DNA from: Atriophallophorus winterbourni
Lineage: Eukaryota > Platyhelminthes > Trematoda > Plagiorchiida > Microphallidae
NCBI GenBank assembly: GCA_013407085.1
Contig: JACCGJ010020011.1
Span: 62,001-126,000, forward strand
DNA length: 64,000 nt
Direction: 5' to 3'
Below, in pieces: positions 1 to 64,000 of this stretch. The position numbers and the translations under genes were made by a program. Under the pieces are notes generated by a model. It ran no database searches. It was given only the letters and a program-made list of their open reading frames with translations, and was not told the origin of the DNA. The stretch's first letter is position 1. Each line of letters starts with the position of its first letter.

Positions 1-1969
1 CATATCTCTTTTGCAAACATCTTTGTACCGCAAGTGCGGTCTGCCCAATGGTCGACTTCCTAATTGCAACTCACCGTAGAGTAGATCTTTCGGAATACGA
101 CCATTTTCCATTCTATAGACATGACCAAGCCACCGCAGGCGGCGCTGACGTAATAGGGTAAACATGCTCTGTAGACCAGCTTTTGAAAGCACTTCAGCGT
201 TAGTCACTCTGTCCATCCACGATATGTTCAAGATACGACGGATGCTTCGCAGATGGAAAGCATTCAGCTTCCGTTCGTGTATTGCGTGGGTGGTCCAGGT
301 TTCACTGCCGTATAGTAAAGCATATAGTACGCACGCGCTGTATACCATAATCTTTGTCTTTACAGTCAGCTTGCGGTTACCCCAAACACGAGAGTTCAAT
401 CGGACAAAATGACAGCTGCTCTGCCAATCCGCTTATCAATCTCCGTGTCTAGCGAGAGGTTATCCGCAATGGTTGAACCAAGATATGTGAAATGATGTAC
501 TGGTTCGAGCTGACAGTTTACAACAGTGATGATTGGTGGCGATACAGTCCCTTGACCAAGGACTTTGGTCCTGCTCATGCTGATTGTTAGACCAAAGTCT
601 TTGCATGCCGAAGAAAAACAGTCCAATAGCGACTGTAGGTTCTCTTGGGAGTGAGCAATAAAGGCTGCATCGTCGGCAAACAACAGGTCACGGATTATCA
701 CATCCCGTACTTCGGTTTGTGCTCTCAACCGGTTCAGGTTAAAAAGCTTGCCATCACTTCGCGTGCGTATGTAAATGCCTTCTGTTCTCGTTTTAAAAGC
801 GTGCCTCAGAAGCAGAGCAAAGAAAATGCCGAACAGCGTGGGAGCAAGAACACAACCTTGTTTACCGCCTCGGCGAATTTCAAATGCTTCTGAACTGCAA
901 CCGTTAAAATGGACTGAGCCTTTCATGCCTGAGTGGAACGAAATAACGAGTCTCAGCAGCCTTGGGAGACAGCCTATCAGATCAAGCATTTTGAAAAGAC
1001 CATCCCTGCTGACTTAGTCGAATGACTTATTTAATAAAAACAGCGTATAATGGCATACGCTGTTCCCGACACTTTTCTTGAAGTTGTCTCAGTGAGAAGA
1101 TCATGTCAACGGTTGATCTTCCCTTGCGGAAGCCACATTGAGATCCGGAGTAAATTCTATCAGCTAAAACTTGCAGCCGGATCTGTAAGACTTTAGCAAA
1201 CAATTTGTCTACAACATTCAGAAGGGAGATTCCTCTGTAATTGTTTCATTCGCCTCTGTCACCCTTATTCCTAAATAGCGTGATGATCTTTGTGTCTCGC
1301 ATTTCTTGCGGGACACCCCCCTCCTGAGAGCACTGAAGAAGCAAATGGTGAAGAGGCTGTAATAATGCTGCTCTACCGCATTTGATGAGCTCAGGTGAAA
1401 TTCTGTCGTCACCAGTGGGCCTTCCCATTCGCTAAGCGGTCGATTGCCTTATTGAGCTCATCAAGATTAGGAGGGGTATCTAGATATTCAATGGTCGGCA
1501 ACCATTCGACATTTTCAAGTGCATGCGTTAGAACCGTACTGTCTCTAGAGTAGAGGGCGGAGAAGTGCTCTAGCCATCTTTCCATCTGTTGAGTTTTGTC
1601 GACAATCGGCTCACCAGATAAAGACTTAACTGGAGGTGTTTTAAGTTTGTTTGGGTCAATGGCTCTCTTGATCCCATCATACATACCGTAAAAATTGCCG
1701 GTATCCGCAGCTTCTTGGATATTGAGGCTAACTTCAGTCCAATAGTCTTTTGCACAACGCCTTGCAGTCTGTTGGACCTTATTTCTAGCTGCTCTTAGAA
1801 GACGTAGGTTTTCATCTGTTGGCATACCTTTGAACCTCAAGATTGCTGAGCGTTTCTCATCCAGCACAGCAGTCATCTGAGAAGCGTTTGCTTCAACCCA
1901 GTCGCTCGTTCGAGCTTTCTTCGGACCGAAAGTGGAAAGTGCGACTCGGCATATGCAGCTTTTTATCAA
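1..1969 (-). pseudogene. retrotransposon linker and reverse transcriptase (broken frames)
   Basis: The frame 1969-1409 matches the region between endonuclease and RT (QMERWLEHFSALYS and ELNKAIDRLANGKA are typical of RTE-type proteins). RT motifs follow downstream on the minus strand: KQGCVLAPTLF and the catalytic FADDAAF box (about 900-770), then HHFTYLGSTIADN (about 505-465) and LLRQRRLRWLGH (about 160-120). The coding frame changes between 1430 and 990, with stops. The C-terminus is outside the window. Not functional as it stands. Confidence 0.85.
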
Positions 1970-2014
1970 TTCCCAGTTTTCTGAAGCAGATTCAAGTGGG
2001 GTTGTCTTGTGGAA

Positions 2015-2972
2015 CTAGTCCGTGAAGGCTTTTGCAAATCTCGCAGTTAGATTAGGTTCACACATGCAAGTGACGTCTATCCTAGGCTTAGCAGACAATT
2101 TGGTGCGGTGAAATCTCGTGTGGGGAAGCTTCAGTTTTGCACAGACCAGTGAATGATCAGTGTCGCAGTCTGCGCTTTGATATGATCTGTTGAGGAGCAC
2201 GCTTCTTATATTAGTACGCTTAACAAGAAAGAGATCAAGCTGATGCCAATGCTTAGAGCGAGGATGCTTCCAAGAGACTTTATGCTGTGGTTTTGTTTGA
2301 AAGAAAGTGTTACTGACACAAAGATTGAACTGTGTGCACAATTCTAAAAAGCGTTGTCCATTTTCATTGGTTTTACCTACACCGAACCTTGCGAGACAGT
2401 TTTGCCAAGACTCGTTATCTGCACTAAATCTGGCATTGAAATCACCCAATACCACTAAACAGTTTTTCTGTGGCACGTTTTTCAGAACGGCTGTGAGGTT
2501 ATGATAAAAAGCGTCTTTTCAGCAGGCGTCGTAGAGAGCGTCGGCGCATAAACGTTGACCAACGTAATGGTACCAGTAATGCACCTCAGATTTAGAGTTC
2601 GCTCCCGCTGCTGCTCGGTTCTGTTGCTTTTAATATGTCGTTTAGCACGGCAAACCCAACTCCATGCAGTCAAGGCTCATCGTAACCTCTTTCTTTCCAA
2701 AAGAATGTGTAATCACCTTCTGTTAGCTCACCTGTGTCTGGTAAGCGCGACTCTTGTAGGGCAGCCACGTCGACATTCAGCCTCTTTAGCTCGTTGTTAA
2801 TCACGGCGGACTTTCTAACGCCTCTGATATTCGAGACGTCGTCATGAAATCCTGTAAGCATGGACCGGACGTTCCAGGTTCCAAGTTTCAGAACTGACAT
2901 TTGTTGTTTTGTATTTCGATTCGCTGGTGCGGAAAAATACAGTCTGCTTGTCGGTTGATTCCTAATCCCCAT
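2015..2972 (-). pseudogene. retrotransposon endonuclease domain (broken frames)
   Basis: Three minus-strand frames carry successive pieces of an exonuclease-endonuclease-phosphatase fold. TWNVRSM and LQESRL lie near the start (about 2890-2740). VNVYAP is in the middle (about 2565). LGDFNAR and the C-terminal SADCDTDHSLV (about 2450 and 2160) carry the catalytic Asp and the Asp-His pair. In a live element this domain nicks target DNA for target-primed reverse transcription. Frameshifts near 2670 and 2480 break it. Confidence 0.85.
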
Positions 2973-3537
2973 GCACCCAATGAGGACAGCAGACCGTGGC
3001 GAGACGGCACCTTATTGACTGGGGGCTGCCCAGCTTGAGGCGGGCGGTAGCCGTCCAATGAGACCTGGAAGTCTCTCCCACCGTCGAAAGCAGCCCCAGG
3101 CGCTTAGCTCTACGCCAGTCGAGCCATAGCTTTTAACCGGTATCTGCTGCTTCCCGTGTTATTTTCCGTAGAAGCGGAATGGAGTGTCCTCTCCATTGGT
3201 GCGTTGTGATGTACGCCAGGGCAGTTCAATATGGAGAACTAGCTGTTGCCCATGCAGCAAGTGCTCCCTCTCCACGGCACCACTGGAACCAAAGGAACAG
3301 CTAGGCTGATACGTTTGGACAACGATGTCTTCGCAGGAGCTGGCAGGACGAAGTTGAATAAACTTCGGACTTCATAACGGGTCTCCGGCCCTGGAATGGG
3401 ATGTGTGCATCATAATATATTGATCGAAAGATATGATGTTCATTAAAATGGAACAAAAAATATGTTATCATATCAAAAATTTGCACTCTATCAGTATGAA
3501 CACCTTTAAAAGCTTAATTATCTTTACCTACTTACAG

Positions 3538-3570
3538 CCGTCGAATACAAACAAACTGAATTAGTGAAAG
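3538..3570 (+). CDS. micro-exon, 33 nt
   Basis: The acceptor is a pyrimidine-rich tract ending cttacag; the donor is gtgagc. Read in the shared phase (first two bases complete a codon) it gives VEYKQTELVK. The other two frames contain stops, so only this phase works. This is the most upstream exon found and lies about 120 bases beyond the 5' leader of the RTE element. Confidence 0.7.
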
Positions 3571-3715
3571 GTGAGCGTTTGGAATGGTGGCGTTTGACAA
3601 TTTGAACATCGTTGTTTATCAATTACTGATGAATATTGACGCAAATTTACTGTTTATTCTTAATATAGAGAACAAAATATGGATTCGACGAGGTTAGTCT
3701 ATTAACGGTTATATA

Positions 3716-3785
<70 letters not shown>

Positions 3786-5186
3786 TCTAAGTAATTGTTT
3801 CGAAATCCTATATAGTTGCTCAAGGCGCTTGTGAGTTGCTTTATAATATTCTTGAATATGTGTATCATAATGTCAATGTACTAAATTTGGTGTTAACTAA
3901 TATATATTTTGGATAATTATTAACGAAAATCTAAAATTAAATGTTCATATTTATTCAGTTTTAATTTAATTGCGGAATATATTTGATTGAATTGTCTATT
4001 CTTCATTCAACAATAAGTAGCATTTGACGCATCCATCTGCCACTTATGACAAAACACATACCGTCTAATAATGCCTAAATTGTATAGGAATAAATATAAT
4101 CGAAATAACTGTCAGAGGTTATCTTCCTCAACATCTGACTGGATTTGAAATTTCAAAATGTTTATATACCATCTCTATTTAGTTTGTTTTTCGAAAGTTT
4201 CCGGGGATGCATTTCTTTTGGAAATGAGATTCCAATTTCGAATTCAATCAATCTTAGCGCGAGTCATCTAACACCAAATAAGCAAGAACAACTTCAGGCC
4301 TGCAAGCTTTGAGCCGCTGTTGCTCAGCTAAACTGATTCTACGGGCAGAGAGTAGGGCAATATACTTGACTGACGGCTTGAAACCAGATTAACGTTATTT
4401 CATAAAGTCTGTCCAGGTTGAAAACCAAAACTCTCAAGTCAAACCTACGTAGCCTAATGAATATATCACATCATGCAATAGTTTTCAGAATCAAACTAGA
4501 AGTACAATCAATAACCCTAGTCCCTTTAAGCACACTCCATTTCGAATCAACTTATTTCACGCAATGACTGCAAACGAATAATTGTCCAAATATCTAAACC
4601 TAGATAGGCATGTGTTTAAAATGGTTTTGAGCGGATTATATACTTTTCGCAATAGCATAAGTTCTTTTTCATTCATCAAACTACCTTGCGTACACCTAAT
4701 TAATCTAGCTCGAGAAAACCACTTTTCCTATTTGTGAATAAGAGCACGAAAAGAAACAGATTGAGTATAAAAGATTCAACTCGACTAGTATAGAATTTGT
4801 GGACTAATACCAGATCTAAATGTTATTGGAAAAATACCTTAAACGTGATCATTTAACTGAGGCGAGCTCATGAAATGTTTCGACAAAATCCTAGGTCTTT
4901 ATTCTTATCTAAATAATTGACCACAGAAGAACATATCCAAATTGCCTAACTGATTGGCTGCCATCCAAGAATGCCTAATTCCCTTAAAACCCTCCACTGC
5001 GATATGATGTACAGATTTCTCGCTGGCACTTTAAATTATTTTAAAATATTTTTTAATCCAAACCTGCTCGGCATTTCGTAGCTCTGTAGTGATTTAGAGC
5101 AGAATATATTAACAGAAACGCGTTATAGATGAGCAGCTTTGCAATTTAAAAATAAGGTATAGAATGTCCTGATCAGTGATCTGTAT
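3571..5186. other. intron-like DNA with (TA)n tract
   Basis: AT-rich DNA with no exon candidate. A perfect (TA)n tract fills about 3711-3786. The rest shows no coding or RNA-gene signal that I can recognise. Confidence 0.5.
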
Positions 5187-5640
5187 TTGCCGACAACCGA
5201 GCATTTAATGTTCACTCACAAGAACAGTTTTATTTGCTCACATTTATGTTTCTCGACATCATTCAATGACTTTTGTTTGACAATCATCCAGAAAAATACC
5301 ACAATTTTCGTTCATGAGACTGTATCACATTCCAACATCACCGTTCAAATGAACAAATTTGAGAAATTACATCAGTTCACATATCTGGGATTATTTATTG
5401 CGTATAACCGAGATTAGCGCCCTTGTTTGTAATCATGGCAGGTTTAAACCCCAAGCTATTCGTAAAGTTAAAAATGGGCGGTCTAATGCACACGCTCATC
5501 GAATGCTTTTTATACGTAGTAGATCCTGTACTATCCAGGAAAGACATCGATATATGCTCTATTATTTCCTTTCACAAATCATAGGTCGATTATGGAACAT
5601 ATTGTGGTGACCACAGTAACAAATGGTGAACTCTATCATA
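5187..5640 (+). mobile_element. old RTE-like RT fragment
   Basis: The translation 5187-5417 (SFNDFCLTIIQKN ... LHQFTYLGLFIAYN) aligns to the RT C-terminal part of the element at 396-989 (ACKDFGLTISMSRT ... VHHFTYLGSTIADN), but on the opposite strand and strongly diverged. An ancient intronic insertion. Confidence 0.6.
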
Positions 5641-6748
5641 ATGCATGCTCAAGCTACTACAACAGCGCTAACCGAGATGGCTATCTCTAATTTAGAGAAA
5701 GAAAAATCGTCGTATACCAAATGTTTTATTCTTCGATGTGTGATAATCAGAATATAGACCTTTAAGCAGTTCGCAACAGTGGTAGCAAGATGCTTGCTTG
5801 ATACAAACTTTTATGTTCATGATTTTTGTTCCGGATTGGTTATCTACATTTTCTAATATATACTTAGAATGGGATCAATGAAGCTTTGTATAAATCCATC
5901 AATTTAGGAAGTCCCTAAAGTTTTAATTCCTGAATCCTTTAAAATTGATGCAATGTATTTAGCAAATTCCAATACACATGACCAAATCATCAGTTCTGCA
6001 CTTGTATGGGGTTTGTTGGATTCGGCTACTTTATACACCACGTGGTATGGGGCCGTCAATAATGTTTTTGTCATAAAATAAAAAAATAAGAAAGGAATCT
6101 TTAACACAAATCGGATTCCTTTTGCTTTCAATAATTCGACATTATGACCTGCAAATCTGCTCCACCATATCGGTTGCTAAACTAAACTTTTCGACATAAG
6201 ACCTGAAGACTTGCTAGCAATCCTGGTAGTAGAACTGTATTCTCATTGTTTCGTTTGTTTGCAAATGTGTTTAACATGATCTGAACTATTTTAGACTGAT
6301 TGCTTGATACGTGTGCCAGGAGAGTTTAAGCCAGTTTAGTGTTATCGCTTGTAGAACCGAACGCCAGATTTTTGAGAATTCGTCGAATCCCCATATGCGG
6401 ATGCTTCCTTATTAGCCTTTGTCATTGATCCTTCTGGTGTGATCCATTTTCCTATAATGTTTCACAACATGTATTGTCACATCCTCGTTAACAAGATAGA
6501 CGCAATTCATAAAAATATGATTTGATAACACATTAATAGGAGTGAATATTTAACTGAACTCTGCGTCCCCATAATGTCAACATTTTTATACGACTAAGTA
6601 ATTACTTCAAGTCATCACGTTATCTTTAAAGTATAGAAAGTATTGTAACTCACAATTTTGATACATACAGTGAAACTAGAAAATAACATAAACTGTCTAA
6701 ATTATTTTATTTATTAATATTTTATATATAATAAATAAATATTTTCAG
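5641..6748. other. intron-like DNA, nothing recognised
   Basis: AT-rich sequence without a supported exon, repeat or RNA gene. A 75-residue minus-strand open frame at 5904-6131 has no recognisable motif and is probably chance. Confidence 0.4.
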
Positions 6749-6781
6749 CCATGTTGGGTTTTCAAACTACTGCGGTGCAAG
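6749..6781 (+). CDS. micro-exon, 33 nt
   Basis: The acceptor attttcag and donor gtaaga flank a 33-nt exon. In the shared phase it reads MLGFQTTAVQ, with the split codon before it completing GCC (Ala) from the previous exon. All three frames are open here, so phase is set by the neighbours. Confidence 0.7.
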
Positions 6782-6951
6782 GTAAGATAATCAACACTAC
6801 CTTGTATATTTTAAACTGGGTTTAACACGTGTTACTAGAATTGCTTCAATTTCACCCCTGTTCAACCGTTCAACGACGTTAACACTTGAAGAGATATCTG
6901 TATTTTTGTTTGTGACTACTCATAAGTACCACATTTTCAAAATATTCACAG

Positions 6952-7118
6952 AAATGATCAAAAATTTGGACATTGGAAAAACTGGAATCCCGAGACCTAC
7001 CGGTCCCGGCAACCCTCCACCGTGTTACCTATCACGTTTGAACATTTATGAATGCTTCCCCGGATTCGTATTTCTGCATATTTATATGTCCGATTTGTCG
7101 AGATGGAAACACCAATAA
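6952..7118 (+). CDS. candidate alternative 3' exon, Pro/Gly-rich start
   Basis: A good acceptor (aaaatattcacag) lies 170 bases after the preceding donor. From it the shared phase stays open for 54 codons to TAA. It begins MIKNLDIGKTGIPRPTGPG, then NPPPCYL, and ends SRWKHQ. The stretch 6980-7040 is richer in G+C than its surroundings, as expected for coding DNA. No AATAAA was found close by. It could equally be a chance open frame. Confidence 0.3.
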
Positions 7119-8071
7119 CTTTAGTGGTGGTTCGACCGATCGAAACATTTTAACTAGGATTCCTTTACTTTCTTTATGAAGGAGTTCACATTTACTGCAT
7201 CAATTTCTAAATGCAGCATGGTTTTGCTCAACGTAGTGTCTTTCGAAATATATCCAACGTTTTATGCTGGAATTAGGTTTTAACTTTATATAAACGTTTG
7301 CTATTAAAATGTAACACTTTTGAGGTTCTAATGCTAACTCATTGAGTCTATTTAAACAAAGAATGCAATTCGATGCGTACATTTGTGCTCCCACTTGTCA
7401 GTGAGAGGAATAATGATCTGGAAGACTGGTAAACTGTGTTGTGAAAATGTGAATTATTGTCGACATTTCAAACGCATTTTCTCATAGGATTGTAGATGGT
7501 TTGAAAAGATAAACCCCTAAAACTTCGTGAATGCATGCATTAACAGTAGGATCTCCAAATGACTTGATGGTGTTTGTTCGGTGCATGAAATTATATTAAT
7601 TATCTACATGTCTTAAAAAGCTGAAGGAATATAGAACAAGGTTTCAATATCAGACTTTCTAAAACAACTGGTTCAATCACACATGCCCAAACACATTGGC
7701 TTATCCCATGGGGATGGATAACACGTTTATTTATATAATACACTTTTGTAATACATTTGTGAGAGTTATTTCTGTTAATCTTAAAAAAATTAAACCCGTG
7801 TTCCTTTGTGGTGCGTTTATTTGGAATTGTATTGTCCCATATTCAATGAAGTTATTCCATATATTTGAATCAAACTAAATTTCTATATAAGAGAATCTTC
7901 TATTCATATCACAAATATTTAAGCAGAATAAATATGTTTGATGCAAGGAATGCTAAACGCAATGATTATATGATTAAAAAACAGCGTAATTTCCGATCAT
8001 AAAACAATATTCTATTTACATATTTGGTAATAAATTCTATTTTTTATTTCATTGCTCTCTTTTTCACAAAG
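7119..8071. other. intron-like DNA, nothing recognised
   Basis: AT-rich, no supported exon, repeat or RNA gene. Confidence 0.4.
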
Positions 8072-8101
8072 TACCACTGTCGAATGTTTATTACGCCGAA
8101 G
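8072..8101 (+). CDS. micro-exon, 30 nt
   Basis: The acceptor tract ctctctttttcacaaag is strongly pyrimidine-rich and the donor is a consensus gtaagt. In the shared phase it reads PLSNVYYAE, joined to the previous exon through a GTA (Val) codon. Confidence 0.75.
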
Positions 8102-9720
8102 GTAAGTAATTGTTCAATGTCATAAATGATGTTTTAATTGTTTGCTTATTTTATTGTGTTAATATTCCATGTCAAGTTCGTTCAATGTACTTGGTGACTT
8201 CAAAATGCTCATAATTTGTGTGTCTTATAATTCCGAGGAAGTAAAACGTGAAACAGAAACTTTTATTGAGCAACATTAGCATTCACCACATACTGGAGTT
8301 TTTCTGCGATAGCGATTTTATGATTATGATGTCATGTTCATGATTAAAATGCCAAAGTGGAATTGTCGAGATATTGTCATTCAGACCTCAAAAAGCAATT
8401 AATTTATTAATGATGTTTAAAGCATAATTAATAAAATATCCTATAAGGTGGAAAGTGCTTCCATTGATTTGTAGTATAATTCCGTTGTGAATCGTGCTTA
8501 TTAGTAAAAGTAGATGACCAATGAACATTCTTTCTTATTGTGATATTCGTGAGTTGAAGCCATTAGCGTACGTGGGCTTAAGATTAGGGGACAACGCGAT
8601 AAGTGTTCGGGCATGCAAGGGACTTGGCTAATTTTGGATAAAGGTGTCACGAATCCTCTGGCAAAACATAATAGACGTTAAATCGGATATATGATTTCAA
8701 CTGAGGTAATCCATCTACATCTCATATTTAACTGGCGTATAAGTGCGCACATCTATTACCTTAGTTTGTTTCCTAAAATGAATCAATTTTGAATATTTTA
8801 TATAAAACGATTGCCTGCTAACCAATTACTATAAAGCGATCACAAAGTTATTAATCTAAATCAAAATACGCATTTATAATGAGTAAATTATCTGAAATGT
8901 ACTAGCACATAATCAAGTAATTTTCTGATATGAACCTTACAGTAAAAACTATCGATTCAGAGAGATGTGAGTTTCATTAGACATATAAAAATAATATAAA
9001 GAATGATGAAAATGCTGTTGCTAATATCCGGGTTGTGTCACGAATTATGTGATAAATTTAGTGTCGATGTTAACACAGGTTTTTCATGATACTCAGCTTT
9101 CTTCTTTTCATTCAAACGATTGAAAATGTTTCTTCTAATTTTATTGATCATTTTGGTTTATCATTTTCATGATAACTTGGCAATCATATTTCATTTAAAA
9201 ACTACACTCTCACATATTTTACAAATATGAGGATAATATGATAGGTCGTATAAACGTTAAAATAGCTCTCTGGTACGAGTCATATCTGAATGATCACCAT
9301 TAATTAAGGAAATGATATCTAATGTAACGTAAGGTAAATATAATACAAGAGTTTCTTAAATAAATGAAAAACGAAAAGTTCATTACTCCGATCATTTTAA
9401 TAAAATTAAAACGTTTTCAACCTAATCAAGTTATTCGAAAAGATTTCATTGAATATTTGATGAATAATGTTAAAAACGTTCAGCAGTTCACAAAATTTGC
9501 ATAATGCTGGATGGAAACTTAATTGCATGAATGGAATAAAACAATATGAATACTTTAAATAATATGATACTTTCCCTATATTGTTCGAGAATTTAACGTG
9601 GCGAATTAATTTTCGACAGCTTCTGTCAGAAAAGTTGAAATGCGTGAGTCGTTATTTGAAAACGTAGCATATTTGTTAACATTGTTGAAAGTACCATAAA
9701 AATCTCCATTTGCTAATATT
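8102..9720. other. intron-like DNA, nothing recognised
   Basis: Long AT-rich intron with no supported exon. Confidence 0.4.
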
Positions 9721-9900
9721 TCAACATACTCACAAAGACAGTTTTCGTGCTCTTGTAACTCAATCGGTAGGGACAGCAAACGCAGGATCCGCATGTATTG
9801 TTGTTGTGGAAAAAGGTTAAACATGTTACGTGCTTGTAATTTAATGTTGGATGAGGTAGGTAAAACCAACCTGTTACATCGCACGTGCTAATCACACGCT
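9721..9900 (+). repeat. old copy of dispersed repeat R
   Basis: The order of short matches (ccgcatg, a ggttaaacatgtt-like segment, gcttgtaattt, then aaaccaacctgtt) follows repeat R of the 27-64 kb array. The minus-strand translation also aligns (HENCLCEYVEILANGDFYG against ETGFCECVMEMHANVYFG). Much more diverged than the array copies. Confidence 0.5.
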
Positions 9901-10139
9901 TATAAAGGTAAGCTCATGGTCTAGTACAACGATAGTCATTTGAATGCATTTCGATGATAAACACATCTTTTCACATAAAATTAAACTGCTTGCACTTGGC
10001 AACCTTACACAATAGTGTCTCATAGGATCAAAGGTTGTTTTCCATAAAAATCTGTTTAAGATGTTTTATCAGAACGAAGGTTTCACATATATATTTTCAT
10101 TATGCACTGAAATTACCTTCTTCATTTAAACTCATTTAG

Positions 10140-10151
10140 TTGTAGTTGTGG
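10140..10151 (+). CDS. possible micro-exon, 12 nt
   Basis: The acceptor accttcttcatttaaactcatttag and donor gtgagt are both good. In the shared phase it adds three Val codons plus the split Val. One alternative frame has a stop. A 12-base exon gives little internal evidence, so confidence is moderate. Confidence 0.45.
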
Positions 10152-10649
10152 GTGAGTGAAAAATAATGCATGTGCGAATGTTACAAGTATTAAACATTTC
10201 ATGAAAAATTTAAGATATAATGATGGTTGCGAAAATACTTGGTTCATGTTTAGCCTCAAACTACATGCATCAAAATTTTGTTGCACACAAACAACAGATT
10301 AGTTTTTTTTTTATATTTCTGTAAGAGCAAAATAATTCACAAAAGTAATTTTATATGAATCTCATCAGCTTTTTGCCAATTATATATACGTTTCACTGCA
10401 AAATTGTAAAATGCTACATTTATGTTTTTTTCAAATTTGCAAGTTGAACGTTTTTATCTTTTATAAAAACTACACCCTAAGATCTAAGTTCTAATAATAT
10501 AAATTTCAGAATCCGATTTCAGGGTACTGGCACAAATTAAATTAATTAAACTCCATCTGTTGAGAAAAAGTAATTAGAAATGATAAAAACCTGCGTTACG
10601 ATCCTTTTAATCGAAACGTATCTATTTCATGGGAAAACACAAACTTGTT

Positions 10650-11300
10650 GTTGTTGTTGACCTAATCCGGTCGATGTCGACGATGGATTCAAAGTTATTC
10701 AAAGTTTTAATGGTCCAAAAAGTAAATACTTTACAGTAACCACAGATTAAAAATATAGGGAATTCATAAAAACAACACAAATGTTTTATACACAAGGAAA
10801 GTCAGCACGTGTATTCAGGTGCAAGGTTGGGTTTAGTCAACATATACTTGTCAAGTTCAGCCTTGAACATGTTCAGGCTTGTTGCGCAAATGATATGTGG
10901 GGGCAGTGAGTTCCATAGAAAACAGACTCTGACAGCAAAAAAACCCTTCGACAATTTGATCTGGAGTGTGGAATAATTAACTTGTATCCATGCGATCTGC
11001 TTCCACGTGCTTCTTGCCGATGAAACAGCTGTTCAAGTGGGTGATCCACTGTATGCAGTATATTGAAAAGCAGGATCAAGTCACCCCTGAGACGACGGTA
11101 CGAAAAGTCAAAGAGGTTAAGTGTTGCGATCCGCTCCTCGTATGGCCTGTTGTATAGCCCGGTCACCAGTTTTGTAGCGCGGTGGTATACCCGTTGCAGC
11201 AAGGTCATGTGCAACACAATCGCATGAAATTTCATATTCTTTAGCTTTTTGAATGATTGAACAGTCCGATTTTGGAGAAACAATCTATCATGCAGTCTGG
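10650..11300 (-). mobile_element. CR1-like non-LTR retrotransposon, 3' end
   Basis: The minus-strand frame 11283-10873 carries the typical RT C-terminus (RATKLVTGLYNRPYEERIAT, then LNLFDFSYRRLRGDLILLFN, then RSNCRRVFLLSESVFYGT). Downstream on the same strand is a short 3' region ending in tandem actttgaata/actttgaatc units (about 10705-10685), a tail repeat that also ends the element at 48063-48230. The upstream part of the element is missing (5' truncation). Confidence 0.8.
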
Positions 11301-11966
11301 CAACTCAGGGTTGTAAGATGTTACTTTTTAACTAACACTCTTACAAATATTAAACTTGATATTCCAGGCACATTTTTTTAAGTTAGTTTTCTAAAGATCC
11401 GTTAAACGAGTGTTTTGAGATTAAATATCCGCTTTGTATCCTTAATTGCAAAACTAAATACCTCTTTACCCAACGTCAATGCTTGCGTTTACTTTTGAAC
11501 ATTTTAAGCCGAATCGTGTTAGAAGGCAAATCACGGTGTAGGGTGCAATAATCCATTAACCCTGGTTTGCTCACTATGCCATTAACTTTGCTGACGATGG
11601 AAACCTTCTTCAGTTGAACGCGAAAATTGTTTTTGCTCAACAATAAACCCACTTCACATAGGTGGATTCACTACTACGGAAAACATTCGGATATATTATG
11701 AATTTAAATGTTAGATCTAACAGCTAACTGATGCTCTGAACATTTACAGCCAACTTTTAATTTTCTGGTTAGACTAAAGCAGAAAATCTTTATATTTTCT
11801 ATATGAGCATTTACATTCATAATTTTTATCGTCATCAAAATAGTTTCTGGGTGTAAACATGGGATTCATATTCTCAATAAGGCAAATGGCAACATAAGAA
11901 ATAAAAAAACATTGTTATCTATATTGTTGAAAGCATATTAATTTTATTTCTATCTATTTCATCAAG

Positions 11967-11987
11967 AATCTCCGAATCTAATTGCCG
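11967..11987 (+). CDS. micro-exon, 21 nt
   Basis: The acceptor tatctatttcatcaag and donor gtaagt flank it. The shared phase reads SPNLIA after a split GAA (Glu). Frame 0 is stopped. Confidence 0.7.
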
Positions 11988-12308
11988 GTAAGTTAGTGAT
12001 AATTTTTAAAATATACCAAGAACATGTATGTTTTTTTAAAAGTAAAGACTAGAGGCATATCTTGATGTATGCCCCAAAAAATAACCGTGGCAATTGCGAG
12101 CACATTTTGAAAGTTGCAGGTTATTATGCTTGAAAACCTGAAACAAATTGTTTAACAATTTAAGATATGATAAACATATCTGATGAAATGGTTTCAGAAA
12201 CAAAATTAAGTAGAAATAAATTTAGCACTCCGAGATCAAAAATTTGACAAATTTACTCCAACGAAGTTGATTTTAATAAAAAGACATATATTTTAATGAA
12301 ACTATTTA

Positions 12309-12340
12309 ATATATATATTTATATATATATATATATATAT
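12309..12340. repeat. (TA)n microsatellite
   Basis: Nearly perfect alternating TA between two micro-exons, 46 bases upstream of the next exon. Confidence 0.9.
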
Positions 12341-12386
12341 CGATCGAAAATGATGAATGCATTTTTTTCAATACACAATTTCCCAG

Positions 12387-12401
12387 AACCATGGGTCTTC
12401 T
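12387..12401 (+). CDS. micro-exon, 15 nt
   Basis: The acceptor ttttttcaatacacaatttcccag is strong and the donor is gtaagt. The shared phase reads PWVF after a split GAA (Glu). Confidence 0.7.
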
Positions 12402-12544
12402 GTAAGTAATAATAATCGCATGTATTACTTTTTAAAATTATTGGTCAGTCATTTCGAAATATTTGCGACTAGTAATTGCCAGAGGAACTGAAATCCCTAT
12501 AAAGTAACATCTAATTCTTCATTTGCATGCTTTCCCGTCACACA

Positions 12545-12725
12545 CACACCACGACCGGTTTCGGACAGTAAGATCAGGATCCGCATGCGCTTGAAACAGT
12601 GGCTGAACGGTAAACAAGCTGTGCTTGTATGCCACTTTTGGATAAGGCTGTTACGACCAACCTCTTCAATCACATGTGTCCAGACGCATGTTTAATGGTG
12701 TTAACCCCATAACCATGAAACAAAT
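12545..12725 (+). repeat. copy of dispersed repeat R
   Basis: It contains the R landmarks in order: ccggtttc, gacagtaagatcagg, ccgcatgcgcttgaaacagt, ggtaaacaag, cttgtatgccact, ggctgttacgaccaacct and ataaccatga. The same sequence blocks recur many times after 27 kb, so the upstream gene and the array share this repeat. Confidence 0.75.
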
Positions 12726-12933
12726 GAATATTTTGTTATTAATAATATTAATATTAATAATAATAATTAATTTTAATAATAAAATCCGTTTATAACCGAT
12801 TTCTACTAGCAAAACATATCATGGCTAATACTCCGAAAGGCATATGATTGAAAATTAAATTATTATATTTTTCTCTTAAATAAAATATTGATATATATTA
12901 TGAAAATAAAATATAATCGTGCATAAAATTTAG

Positions 12934-12957
12934 ATGAGAAAAAACCTTCGTACTTGG
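12934..12957 (+). CDS. micro-exon, 24 nt
   Basis: The donor gtgagt is good; the acceptor (gcataaaatttag) is purine-rich and weaker. The shared phase reads EKKPSYL after a split TAT (Tyr). One alternative frame starts with a stop. Confidence 0.6.
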
Positions 12958-13047
12958 GTGAGTATGAAATATATGTTAACTTTATCAATTTCCCAAGCTT
13001 TTTGAATTTTTATCAATTAATATCCGCGCTTGAATTTATTTCTCAAG

Positions 13048-13065
13048 TTTCGTTAAAAACGGGAG
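13048..13065 (+). CDS. micro-exon, 18 nt
   Basis: The acceptor gaatttatttctcaag and donor gtatgt flank it, only 90 bases after the preceding exon. The shared phase reads SLKTG; frame 0 is stopped. Confidence 0.6.
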
Positions 13066-13179
13066 GTATGTTCGTACAAGTTTGTGTTCGAATTTTATTC
13101 AGAACAATTGTGTGGAATTGAAAATCAATTGTATATAATATTCGCTTTCCTTATGATTCTATATTGAATTTCTTAACAG

Positions 13180-13206
13180 CGAAAGATGCTTGTGGGTTGT
13201 CAATTC
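13180..13206 (+). CDS. micro-exon, 27 nt
   Basis: The acceptor ttgaatttcttaacag and donor gtaagt flank it. The shared phase reads KDACGLSI after a split GCG (Ala). It adds one cysteine. Confidence 0.75.
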
Positions 13207-13880
13207 GTAAGTCGATAAAACATCGTTTTGTACGTATTCAAAATACAAATTTTTACATTCTAAATATTACCGTTATTAACTGTATAAATGAGAAATGAAA
13301 TAAGAATAACGAAGCTTTATTCCAAAACTTCCAAAATTTCAGCTTCAGAATAGTTTTATTAAAAAATAACAACGAATTCTATGCGAATTGCAAATTATTA
13401 GCTAATATTTTCGAAGAAAATTTACCCGTGATTTTAAAGAAACATGAAATATCATTGCTTTTTTCAACAGAGACCCCATGAATACATTTTTAATATATTA
13501 AAATCTCTAAACATAAAGAGAAATGTTCATGTATTTGGCGCAACTCAGCATTGATGGTTATAAAGAATTTGGTTCGAAAATGTTTTTGGAATGACATACT
13601 CCGCGTGTCCTATGTACTACCCATTTATAAATGTTTTATATCGAGAAGATAGTAAAGCAGATTTATCGAATAAATGCAACAAATGTCGAAAACAATTATT
13701 TTCCGTGGATCTTATACCATCTGGTTTGCATTGAGGCTTTTGATTTATAAACACATATATCGATGCAAAAAAATTAATATAACCCAAAATTTTCTCATTT
13801 CTAACATTAAAATTCAATCCGTTTTCATTTATTTGTGATCTGCGAACAAATTGGGACATTATATATGATACGTTTTACAG

Positions 13881-13907
13881 TTACCTATGAGGATGCATCT
13901 GGTGGAT
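13881..13907 (+). CDS. micro-exon, 27 nt
   Basis: The acceptor gatacgttttacag and donor gtgagt flank it. The shared phase reads TYEDASGG after a split CTT (Leu). One alternative frame is stopped. Confidence 0.75.
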
Positions 13908-14204
13908 GTGAGTTTGATAAGTTGTATGTTTAATCAATTGTCGTAGCTTGACTGAAAGTTGCACAATTTGCCGGAAACATTAATTAATTTAATTTAATTA
14001 AATTCATGTGAGGTATAACAACCTATTTTCTAATCACTAATGAGAAGAAAGATACATTTATGGAGAGCATAATTTCAACGCATGAAAATTCGCAACCAAT
14101 TACAAAAACAATTCTTGAAAAAATGCTCATTGTTATGTATTTATATCACACATAATTTTTTATGATCCGATTCATGCTGTGTGCTCTCGTCATGTATGGA
14201 AATT

Positions 14205-14295
14205 ATGTTCAGAATCCGCATGCGTTTGAAACAGTGGAAGAATAGAAAAGAAGTTACGGGTGATTGCTGCTGTTATTGGTGCCAAATTTATCCAA
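14205..14295 (+). repeat. fragment of dispersed repeat R
   Basis: It starts with cagaatccgcatgcgtttga and continues through aacagtggaagaatag, like the 3' half of repeat R, then diverges. Confidence 0.5.
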
Positions 14296-14476
14296 CGTGC
14301 TCATATAGGCACAAATAGTTTGAATAAAAGAAAATAATGAGCATGCATAGATGACAAAGTTATTCAATTTGATTTAACTGTTTCTTACATTAATTATAAA
14401 AATAAATGTTTGGAAAGATATTCCAACAAATTTAACCCAATTTTTACCTAATCGCATTTCTTTAAATTTTCGTTAG

Positions 14477-14509
14477 GTATTCACTACCCAATGAAAGATA
14501 TTGAAGATC
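14477..14509 (+). CDS. micro-exon, 33 nt
   Basis: The acceptor aaattttcgttag and donor gtacgt flank it. Both alternative frames are stopped; only the shared phase is open and reads IHYPMKDIED after a split TGT (Cys). This exon fixes the phase of the whole chain. Confidence 0.75.
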
Positions 14510-15482
14510 GTACGTCAATAAAAATAAATTCATTAATGATTTTGAAAAATTCACAGTAATATTTCTTCCGTAGTTCATCCACCCAGGCTTTCCTTGTAAA
14601 ACACAAAATTTCTGACGAGTTCGAAATCCTCTAATTTACAGCATCGATAACCGAATTATTAACAACAATTATTAAGATTTAGAAAATGCAATATTTCGTA
14701 TATAAGATTGGTTGTCTTCATTATTAAAATTAACGAACTAAGGAAATATCGCTATTTAGAACATTTTCTGCTTCTAAACGGTTTTAAAAAGAAAACACTG
14801 ACTTCAATTTCAACCAGAATAATTATAATAGTATACGACCAAATCGAGAATAAATATTGGAAATAAAAAATGATTGTTATAAAAGTCGAAATTAAATTAA
14901 TTTCGATTGTGACCCATTTTAATTTGCTTGAATAAAGAAATAAACTCTCGTCTGTCGGAAATATTTTGCACCCATGCGCTTTAATTTACAGTCACTTTAA
15001 GGGAATATATTTCGCATAATTTCGTATAGTTCCTTATTGAAATGCATGCTGTATTATCCTCCATTAAAATCTCGTACTCTGTGGATTTCTGGTGAATCAA
15101 ACGTGGTTTAGCCCAGTTTTTGTTGTTGAACACATTCAGTTGTAGCGTTACAAATGTCAAAACAGTCCCATTCAAAGAAAAAAACAACGCCAAGCCGCAA
15201 GCAGCTGTACGCTGTACTAAGCTATTCGGGAGCATTGGCATTGTGTTTTAACACTAAACCCCCAGCAGCTGAGAATAGTAATTACCCTTTCACAACTTAA
15301 TAGACACTGCACAATTAGTTCATACGGGGCCGTTACGAACAAGCTTTTCCCAAATCGTAAGGTTAGTGACTAGAAATGTTATATCGCTATAGAAAACGTA
15401 TTTGCACGATCTACTGAAAGAGAGAATCCTAATTTTGAATTTTTCTCAGTAATTACACTGAAATTCGATTATTTTTTATTAC

Positions 15483-15545
15483 GTACCCTTGAATGAACCA
15501 GCTCGGGCAGCGCTATCGTAATAGGGTGAACATGACATATTGAAC
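15483..15545 (-). mobile_element. small RTE fragment
   Basis: The minus-strand sequence matches the LLRQRRLRWLGH region of the element at 120-165 (the block cgtaatagggtgaacatg is shared with one mismatch). Only a remnant. Confidence 0.5.
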
Positions 15546-15826
15546 AGATTAGAAAATTACCTGTATCCACCTGATGAAGGCAAACAAAAATAAACCGGTT
15601 TTTCTATGTAAGTGCAAGAAATTTGAGCAATACAATTCTTTGGTCGGAATGATTGGTTATTTGCTTCAACAACGATGTTTTCGAGGTGCCACGGATGCTC
15701 CGTTAATGTTAGCTATTAAATATGCATTTCGATCTGTGACATTTAGTTCCAAGGTTTTATGTAGCTGCCCGTTTTATTTGAAGCTTTGACATTTTCCGAT
15801 TTTACGGAATTATTTCTGTACAATAG

Positions 15827-15850
15827 CGGACACCAAACCGACATCTCAGG
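15827..15850 (+). CDS. micro-exon, 24 nt
   Basis: The acceptor aattatttctgtacaatag and donor gtaagt flank it. The shared phase reads DTKPTSQ after a split CCG (Pro). Thr/Ser/Pro-rich, as in many secreted MEG peptides. Confidence 0.75.
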
Positions 15851-16837
15851 GTAAGTAACCGGAATAAATCTGATTATGTCTATTTATTGTCTTTTCAATC
15901 GCAATCATGCGAAACATTCTCGGTGTAATCATTTTGTTTGTTTATTAATAATAAATACTAAGACTGTTCATAAACTATGATGATTGTTACAATGGACTCG
16001 AGATATTAATTTTAATGTATGTCAAAATATTTATTTAATTGTTTATTTTATTCTGATGCTTGGTATTGACTGACATACATGAACCTTGGTTTTCAAAGCA
16101 GTGGTTACATTACAGCTCATCGGTTATAAATATTTGATAATAAATTCTTTCCTTACGCAATAGTCATAAGCTTCTACGATTTAGCAGTAATTCGGACAGT
16201 GCACACTTCACTTTATTATATGACAATTAGAACTGTTATCTCTCGTTGATGGAGCTGCGTAATATTCTTATCAATGTAGACTTCAAACGTCTACAACACG
16301 TTTAAGTTAGGTTGACATGTTTCATCATTAAGAGGATTTTCATTTGTATCAATTAAGGTAAGATAGCTGATAGTTCCTATCATTTGCAGCAAAAACACAC
16401 CCAAGTAGTTGATTTTTATTGCGGTATCCACAGTATTGATTTCCAAAAAAAGTGCGATAGGAAGTCAAGCTTAATGCCGGAAATTTACAAAATAGAAATC
16501 TGCAGATCTTGTGTCACACACATAATGAACATTTTAACTAATTAGATCCGTTTTGAAATCTCTTGCTAGTGGTACGCAAGTTATGAAATGTGCAACTGTA
16601 ATCACCTCAATGGGTAATATTCCATAAAAAAATATTGAGGAATAAATTTGAAGAATATTGTAATGTGGTTCCCTTTCATTAATTTGAATATGTCATATTT
16701 TTCAAAAGTATTGTATAGTATGAATAGATTTAATTGAACGAAACATTCAAGGAAGTAATACAAAATGGGTTTTTCATGATTTATAAAGATAATATTTCGA
16801 TACAAACCAAAATATCCAAAACGATATCTTACTTCAG

Positions 16838-16852
16838 ATACAATAGGGAACG
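16838..16852 (+). CDS. micro-exon, 15 nt
   Basis: The acceptor gatatcttacttcag and donor gtaagc flank it. The shared phase reads TIGN after a split GAT (Asp). Confidence 0.7.
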
Positions 16853-18724
16853 GTAAGCGCCTAACAAGATTTTGATAAACGTATATTAATATATAAAAAT
16901 ATTTAATATATATCTTACTGCGATGAGTGAAAACAGCACGAAAACGGTCTTGAGTTGTGACGAAAAAGCGTCCAAATCGATATTATATATATATTTTTTC
17001 GAAGTCATGTAAATTGAATCTTCTCCAATTGTTTGATTATAATTGCTACACAATTGTAATATTGGAAACATATTGGCATCCAATGTTTCAAGTAGTGAAT
17101 TCATGAAGCATTCTAATCAGTGTCCATTCAGTGAAGTTTCTTGAGTCCGAGTTTTTTTATCTAAATAAATTTTTAAATATCAATGTGTGCCTCAAAACGT
17201 TCCCGTCCAAATAAAGAAAAAATACAACATGCTTTATGCATTCTAATATTGTACACGAAATATAGCGAAGGCGAATCCATTAAAGTGTATGTATAACGTT
17301 TATAATATTTAAGCTAACGTTAAAAACAGTAACCCAGAAGACATTTCATACGACAATCGCGTGCTACCTTCCAATACAAATATTTCAGCTCCTATGCATT
17401 ATATATATATATTATTGGTGTACTTTCCTATTGATTCATGAATATAAGAATGGTTTTCAAAATGTTTACTGACGCCATTTTTTTAAAATAAAGTTCTCGT
17501 TTATTCCTTTAATTAAAGCATGCCTATGTGTAAAACTTATTTTTACATGATGCTTATTTCATTTACCTTTCAATTGCCTCTCAAGGTCCTGATTTTAAAA
17601 ATTGTTCACGATCTTTTGTTAGAGCAAATTACTGAACAAAATATATAACTGTTTCGTTTACTTTAAGGCGCAAAGAAACATTACTGTATGTCTTTTAAAA
17701 ATACAAAATTTGTTAACAAATAACTGTAGCACGTTAATTCTTTGTTCATACAGAATTTCAGTCTACTGTTGTCGGCTTTAAATGTGTTTAGCTTTAGTTA
17801 ACTTCAATATAACTAACCTATCTATATATTTCTGTTTCTTCAAAATTTTGTTTTGTCTTAACAAGCACCATACATTATATTTCGAAAGCCAGGATCTTTT
17901 CTAGACATACGTTGGAGGTAAAAAAAATTAATTCAGACGAATATTTAGTTGCTGAATATCATCAGACCACCTACATTACTCTAGTTGATTTTTCCAACAC
18001 AAAGTTGAAGGAAAGAAATCAATGCATATACTGACAGATCGTTTATTATTCTGAGCAGATTCACAAACGAAGGTCATTTATATAGAAATGTTCGCACACG
18101 CCGCATCACGCCCACTATGATCAAAGGACTATTTGCAGAACTCCTGTTCCTTAACCAAACATCCCATGTCCTCGGTTAATGCTACGAAATTCAAGTAAAC
18201 ATCTAGACTTCTTTCAACACATTTTAGTTAATCGTATGATTTCTAGCGACTCAGTTAACTGTTTGCAATTGTAGCTATTTATTTGTTCAAATTGCTTTGA
18301 TGAACTGAAAATTCATGCCACTTATTACTGCATTATCTTTCTTTAGTATGAAACATTTTCATAAAATAAGTTTTTGTAGATTTGAACAATAGTTAATGAT
18401 TGTAACGGGGATTATAATTGGGCAATCATTTCTGTGGGTGAGGGATGATATTTGGAAAACTTAAGGCAATTCAAAACACTAATTGTATAAAATTCCACAT
18501 TTAAAATTCGTGAAGAAATTCAATGGAGCATTCAGAGTATTAGAAATAGAGTACGTTGTAATCGCGTTAAGGTTTAAAACTGTACTTTCTAGGTATCCTT
18601 GCTATTTGGATTTGTGTAACTTACTGCGAATTGCGTACAATTACGTTGAATTTGTTCTCAATTTTGTGGCTTCATGGCACTTATCAAATATTATACAGTT
18701 CATGCAATACTAATGACATATCAG
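16853..18724. other. intron-like DNA
   Basis: AT-rich with no supported 3n exon. A splice-like pair at 17866/17917 gives 52 bases, which breaks the pattern and is treated as rejected. Confidence 0.4.
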
Positions 18725-18894
18725 GTAGCAAGTTAGTTCTAAATGTTAATCAAAAATCGTTTATCGTTTGCGACACAGAATGCACGGGCAGGAAATTCTG
18801 TGTCGAATGTTTCACTCCAAACAGTTTTGGAGATATTTTGCAAGCAGCATTTTCTAGTAATCTATCTAGACTAGGTGACGCTAGTCGGTATTAA
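18725..18894 (+). CDS. candidate exon, Cys-rich, terminal or 150-nt internal
   Basis: From the AG at 18723-18724 the shared phase is open for 55 codons to TAA. It includes FIVCDTECTGRKFCVECF, with four cysteines in a short span. A GTGACG at 18875 would instead give a symmetric 150-nt exon. The acceptor has a poor pyrimidine tract. The residue pattern looks coding, but I do not recognise a family. Confidence 0.35.
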
Positions 18895-19166
18895 GAACTA
18901 TAATAAGGCGTGTATCCGATTCCATAAATTTGCTACGTTATGCTCAATGATGATTGAGTGAAGGATTCAAGTTTCATAACCATCACATATTTATTAACTG
19001 AAAATAATTCATGGGATATTATATTGTTGTATTTTATTTGGAACAAATTTAATCAACATCTTGTTTTAAGTTTTCAAACTGGAAAATTGCGCTTCACCAC
19101 AAGTATTACTTATTGTGACATTCAGTGAATCTGTGTTATTCTAATACAAATTTTCTACTAATGAAG

Positions 19167-19190
19167 CGGAAGAGTGCGAACATGGGACAG
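19167..19190 (+). CDS. micro-exon, 24 nt
   Basis: The acceptor aattttctactaatgaag and donor gtaatt flank it. The shared phase reads EECEHGT after a split GCG (Ala). Acidic with one cysteine. Confidence 0.6.
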
Positions 19191-19373
19191 GTAATTGAAA
19201 TAGTATAGCCACGCATATATATAAACAATTTTTTTCGGTTAGCATGGTTAAGTTATCTAAGCGATATTCAGCTTCACATGCATAAGATATGAGTATACGA
19301 AGGATTAATTGAATTTTTAAAATCGGTAAATTAAATTTAGTTCAATTAAGCGAAAGCTTCAAAATAATTACAG

Positions 19374-19465
19374 GTGGTGTGCCAAAACATGTGGACCATA
19401 TTTCCCCAATTCTTTTTGTAATTGAGGATTCGCAAAGGCAAATGAGTAACTTTGTTCACATATAG
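19374..19465 (+). CDS. weak candidate 3' exon
   Basis: The AG at 19372-19373 opens the shared phase for 29 codons (starting GVPKHVDHISPILFV) to TAG. The acceptor tract is poor, and 29 open codons is not rare in such DNA. Listed for completeness. Confidence 0.15.
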
Positions 19466-19804
19466 TTGAGTTGTGTCGTTACTGTGTTCCAATATTAACA
19501 TAGAAATATTACGCAATTATAATTACGGATAAAATTCAAATAATATTTCAGAAGAACAAATAAATCAAGTTACATTTTAAGACACCTTTGTGATACAGAA
19601 CTGAATACTCATTGTTGAGAACATTTAGGTTGTTTGATACTTTTGCACGAATAAAGTTATTATAATCAATTGATCTGTTAAGTGCCTTTCATATTTTCAA
19701 CGATTGACGTCAAGTAATTGTATTGATTTCTGATAAAAAAGCTTAGCCCGTTCATTATTGTGAAACAAACACTATAAGAGATAGTCCGAGCTGAGGCACT
19801 GGAC

Positions 19805-20350
19805 ATGATAATCAGTTGCCTGCAGTCTGCTGACCAACCTGAATTTATTGCTTACTTGCAGGAACACATCCGTTCGCTAATGGATTGTTTTCCGTCGGCA
19901 TGCTTGTGCAAGACCAGTGACATTGGTCAAGTGGTTCTATCGCCTCGAATCATCACTGTTAAAAGCTGTCAGTTCGAAGCACTACATCATTTTACATATA
20001 ATGGTTTCAACATTGCGAAAGCCTCTGGCTCGAAAAAGAGATTGATATGCAGATTTTCAGAGCTACCAACCTCTTGTCCCGTTTGAACTCTCTTGTATCG
20101 AGGAACAGCAAGTTGACAGTGAAAACAATGATAATATTATAAAACACGTGCGTACTGTAGGCTTTAGTTCACGGCAGTTAGTCCTGGACCATCTATGCAA
20201 GACAGGAACGGATTTTGAATGTTTTTTATTTACGAAGCTTTCGCATTATCTTTAATATATCTTGAAGGGACAATGTGACGAATGAAGATGTGCTTTTAAA
20301 ATCTTGTATAGAGAGCATGTTCACTCTACTACGACAACGCCGCCTACGGG
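19805..20350 (+). mobile_element. decayed RTE-like RT fragment
   Basis: The translation 19805-20086 aligns to the RT of the first element in the same order (SADQPEFIAYLQEHIRSLMD against AAFIAHSQENLQSLLD; LSPRIITVKSCQFEALHHFT against SPPIITVVNCQLEPVHHFT). About 20315-20345 matches the LLRQRRLR block. Plus strand, so inserted independently of the 1-3415 copy. Confidence 0.75.
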
Positions 20351-21344
20351 TGCTAAATCATATATACTGGAATGTAAATGATCTTATTTCCGAAGATAAA
20401 ATATATATAAAATTTATGTCATAATGTGGATATTTAGCAGGCGGCACGATCAAGTTTGCAAGAGATAAACGCTGACCGACCGAATATGTTTCATCGCTGT
20501 TAGCGCTGCAAGAAATATTATCACTTACGTAGTAGATTGTTTACTCATTTTAATCGGTGTGGATCAATAATCTATCATACACTTTTGATGTACAGCCATG
20601 TTGCATATTGACCGAAAGAGGCCAACGCAATATGATATAAGCTATTACTTGAAATAATGAACTATTGAAACCATGGTTCCTCATCGTGTAATCAGGTACT
20701 ACCGCAAGAAGTCCGTTACGCAACAGTTATCACCTCAATGGGTAATATTCCTATCACGGTCATGTGAGAAAAAGTCATTTGAAATTATTCTAAACCATAA
20801 TTCTGTCGTTGATTTTATTCCGCAAAAATATGCGCTTGAAGGTTTCAATGGAAAATGGATTGCTTAATGTTAACCTTTGAATATTTAACCAGTTGCCTAA
20901 CTCGCCAAACTTATTGGATATTACAGCAATTTACCTACTGGAAATAGAAATATTCTGATGTGCTCCTCCCTCGCAACAAATAAATTTCACCCCACTGGAC
21001 AGTAAAATCCAAGATGTTTTTAAAATATTTGTTGGTGTTAATATTATCAGCAATAGTTGGGTATTATGGTACAACACGTATAACATATAACGTATAATAA
21101 TCGTTTTATAATTGTAAGAAGAGAAAACTGAGAAGTGTTACCTATATTGAACATTCTACACTCTTTCAGTAAAATTTACCGTGTATTGTAAAAACGTGAG
21201 TTATTGTGTTCTTCCTGATAGAAATGTGGTAATGCCATGTTGATATCAGACAAATTTCTCTCTGTAAACTTCGCAATATCTGACGCGAATTTGCGTAGAC
21301 ATTCTTGTCTAAAATGCTCATGTGCATGCTGATCCATCACGCAC

Positions 21345-21392
<48 letters not shown>

Positions 21393-21525
21393 GTAAATCG
21401 TTTACATGATGATCACATTATATTTCGTGAGATTAAATTCTCATTCGGAAGCCCGCATTTTTGTTATCGTGGTATTTTGTGTTTACTAAGAATATGCTTG
21501 TTGGATACATTGAATACATTTGCAG
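20351..21525. other. intron-like DNA with (TA)n tract
   Basis: No supported exon. (TA)n at about 21352-21389. The segment near 20723-20752 (ending tcacctcaatgggtaatatt) repeats one near 16590-16622. Confidence 0.4.
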
Positions 21526-21704
21526 ATTTACCTCTGAGAACATCACATGTGAACTCTAATTATACAAATAGGTTTATTTTGAACATCGATAAAAATGTTT
21601 CATCCATTTTACAAAATTCTACCTCGAAAGAAGGAATATTCTTTTATCTCGGATTCAGTTTTCATACTTTGATTTGCACCAAATTATATTTTATTAATTT
21701 ATGA
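21526..21704 (+). CDS. candidate alternative 3' exon
   Basis: From the acceptor ttgaatacatttgcag the shared phase is open for 58 codons to TGA. It begins LPLRTSHVNSNYTNRF and ends TKLYFINL, with several N-x-S/T sites. AT-rich codons and no known motif keep the confidence low. Confidence 0.25.
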
Positions 21705-22511
21705 ACAATTCACTAGAATATGCTAATTTCTAAACACTATAATTTTCAAGATATTAATTTGGATGCATCAAGGCTCTTTGTACATCAATAAATATGCATA
21801 TGCTGTTGATAATGGTTCAATTAATAGATTAATCACCTTGAAAGATTACAATCATAGGCCCTTGTTTAGAATTATTTTTCAACATTTTTTATCATACAAT
21901 CACTGGAAGGAATTAATAACACCATTTACTAATAGGGAGTATCAACAGTTTCTCTAAGTGAGTTGTTTGAAAAAGAATATATGTTATGTTAATTTTGCTG
22001 CATTTATTTGCACGAAATTTTGAAACTTGGTTCAAATGAGATACATTCCGCAATTCAATACAACAACTTTTTAAAAATAATTCAAATCAAATGGTAACAC
22101 ATCTAGTTTAACTGTTCAAGAAAATCATTAATTGATCACAAATAATAAATGTTTTCTAAATTATAATTTCCAAAACAAAAAATTCAAAATTGAAGATGTT
22201 AGAAAATATACAAAATAACACTGTAATTCCTACGATAATATTCTACAATATTTTGCTATAATATATCTGAGAAATGAAGCAAAGCAAGCAAATGTGTAGT
22301 GTGAGCAGTTCCTAATCAAACTGTCCCTAACGGATGAGGGCAATAAACAAGAAACCGTTCGTGGAATGTCTGTGTCTGTGATGTATATGTATGACAATTA
22401 GCGTTTTTGAAGCATTATATAATGGATTTTTATTAAAATGAGCATTCCAAACACCGGCATTTCGCAGTTCATAGGCGGTACTATGTTATGTATAATTAAA
22501 TTTGTTTACAG

Positions 22512-22550
22512 AGGAATCTGACACATATACGACCAAGAGACCATCTGGTG
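22512..22550 (+). CDS. micro-exon, 39 nt
   Basis: The acceptor aatttgtttacag and donor gtaagc flank it. The shared phase reads ESDTYTTKRPSG after a split GAG (Glu). It is followed by an intron of only 65 bases. Confidence 0.7.
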
Positions 22551-22615
22551 GTAAGCAAGTGATATATCAATTCCCAGTATATAATGAAAAGCAATTTTGA
22601 ACTTCCAATTCTCAG

Positions 22616-22815
22616 CAGACCAGTTATTCACAAAAGATTTTTTTCCTCAACTTAAACCGAAATGTGCAAATATTGATGTAATCGCGGTATTCTCCCAATG
22701 TCGGTGTTATTTACATTCACAATTCTATAAACGTTTTGTTAACTGCCATAATCAACTCGTAAGTATAGACAGGCTATTTAACTTCCATTTTACAAATGAT
22801 GTTTTGGTCGTCTAG
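22616..22815 (+). CDS. candidate last exon, Cys-rich
   Basis: The acceptor gaacttccaattctcag continues the shared phase (split GCA, Ala) for 65 codons to TAG. The first residues are DQLFTKDFFPQLKPKC; four cysteines lie in the first two thirds. A GTAAGT at 22759 would make an internal exon of 143 bases, which does not fit the symmetric pattern, so a terminal exon is preferred. AATAAA follows 85 bases after the stop. Confidence 0.5.
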
Positions 22816-22899
22816 TTAAATATACATTATACCATCTCAGGAGCATTGGCAGGAAATAGTTCGAATAATGTGTAAATAAGTGACGACATATTTTCCTAT

Positions 22900-22905
22900 A
22901 ATAAA
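22900..22905 (+). promoter_or_regulatory. candidate poly(A) signal AATAAA
   Basis: Lies 84 bases after the TAG of the candidate last exon. The motif is common in AT-rich DNA, so the support is positional only. Confidence 0.4.
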
Positions 22906-24871
22906 TAGAATTTGGAAACTTAAACTACACAGTTCATTTGCTCATTATAATACTATAAATTATGTACTATATAAACACAAGGAATTTATTATGATATAAT
23001 AAATAATATAAAGGCACAAGTGTGGAATCATGTTGATCAATGTTTAGCAGCAATTTAGGAGTTCAACGATATATAATTGTTTGTGTCATTTTATAAATTT
23101 TGCTCGTGATTTTTTACAATATTTTCCTTTTAACATCGAGTGATATACCACCTTGAAACAGCCGAGAATGCCAAATAACTGATAACGTGTAGCGATGATG
23201 AGTTTTGTTAAACACATTATTTCCCGCAGAACATTAGATAACACCGTTTTGTCGCGTAAACTTGAGCATACAATTGTTTCCAAATGTTGAACAATATGTT
23301 ACTCAGAATGAACTCGCGGAGCGCAATGGATAAACATTTATACACACACATTAATTAATACATCTGCAGCAACATGAGTTACCTGAATGATATGATAGAT
23401 GAGACGGTCAAATTTACATTAATTTACTGGTTGAAATTTATTTAGAAAATTCTTAGATTGTTCAGCGGATTTGTCGCTGGTGTTTCAAATAAATCATTAA
23501 CATAAAATAAGCCGGAAACAAAATCTTCTAAATTAGATAGCCTGGCGATCTCTTTGGTAAATCGAAGCAGTTCCAGCTTAACAGCGATCTAATAGCACGT
23601 TTCAATAGAACCACTCAAAAAGAAACACCAAATGGCATAGGCATTCGCGAATTCCTTTTTTTCCCTAAATAAGTCAATATCTAATTTATTTTTGTGATTG
23701 GTTGAAATAACAATCAGTGAGTAGTGTTAAGTACGGGAAAACTGGTGAACGAAAACATGTGATCATATGAACTTTTCACTCTATGTATTTTGAAATATAT
23801 AAAGTTGAATCTGCTCTCAGGAATTAAGTAACAGGTGAATCGATTGCCGACTAATATCAATTATTGGAAAAATGGGTCGAGCTCTACAAAATGACTGCTC
23901 AAATGTCACCAGGTTTCCTTAGTTTGCACGTGAAGATTTGGATTACTTAAATACCACTAAACGTCTTGCATACCTCAGATAATCAGTCGATCTCGTCGTG
24001 AAACAAACCATGGTGATCATAGAATTCAAACGAAGCTCATTAGATTCCTTTCCCTGTTTTTGTTAAACTCAGTAAAATAAATTTATAAAATGGTTCGTTG
24101 GTGGAAAACGATAAAAAATCAAAGTGTGTGCAACGTGCCATTAAGCCAATAATTATGACAATATTCCGATGTAAAAACGTTATTAATTTGTAGATTTTAA
24201 AGCTTTATTTGAAACATTATCCATTGCGAATTATGGATAATGCAACTGTATAATTTCGAAGATACTATATAAGAGTAACTTCAAAACAGTTTGGCATATT
24301 TACGTCATTATCAATAATAATACGCGAGAAATGGCACTTGCAAATATTATAAATGATCCAAAAGCTTAAAATTCGACGTTTTATATGTAGATAAAGAGCG
24401 AGTGTGACACAGTTTCGTTCTAGTTGATCAAAATACAAGAAACGCGTTTCGCTAAATGCTATACTCAACTCTTGAGAAAGTATAGACAGTGTACTGAACG
24501 TTCATTTCACAAGTGAAACTTTCTTCGTCTGGTTATATTTGCGCACGAACGAAACTCAAAAGCATTACCAGGAAATAGTTATATTGATGTGTGAATAAGT
24601 TACGCCATACTTCTCTATAATCAATGAAAACTGAAAACCTGAACTCCAAAGCAAATTACGAAGCTAAGAATGAAACATCAAAATCTTTTCCCAAATCTGT
24701 TTGGTTCATCAGAGAATATATTATAGAGCATTTTAACTAGCACATAAAATTTAACTAATACCACTCTTGACTAAGATACCAGATCCAGAAGCTTAGATAG
24801 TGGAGTAAATTAAGCGAATATTGGAAACCTTAAGCTCGATGAGGTGGTTTCGTCCCCACAACTTGATGATG

Positions 24872-24874
<3 letters not shown>
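22906..24874. other. intergenic or intron DNA, nothing recognised
   Basis: AT-rich with no supported 3n exon, retroelement or RNA gene. Short open frames here lack motifs. Confidence 0.4.

Positions 24875-24934
<60 letters not shown>
24875..24934. repeat. (TA)n microsatellite abutting gypsy LTR
   Basis: Perfect TA repeat that ends exactly where the 5' LTR sequence begins, part-way into the LTR. Confidence 0.95.
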
Positions 24935-24937
<3 letters not shown>

Positions 24938-25105
24938 CTGTCCGCTGTGTGCGTTGACTTATTGATTTCCGATCGATCACTCACGCGCCACGCTTTTAAA
25001 CTTTGTCCATCAATAATATAACACTGGTTTCGTTCACAAGTCCGGTCGTTTGTTCTTGCTGTTCTTTCGGGAATAAGTGCTTTGTGCTTACTTGTGAATA
25101 TAACA
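24935..25105 (+). repeat. gypsy 5' LTR, truncated at its start
   Basis: Matches 26876-27042 with few mismatches. The first bases of the LTR (TGTTGTGTCTACGCTGCATA in the right copy) are absent, replaced by (TA)n. Confidence 0.9.
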
Positions 25106-25135
25106 ACTGGCGTCGCGATTCACTGAACCTGTGAC

Positions 25136-26850
25136 ATGCTCAGCTCAGCTCGTGCTCCCGATCCGCTTTGGGATGATCCTACTGCTCGTCCAACTGCTGA
25201 AGAGTGGCAGAATTTCAAACTATCTTTCAAGGATTATCTTAACATGATAACAATTTTCAATCCAACAATCAAGATGACCTCTGAACGTTGGCATATTTAC
25301 CTTTTCGGCCGTCGTTTCACACTGCGAACTGACCATACAGCACTGACAACCCTGTTTTGCCGCGGGAATAAAGGACAGAAGCTTATTCGAATCAGTCGCT
25401 AGTATTCCAGATTGTTAGCTTACGACTTTGAAGTAAAATATATTCCTGGATCACAAAACCGCATCCCGGATGCTTTGTCTCGTTTACCAATGGAAAATGT
25501 TGATGAAAATGAAGATCTAACCGAGGTGACACTGATTGCTAATTTGGAGGTTAACCATCTGGGAGCTATAACACAGAGGTTGATAAATGATCATACCGAA
25601 AAAGATAGTTTACTACAAAAGCTTCGCGGATACCTCCAGACTGCTTGGCCAAGTAAGAAGCTTATTCCTGTTGAGTTGAATCCGTTCTATGCTGTGAGAC
25701 ATGAATTGTCTCTCGTGGATCATTGCATCACAAGAGGCAACCATATCGTTGTTCCGGAAACTTTAATACCAACAGTGATTGCATGTGGCCACGAAGGACA
25801 TCCGGGAATTGTACGAACAAAATCACGTATTTGTGAATACTATTGGTGGCCAAGACTGAATGCCTCAATTGAAGCTGCTGTTCGTCAGTGTGCATGTTAT
25901 CAACACGCTGATAAATGTGCCATACCAATACAACCCAGCCTTCAACCGATTGACTATCCTATGCACCCTTGGGCAAAAATTGCAATTGACATCATGGGCC
26001 TTTTTATGCGAGCTCCGTCATCTAAAAGAAACATGCTTGTTACAACTTGCTTCTAAGCCAAATGGCCTGAGGCACTACTTTGTGGTGAGGTGACGTCAAA
26101 AACCGTGATCAAGTGGTTGCAGTATCTTTTCGCAAGATTCGGATTACCCGAGGAATTAGATACGGATAACGGTCCACAATTTCGTATCAACGAGTTCACA
26201 GAATTTCTCCGCTTCAATGGCATCAAGCACACTTCACCAGTGCCTTACAATCTAGCAGCGAAGGGAATGGTTGAGCGCCTTAACAGAACACTGAAGGAGT
26301 CCGTACAAGCCATACAGTTGCAAGGTGGTTTGTGGGAGGACGCCCTAATTCTGGCTTTATCAACATACCAAACGACACCACATACGGCCACAGGAAACAC
26401 TCCCAGTGAGCTTATTTTTGGGTGACAAGTTCGCACAATGTTAAATGCCGCATTTCGACCGGCGCAGAGAATCAACAATGACGAGCAGCTTCGTCGACAA
26501 TGTTATCGAAACAAATACAGGCGGCATGGGCAAACACTCCAATCTGGTTTAACTGTGCGCGTTAAAAAACGAAATTAGTTCAAGCGGGAGAGCGCTTTCA
26601 AAGCACCAACGATTATAAAAACTGTGTTTGTACACCTGGCACTTACGAATTAGAGGATGGTACAAAGGTAATGCCAGACGCGTCTATAGTGCTTCCGGAG
26701 ATCGGCCATTACAACTGCCCGTATGTGACAGAGCAACGCAGCAACCACAAGCTGGAGGGTATAGCCAATTGCGAAGAACGCGCAGGGTACGTAAACCCGT
26801 CGACCACTACCAAGCGTGGCGGATTGGCTCGAACAGTAAAGGGGAGAGTG
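25136..26850 (+). pseudogene. gypsy gag-pol remnant (gag start, RNase H end, integrase)
   Basis: It opens with a gag N-terminus (PLWDDPTARPTAEEWQNFKL) and jumps at about 25265-25290 into RNase H (FTLRTDHTAL, then YIPGSQNRIPDALSRL). Integrase follows: the zinc-binding start (CGHEGHPGIVRTK, YYWWPRL), then catalytic-core motifs (IDIMG, DTDNGPQF, AAKGMVERLNRTLKE). Stops interrupt at about 25400 and 26054 and after 26422. The second cysteine pair of the zinc domain reads CAC rather than CxxC. Not functional. Confidence 0.9.
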
Positions 26851-26851
26851 G

Positions 26852-27042
26852 TGTTGTGTCTACGCTGCATAGACCTGTCTGCTGTGTGCGTTGACTTATT
26901 GATTTCTGATCGATCACTCACGCGCCACGCTTTTGAACTTTGTCAATCAATAATATATCACTGGTTTCGTTCACAAGTCCAGGCGTGTGTTCTTGCTGTT
27001 CTTTCGAGAATAAGTGCTTTGTGCTTACTTGTGAATATAACA
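26852..27042 (+). repeat. gypsy 3' LTR
   Basis: Begins TG and ends CA after the polypurine tract at about 26839-26851. A third copy of this end lies at about 57220-57411. Confidence 0.9.
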
Positions 27043-28060
27043 GCATGTAATCAACATGCATTTTTGTTTATTTTCATTGCAAAATATATGTATATATGTA
27101 TGTGTATATAAATATTAAATTATTCTCTTCACATCAGTATCATCATTTTGAAACAGAAAATAATTTCTCAGATAAACATGAATTTCACATGCATTACCGT
27201 TAAGAATCAACGTAGAAATTATTGAAAATTTACACAATTATTGTGCTCATCCTCCTTATTTTTACCGTGGTTTTCTTCAACAAACAACTACAGCTGCAAC
27301 AACATCGGCGGTTGCGTTATCGATAAAGTTCAAAGCATAATTCATTAAAATGTATTGAGGTGCTCACATCCCTATCCCTTACACACTAATACCGGTTTCT
27401 GGATGTTTGCTGTCATCAGATGTAGACAGTAAGATCAGGTTTATTCCAAATTTAGTTGAACAAAACTTCGCTAGAAAAAAAGCTTTCAATGTTTCTTAGC
27501 GACATTCGCACAAAATACAATGTATTATATCAGGTTAAAAATTCAAAATACGCTGTCGGTACGGTTCCGATGTATTACATATTAGCCTTTTTCATTTATT
27601 TCGTAACACGTTGTGGCGAAATATATGAAAGCGATATACATATACACAAGTAGCGCTTGTATGCCACTGTTGAATAAGGCTGTTACGACCATCCTGTTTA
27701 ATCACATTTGTCCAAACACATTTTTGATGGGGGTAAACACATAACCATGAACCAAAATATACATTTGCATGCATTTCCATCACACACTCACAAAAACCGG
27801 TTTCTTGCTGTTTGTAAAATTCAAGTAAGGACAGTATTATCAGTTTCCGCATGCTCTTGATACAGTGTAGGAATGGTAAGCAAGTTGAGCTTGCACGCAA
27901 CTGCTGGATATGCCTAGTACGACCAACCTGCTCAATAATATCTGTTTAAACACACATTATTATTCCTGGAAATATGAACAAGACCTTTAAATTCTGTATT
28001 TCAGAGGATACTGACGTTTCTAAATTTCATAATTAATTATTTTTCGCATTATCAAACATG
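27043..28060 (+). repeat. array unit type A, copy 1 (5' part replaced by gypsy)
   Basis: Starts at catgtaatcaacatgcattt directly after the LTR. In other units this sequence follows cacatcgaag, so the gypsy junction cut the unit here. Candidate micro-exons: 27157-27198 (42 nt) and 27420-27428 (9 nt). An 18-nt exon site near 27290 has a changed donor (ggcggttgcg). Repeat R fills about 27650-27945. At 28005 a tttcag opens a short frame DTDVSKFHN ending in TAA, a possible end exon. Confidence 0.7.
27592..27945 (+). repeat. repeat R, array copy
   Basis: About 300 bp with two related halves, cttgtatgccact...ttacgaccatcc and cttgcacgcaact...gtacgaccaacc, which suggests an internal duplication. Copies recur at about 32390, 41660, 45850, 49740, 54470, 59770 and 63740, with older ones at 9.7, 12.5 and 14.2 kb. 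Confidence 0.75.
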
Positions 28061-29104
28061 TTTCACATAGAGCTTGATGTGCCTCAAAATGGAACACTGC
28101 GGGCATATTTGTAACAGCATTGCAAATTAACGTGCGATATTTAACCGCAACGCTTGACAAGTGACACATATAGGTAAATATCTGCTATATTTCAGGTGTA
28201 AGTGAACAACATCCGACTGCATTGCAGGAAGCTAAATTCAGCAACATACAATTAAAAGATGATTTTCAAAAGAAACTTGAATCATGTCATTCGTAATTGC
28301 TTGGTTATTGGTATGCCCGCAACATATCGATGCGTATAGAAATAAATTGAATATTGCGGTGCTTTAAAATTTAGATTTAAATAATATGCAATTGCGTAAT
28401 CGAAAAAAACTGTTTACCAGAGATTAACGTTAAACCATATAAAACCGGAATTTTTCACTTTGTAACAGCGCATTATTCTGATTCCATTTTATTGGAGATT
28501 TCAAATGAATATTTATTTTAGAGAAGGGATACTTGAAGATTACTGATGATACAATCTCATCATTCAAGAGATTTTAACAATGCTTTGAGTTCATGCATAT
28601 ATATAGTTTAAAAATGAAAACTATCAAAGTTTGTCACGAATACATCTAGCAAATTCAGCTTCCGATTTTACTTCCGGAAACATTTTATGAGATAATAGTC
28701 GTTGCATAAATTAGCGACGGGTTATTCTAAGTACATTTCAGTAACATTGAGGAAGTTACGAAACATTGAATTATGTCCTGTTTAGGGTAGAATACACCAT
28801 TTTGTAACAGGTGTACATTGAAGTATAACTGAATTTCCGATTGTAAATTATTTTAAATGTTTGCAATCAGGTAAACAAGCGAAATCATCAAATGAATGTT
28901 GGCAAATTAAGGAAAAAATTAAATGTTGAACCATCTGCTTTTGATCACATATTGAAAATGGATGCTATGGTGTTATGTCCCCTCTTCTCAAAAGCTCGTA
29001 TAATACAATCATAATATTGAACTCAATATCTGAAGATGAACATACTCATAAAATTAACTAACCAGGTATATATGTTTGAGATTCAAGCATACATCTAACT
29101 AAAT

Positions 29105-29141
29105 CTGACAACTTTGAATCACTTTGAATCACTTTGAATCA
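29105..29141 (+). repeat. retrotransposon tail-like tandem actttgaatc units
   Basis: Three to four units replace ccaagcaatgttta found at this point in the other copies. They match the 3' tail of the CR1-like elements at 10.7 and 48.2 kb. Confidence 0.6.
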
Positions 29142-30373
29142 ATTACCTTGAAATTTTCGCTAAATATGACTTAACTAATCGGGGAATCAATTTGAACACT
29201 GAACATTTTACATCTATATCCTTGAAGCAATTGTTGGGGTTTCATCTCGATGCAAGTTATACATGAAAAGGTTCAGATAAACCTGCATGACTGGTTCACA
29301 GCAGTATTTGAATTGTCTCGTCCAGTCTCGGAGAATTTAACATTTATGTTTCATGATTTATGCGGTCGGAAGTGCTATACGGTATTATTTTATGTTTTAG
29401 AAGACTGAGTGGTTTCTGCCAAATCTCGCGGTGATAGAAAAAAACGATCATTTATTTTCTGAATCATACTCTTTAGCAGCCACAGGCTAGAATCGAATGG
29501 CTCCAAAATCTTGATCGTTTCAACTAAAGTGGAATAAAGTTTCGATTTTTCATGATAGTAAATCTTGCGGCATGGTCAAGAACTGATTCAAAATTTGACC
29601 CTTTAATTGTGATTAATTTTAGTTACGCATCTCATAATTTGCATAGTTTAAATTAGTTGCTATCGTGTAAATTATAAATGTATTTCAAAAACATATAATA
29701 TGGTGATTTTAAGTTGAATGGAATATGTTAGGTCGTATGGTTATGAGATTATAGGCATTAAAATCAACATTATTCGTACCAATTATATTTGGAAACATAA
29801 CTTCGCAGAAATAAAGCTTTCACAGATTCGTAAATCAAACAAAATTGAAATCCCAAGAATATTCTGTTTAACAATATACCTGTTGCGGCGATTGCAATAT
29901 AATAACATTTCAAGTTGTCTGTATCTGGGCTGTGTGCACTCAACTGGCGTGGGATTACTATTATAATTTGTATATATCTTGTGAGTAAAAACATCAGTTC
30001 CGGATAAGATGGTAAATCATTGCAAATTATCTTGTGATATTTAACCGCGAAGCTTGACAAGTGACATATATAGATTACTCTGTGGAATATTTTAGGTACA
30101 AGCGATAATCTTCGAGTGATTTACGGGGAGCTCAATTTATCAACGTACATATAAACGCTGATTTTCAAATAAAAATTTAATCTTGACATTATCAATAATT
30201 TTGTTTTTCGTAGGCATACAACAATAATATTCGTATAGAAATAAATTAAATACTACGCTTTTATGACATTTAGATTACAATATTATGCAACTGGATTATC
30301 AATAAATCTAGTTACCACAGTTTCACTTTTATTAACCTAGAATCATAATTTTTCACTTTGATTTTACATGAAG

Positions 30374-30388
30374 CTTCTAAGCCTGACC
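30374..30388 (+). CDS. array micro-exon, 15 nt, copy 1
   Basis: Donor gtaagt; acceptor AG inside ttttacatgaag. The shared phase reads SKPD. The intron around it is nearly identical to copies 2 and 3, while the exon itself differs (SEQD and PELD there). Confidence 0.55.
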
Positions 30389-30466
30389 GTAAGTTTGAAG
30401 ACAAAATAACAGTATTCTCTTCTGAATTCATTTCATTGGGGATTTCAAAGAAATCTTTCTTTTAAG

Positions 30467-30490
30467 GTGATCCATACACGCATATGGAAC
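30467..30490 (+). CDS. hypervariable micro-exon, 24 nt, copy 1
   Basis: Acceptor aaatctttcttttaag, donor gtaagc. The shared phase reads DPYTHME. One alternative frame is stopped. Both flanking introns match copies 2 and 3 almost base for base, yet the exon is different in sequence and 9 bases shorter. Confidence 0.65.
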
Positions 30491-31439
30491 GTAAGCAGAT
30501 ATTTTTTTCTTCACAAAAATAAACTGTTGAACCTACGTCTCCCATTTCAAATTTTATACATAACAAGTATACGTACATTACAAGTTAACACTATATTAAC
30601 TAGGTGAAAGATATATTGTAAATATGCAAACATTAAGGTCGAGGTTTCAGCTAGAACTCACAGCATTAGATTTTAACCCAGTATACATTTTTGAGATGAT
30701 TTTCCGATGCTTAATTACATCTCAGTAACATAGAGGATATTACAAGATATTAAATCATGTCATGTTAAGTGTAGAATATACTATTCTGTACGAGGTGTAC
30801 ATTAAACGATACCTGAATTCCAGATTGTAAATTCCTCTAAATGATTGCAATCATATACACAATCGAAATCGTTAAATACTTGTCGCAGTTTATTTAACAA
30901 TTTTTTAAAGTTGAACCAACTTCTTTAGATTACATATTGAATTCGTGATAATAGGATTTTATTTGCCCTCTTTACAAAAGCTCCATGTAATACAATCATA
31001 ATAGTTAACACAATATCTGAAAGGGAACACGATCAATTAATCAATTAACCAGATATCCATGGTTGAGATTCACGCATAATTTAACGAAATCTGACAACCA
31101 AGCAATGTTTAATCACCTTAAACATTTCGCTAAATATGACTTAGCTAAACCGTAATACAGTATATTTTCTCATTTATATCTGCGAGGCAATTGTTATGGT
31201 ATTTTATCGAAGTCGGATTATCGAATTATGGTTAAAAAAACAATTAAATTTTCAATAAGAACAGAGTCGAAATATAGGTATTTCTAATCAGTGGGCCGCA
31301 TCACCGCGATCGTTTGATCTTATTGTCCAGCTTACCAATTCTGCAGACCTTAAATTCCAGTCAAAAAACATACGAAGCCAACATAATTACCTGTTAAACA
31401 ACCTTTTGCTTGTGTTATTTCAAACATGGTAGCATGTCG

Positions 31440-32800
31440 AATAATTGATTATCACATTAACTATAAAATGTTGTTTAGATTCCTTATTTATGCACATAAT
31501 CACGTCGCTGAATTTTCAAATTAAATTTAAAATAAATTTATTTATCAGTCATCAAAAACATTAACAACAACCGAATTTGACTTATTAAAACATTTCTTTA
31601 TGTTACAATATACTCACACCAACGGGTTTAGCTCAACAACGAACTGGCGATACCTTATCATTGATTTCGTTCCTACGTATCTCTAACAAATATGTTTTTA
31701 TGGTTTTATATATATGACACATTATGCCATCCTCATGAAAACTTCATAATAAAAAAAGACCACTTCACATCGAAGCATGTAATCAACATGCATTTTTTGT
31801 TAATTTTCATTTAAAAATATATGCATATATTTTTGTGTGTATATAATTATTAATTTATTCTCTTCACATAAGTATTATCATTATGGAACAGGGAATAATT
31901 CCTCAGATAAACATGAATATCACATGCATTTGCGTTAGGAATTAGCTTAGAAATTATAGAAAACTTTTCACATTTATTGTGCACATCCTCTTTATTTTTA
32001 CCGTGGTTTTCTTCAACAAACAACTACAGCTGCAACAACATCGGCGGTTGCGTTATCGATAAAGTTCAAAGCATAATTCATTAACATGTATTGAGGTGCT
32101 CACATCCCTATCCCTTACACACTAATACCGGTTTCTGGATGTTTGCTGTCATCAGATGTAGACAGTAAGATCAGGTTTATTCCAAATTTAGTTGAAAAAA
32201 ACTTCGCTAGAAAAAAAAGCTTTCAATGTTTCTTAGCGACATTCGCACAAAATACAATGTATTATATCAGGTTAAAAATTCAAAATACGCTGTCGGTACG
32301 GTTCCGATGTATTACATATGAGCCTTTTTCATTTATTTCGTAACACGTTGTGGCGAAATATATGAAAGCGATATACATATACACAAGTAGCGCTTGTATG
32401 CCACTGTTGAATAAGGCTGTTACGACCATCCTGTTTAATCACATTTGTCCAAACACATTTTTGATGGGGGTAAACACATAACCATGAACCAAAATATACA
32501 TTTGCATGCATTTCCATCACACACTCACAAAAACCGGTTTCTTGCTGTTTGTAAAATTCAAGTAAGGACAGTATTATCAGTTTCCGCATGCTCTTGATAC
32601 AGTGTAGGAATGGTAAGCAAGTTGAGCTTGCACGCAACTGCTGGATATGCCTAGTACGACCAACCTGCTCAATAATATCTGTTTAAACACACATTATTAT
32701 TCCTGGAAATATGAACAAGACCTTTAAATTCTGTATTTCAGAGGATGCTGACGTTTCCAAATTTCATAATTAATTATTTTTCGCATTATCAAACATGTTT
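31440..32800 (+). repeat. array unit type A, copy 2
   Basis: Complete unit. Candidate exons: 31892-31933 (42 nt, reads NNSSDKHEYHMHL) and 32156-32164 (9 nt). The Pro/Gln exon site near 31630 has lost its acceptor AG (aacggg) and donor, so it is dead. Repeat R at about 32390-32680. Confidence 0.7.
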
Positions 32801-35093
32801 CACATAGAGCTTGATGTGCCTCAAAATGGAACACTGCGGGCATATTTGTAACAGCATTGCAAATTAACGTGCGATATTTAACCGCAACGCTTGACAAGTG
32901 ACACATATAGGTAAATATCTGCTATATTTCAGGTGTAAGTGAACAACATCCGACTGCATTGCAGGAAGCTAAATTCAGCAACATACAATTAAAAGATGAT
33001 TTTCAAAAGAAACTTGAATCATGTCATTCGTAATTGCTTGGTTATTGGTATGCCCGCAACATATCGATGCGTATAGAAATAAATTGAATATTGCGGTGCT
33101 TTAAAATTTAGATTTAAATAATATGTAATTGCGTAATCGAAAAAATCTGTTTACCAGAGATTAACGTTAAACCATATAAAACCGGAATTTTTCACTTTGT
33201 AACAGCGCATTATTCTGATTCCATTTTATTGGAGATTTCAAATGAATATTTATTTTAGAGAAGGGATACTTGAAGATTACTGATGATACAATCTCATCAT
33301 TCAAGAGATTTTAACAATGCTTTGAGTTCATGCATATATATAGTTTAAAAATGAAAACTATCAAAGTTTGTCACGAATACATCTAGCAAATTCAGCTTCC
33401 GATTTTACTTCCGGAAACATTTTATGAGATAATAGTCGTTGCATAAATTAGCGACGGGTTATTCTAAGTACATTTCAGTAACATTGAGGAAGTTACGAAA
33501 CATTGAATTATGTCCTGTTTAGGGTAGAATACACCATTTTGTAACAGGTGTACATTGAAGTATAACTGAATTTCCGATTGTAAATTATTTTAAATGTTTG
33601 CAATCAGGTAAACAAGCGAAATCATCAAATGAATGTTGGCAAATTAAGGAAAAAATTAAATGTTGAACCATCTGCTTTTGATCACATATTGAAAATGGAT
33701 GCTATGGTGTTATGTCCCCTCTTCTCAAAAGCTCGGTATAATACAATCATAATATTGAACTCAATATCTGAAGATGAATATACTCATAAAATTAACTAAC
33801 CAGATATATATGTTTGAGATTCAAGCATACATCTAACTAAATCTGACAACCAAGCAATGTTTAATTACCTTGAACTTTTCGCTAAATATGACTTAACTAA
33901 TCGGGGAATCAATTTGAACACTGAACATTTTACATCTATATCCTTGAAGCAATTGTTGGGGTTTCATCTCGATGCAAGTTATACATGAAAAGGTTCAGAT
34001 TAACCTGCATGACTGGTTCACAGCAGTATTTGAATTGTCTCGTCCAGTCTCGGAGATTTTTACATTTATGTTTCATGATTTATGCGGTCGGAATTGCTAT
34101 ACGGTATTATCTTATGTTTTAGAAGACTGAGTGGTTTCTGCCAAATCTCGCGGTGATAGAAAAAAACGATCATTTATATTCTGAATCATACTCTTTAGCA
34201 GCCACAGGCTAGAATCGAATGGCTTCAAAATCTTGATCGTTTCAACTAAAGTGGAATAAAGTTTCGATTTTTCATGATAGTAAATCTTGCGGCATGGTCA
34301 AGAACTGATTCAAAATTTGACCCTTTAATTGTGATTAATTTTAGTTACGCATCTCATAATTTGCATAGTTTAAATTAGTTGCTATCTTGTAAATTATAAA
34401 TGTATTTCAAAAACATATAATATGGTGATTTCAAGTTGAATGGAATATGTTAGGTCGTATGGTTATGAGATTGTAGGCATTAAAATCAACATTATTCGTA
34501 CCAATTATATTGAAACATAACTTCGCAGAAATAAAGCTTTCATAGATTCGTAAATCAAACAAAATTGAAATTCCAAGAATTTTCTGTGTAACAATTTACC
34601 TGTTGCGGCGATTGCAATATAATAACATTTCAAGTTGTCTGTATCTGGGCTGTGCGCACTCAACTGGCGTGGGATTACTATAATAATTTGTATATATCTT
34701 GTGAGTAAAAACATCAGTTCCGGATAAGATGGTAAATCATTGCAAATTATCTTGTGATATTTAACCGCGAAGCTTGACAAGTGACATATATAGATTACTC
34801 TGTGGAATATTTAAGGTACAAGCGATAATCTTCGAGTGATTTACGGGGAGCTCAATTTATCAACGTACATATAAACACTGATTTTCAAATAAAAATTTAA
34901 TCTTGACATTATTAATAATTTTGTTTTTCGTAGGCATACAACAATAATATTCGTATAGAAATAAATCAAATATTACGCTTTTATGACATTTAGATTACAA
35001 TATTATGCAACTGGATTATCAATAAATCTAGTTACCACAGTTTCACTTTTATTAACCTAGAATCATAAATTTTCACTTTGATTTTACATGAAG

Positions 35094-35108
35094 CTTCTGA
35101 GCAAGACG
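35094..35108 (+). CDS. array micro-exon, 15 nt, copy 2
   Basis: Same splice context as 30374-30388. The shared phase reads SEQD. Confidence 0.55.
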
Positions 35109-35186
35109 GTAAGTTTGAAGACAAAATAACAGTATTCTCTTCTGAATTCATTTCATTGGGGATTTCAAAGAAATCTTTCTTTTAAG

Positions 35187-35219
35187 AACATGAATACGCG
35201 AAGATTAAGCCGGTGAAAC
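35187..35219 (+). CDS. hypervariable micro-exon, 33 nt, copy 2
   Basis: Acceptor and donor identical to copy 1 (aaatctttcttttaag, gtaagcag). The shared phase reads HEYAKIKPVK; both other frames are stopped. Confidence 0.7.
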
Positions 35220-36169
35220 GTAAGCAGATATTTTTTTCTTCACAAAAATAAACTGTTGAACCTACGTCTCCCATTTCAAATTTTATACATAACAAGTATA
35301 CGTACAATACAAGTTAACACTATATTAACTAGGTGAAAGATATATTGTAAATATGCAAACATTAAGGTCGAGGTTTCAGCTAGAACTCATAGCATTAGAT
35401 TTTCACCAAGTATACATTTTTGAGATGATATTCGATGCTCAATTACATCTCAGTAACATAGAGGATATTACAAGATATTAAATCATGTCATGTTAAGTGT
35501 AGAATATACTATTCTGTACGAGGTGTACATTAAACGATACCTGAATTCCAGATTGTTAATTCCGCTAAATGATTGCAATCAGATACACAATCGAAATCGT
35601 TAAATACTTGTCGCAGATTATTTAACAATTTTTTTAAAGTTGAACCAACTTCTTTAGATTACATATTGAATTCGTGATAATAAGATTTTATTTGCCCTAT
35701 TTACAAAAGCTCCATGTAATACAATCATAATAGTTAACACAATATCTGAAAGGGAACACGATCAATTAATCAATTAACCAGATATCCATGGTTGAGATTC
35801 ACGCATAATTAAACGAAATCTGACAACCAAGCAATGTTTAATTACCTTAAACATTTCGCTAAATATGACTTAGCTAAACCGTAATACAGTATACATTCTC
35901 ATTTATATCTGCGAGGCGATTGTTATGGTATTTTATGGAAGCCAGATTATCGAATTATGGTTAAAAAACAATGACATTTTCAATAAGAACAGAGTCGAAA
36001 TATAGGTATTTCTAATCAGTGGGCCGCATCACCGCGATCGTTTGATCTTATTGTCCAGCTTACCAATTCTGCAGACCTTAAATTCCAGTCAAAAAACATA
36101 CGAAGCCAACATAATTACCTGTTAAACAACCTTTTGCTTGTGTTATTTCAAACATGGTAGCATGTCGAA

Positions 36170-37845
36170 TAATTTATTATCACATTAACTATAAAATGTT
36201 GTTTAGATTCCTTATTTATGCACATAATCACGTCGCTGAATTTTAAAATAAAATTTAAAATAAATTTATTTATCAGTCATCAAAAACATTAACAACAACC
36301 GAATTTGACTTATTAAAACATTTCCTTATGTTACAATATTCTCACACCAACGAGTTTAGCTCAACAACGAACTGGCGATGCCTTATCATTGAGTTCGATC
36401 ATACGTATCTCTAACAAATATGTTTTTATGGTTCTATATTTATGACACATTATGCCATCCTCATAAAAACTTCATAATAACAAAAGACCACTTCACATCG
36501 AAGCATGTAATCCACATGCATTTATGTTTATTTTCATTGCAAAATATAAGCATATATTTTTGTGTGTATATAATTATTAATTTATTCTCTTCTCTCTCTT
36601 AAATAGTTCTCTCCACATCAAAATCATTATTTTGGAAAAGAAAATAATTTCTCAGATGATCATGAATTTCACGTGCATTTGCGTTAAAAATCAGTGTAGA
36701 AATTATTCAAAAATTAGCACAATTATTCTGTTTATCCACATTATTTTCTACTTGATTTCCTTCAACTAACAGCTACAGCTGCAACATCATCCACTGGTGC
36801 GTTGTCGATAAAGTTCATAACATAATTAACTAGAATGTATTGTAGTGCTAACATCCCCATCTCTTACACACCATAACGGATTTCTGGATGTTCGCCGTTA
36901 TCAGGTGGAGACACTTTTATTAGGATCATTCCAATTTTAGTGAAACATAACTTCGCTGGAAATTAAGCTTTCCATGTTATATGAAAAAATTTTCCATTGT
37001 TATATGATAAAGTTTCAGCTTGTCTGAACTAATCGATGGAATTAGATGTCCGATGGCATTTATATCGTACGTTTCGTTTTGTCGAAACATATGGAAGTGA
37101 TATAGATATACGCAAGTCGCGCTTGTATGCCACTGTGGAATAAGGCTGGTACGACCAACTTGTTTAATCACATGTGTCCAAACACATGTTTAATGGGGAT
37201 AAACCCATAACCATGAAACAAAATATTCATTTGCATGCATTTCCATCACACACTCACAAAAACCGGTTTCTTGCTGTTTGTAATCATCGAGTAGGGACAG
37301 TAAGATCACTTTCCGCATGCGCTTCAACAAACAACTACAGCTGCAACAACATCGGCGGGTGCGTTATCGATGAAGTTCATAGCATATTTCATTAAAATGT
37401 ATTAGGTGCACACATCCCTATCCCTCACACACCACCTCCGGTTTCTGGATGTTTGCTGTCATCAGATGTAGACAGTAAGATCAGCTTCTTTTAAAGTAGC
37501 GAGTAGACGAGAACTTCAGTTCACATTACGCCATCCGTCTACACAAATACTAGTGAGATCATGTTCATTCCAATTTTAGTTAAACGTAACTTCGCTAGAA
37601 AATAAGTTTCAATGTTTCTTAGCGACATTCGCATAAAATACAATGTATTATATCAGGTTAAAACTTTAAAATACTCTCGCTCCGTTTCCGATGGATTACA
37701 TTTTAGCCTTCATTTATTCATTTCGTAACACGCTGTGACGAAACACGTAACACGTTGTGGCGAAATATATGAAATCGATATACATATACACAAGTAGCGC
37801 TTGCATGCCACTGTTGAATAAGGCTCGTACGACCAACCTGAAGGA
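36170..37845 (+). repeat. array unit type A, compound copy 3
   Basis: A full unit is joined to a second half-unit. Candidate exons: 36641-36682 (42 nt), 36779-36796 (18 nt, ATSST), 37341-37358 (18 nt, ATTSA) and 37466-37474 (9 nt). The first 9-nt site near 36905 has lost its donor. The unit is cut at about 37845 and joined to B-type sequence. Confidence 0.65.
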
Positions 37846-38600
37846 AACGTAACAGTGCATTCTTCTGATCAAATTTCATTGGAGATTTCAAATAAATCTT
37901 TATTTTAGAGAAGGGATCCTTGTAGATTACTGATGATACAATCTCATCACTCAAGTTATTTTAACAATGTTTTAAGTTCATGCATATATATAATTTAAAA
38001 ATGAAAACTATCAAAGTTTAACACGAATTCATCTAGCAAATTCAGCTTCCGATTTTACTCCTGGAAACATTTTTTTGAGATCATAGTCGTAGCATAAATT
38101 AGCGACGGGTTATTATTAGTACATTTCAGTAACATTGAAGAAGTTACGTGACATTTAATTATGTCCAGTTTAGTGTAGAATACACTAATTTGTAAGAGGT
38201 GTACATTGAAGGATAACCGAATTTCCGATTGTAAATTATTTTAAATGTTTGCAAACAAGCGGAATCATCAAATGAATGTTGGCAAATTAAGGAAAAAATT
38301 AAATGTTGAACCAACTGCTTTTGATCATATTTTGAAACCTAATGCTACGGTTTTATGTCCCCTATTTCCAAAAGCTCGGTATAATACAATCATGATATTG
38401 AACTCAATATCTGCAAATGAATATAATCATAAAATTAACTAACCAGATATACATGTTTCAAGATTCAAGAATATATCTAACGAAATCCGATAACCAAGCA
38501 GTGCTCAATTACCTCAAACATTTCCCTTAATATGACTTAGCAAACGGGAAATCAACTTGCACACTGTACATTTTACATCTATATCTGTGACGCAATTGTT
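37845..38600 (+). repeat. B-type unit, diverged copy
   Basis: Related to 28500-29250 but about 10% diverged. The exon-like site near 37910 contains an in-phase stop. The open frame 38245-38442 (NVEPTAFDHILKPNATVLC ...) is the best-preserved version of a block that is broken in other copies. Confidence 0.55.
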
Positions 38601-40200
38601 AGGATTTTATCTAGATGCAAGATATACATGAAAAGGTTCAGAGAAATTTGCATGACTGGTTTACAGCAGTATTCGAAATGTCTCGTCTGGTCTCGGAGAA
38701 TATAACATTCATGTTACATGATTTATGCGGTCTGAATAAGCAAAACGTCTCTCGGAGATTTTACAAATTTACGTTTCATGAATTATTTGCTACCACCGTC
38801 GGAGTACCCAATACAACATTTAACGACGGACAATCACGTGCAACTTTTGGATTCTTGAATCGACACGTAGATTGGGGCGTTGAGGATATCGTACAAATTC
38901 AAATTCATAGATCAACGACGTGTTACTATGATTAAGCGGAACCAGTCGAAGTATTGAAGGCATGAACACCAGGGTTTTTATGCGTTCTCTGGTTGCAGTG
39001 TCGATATAAAATCTTATAATTGTGCTGCATCGGATAAATCAGCTGCAACTGGAAATCTATGAAATCTCTGTTCTCTATTCGAGAATATGGTGAACATGAC
39101 TCGCTTTGATTGAAGTTTCATGAAAATCGAAATGCTTTGTCCATAGTTTCATCTACTTATATTCCTACATCGTATTTCGGATATATTATGTTAGGAAGCG
39201 TTTTAAAATACATTTTGAGCGTTCATCCAATATAGATTTCAGTGCTGTAAGAGATAGACTTAATATTTATTGAAATCGGTGTAAAGGGTGTGCAAATACA
39301 TAGTAATGTAAAGCAAAACAGTGCTATGCAGTTCACTATTCTGAGGCATTTTGTCCCTTTCACTGTTACATCCAGCGTCACAGACGTACTGGAATTCTAC
39401 GATAAGTTGATCGCTTCGTCCATTTGGTGGTGTTGTATACAATATTCTCTAAGGATGCAAGAGATAATGTAAGTATAGGGCCCTAAGAAGACGATTGACC
39501 AGATCAGTCGGTTGAATATGAAAGAACAACCAATCATGTGAACATATGTTTCAGAGCTTTTCTCGTGCATCATATACTTTCGACAATACCATATTTTTTA
39601 CATGGGCACTTTCGGCGGACTTGAGTACAAAATTGTATTTCACGAAAGTTGATCAAAAATATTCCGTTATAATTCATCTTTGAATTCAAAATTAAGCGTG
39701 TTAGCTGCGCTTTGAAATTGATAATCGCGATTCACATCTACAGCAGACATTGATCTAACTTAGACAAAATCATGAGGAAGAATGTTTGAACAGGTGCTTG
39801 TTGTGCTTTTCAAACAATATTTTATGTCATGCATGCAGTAAATTGGGGAGACCGTATTTGCGGTTCAAAGATTTTTGCAAAATAGAAATCAAAGCTCTTG
39901 TTTTGTCCTCGCGAGTTGGGATAAACTTGCTCTTGACCGCTCACTTTTGAGAAATTTTGTCAAGCGTCGTCCTCAAGTTTAAGGAAGAGCAGATACAGCT
40001 CTTGGCTGCTGAACGTAGATCACGCCGCCGGCGTGCTACTAAACCCCTACAACTGAGGTATGACTTTCTTTGCAAGCGCTGCGTAAGAAATTGTTCCACC
40101 AAAAGCGGATTGCCTAATCATTCAAAAAGCTGTAGAACATGAAAATCCACGCGATTGTGATCTACATCCATGGTTGAAATCGACCGGAGGGTCCAGCAAA
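38600..40200 (+). mobile_element. probable decayed non-LTR retrotransposon
   Basis: The open frame 38615-38935 includes FHELFATTVGV and FGFLNRHVDWGVED, which resemble the RT region around ..GVRQGCPLSPFLFNF.ID.. of trematode elements. At 39957-40142 a C-terminal zinc-finger-like tail (LCKRCVRNCSTKSGLPNHSKSC) fits the end of such proteins. Frames are broken in between. The assignment is tentative. Confidence 0.45.
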
Positions 40201-40740
40201 AGAACAACTCATGTAATGCAACCAATAATACCTCCTATTGTTAATAGTTTCTTTTACCCTTCACATAACGTGTTTTTTTAGAAAATTCGTTACAATAGTT
40301 TAAATTAGATTTATATTTTAAAAATATATTACATGATGATTTGAAGTTAAATGGAATGTTATTTAATATTATTTTAATATTTTAGGCACTACAGTCAACA
40401 TTAATCATTCTATTTTCAGTAAAACATTAACTTCACTAGAAATTCAGCTTTCAAAGTTTCGTACAGAAACCGAAATTAAAATGCTGATAACTTTCTGTTC
40501 ATCAATTTATCTTTGAATTTGCGTTGTGCAGTCAGTAAAATTAATGAATATATTTCCAGTAATAATAAGAAATGTGACATTCGCAAAAATTACACAGAAG
40601 AATGTCTGATTATAAATTTAATATTAGCTGTTGCTGCGGTTGCAATGTTAGCCTGGTAGTTCTAATCACTTTATATTAGATGGCCCACATCGATTATATA
40701 CTGAAACGTTTAGACGAAACATTTGAAGACGCTTAAATAA
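40201..40740. other. diverged unit sequence, no exon seen
   Basis: Contains blocks like those after 29580 (ttgaagttaaatgga, cttcactagaaattcagctt) but no intact splice pair. Confidence 0.4.
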
Positions 40741-42150
40741 AAATTATTATCGCATTAACTACGAAAATGCATTAAGATTACTCATTTATGCGAAAAATCA
40801 TGAGTCTAAATTTTAAAATAAATTTAATTTTTTTATATCAGCCGTCGAAAACAATAATCAACCGAATTTGAATTCTTATTAAATTTCATTATCCAACAAC
40901 ATTTACAAACCAACAGGTGCACCTCAACTACCACCTCGTGGGTTATCATTGATTTTTCATACGTATCCCTAACAAATATGTTTATATGGTTTCATATATA
41001 TGACACATTATTCCATTCTCACAAAAACTTAATAATTGCAAAAGACAACTTCACATCGAAGCATGTAATCCACATGCATTTTTGTTTATTTTCATTGCAA
41101 AATATATGCATATATGTATGTGTGTATATAATTATTAATTTATTGCCTCTACATTAGTATTGGAACAGAAAATTATTTCTCAGATGAACATGAATTTCAC
41201 ATGCATTTGCGTTAAGAATCAACGTAGGAAATATGCAAAAATTAGCAAAATTCTTGTGATTATCCACAATATTTTTACCCTGCGTTTCTTCAACAAACAA
41301 CTTCAGCTGCAACAACATCGGTGGCTGCGTTATCGATAAAGTTCATAGCATAATTCATTAAAATGTATTAAGGTGCTCACCTCATCATCCCTTACACACC
41401 ACTACCGGTTTCTGGATGTTTGCATACACCAGGTGTAGACAGAAAGAACAGTTTATTCCAAATTTAGTTAAACATAACTTCGCTAGAAAATAGGCTATCA
41501 ATGTTTCTTAGCGAGATTCACAAAAAATACAATGTATTTTATCAAGTTAAATATTTAAAATATGCTGTCGCCTCGTTTCCGATGGATTACATATTAGCCT
41601 TTATTTATTCAGTTCGTAACACGTTGTGACGAAACATATGAAAGCGATATACATATACACAAGTAGCGCTTGTATGCCACTGTTGAATAGGGCTCGTACG
41701 ACCAACCTGTTTAATCACATGTGTCCAAACACATGTTTGACAGGGATAAACACATAACCATGAACCAAAATATACATTCGCATGCATTTCCATCACACAC
41801 TCACAAGAATCGGTTTCTTGCTGTTTGTAAACTTCAAGTAAGGACAGTATTATCAGTTTCCGCATGCTCTTGAAACGGTGGAGGAATGGTAAACAAGTAG
41901 AGCTTGCATGCAACTGCTGGATATGGCTAGTACGACCAACCTGCTCAATATTATCTGTTTAAACACACATTTTTATCCGTGAAAATATGAACAAGACCTT
42001 TAAATTCTGTATTTCTGAGAATACTGACGTTTCTAAATTTCATAATTAATTATCCGAAGAAATTACATCTGACTCATAAAAAGATAATAATTGCGTGACT
42101 TTGATATTTAGATTACAATATTAGTCAACTCGATAATCGGTAAAAACTGG

Positions 42151-42154
<4 letters not shown>
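40740..42154 (+). repeat. array unit type A, copy 4
   Basis: Candidate exon 41169-41210 (42 nt, NYFSDEHEFHMHL). The 9-nt site near 41432 has lost its donor (gaaag). The 18-nt site lacks a GT. A Pro/Gln site near 40917 has a shifted donor. Repeat R at about 41660-41945. Confidence 0.65.

Positions 42155-42202
<48 letters not shown>
42155..42202. repeat. (TA)n microsatellite
   Basis: Perfect TA tract; left of it is type A unit end, right of it is sequence that does not continue the unit. Confidence 0.95.
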
Positions 42203-42205
<3 letters not shown>

Positions 42206-43750
42206 CAAAAATTAATAGGGACAGTCACGAATATCCAATGGAGAATGCGGAATGCTTACTCATCTAATCGCTCAATCACATTTGTTACACAAAATGTATT
42301 TCGGTGAAATCAATTTTGAGCAACTGACAGATCTCCGTTTTTTTCTAGGTTTATCATTATTTCTGTAGTTATTATTCGATAAAACTGCATTTTCTCCTGC
42401 CTGGAACTTTTAACAGTGGAAATGCAAACCCTGTATAAATGGGTGTTACTTGATCTAGTGGCAAGTGCCACTTAATATTGGAGCATGTGGAAAAATATAC
42501 CTGAAAAGGTTCAAGGAAATGCGCGTGGCAGGTTTACAGCAGCATTCGAAATATCTAGTCTGATCTCGGGGATTGTTTTTACATTTACGTTTTATACGTT
42601 ATGTCCTACCACCAATACTTCACTCGAAGACGCATAATTACTTGTAAATGTTTAATTATTAAAGAAGCACGTGAATTAGTGCGTGAAAGCGCTGGCATAC
42701 ATTTCTATTGATAGATCAACGATGTCTGAACATGATATAGCGAAAGCAGTCGAATTATTTATGGCACGAATCCCAGGGTAATTATTTGTTCTACCGTTTC
42801 AAGTTCGTTTTAAAATCACTCAATTGTGATGGATCCGATAAATCAGATTCTACTGGGAATTTCGGATAACCTTGTTTTTGATAATGAATTTATCAATGTT
42901 ATATAGGAATCTTTGAAACTAACACAAGCTTGATTAATTTCAATATGTTTGCAACAACTCACCATTCATATGTGCATACTGTACTTTTCAAACAATATTT
43001 TATGTCATACAAGCAGACCGCACTTGCAGCACAAAGACGTTTGCAAAGGATATATGAAAGATCTTGACATTAAACCCAAAAGTTGGAAAGAACTTGCTCG
43101 TGGTCGCTAACATTAAACGTATTGTGTAAAGGGTCGTGTGTAAGCTGGGGAGGAGTAGTTGCAGATCTTGGATGCTGAATGCAGATCACGCAGCCGGCGT
43201 GCAACTGACGCCCTACAACCAAGTTTAGCCTTTCGTTGCAAGCCCTGCGTCAGAGATTGTTCCTCCAGAATCGGATTGTCTAATCAATCAAGAAGCTGAA
43301 TAACCTGAAAATGCATGACATTGTTATGTACATACATGGTCAAAATTGACCAAAGAAGGCCAACCTTAAAACGACACAGGCAATGTAATCCATAATCCCC
43401 CAATGGAGAATGATTTCATTTAATCTTTTCATGATTTCTTTTTTTGGAAATATCGTTAACATCGTTCGAATAAGATAAAAATTTCAAAAATATTTTATGA
43501 TGATTTCACGTTAAATAAAATATTTTATTTAGTAATATTGTAACATTTTAGCCACTAAAATCATTATAATTCATTCTCCATTTAGTGAAAAATAACTTTG
43601 TTAAAAAATAAGCTTTCAAAATTCCTAGCGACAACTACAAGTATTACAATGTATTATATCCGAATTAAAATTCAAAATATGCTGTCGCTACGGTTCAAAT
43701 ATATCATCATATTAGCATTTTAGACCAAATCATCTTAATCCGACATTAAA
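42203..43750 (+). mobile_element. second diverged copy of the 38.6-40.2 kb retroelement-like block
   Basis: 43020-43320 aligns to 39900-40200 (gctgaatgcagatcacgcag against gctgaacgtagatcacgccg). 42490-42600 aligns to 38630-38770. More damaged, with many stops. 43560-43730 returns to unit-like sequence. Confidence 0.5.
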
Positions 43751-44175
43751 TAAATCATTATCACATACACTATACAACTGGGTTTAAATTCCTCATTTAT
43801 GCACATATTCACGTCGATAAATGTTAAAATTAAATTTAAAATAAATTTATATATCTACCATCGCAAACATAAACATCAAACTAATTTGACTTATTAACAT
43901 TTCATTATGTTACAATATTCTCACACCAACAGCTCGAGCTCAACCACCAAATGGCGGTGCGTTATCATTGATTTCTTTCCTACGTATCTCTAACAAATAT
44001 GTTTTTATGGTTTTATATATATGGAACATTATTCCATCCTCATAAAAACTTCATAATAACAAAAGACCACTTCACATCGAAGCATGTAATCCATGTGCAT
44101 TTTTGTTTGTTTTCATTGCAAAATAAATGCATATATGTATGTGTGTATATAAGTATTAATTTATTCTCTCTTCAT
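43750..44175 (+). repeat. array unit type A, 5' part
   Basis: Contains the Pro/Gln-type exon 43933-43956 (24 nt, shared phase RAQPPNG, donor gtgcgt) and then breaks off at about 44175. Confidence 0.6.
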
Positions 44176-44900
44176 TAAGTATCAAATATCTCAGTAACAT
44201 AGGAGATATTACAAGATTTAAATCATGTCATATTAAGTGTAGAATATACTATTTTGTACGAGGTGTACATTAAAGGATACCTGAATTCCTGATTGTAAAT
44301 TCCTCTGAATAATTGCAATCAGATACACAATCGAAATCGTTAAATACTTGTCGCAGATTATCTAACAAATTTTTAAAGTTGAACCAACTTCTTTAGATTA
44401 CATATTGAATTCGTGATAATAAGATTCTATTTGCCCTATTTACAAAACCTCGATGTAATACAATCATAATAGTTAACACAATATCTGAAAGGGGACACGA
44501 TCATCAAATCAATTAACCAGATATCCATGGTTGAGATTCACGCATAGTTTAACGAAATCTGACAACGAAGCAATGTTTAATCACCTTAAACATTTCGCTA
44601 AATATGACTTAGCTAAACCGTAATACAGTATATTTTCTCATTTATATCTGCGAGGCAATTGTTATGGTATTTTGTCGAAGCCAGGTTATCGAATTATGGT
44701 TAAAAAACAATCACATTTTCAATAGGAACAGAGTCGAAATATGGGTATTTCTAATCAGTGGGCCGCATCACCGCGATCGTTTGATTTTATTGTCCAGCTT
44801 ACCAATTCTGCAGACCTTAAATTCCAGTCAAAACACATACGAAGCCAACATAATTACCTGTTAAACAACCTTTTGCGTGTGTTATTTCAAACATGGTAGC
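44175..44900 (+). repeat. part C, 3' half
   Basis: Matches 30720-31440 and 57530-58260. No intact micro-exon. Joined directly to a broken type A unit, as also at 57.5 kb. Confidence 0.65.
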
Positions 44901-46240
44901 ATGTCGAATAATTTATTATCACATTAACTATAAAATGCTGTTTAGGTTCCTTATTTATGCACATAATCCCATCGCTGAATTTTAAAATTAAATTTAAAAT
45001 AAATTTATTTATCAGCCATCAAAAACATTAACAACAACCGAATTTGACTTATTAAAACATTTCCTTATGTTACAATATTCTCACACCAACAGGTCCAGCT
45101 CAACAACAAAATAGCGGTGCGTTATCATTGATTTCGATCCTACGTATCTCTAACAAATATGTTTTTATGGTTTTATATATATGACACATTATGGCATCCT
45201 CATAAAAACATCATAATACAAAAAGACCACTTCACATCGAAGCATGTAATCCACATGCATTTTTGTTTATTTTCATTGAAAAATATATACATATATGTAT
45301 GTGTGAATATGAATATTAAATTATTCTCTTTACATCAGTATCATCATTTTGGAACAGAGAATAATTTCTCAGATAAACATGAATTTCACATGCATTACCG
45401 TTAAGAATCAACCTAGAAATCATAGAAATATTTTCACAATTATTGTGCTCATCCTGCTTAATTTTACCGTGGTTTTCTTCAACAAACCGGTGCAACAACA
45501 TTAGCGGGTGCATTATTTATAAAGTTCATAGCATAATTCATTAAAATGTATTAAGGTGCTCACCTTATCATCCCTCACACACCACTACCGGTTTCTGGAT
45601 GTTTGCCGTCATCAGATGTAGAGAGTAAGATCAGGTTTATTCCAAATTTAGTTACACATAACTTCGCTAGAAAATAAGCTTTCAATGTTTCTTAGCGACA
45701 TTCGCAAAATTACAATATATTATATCAGGTTAAAAATTCAAAATATGCTGTCGCTACGTTTCCGATGGATTACATATTAGCCTTTATTTATTCAGTTCGT
45801 AACACGTTGTGACGAAACATATGAAAGCGATATACATATACACAAGTAGCGCTTGTATGCAACTGTTTAATAGGGCTCGTACGACCAACTTGTTTAATCA
45901 CATTTGTCCAAACACATGTTTGACAGGGATAAACACATAACCATGAACCAAAATATACATTCGCATGCATTTCCATGACACACTCACAAAAACCGGTTTC
46001 TTGCTGTTTGTAAACTTCAAGGACAGTATTATCAGTTCCCGCATGCTCTTGAAACGGTGGAGGAATGGTAAACTAGTAGAGCTTGCATGCAACTGCTGGA
46101 TATGGCTAGTACGACCAACCTGCTCAATATTATCTGTTTAAACACACATTTTTATCCGTGAAAATATGAACAAGACCTTCAAATTCTGTATTTCTGAGAA
46201 TACTGACGTTTCTAAATTTCATAATTAATTATCCGAAGAA
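44900..46240 (+). repeat. array unit type A, copy 5
   Basis: Candidate exons: 45093-45116 (24 nt, PAQQQNS), 45358-45399 (42 nt, NNFSDKHEFHMHY) and 45616-45624 (9 nt, VE). Repeat R at about 45850-46140. Confidence 0.65.
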
Positions 46241-46456
46241 ATTACATCTGACTCATAAAAAAAATTAATTGCGTGACTTTGATATTTAGATTACAATATT
46301 AGTCAACTCGATAATCGATATAAACTGGTTACCACAGTTTATGATTCAATAATTTGCAACCAGCATTATTCACTTTGTTTGTGGATTGGATTTGAAAAAA
46401 AGTACTTTCTTCTAAATACATTTAATTGACGATATCAAATGAATATTTCTTTGTAG

Positions 46457-46498
46457 AGGCAAAATACATGGATCTAAATGATGATTAAACCGCATTAT
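46457..46498 (+). pseudogene. dead copy of the 42-nt acidic exon
   Basis: Starts after ctttgtag like 55081 and 60387, but has an in-phase TAA and its donor acgtaag is changed to tttaag. Confidence 0.6.
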
Positions 46499-46689
46499 TT
46501 AAGATGATATTGTTAAATTCTACATCAAATTGAACGCACATACAAAAATAATATGCGTATAAAAAAAAGAATATTGCGCCTCTTTGCCATTTAGATTGCA
46601 ATATTATGCTACTTGCTTATCGATATAAACAGGGTATCACGTTTAAATGTTAGATCATTTAAAACGAGAATTGTTTTTTTTGTTGGTTC

Positions 46690-47045
46690 AGTGTTTGAAA
46701 TCAAGGTGTTTGGATGCAGGATAAACGTCCTCGTCATTGTTAATGAATCGTCATTTATGGGTACCATCGGCAAAGAAGCCATCTAACTGTAATTTGCTAT
46801 TGGCAAATCGTTACGTTATATTAGTAACAGTATTGGTACAACACTGATCCTTTGGGAGCAACGCAAATAAATATCAATTCGTCTTAATAGAAGGCCGTCA
46901 GCGTAAACTCTGATTTGTCTGTTGCTAAAATAATGTGTATCCATTCATATTGTTTCCAAACAATACCATGTTTTCCATCCATGTTTATAATCGACCGAAG
47001 GAGGCTAACAACAAACAAACCATGCTTCTGTAGCTTTTTAAGCGT
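46690..47045 (-). mobile_element. CR1-like RT fragment
   Basis: The minus-strand translation gives pieces of the RT core (KLQKHGLFVVSLLRS, PKGSVLYQYC, WLLCRW) with stops, corresponding to the ..VPQGSVLGPLLF.. region. Related fragments lie at 47690-47910, 56535-56905 and 60655-60995. Confidence 0.6.
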
Positions 47046-47689
47046 AAACCTTCAGAAATTTTGAAGTGACATGCATAAATAAACCCGCATGCATATACAA
47101 CACTCACAGAATAGCTGATATATGAAGTGATCATCGTTAACACATGTACTGCAATCGAACTGTGTAGAACTGTTCATGAAACGAAAAAGCAAAGGCAAAT
47201 GCGTTGAACAAAACCGATGTGAAATCGAGAGTAATCAAGCTGAATCGTGAGCGCTGTATTTTTCGCAATCCCAAATTTGTTTCACGGCATTACAAATAAA
47301 CGTGCGCTATTTAACCACAACGCTTGACAAGTGACAATGTTCGATAAATCTCTGGAATATTTCAGGTGCAAGCGAACATTCTCCAGAAGGTTTTCTATTT
47401 CAAATTTTATACATAACTTATAAACGTGCAAGTTAGGTTGACACTAATTAAACTTGGTGAAATATATAGTGTAGTTATGAAAAGTAGTAAAGTTTATAAA
47501 GAATGCATCTACAAAATATAGCTTTCGAAGTTTTTTCATGGAAATAATTTTGGGATGATTTCCGATGTTTAATTTAGCGACGGTTTTTGGGTAACCTTTC
47601 ACTTCTGACACAGAAGCTTCGTCAGACCAAGGTTGATAGGCAGGACAGGGAAAATTGTTGCAAGTACAGAACCTTTATGAGCAACGCGA

Positions 47690-47910
47690 AAATTGTCAAA
47701 TCGCCTTAATAAAAGGCCATCTGCATGAACTCCGTTGTGTCTGTTACTAAATTAATGTAATAAATTAATGTTACCATTCACATTGATTCCCAACAACACC
47801 ATGTTTCTTATCTAAGTTTAAAATCGACTAAAGGAGGCTAACGACAAACAAACCATGTTCCTGCAGCTTGTTCAAGCGTAAACCATCAGAAATGGCAAGG
47901 TAACATGCAT
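47690..47910 (-). mobile_element. CR1-like RT fragment, second copy
   Basis: Nearly the same as 56690-56905, including a small tandem taaattaatgt duplication unique to this copy. Confidence 0.55.
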
Positions 47911-48016
47911 ACATGAAGCCGCATGCATCTACAACACTCAGAACTGAGAACTAAGAAACGTTTATGGTAGAAAAAGCTGTAAGCATACCAATAAACATAG
48001 GACGACAAGGTATATG

Positions 48017-48018
<2 letters not shown>

Positions 48019-48063
<45 letters not shown>
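48019..48063. repeat. (TA)n microsatellite at a junction
   Basis: The left flank (gacgacaaggtatatggaa) is shared with 57015-57035; the right flank is a different element. Confidence 0.95.
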
Positions 48064-48065
<2 letters not shown>

Positions 48066-48230
48066 AAGCTAATTTGGACAAACACTTGAGAGACAACCCA
48101 AACTTTGATACGATTCACACTACATGAGTTTTCCTGTTCTTCTTTTTTATTGTATATACCTTATAACTCCATCCTATGGTCCTTATTAAGCTAATTGCTT
48201 TTTAGACCATTACAACTTTGAATCACTTTG
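48064..48230 (+). mobile_element. CR1-like retrotransposon 3' end
   Basis: The translation FKANLDKHLRDNPNFDTIHT then stop is the usual protein end. The 3' region closes with actttgaatcactttgaatt, the tail repeat also seen at 10.7 and 29.1 kb. Confidence 0.7.
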
Positions 48231-50130
48231 AATTATCACATACACTATAAAACTGGGTTGAAATTCCTCATTTATGCACATAATCACGTCGTTAAATGTT
48301 AAAATTAAATTTAAAATAAATTTATATATCAACCATCGCAAACATAAACATCAAACAAATTTGACTTATTAACATTTCATTATGTTACAATATTCTGACA
48401 CCAACAGGTCCAGCTGGCGGTGCGTTATCATTGATTTCGTTTCTACGTATCTGTAACAAATATGTTTTTATGGTTTTATATATATGACACATTATGCCAT
48501 CCTCATAAAAACTTCATAATAAAAAAAGACCACTTGACATCGAAGCATGTAATCCACATGCATTTATGTTTATTTTCATTGCAAAATATAAGCATATATT
48601 TTTGTGTGTATATAATTATTAATTTATTCTCTTCTCTCTCTTATATAATTCTCTCCACATCAGTATCATTATTTTGGAAAAGAAAATAATTTCTCAGATG
48701 ATCATGAATTTCACGTGCATTTGCGTTAAGAATCAGTGTAGAAATTATTCAAAAATTAGCACAATTATTGTGTTTATCCACATTATTTTTCACTTGATTT
48801 CCTTCAACTAACAGCTACAGCTGCAACATCATCCACTGGTGCGTTGTCGATAAAGTTCATAACATAATTAACTAGAATGTATTTTAGTGCTAACATCCCC
48901 ATCTCTTACACACCATTACGGATTTCTGGATGTTCGCCGTTATCAGGTGGAGACACTATGATTAGCATCATTCCAATTTTTGTGAAAAATAACTTCGCTG
49001 GAAATTAAGCTTTCCATGTTATATGAAAAAAATTTCCATTGTTATATCATAAATTTTCAGCTTGTCTGAACTAATCGATGAAATTAGATGTCCGATGGCA
49101 TTTATATCGTACGTTTCGTTTTGTCGAAACATATGGAAGTGATATAGATATACGCAAGTCGCGCTTGTATGCCACTGTGGAATAAGGCTGGTACGACCAA
49201 CTCGTTTAATCACATGTGTCCAAACACATGTTTAATGGGGATAAACCCATAACCATGAATCAAAATATTCATTTGCATGTATTTCCATCACACACTCACA
49301 AAAACCGGTTTCTTGCTGTTTGTAATCATCGAGTAGGGACAGTAAGATCACTTTCCGCATGCGCTTCAACAAACAACTACAGCTGCAACAACATCGGCGG
49401 GTGCGTTATCGATAAAGTTCATAGCATAATTCATTAAAATGTATTGAGGTGCTTACATCCCTATCCCTTACACACTAATACCGGTTTCTGGATGTTTGTT
49501 GTCATCAGATGTAGACAGTAAGATCAGGTTTATTCCAAATTTACTTGAACAAAACTTTGCTAGAAAAAAAGCTTTCAATGTTTCTTAGCGACATTCGCAC
49601 AAAATACAATGTATTATATCAGGTTGAAAATTCAAAATACGCTGTCGGTACGGTTCCGATGTATTACATATTAGCCTTTTTCATTTATTTCGTAACACGT
49701 TGTGGCGAAATATATGAAAGCGATATACATATACACAAGTAGCGCTTGTATGCCACTGTTGAATAAGGCTGTTACGACCATCCTGTTTAATCACATTTGT
49801 CCAAACACATTTTTGATGGGGGTAAACACATAACCATGAACCAAAATATACATTTGCATGCATTTCCATCACACACCCACAAAAACCGGTTTCTTGCTGT
49901 TTGTAAAATTTAAGTAAGGACAGTATTATCAGTTTCCGCATGCTCTTGATACAGTGTAGGAATGGTAAGCAAGTTGAGCTTGCACGCAACTGCTGGATAT
50001 GCCTAGTACGACCAACCTGCTCAATAATATCTGTTTAAACACACATTTTTATTCCTGGAAATATGAACAAGACCTTTAAATTCTGTATTTCAGAGGATAC
50101 TGACGTTTCTAAATTTCATAATTAATTATT
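48230..50130 (+). repeat. array unit type A, compound copy 6
   Basis: Candidate exons: 48408-48419 (12 nt, a shortened Pro exon, PAG), 48683-48724 (42 nt), 48821-48838 (18 nt, ATSST), 49383-49400 (18 nt, ATTSA) and 49509-49517 (9 nt). From about 49440 it is nearly identical to copies 1 and 2. Repeat R at about 49740-50030. Confidence 0.65.
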
Positions 50131-52437
50131 TTTCGCATTATCAAACATGTTTCACATAGAGCTTGATGTGCCTCAAAATGGAACACTGCGGGCATATTTG
50201 TAACAGCATTGCAAATTAACGTGCGATATTTAACCGCAACGCTTGACAAGTGACACATATAGGTAAATATCTGCTATATTTCAGGTGTAAGTGAACAACA
50301 TCCGACTGCATTGCAGGAAGCTAAATTCAGCAACATACAATTAAAAGATGATTTTCAAAAGAAACTTGAATCATGTCATTCGTAATTGCTTGGTTATTGG
50401 TATGCCCGCAACATATCGATGCGTATAGAAATAAATTGAATATTGGGGTGCTTTAAAATTTAGATTTAAATAATATGTAATTGCGTAATCGAAAAAATCT
50501 GTTTACCAGAGATTAACGTTAAACCATATAAAACCGGAATTTTTCACTTTGTAACAGCGCATTATTCTGATTCCATTTTATTGGAGATTTCAAATGAATA
50601 TTTATTTTAGAGAAGGGATACTTGAAGATTACTGATGATACAATCTCATCATTCAAGAGATTTTAACAATGCTTCAAGTTCATGCATATATATAGTTTAA
50701 AAATGAAAACTATCAAAGTTTGTCACGAATACATCTAGCAAATTCAGCTTCCGATTTTACTTCCGGAAACATTTTATGAGATTATAGTCGTTGCATAAAT
50801 TAGCGACGGGTTATTCTAAGTACATTTCAGTAACATTGAGGAAGTTACGAAACATTGAATTATGTCCTGTTTAGGGTAGAATACACCATTTTGTAACAGG
50901 TGTACATTGAAGTATAACTGAATTTCCGATTGTAAATTATTTTAAATGTTTGCAATCAGGTAAACAAGCGAAATCATCAAATGAATGTTGGCAAATTAAG
51001 GAAAAAATTAAATGTTGAACCATCTGCTTTTGATCACATATTGAAAATGGATGCTATGGTGTTATGTCCCCTCTTCTCAAAAGCTCGTATAATACAATCA
51101 TAATATTGAACTCAATATCTGAAGATGAACATACTCATAAAATTAACTAACCAGGTATATATGTTTGAGATTCAAGCATACATCTAACTAAATCTGACAA
51201 CCAAGCAATGTTCAATTACCTTGAACTTATCGCTAAATATGACTTAACTAATCGAAGAATCAATTTGAACACTGAATATTTTACATCTATATATGGAGCA
51301 ATTGTTGGGGTTTTATCTCGATGCAAGTTATACATGAAAAGGTTCAGATAAACCTGCATGACTGGTTCACAGCAGTATTTGAATTGTCTCGTCCAGTCTC
51401 GGAGAATTTTACATTTATGTTTCATGATTTATGCGGTCGGATGTGCTATAAGGTATTATTTTATGTTTTAGAAGACTGAGTGGTTTCTGCCAAATCTCGC
51501 GGTGATAGAAAAAAACGATCATTTATTTTCTGAATCATACTCTTTAGCAGCCACAGTCTAGAATCGAATGGCTCCAAAATCTTGATCGTTTCAACTAAAG
51601 TGGAATAAAGTTTCGATTTTTCATGATAGTAAATCTTGCGGCATGGTCAAGAACTGATTCAAAATTTGACCCTTTAATTGTGATTAATTTTAGTTACCCA
51701 TCTCATAATTTGCATAGTTTAAATTAGTTGCTATCGTGAAAATTATAAATGTATTTCAAAAACATATAATATGGTGATTTTAAGTTGAATGGAATATGTT
51801 AGGTCGTATGGTTATGAGATTGTAGGCATTAAAATCAACATTATTCGTACCAATTATATTTAAAAACATAACTTCGCAGAAATAAAGCTTTCATAGATTC
51901 GTAAATCAAACAAAATTGAAATCCCAAGAATTTTCTTTTTAACAATATACCTGTTGCGGCGATTGCAATATAATAACATTTCAACTTGTCTGTATCTGGG
52001 CTGTGTGCACTCAACTGGCGTGGGATTACTATTATAATTTGTATATATCTTGTGAGTAAAAACATCAGTTTCGGATAAGATGGTAAATCATTGCAAATTA
52101 TCTTGTGATATTTAACCGCGAAGCTTGACAAGTGACATATATAGATTACTCTGTGGAATATTTTAGGTACAAGCGATAATCTTCGAGTGATTTACGGGGA
52201 GCTCAATTTATCAACGTACATATAAACGCTGATTTTCAAATAATAATTTAATCTTGACATTATTAATAATTTGTTTTTCGTAGGCATACAACAATAATAT
52301 TCGTATAGAAATAAATTAAATATTACGCCTCTATGACATTTAGATTACAATATTATGCAACTGGATTAACAATAAATCTCGTTACCACAGTTTCACTTTT
52401 ATTAACCTAGAATCATAATTTTTCACTTTGATTTTAG

Positions 52438-52458
52438 ATGAAGATCCTGAGCTTGACG
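52438..52458 (+). CDS. array micro-exon, 21 nt, copy 3
   Basis: Here the acceptor is a clean gattttag, giving EDPELD in the shared phase. In copies 1 and 2 the same base is C (ttttac), so only the inner AG six bases later remains and the exon becomes 15 nt. Both lengths keep the frame. Confidence 0.6.
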
Positions 52459-52536
52459 GTAAGTTTGAAAACAAAATAACAGTATTCTCTTCTGAATTCA
52501 TTTCATTGGGGATTTCAAAGAAATCTTTCTTTTAAG

Positions 52537-52569
52537 ATGATGAATTATCGGACCGTATGATGACGGATC
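52537..52569 (+). CDS. hypervariable micro-exon, 33 nt, copy 3
   Basis: Same splice sites as copies 1 and 2. The shared phase reads DELSDRMMTD; both other frames are stopped. Confidence 0.7.
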
Positions 52570-53519
52570 GTAAGCAGATATTTTTTTCTTCACAAAAATA
52601 AACTGTTGAACCTACGTCTCCCATTTCAAATTTTATACATAACAAGTATACGTACAATACAAGTTAACACTATATTAACTAGGTGAAAGATATATTGTAA
52701 ATATGCAAACATTAAGGTCGAGGTTTCAGCTAGAACTCATAGCATTAGATTTTAACCCAGTATACATTTTTGAGATGATATTCGATGCTCAATTACATCT
52801 CAGTAACATAGAGGATATTACAAGATATTAAATCATGTCATGTTAAGTGTAGAATATACTATTTTGTTCGAGGTGTACATTAAACGATACCTGAATTCCA
52901 GATTGTAAATTCCTCTGAATAATTGCAATCAGATACACAATCGAAATCGTTAAATACTTGTCGCAGATTATTTAACAAATTTTTAAAGTTGAACCAACTT
53001 CTTTAGATTACATATTGAATTCGTGATAATAAGATTTCATTTGCCCTCTTTACAAAACCTCGATGTAATACAATCATAATAGTTAACACAATATTTGAAA
53101 GGGGACACGATCAATTAATCAATTAACCAGATATCCATGGTTTAGATTCACGCATTGTTTAAAGAAATCTGACAACCAAGCAATGTTTAATTACCTTAAA
53201 CATTTCGCTAAATATGACTTAGCTAAGCCGTAATACAGTATATTTTCTCATTTATATCTGCGAGGCAATTGTTATGGTATTTTATCGAAGTCAGATTATC
53301 GAATTATGGTTAAAAAAAACAATCAAATTTTCAATAAGAACAGAGTCGAAATATAGGTATTTCTAATCAGTGGGCCGCATCACCGCGATCGTTTGATCTT
53401 ATTGTCCAGCTTACCAATTCTGCAGACCTTAAATTCCAGTCAAAAAACATACGAAGCTAACATAATTACCTGTTAAACAACCTTTTGCGTGTGTTATTTC
53501 AAACATGGTAGCATGTCGA

Positions 53520-54860
53520 ATAATTTATTATCACATTAACTATAAAATGTTGTTTAGGTTCCTTATTTATGCACATAATCACGTCGCTGAATTTTAAAAT
53601 AAAATTTGAAATAAATTTATTTATCAGTCATCAAAAAACATTAACAACAACCAAATTTACTTATTAAAACATTTCCTTATGTTACAATAGTTTCACACTA
53701 ACGGGTTTAGCTCAACAACGAACTGGCGATGCCTTATCATCGATTTCGTTCCTACGTATCTCTAACAAATATGTTTTTATGGTTTTATATATATGACACA
53801 TTATACCATCCTCATAAAAAATCATAATAACAAAAGACCACTTCACATCGAAGCATGTAATCCACATGCATTTTTGTTTATTTTCATTAAAAAAAATATA
53901 TGCATATATTTTTGTGTGTATATAATTATTAATTTATTCTATTCACATAAGTGTTATCATTTTGGAACAGGGGATAATTTCTCAGATAAACATGAATATC
54001 ACATGCATTTGCGTTAAGAACTAGCATAGAAATTATATAAAAATTAGCAATATTAATGTGCTTAACGACCTAATTTTTTACCGTGGTTTTCTTCAACAAA
54101 CAACTACAGCTGCAACACCATCGGCGGGTGCGTTATCGATAAAGTTCATAGCATGATTCATTAAAACGTATTGAGGTGCTCACATCACTATCCCTTACAC
54201 ACCACTACCGGTTTCTGGATGTTTGCTGTCATCAGATGCAGAAAGTAAGATCAGATTTATTCCAAATTTAGTTGAACAAAACTTCGCTAGAAAATAAGCT
54301 TTCAATGTTTCCTAGCGACATTGGCAAAAACTGCAATATATTATATCAGGTTAAAAGTTCAAGATACGCCGTCGGTACGGTTCCGATGTATTACATATTA
54401 GCCTTTTTCATTCAATTTCGTAACAAGTTGTGGCGAAATATATGAAAGCGATATACATATACTAAATAGCGCTTGTATGCCACTGTTGAATAAGGCTGGT
54501 ACGACCAACCCGTTTGATCACATTTGTTCAAACACATGTTTGACGTGGGTAAACACAACCATGAACCAAAATATACATTTGCATGCATTGTCATCACCCC
54601 CCCCACATAAACCGGTTTCTTGCTGTTTGTAAACTTCAAGTAAGAACAGTATCATTAGTTTCCGCATGCTTTTTAAACGGTGGAGGATTGGTAAACAAGT
54701 AAAGCTTGCATGGATCTGCTGGATATGGCTAGTACGACCAACCTGCTCAATAATATCTGTTTAAACACACATTTTTATCCCTGAAAATATGAACAAGACA
54801 TTCAAATTCTGTAATTATGAGAATACTGACGTTTCAAAATTTCATAATTAATTATCCGAA
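53520..54860 (+). repeat. array unit type A, copy 7
   Basis: Candidate exons: 53971-54012 (42 nt, DNFSDKHEYHMHL), 54110-54127 (18 nt, ATPSA) and 54236-54244 (9 nt, AE). The Pro/Gln site is dead as at 31.6 kb. Confidence 0.65.
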
Positions 54861-55080
54861 GAAATTACATCTCACTCATGAAAAGATATTAATTTCGTGA
54901 CTCTGATATTTAGATTACAATATTAGTCAACTCGATAATCGATAAAAAGTGGTAACCACAGTTTATGATTCAATAATATGCAACCAGCATTGATCACTTT
55001 GTTTGTGGGTTGGATTTGAAAAAAAGTACTTTCTTCTAAATACATTTAATTGACGATATCAAATGAATATTCGTTTGTAG

Positions 55081-55122
55081 AAGCAGAAAACCTGGATCTT
55101 ATTCCTGATTCACCCGCATTAC
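55081..55122 (+). CDS. array micro-exon, 42 nt, acidic
   Basis: Acceptor tattcgtttgtag, donor gtaggat. The shared phase reads AENLDLIPDSPAL. Neighbouring B-type intron matches 46.4 and 60.4 kb. Confidence 0.55.
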
Positions 55123-55124
55123 GT

Positions 55125-56250
55125 AGGATGATATTGTAAAATTCTACATCAAATTGAACGCACATATAAAAAATGATATGTGTATAGAAATAAATTGAAT
55201 ATTGCGCCTCTTTGCCATTTAGATTGCAATATAATGCAACATGCTTATCGATATAAACTGGTTATCACGTTTAATTGTTGGATCATTTAAAACGAGAATT
55301 GTTTTTTGTTGGTTCAGTGTTTACGGAAGGAGATATTTTTGAAATCAAAGTGTTTGGTTGACACTAATTACACTTGGTGAAATATATAGTGTTGTTATGA
55401 AAACTAGTAAAGTTTATAAAGAATGCATCTACAAAATATAGCTTTCGAAGTTTTTTCTTGGAAATAATTTTTGGATGATTGTCGATGTTTAATTTAGCGA
55501 CGGTTATTAATAAGTAGATCTCAGTCAAATTGAGGATAATACAAGATAATTAATTATATCATAATAAGTGTAGATTATACTATTTTGTAAAAGGTGTACA
55601 TTGTAAATTCTTTCAAATGATTGAAATCAGATACACAAGCAAAATCGTCAAATGCATGTTGGCAAATTATGGAACATAATATCAATTTCGAAATATCTGT
55701 TTTTGGTCACGTATTGAAAACAAATGATATGATTTTATGTCTCCTCTTCCCAAAATCTCGGTAAAATACAATCATGATTTTGAACTGAATATCTGAAGTG
55801 GGACGCAATCATAAAATCGACTAACAGTCCATCCGTGGTTGTAATTCACTCAAACTTCTAAACCAAAACCTATAAGCAAGTGATGTTCAATTAACTTATA
55901 TATTTATCTTAATATACCTGAAATAAACCGGGATACCTCCTGCTCACTGTACATGTAGCATCTACAAATTTGAAGCAATTATTGTTGATATCGCTGGATG
56001 CAATATTCGCAATTCATGATTGAAAACTCAATTATCTTCACAATACACACTGAGTCAAAATTTAGGTATATACCTAATTAGTGGACTGCATCATCAGGAT
56101 GAATTAATATTGTTGTACGAGCTTGTCAATTCAGGAAATCGGAAATTCCAGTCAAAATGAGCACGCAGCAATTTAACATACCCACTGAATTACTGATTGC
56201 ATGTGGTATTGCAAGCATGCTAGAATTTCGAATATGAAATACATTATCCA
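55125..56250 (+). repeat. diverged B-type sequence
   Basis: Old relative of 28.6-31.4 kb (for example 55550-55760 and 56030-56230). No intact splice pair seen. Confidence 0.5.
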
Positions 56251-56530
56251 TCATGAAAAAGCGTGCTCAGGTCTAGTCGTCTGAGTTGCTAGACGTATAT
56301 CTCAGGGAGAATCTACTAAACATCCGCCTAACATAATTGGTAGTGTTCGTACACGCCTTCCCATTAAAGACCATTTTACCAACCATAAGAAATCGTGATA
56401 TCTATGACTTTTCTTTCGCTGTGCTCTAACGAATTCTGTCTTCGAGCTTGCATGGGTGGCAAAAGCCAGGCACGCTGCGATCTGTGTGATCTCACTTTTA
56501 CGAGTTTTCAAAGAAAGCATGATTTATGAT
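56250..56530. other. unique segment with minus-strand open frame
   Basis: Not found elsewhere in the window. A 72-codon minus-strand frame (56520-56302, including RAQRKKSHRYHDFLWLVKW) has no motif that I recognise. Higher G+C than its flanks suggests a mobile-element remnant. Confidence 0.35.
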
Positions 56531-56534
56531 GTCC

Positions 56535-56905
56535 CTTCGTGCAATGCAATTAAGGTGTTTGGTTGCAGGAAAAATGTCCTCGTCATTGTTGATGAATCGT
56601 CATATATCCATTCCATCAGCAAAGAAGCCATCTAAATGTAAATTGCTGTTGACAAATCGTTACATTATATTATTAACAGTATTGGTGCAAGTACAGAACC
56701 TTTATGAGCAACGCGAAAATTGTTAAATCGCCTTAATAGAAGGCCATCTGCATGAACTCCGTTCTGTCTGTTACTAAATTAATTTAGTATCCATTCACAT
56801 TGATTCCCAACAACACCATGTTTCTTATCTAAGTTTAAAATCGACTAAAGGAGGCTAACGACAAACAAACCATGTTCCTGCAGCTTGTTCAAGCGTAAAC
56901 CATCA
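56535..56905 (-). mobile_element. CR1-like RT fragment, third copy
   Basis: The minus strand reads NKLQEHGLFVVSLL and KGSVLAPILL, corresponding to the RT core, with stops. Confidence 0.6.
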
Positions 56906-57033
56906 GAAATGGCAAGGTAACATGCATACATGAAGCCGCATGCATCTACAACACTCAGAACTGAGAACTAAGAAACGTTTATGGTAGAAAAAGCTGTAAG
57001 CTCAGCAATAAACATAGGACGACAAGGTATATG

Positions 57034-57035
<2 letters not shown>

Positions 57036-57075
<40 letters not shown>
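57036..57075. repeat. (TA)n microsatellite at a junction
   Basis: Separates the CR1 fragment flank from a 3' piece of the gypsy element. Confidence 0.95.
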
Positions 57076-57076
<1 letters not shown>

Positions 57077-57077
<1 letters not shown>

Positions 57078-57411
57078 CATTACAACTGCCCGTATGTGAC
57101 AGAGCAACGCAGCAACCACAACCTGGAGTATATAGCCAATTGCGAAGAACGCTCAGGGTACGTAAACCCGTCGACCACTACCAAGCGTGGCGGATTGGCT
57201 CGAACAGTAAAGGGGAGAGTTGTGTTTTGTCTACGCTGCATAGACCTGTCTGCTGTGTGTTGACTTATTGATTTCCGATCGATCACTCACGCGCCACGCT
57301 TTTGAACTTTGTCAATCAATAAAATAACACTGGTTTCGTTCACAAGTCCGTCCGTTTGTTCTTGCTGTTCTTTCGAGAATAAGTGCTTTGTGCTTACTTG
57401 TGAATATAACA
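57077..57411 (+). mobile_element. 3' fragment of the gypsy element
   Basis: Matches 26709-27042 (end of pol region, purine tract, LTR) with few differences. It is followed by the same unit sequence as the 27 kb copy (gcatg, then aacatgcatttttgttt), so both derive from one insertion that was later duplicated. Confidence 0.85.
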
Positions 57412-57529
57412 GCATGAATTCAACATGCATTTTTGTTTATTTTCATTGCAAAATATATGTATATATGTATGTAATGTATATATGTATGTGTGTATATAAG
57501 TATTGATTTATTCTCTCTTCATTAAGTAT

Positions 57530-58260
57530 CAAATATCTCAGTAACATAGCGGATATTACAAGATTTAAATCATGTCATGTTAAGTGTAGAATATACTATT
57601 TTGTACGAGGTGTACATTAAAGGATACCTGAATTCCTGATTGTAAATTCCTCTAAATGATTGCAATCAGATACACAATCGAAATCGTTAAATACTTGTCG
57701 CAGATTATTTAACAAATTTTTAAAGTTGAACCAACTTCTTTAGATTACATATTGAATTCGTGATAATAAGATTTTATTTGCCCTCTTTACAAAACCTCGT
57801 TGTAATACAATCATAATAGTTAACACAATATCTGAAAGGGGACACGATCAATTAATCTATTAACCAGATATCCATGGTTGAGATTCACGCATAATTTAAC
57901 GAAATCTGACAACCAAGCAATGTTTAATTACCTTAAACATTTCGCTAAATATGACTTAGCTGAACCGTAATACAGTATACTTTCTCAGTATACATGTTAC
58001 ATTTATATCTGCGAGGCAATTGTTATGGTATTTTATCGAAGCCAGATTATCAAATTATGGTTAAAAAACAATTACATTTTCAATTGGAACGGAGTCGAAA
58101 AATAGGTATTTCTAATCAGTGGGCCGAATCACCGCGATCGTTTAATTTTATCGTCCAGCTTACCAATTCTGCAGACCTTAAATTCCAGTCAAAACACATA
58201 CGAAGCCAACATAATTACCTGTTAAACAACCGTTTGCGTGTGGTATTTCAAACATGGTAG
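57530..58260 (+). repeat. part C, 3' half, with open frame
   Basis: Related to 30720-31440. Here a frame of 88 codons (57994-58260) is intact, ending RLRVVFQTW. The copies at 31.2, 35.9, 44.7 and 53.3 kb carry an in-frame stop where this one reads QLERSRK. Confidence 0.55.
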
Positions 58261-60160
58261 CATTTCGAATAATCTATTATCACATTAACTATAAAATTTT
58301 GTTTAGATTCCTTATTTATGCACATAATCACGTCGCTTATATTTAGAAGTAAATTTAAAATAAATGTATTTATCAGCCATCAAAACCATAAACAACAACC
58401 GAATTTGAGTTATTAAAACATTTCCTTATGTTACAATATTCTCACACCAACAGGTCCAGCTCAACAACAAAATAGCGGTACGTTATCATTGATTTCTAAC
58501 CTACGTATCTCTAACAAATATGTTTTTATGGTTTTATATATATGACACTTTATGCCATCCTCATAAAAACTTCATATTAAAAAAAGACCACTTGACATCG
58601 AAGCATGTAATCCACATGCATTTTTGTTTATTTTCATTGCAAAATATAAGCATATATTTTTGTGTGTATACACTTATTAAATAATTCTCTCCACATCAGT
58701 ATCATTATTTTGGAAAAGAAAATAATTTCTCAGATGATCATGAATTTCACGTGCATTTGCGTTAAGAATCAGTGTAGAAATTATTCAAAAATTAGCACAA
58801 TTATTGTGTTTATCCACATTATTTTTCACTTGATTTCCTTCAACTAACAGCTACAGCTGCAACATCACCCACTGGTGCGTTGTCGATAAAGTTCATAACA
58901 TAATTAATTAGAATGTATTGTAGTGCTAACATCCCCATCTCTTACACACCATAACGGATTTCTGGATGTTCGCCGTTATCAGGTGGAGACACTATGATTA
59001 GCATCATTCCAATTTTAGTGAAACATAACTTCGCTGGAAATTAAGCTTTCCATGTTATATGAAAAAATTTTCCATTGTTATATCATAAATTTTCAGCTTG
59101 TCTGAACTAATCGATGAAATTAGATTTCCGATGGCATTTATATCGTACGTTTCGTTTTGTCGAAGCATATGGAAGTGATATAGATATACGAAAGTCGCGC
59201 TTGTATGCCACTGTGGAATAAGGCAGGTACGACCAACTTGATTAATCACATGTGTCCAAACACATGTTTAATGGGGATAAACCCATAACCATGAATCAAA
59301 ATATTCATTTGCATGCATTTCCATCACACACTCACAAAAACCGGTTTATTGCTGTTTGTAATCATCGAGTAGGGACAGTAAGATCACTTTCCGCATGCGC
59401 TTCAACAAACAACTACAGCTGCAACAACATCGGCGGGTGCGTTATCGATTAAGTTCATAACATAATTCATTAAAATGTAATACGGTGCTCACATCCCTAT
59501 CCCTTACACACCACTACCGGTTTCTGGATGTTTGCTGTCATCAGATGTAGAGAGTAAGATCAGGTTTATTCCAAATTTAGTTAAACATAACTTTGCTAGA
59601 AAAAAAGCTTTCAATGTTTCCTAGCGACATTCGCAAAAAATACAATGTATTATATCAGGTTAATAATTCAAAATATGCTGTCGTTTCGTTTTCGATGGAT
59701 TACATATTAGCCTTTTTTATTCAGTTCGTAACACGTTGTGACGAAACATATGAAAGCGATATACATATACACAAGTAGCGCTTGTATGCCACTGTTGAAT
59801 AGGGCTCGTACGACCAACCTGTTTAATCACATTTGTCCAAACACATGTTTGACAGGGATAAACACATAACCATGAACCAAAATATACATTCGCATGCATT
59901 TCGATGACACACTCACAAAAACCGGTTTCTTGCTGTTTGTAAACTTCAAGGACAGTATTATCAGTTTCCGCATGCTCTTGAAACGGTGGAGGAATGGTAA
60001 ACAAGTTGAGCTTGCACGCAACTGCTGGATATGGCTAGTACGGCCAACCTGCTCAATAATATCTGTTTAAACACACATTTTTATCCGTGAAAATATGAAC
60101 AAGACCTTTAAATTCTGTATTTATGAGAATACTGACGTTTCTAAGTTTCATAATTAATTA
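58260..60160 (+). repeat. array unit type A, compound copy 8
   Basis: Candidate exons: 58454-58477 (24 nt, PAQQQNS, donor gtacgt), 58719-58760 (42 nt), 58857-58874 (18 nt, ATSPT), 59419-59436 (18 nt, ATTSA) and 59545-59553 (9 nt, VE). Repeat R at about 59770-60060. This is the unit with most sites intact. Confidence 0.65.
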
Positions 60161-60386
60161 TCCGATGAAATTATATCTCACTCATAAAAAGATAATAATT
60201 GCGTGACTTTGATATTTAGATTACAATATTAGTCAACTCGATAATCGATAAAAAGTGGTAACCACAGTTTATGATTCAATAATATGCAACCAGCATTGTT
60301 CACTTTGATTGTGGGTTGGATTTGAAAACAAGTACTTTTTTCTAACTACATTTAATTGACGATATCATATGAATATTTCTTTGTAG

Positions 60387-60428
60387 GGGCGGAATACATG
60401 GATCTTCTTCCTGATTCACCCGCATTAC
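60387..60428 (+). CDS. array micro-exon, 42 nt, acidic
   Basis: Acceptor aatatttctttgtag, donor gtaaga. The shared phase reads AEYMDLLPDSPAL, a close relative of 55081-55122. Confidence 0.6.
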
Positions 60429-60654
60429 GTAAGATGTTTTTGTTAAATTCTACATCAAATTGAACGCACATACAAAAATGATATGCGTATAGAAATAAAT
60501 TGAATATTGCGCCTCTTTGCCATTTAGATTGCAAAATTATGCAACTTGCTTATCGATATAAACAGGTTATCACGTTTAAACGTTAGATCATTTGAAACGA
60601 GAATTGTTTTTTTGTTGGTTCAGTGTTTACGGAAGGAGATATGTTTGAAATCAA

Positions 60655-60995
60655 GGTGTTTGGATGCAGGATAAACTTCCTCGTCATTGTTAATGAATCG
60701 ACATTTATGGGTAACATCGGCAAAGAAGCCATCTAACTGTAATTTGCTATTGGCAAATCGTTACGTTATATTGGTAACAGTATTGGTACAACACTGATCC
60801 TTTGGGAGCAACGCAAATAAATATCAATTCGTCTTAATAGAAGGCCGTCAGCGTAAACTCTGATTTGTCTGTTGCTAAAATAATGTGTATCCATTCATAT
60901 TGTTTCCAAACAATACCATGTTTCTCTTTCATGTTTAAAATCGACCGAAGCAGGCCAACGACAAACAAACCATGTTCCTGTAGCTTTTTAAGCGT
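60655..60995 (-). mobile_element. CR1-like RT fragment, fourth copy
   Basis: Nearly identical to 46695-47040, including flanking sequence, so copied with the array rather than inserted anew. Confidence 0.6.
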
Positions 60996-61299
60996 AAACC
61001 TTCAGAAATTTCGACGTGACATGCATAAATAAACCCGCATGCATCTACAACACTTACAGGATAGCTGATATATGAAGTGATCATCGATAACACATGTACT
61101 GCAATCGAACTGTGTAGAACTGTTCATAAAACGAAGAATCAAAAGCAAATGCGTTGAACAAAAACGATGTGAAATCGAGAGAAATTAAGCTGCATCGTGA
61201 GCGCTGTATTTTTCGCAATCCCAAATATGTTTCACGGCATTACAAATAAACATGCGCCATTTAACCACAACGCTTGACAAGTGACAATGTTTGATAAAT

Positions 61300-61465
61300 T
61301 TATTTATCAGCCATCAAAAAACATTAACAACAACCGAATTTGACTTATTATAACATTTCATTATGTTACAATATTCTCACACCAACAACTCCAGCTCAAG
61401 AACCAACTGGCGGTGCGTTATCATTGATTTCGTTCCTACGTATCTCTAACAAATATGTTTTTATG

Positions 61466-61512
<47 letters not shown>

Positions 61513-62185
61513 CTATATATATATATACATTATGCCATCCTCAAAAAACTTCATAATAACAAAAGACCAGTTCACATCGAAGCATGTAATCCACATGCAT
61601 TTTTGTCTATTTTCATCTAAAAATATATGCATATATTTTTGTGTGTATATAATTATTAATTTATTCTCTTCACATAAGTATTATAATTTTGGAACAGAAA
61701 ATAATTTCTCAGATAAACATGAATTTCACATGCATTTGCGTTAAGAATTAGCTTAGAAATTATAGAAACATTTTCACAATTATTGTGCACATCCTCCTTA
61801 TTTTTACCGTGGTTTTCTTCAACAAACAACTGCAGCTGCAACAACATCGGCGGGTGCTTTATCGATAAAGTTCAAAGCATAATTCATTAAAATGTATTGA
61901 GGTGCTCACATCCCTATCCCATACACACTACTACCGGTTTCTGGATGTTTGCTGTCATCAGGTGTAGACAGTAAGAACAGTTTATTCCAAATTTAGTTAA
62001 ACATAACTTCGCCAGAAAATAAGCTTTCAATGTTTCTTAGCGACATTCGCACAAAATACAATGTATTATATCAGGTTCGAAATTTAAAATATCCTGTCGC
62101 TCCGTTTCCGATGGATTACATATTAGCCTTTATTTATTCAGTTCGTAACACGTTGTGACGAAATATATGAAAGCGATATACATAT
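61300..62185 (+). repeat. array unit type A, copy 9
   Basis: Candidate exons: 61698-61739 (42 nt), 61836-61853 (18 nt) and 61962-61970 (9 nt). The Pro exon site near 61389 lacks its AG. (TA)n at about 61470-61527 expands the ttttatatatatgaca position of other units. Confidence 0.65.
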
Positions 62186-62189
62186 ACAA

Positions 62190-62515
62190 GATTCAAGTTT
62201 CAAGATTTATGGTTAAAAAAAGCAAATTGCTGTACACTACCATAGGATATACGTATAAAAATTTTATAAAAAAATCGTTACTTGTATGATCATCTCCGTT
62301 TTCTTCATAGTTGGAGCAAAAATAATCCTCAATGGCGACACAGACTGAGGGATACGTCAATATGCAGCGGAAATTTCGAACATTTAAAATGCATCTCACT
62401 TAAGGATAGCGCGAAACACGTTTCGAACCTGTTCATGGAAATTACGTGTGAAATATTAAGCTGCCGTTGTATTTATGTTTCAGTTGCGTAAACAACGCTT
62501 GTGACGAAATATATC
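62190..62515. other. unique insert, not recognised
   Basis: Interrupts the array. Open frames occur on both strands (62282-62491 plus, 62399-62193 minus) without known motifs. Confidence 0.35.
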
Positions 62516-62990
62516 AGAAATTTGCGATATACAGCTATACAACGTATCTCTAACAATGGTATATACATTATGACTTCATAATAACAAAAGACCAGTTCAC
62601 ATCGAAGCATGTAATCCACATGCATTTTTGCTAAAAATATATGCTGTCACATAAGTATTATAATTTTGGAACAGAAAATAATTTCTCAGATAAACATGAA
62701 TTTCACATGCATTTGCGTTAAGAATTAGCTTAGAAATTATAGAAACATTTTCACAATATTGTGCAATCCTCCTTATTTTTACCGTGGTTTTCTTCAACAA
62801 ACAACTGCAGCTGCAACAACATCGGCGGGTGCTTTATCGATAAAGTTCAAAGCATAATTCATTAAAATGTATTGAGGTGCTCACATCCCTATCCCATACA
62901 CACTACTACCGGTTTCTGGATGTTTGCTGTCATCAGGTGTAGACAGTAAGAGCAGTTAAACATAATCCTTTCAATGTTTCTTAGCGACAT
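62515..62990 (+). repeat. array unit type A, shortened copy of the preceding unit
   Basis: Nearly identical to 61430-62030 apart from many short deletions. Exons 62675-62716 (42 nt), 62811-62828 (18 nt) and 62937-62945 (9 nt) are all kept whole. Confidence 0.65.
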
Positions 62991-63194
62991 ATCGACACAT
63001 GACTGGAGTGAGCAAGTTATATAGGCATAATATCGTTTTTCGCTGAGGTAACCGACTAGATATTCTCGAGATGAACAAGTCTTTGCTGTACAGCTGAAAG
63101 AGTGCGTACTCAAAGTATCGCTTGGCACTTGCATCCTCGCAAGCTTACAAGTAAAGTATTACTTTGCAAGTTTCTGAAGCTTGTTTAGATATAT

Positions 63195-63735
63195 CTAAAT
63201 AGGCGTCCAGTCATTTAGATGAGTTAGACAGGCCCTAAACAGCGGGTGAGGTCCTGGTAACAAATAGATTCGCACAACCGTAGGATTTACCTCGATGTTG
63301 CTAAGGCATTCGACTTGTAGTGGGTGCGGCAAAGACGTCAGCGTTGACACGTTCTTTGGACAAAATACTTGCGCATAAAATGATATTAGGGCATCAGCTG
63401 TATCCTTGACATTATCAGTCAGTCCGTTCTCTGTCTGGATAGGAAATACACCTGGCTTAACCTTGGTCGCGGTGTTTACGATGGTGTACAGCAACTTAGG
63501 ATGTCGTTCCATCTGGTCGATCAGCTTCCAATGGTGATATTGCTTGTCTTCTCAAATTAGGGACGTCACCTTGTTACGTAAATTACGAAAGTGTTCCCAG
63601 GATGCGTCTGTTCGTATTGTTCTGTGTGCAGCCCATGCGGAATTTCGCATGGCTATACACTTCCGAGTGCGGCTTCGAAGTTTGAAGCAAAATGTTCTTG
63701 ATTTCCTTTCGGTAACACAGGTAGAATTGTCAGCT
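63195..63735 (-). mobile_element. CR1-like non-LTR fragment (linker region)
   Basis: Minus-strand frames read LRNKVTSLIREDKQYHHWKL, then MERHPKLLYTIVNTATKVKP, then ADALISFYAQVF, the usual region between endonuclease and RT in CR1/Jockey-like proteins. Frameshifted at about 63545. Confidence 0.7.
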
Positions 63736-63736
63736 A

Positions 63737-64000
63737 AAGGTAGCGCGTGTATGCCACTGTTGAATGAGGCTGTTACGACCATCCTGTTTAATCACATTTG
63801 TCCAAACACATTTTTAATGTGGGTAAACCCATAACCATGAACCAAAATATACATTTGCATGCATTTCCATCTCACCCCCAGAAGAAACAGTTTTTTGCTG
63901 TTTGTAAACTTTAAGGACAGTATTATCAGTTTCCGCATGCTCTTGAAATGGTGGAGGAATGGGAAACACGTAGAGCTTGCATGCAACTGCTGGATATGGC
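63737..64000 (+). repeat. repeat R, last copy, cut by window edge
   Basis: Begins tatgccactgttgaatgagg and continues with all R landmarks. It directly follows the CR1 fragment. Confidence 0.7.

Follow-up and report, generated by a model that had tools for sequence, protein, structure and literature searches.

Results

The window, a 64,000-nt stretch of contig JACCGJ010020011.1 of the fluke Atriophallophorus winterbourni (contig positions 62,001 to 126,000), contains three copies of a cassette with two predicted short exons, here named A and B, separated by a 78-nt intron (Table 1). A distance of 4.7 kb separates copies 1 and 2, copy 3 follows a further 17.4 kb along, and a fourth copy was found outside the window at contig positions 173162 to 173194. 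An earlier note on this DNA had described exon B, and its coordinates, its lengths of 24, 33 and 33 nt, its AG and GT flanks and its peptides were all found as described. The duplicated blocks, taken there to be 4.4 kb long, align over 5.3 to 5.6 kb.

Table 1. Exons and related units in the window (window positions)
Feature	Position	Strand	Length	Peptide and remarks
Predicted micro-exon	3538..3570	+	33 nt	VEYKQTELVK; phase 1-1
Predicted micro-exon	8072..8101	+	30 nt	PLSNVYYAE
Predicted micro-exon	11967..11987	+	21 nt	SPNLIA
Predicted micro-exon	13048..13065	+	18 nt	SLKTG
Predicted micro-exon	13881..13907	+	27 nt	TYEDASGG
Predicted micro-exon	15827..15850	+	24 nt	DTKPTSQ
Predicted micro-exon	16838..16852	+	15 nt	TIGN
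Predicted micro-exon	22512..22550	+	39 nt	ESDTYTTKRPSG
Related units without exon A	28522..28577; similar starts at 33259 and 50611	+		Exon-B-like frame without GT, ending in TAA (KGYLKITDDTISSFKRF, then stop); read by eye
Copy 1, predicted exon A	30374..30388	+	15 nt	Phase 1-1 (2 nt + 4 codons + 1 nt)
Copy 1, exon B	30467..30490	+	24 nt	DPYTHME; frame continues to TAA ending at 30522
Copy 2, exon A	35094..35108	+	15 nt	
Copy 2, exon B	35187..35219	+	33 nt	HEYAKIKPVK; frame continues to TAA ending at 35251
Possible further cassette exon (weak)	36773..36796; also 48815..48838 and 58851..58874	+	24 nt	TAATSST
Copy 3, exon A	52438..52458	+	21 nt	From TTTTAG; or 15 nt (52444..52458) from the inner AAG
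Copy 3, exon B	52537..52569	+	33 nt	DELSDRMMTD; frame continues to TAA ending at 52601

Pairwise comparison revealed mismatches in exon B at 9 of 24 sites (copies 1 and 2), 11 of 24 (copies 1 and 3) and 16 of 33 (copies 2 and 3), i.e., 38 to 48%, versus a divergence of 2.0, 2.9 and 3.1% in approximately 1.28 kb of surrounding non-exon DNA (Fisher P = 2.4e-9, 8.8e-11 and 8.5e-15). The 78-nt intron in front of exon B shows 0, 1 and 1 differences, so the near-identical intron and the exon-limited divergence reported earlier are both real. A second variable exon, overlooked before, is exon A upstream of the same intron, which differs at 4/15, 5/15 and 4/15 sites (27 to 33%; Fisher P = 2.7e-4, 6.6e-5 and 1.2e-3). 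In copy 1, exon A is preceded by the acceptor ATGAAG and followed by the donor GTAAGT, and the place of an older acceptor, 6 nt upstream, now reads TTTTAC. With the three copies combined, the frequency of change at exon sites is about 15 times that at sites outside the exons. The possible further cassette exon TAATSST shows 0 to 1 differences among its three copies in the window.

When identity was plotted in windows of 30 columns, exon B stood out, but exon A (4, 5 and 4 mismatches) did not exceed the windows around 31646 and 31796, which reached up to 4 and 5; the alignment of copy 2 is much poorer beyond about 31.85 kb. A self-alignment scan of the whole contig yielded 19 local spikes at P < 3e-5, of which exon B was the strongest (1.4e-14); five coincided with exons A or B and 14 lay elsewhere.

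At the codon level, replacement is elevated in the cassette exons relative to the introns on simple counts of differences. Between 8 and 13 codons are replaced per copy pair versus 0 to 1 silent changes, under our own placement of the gap in copy 1, and codons with an unchanged amino acid in copies 1 to 3 show silent differences in 0 of 8 comparisons, which are few. All length changes among copies 1 to 4 are multiples of three, and the shared phase is free of stops within the exons. The earlier note had placed nearly all changes in the first four codons at positions 1 and 2. Taking both exons together, 12 of 60 differences fall on third positions, a modest depletion (P = 0.017; P = 0.034 by simulation), with 3/24 in exon A (P = 0.02) and 9/36 in exon B (P = 0.19).

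The earlier note had left three options, namely diversifying selection, exon-limited conversion and a mutator process confined to the exon. The last of these, a targeted hypermutation or segment replacement acting without selection, would explain why the edges are sharp and the effect is so large, and third-position depletion is not significant in exon B taken alone. Against it stand the overall third-position depletion, the preserved frame and our own estimate, by which positive selection would need no more than an effective 4Ns of a few tens. Furthermore, a best-match search of 312 kb of fetched sequence on both strands found no donor for the exons. A confined mutator is not needed and appears very improbable to us, the codon evidence against it being of moderate strength.

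Another reading is that the exons are old and diverged and that the introns were homogenized by gene conversion that spared them. In its favor, exon B distance remains steady (0.38 to 0.58) while intron distance spans about 0.4% to 13%; family-wide, it reaches a plateau at 0.45 to 0.47 once intron distance exceeds about 0.2. However, 97 of 98 variable sites outside the exons have a single odd copy. When these odd-copy sites were polarized with copy 4, 55 were derived in the odd copy, 15 conflicted and 27 could not be placed, and the odd copies are not clustered along the sequence (64 runs versus 63.6 expected). Also in exon B, a single copy differs at 11 of the 15 variable sites, copy 4 being in the majority state there, and the missing silent differences in unchanged codons, though few, point the same way. 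We therefore regard conversion of the introns as unlikely, and conversion limited to the exons is not supported, with no donor in the 312 kb and no conversion tracts. Of the three options, diversifying selection fits best, given the private changes, the excess of replaced codons and the acceleration of exon A in further copy pairs described below.

An error in the assembly of repeats might be suspected in a draft of 15,840 contigs with repeated units. Yet the differences keep to the frame and to the exon edges, the flanks have private differences of their own, and near-identical units on different contigs (L044/L045 and K_136932/L038) share identical exons A and B, which makes such an error extremely improbable.

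We also compared copies across the wider cassette family, leaving the three related units without exon A (Table 1) out of the pair tests. In 10 chosen pairs, exon A yielded a Mantel-Haenszel odds ratio of 3.2 (z = 5.0), with acceleration in six pairs and no excess in four. For exon B, the four pairs with a GT gave a Mantel-Haenszel odds ratio of 8.2 (z = 9.2) and the five pairs without GT an odds ratio of 0.36 in the opposite direction (z = 2.15), under a grouping chosen after the data had been seen. The acceleration of exon B rests on two pairs among copies 1 to 4, the remaining GT pairs showing 5/42 versus 7/204 and 3/42 versus 9/178; strong acceleration of exon B is found only in the four copies of one subfamily. 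The most conserved pair without GT, K_99838/K_130529 (0/42), carries a stop at its fifth codon, and its conservation is therefore not accounted for by protein constraint. On contig C3792, 8 kb beside other cassettes contained one further exon-A-like candidate; no signal peptide was found in these 8 kb, and symmetric candidates numbered three of four on the gene strand and one of four on the other, too few for a symmetry test.

Two 3' ends of exon B are conceivable, since its frame also passes the GT and reaches a stop. As had been noted, copies 2 and 3 are open in the shared phase alone, but in all three copies this phase runs beyond the GT. Among 41 aligned copies that hold exon B, a GT follows it in just 14, many of the others having TT, TC, AT or GC at this place, and in 25, including copies 1 to 4, the frame continues through the GT place to a stop at a homologous position (TAA in copies 1 to 3, TGA in copy 4). 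Exon B may therefore be the start of a terminal coding exon that reads through to the tail RKQIFFSSQK and the stop, in which case only its first 7 to 10 codons and exon A would diversify, under the same selection, and each cassette would provide an alternative 3' end. On the other hand, the tail evolves at the intron rate family-wide (0.32 versus 0.30 at intron distances of 0.25 to 0.35), acceleration in copies 1 to 3 ends at the GT and is absent from the five pairs without GT, and the GT sites of copies 1 to 4 are fair to good donors by our own score matrix. We give the terminal exon a substantial chance, somewhat short of even. Neither this alternative nor exon A nor the surrounding giant gene appears in the earlier note.

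The cassettes sit within a segment of about 135 kb, at the start of which lie a TATA-like box, a predicted signal-peptide exon and a 27-nt micro-exon. The signal-peptide exon (46 nt) lies at contig position 40901, 21 kb upstream of the window, and was detected in a hydropathy scan of the plus strand of the whole contig, which returned three candidates under strict and 22 rows under loose settings. It was retained because it scored highest, has a TATA-like box and is followed by a micro-exon, and later also because of its copies; none convincingly adjoins a cassette. Copies occur on five more contigs, with the 46-nt exon and a GTAAGT donor in 6/6, and on contig C4491 the exon precedes cassettes of the same strand by about 75 kb. 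Strand and phase suggest that signal-peptide exon and cassettes are linked.

Between contig positions 40 and 90 kb, 22 of 33 candidate short exons on the plus strand, predicted by our own splice-site scores at a threshold of 13, were multiples of three (P = 9e-5). Of these symmetric candidates, 20 were open in one phase, among them two pairs of candidates that overlap each other and three that fall within a retroelement. The minus strand of this region had 6/19 symmetric candidates at the same threshold, two of them open in the shared phase. At a threshold of 15 the symmetric excess at 40 to 90 kb was only 7/13 (P = 0.10), and the minus strand of contig positions 0 to 40 kb had 8/12 symmetric candidates. 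For upstream exon 2, one pair showed 4/27 versus 7/95 differences. The COX1 of the assembly is that of a trematode, nearest to Prosthogonimus, and the seven other COX1 pieces that were retrieved are copies of the same one, mostly decayed.

Discussion

In this study, we examined tandem copies of an exon pair in which accelerated change is confined to the exons. Judged from the DNA, these are probably micro-exon cassettes that encode part of a secreted protein, arose by tandem duplication and evolve under diversifying selection. The window would be enclosed by a giant micro-exon-type gene of a digenean fluke, starting at the TATA-like box and signal-peptide exon and continuing, after the 27-nt micro-exon, as a series of symmetric micro-exons, all with introns placed between the first and second base of a codon. 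Tandem duplication in the 3' half of this gene would have multiplied pairs of A (15 to 21 nt) and B (24 to 42 nt) together with their introns; thereafter the introns would drift at the ordinary rate, and A and B would be driven by positive selection on the secreted peptide. This presumes that the exons are spliced and translated from a single transcription unit and that the product is secreted and exposed to host pressure. Since all exons share one phase, any cassette could be included, left out or exchanged with the reading frame preserved.

The predicted gene has the architecture of schistosome micro-exon genes (MEGs), which are described as having a signal peptide, many short internal exons divisible by three and high divergence (PMC4413821), as well as clustered duplicates with retrotransposons nearby (PMC10526429). 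The likeness is one of architecture, and the animal hosting the gene is not a schistosome, its COX1 being nearest to Prosthogonimus. MEGs are reported to evolve fast, with dN/dS values of 1.10 to 1.14 for three mature MEG regions (PMC4350168); between the tandem cassettes, in contrast, exon change is about 15 times intron change. Duplicated secreted-protein genes with highly similar introns and strongly different short exon segments have been described as ASSET (PMC2474615), and here, too, the introns of duplicates are far more similar than the exons. ASSET, as presented there, switches segments for unrelated ones inside ordinary exons (PMC2474615), whereas in the fluke entire micro-exons are altered, through substitutions in register and deletions in frame. 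These in-register, mostly private changes tend to speak against segment exchange of the ASSET type. Aphid bicycle genes have many small exons; they are an insect family and are likened to the fluke gene by description only. They are characterized as fast-evolving putative effectors that are recognized by gene structure rather than sequence (PMC9168663).

MEGs are known mainly from schistosomes, with a report from tapeworms mentioned in the same account (PMC4413821), and our finding points to this architecture in another branch of flukes. The near-identical introns of tandem cassettes provide an internal neutral reference, with which one genome suffices to gauge selection on each micro-exon. 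This makes testable the idea that MEGs serve to diversify secreted proteins where parasite and host meet. More doubtful, but conceivable, is that giant genes of this kind form a family in the fluke, with six signal-peptide loci found, and that the 3' half of each is a tandem array of in-phase cassettes, each independently hyperdiversified, so that one promoter and signal peptide could be spliced to many short peptides. If true, this would be a combinatorial secreted repertoire in a worm, a setting for which a review found no antigenic variation like that of unicellular parasites (PMC4413821).

Two short exons differ between copies of the cassette

The earlier note had described a short exon (here exon B) that diverges between three window copies (c1 to c3) while its introns stay almost identical; its coordinates were confirmed in the sequence, and the exon-limited divergence proved to be real. 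Exon B mismatches amounted to 9/24 (c1-c2), 11/24 (c1-c3), and 16/33 (c2-c3), far above the surroundings, which differed by 2.0%, 2.9%, and 3.1%, respectively (Fisher p from 2.4e-9 to 8.5e-15; background of ~600 bp on each side plus the 78-nt upstream intron). This intron is preceded by a second short exon, A, of 15 nt, which is bounded by an in-frame AG and by GTAAGT and shows 4/15, 5/15, and 4/15 mismatches in the same pairs (p = 2.7e-4, 6.6e-5, and 1.2e-3); the preceding six bases, ATGAAG, are identical across c1 to c3. A plain scan in 30-column windows picks out exon B, but two other windows, around 31.65 and 31.80 kb, equal exon A; the evidence for A therefore comes from the targeted comparison and from the family test. 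A contig-wide scan yielded 19 spikes at p < 3e-5, with exon B ranking first, 5 located at exons A or B, and 14 elsewhere. The fourth copy, c4, differs from the others by 7 to 13% outside and by 33 to 58% within the exons.

Features of the window and of its contig, C12291 (window positions unless marked contig)
Feature	Position	Strand	Description
Exon A, c1 to c3	30374-30388, 35094-35108, 52444-52458		15 nt
Exon B, c1 to c3	30467-30490, 35187-35219, 52537-52569		24, 33, 33 nt
Exon B, c4	contig 173162-173194		33 nt
Related units	contig 99838, 130529		conserved exon B
Exon-B-like units	28522, 33259, 50611		without exon A
Signal-peptide exon	contig 40901		46 nt
Better predicted micro-exons	3538, 8072, 11967, 13048, 13881, 15827, 16838, 22512	+	splice-site prediction
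Broken non-LTR retrotransposon	1-3011	minus	reverse transcriptase and endonuclease domain matches
Integrase fragment	25403-26425		zinc-binding and core domain matches
Recurring open frame	27592-27945, plus four more copies	minus	105-117 aa, in a ~770-bp repeated block

The cassette belongs to a family

Searched with a 601-bp DNA query, the genome returned at least 54 matches on 10 contigs, a lower bound because 40 of the 71 candidates were scored. Searching the contig sequence examined with a profile gave 58 rows, and the family alignment comprises the 45 rows scoring ≥65 bits. The exon A donor GT is retained in all 33 rows having this exon; in 31 of them the acceptor AG either keeps the old position, giving a 21-nt exon, or lies six bases downstream, giving a 15-nt exon, and in the remaining two (L029 and L030) it is one base further on. 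Across the 45 aligned rows, the six-base shift is found in several lineages and leaves the phase unchanged. Most rows have 42 nt homologous to exon B, compared with 33 nt in c2 to c4 and 24 nt in c1. All three accelerated cassettes are also preceded, ~1.9 kb upstream, by an exon-B-like unit that lacks exon A. Identical or near-identical units occur across contigs C12291, C11505, C4051, C1359, C7207, and C6437, which suggests uncollapsed haplotypes in the assembly.

Of the 41 aligned rows with exon B, 25 read through the GT in the shared phase to a stop at a homologous position, the remaining 16 carry an earlier or later stop or a frameshift, and the GT itself is present in 14/41; exon B may therefore be the opening part of a terminal exon. 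The tail peptides to the stop are RKQIFFSSQK in c1 to c3, REQIFFSPQN in c4, and LKQILFNSKLK, HRQILFNSSMK, or LLKMILLNSTSN in others. However, the tail evolves at the intron rate, the acceleration ends at the GT, and the donors of the c copies are fair to good. On these sequence features, an internal micro-exon appears somewhat the more probable reading.

Selection, conversion, and mutation

Pair tests used non-overlapping pairs selected from the list of close copies, with near-identical duplicates excluded. Over 10 pairs, exon A showed acceleration with an odds ratio of 3.2 (z = 5.0); four pairs gave no excess, including L044/L035, whose background is inflated by the truncated unit L035. Exon B pairs were divided by presence of the GT post hoc, after inspection of the data: four pairs with GT gave an odds ratio of 8.2 (z = 9.2), three mixed pairs 1.5 (z = 0.9), and five pairs without GT 0.36 (z = 2.15), i.e., slower than the intron. 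The signal with GT was carried by the two pairs of c copies, the other two pairs giving 5/42 versus 7/204 and 3/42 versus 9/178. The two related units, the most conserved pair without GT, show 0/42 differences in exon B at 12 to 14% intron divergence, and their frame has a stop at codon 5, so protein constraint is not the reason there.

Exon-limited conversion, one of the explanations offered in the earlier note, was weighed using c4 for polarization. Outside the exons, a single copy was odd at 97 of 98 variable sites (55 derived, 15 conflicting, 27 not placeable), and the positions of these odd copies along the sequence showed no clustering (64 runs versus 63.6 expected); conversion tracts are thus not apparent there. 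No donor for the exons was found in 312 kb. In exon B, a single copy carries a private change at 11/15 variable sites while c4 shares the majority state, and pooled exon sites changed ~15 times as often as outside sites.

Each pair of copies has 8 to 13 replaced codons versus 0 to 1 silent. Third positions hold 12/60 differences (p = 0.017; exon A alone 3/24; exon B alone 9/36, not significant). A simulation for c1-c2 and c3-c4 gave p = 0.034 for third positions, and its silent codon count was not unusual (1 versus 2.3 expected, p = 0.31). With moderate confidence, these patterns point to the protein, rather than the DNA, as what changes.

Predicted gene start and micro-exon chain

A TATA-like box and an ATG mark the predicted gene start, where the 46-nt exon codes for MTMLRLFTLLVILCA and its GTAAGT donor leaves one base. 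A 95-nt intron and a 27-nt exon (ADSFDIIF) bounded by ttacag and gtaagt follow. From here to the first cassette (contig 40-90 kb), the plus strand has 33 candidate short exons, of which 22 have a length divisible by three (p = 9e-5), and 20 of these 22 are open in the same phase; on the minus strand the figures are 6/19 and 2. Stricter scores gave 14/22 at threshold 14 (p = 0.003) and 7/13 at threshold 15 (p = 0.10). No plus-strand excess was seen at 0-40 kb (3/12) or 176-232 kb (19/53). On the minus strand at 0-40 kb, 8/12 candidates are symmetric, by chance or from a second micro-exon gene. Three other candidates within the retroelement at the window start are likely false.

The signal-peptide region has matches on five further contigs, and the 46-nt exon with its donor is kept at 6/6 loci. 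The 27-nt exon was seen at three; of the others, one is truncated by the end of its contig, and in two the matching stretch lies ~1 kb further on, outside the sequence examined. Between the two closest loci, this exon differs at 4/27 bases, all replacing, and the intron at 7/95. Contig C4491 has cassettes ~75 kb downstream of its signal-peptide exon, on the same strand.

Among repeats in the window, the integrase fragment is gypsy-like by look, and the recurring open frame may reflect chance openness of its repeat.

Lineage and known systems

COX1 (code 9) showed 79% identity to Prosthogonimus cuneatus, then ≤70% to other flatworms, among 120 listed of 7,995 matches. Seven further COX1 matches (L050 to L056) are of the same lineage, mostly decayed, and several lie on long contigs; they look like nuclear insertions, which favors a fluke identity of the nuclear genome. 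Judged by these sequences, the genome is that of a digenean outside the schistosomes.

According to PMC4413821, micro-exon genes contain many short internal exons whose lengths are multiples of three, usually encode a signal peptide, are highly divergent, and are present in schistosomes and seemingly in tapeworms. The gene predicted here shares the short symmetric exons, signal peptide, and high divergence. For three mature MEG regions, Philippsen and colleagues reported dN/dS values just over 1 (PMC4350168). A search of open-licence literature found no description of micro-exon genes from this branch of flukes. Among known patterns, ASSET in snake toxins comes closest to this combination of stable introns and changing exons, but its mechanism is described as segment replacement (PMC2474615). 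We infer that the exons are spliced and that their product would be secreted and may interact with the host. The observation is real and of an ordinary kind, probably positive selection acting on a micro-exon gene with a putatively secreted product, and is unusual in its degree and its tandem-cassette form.
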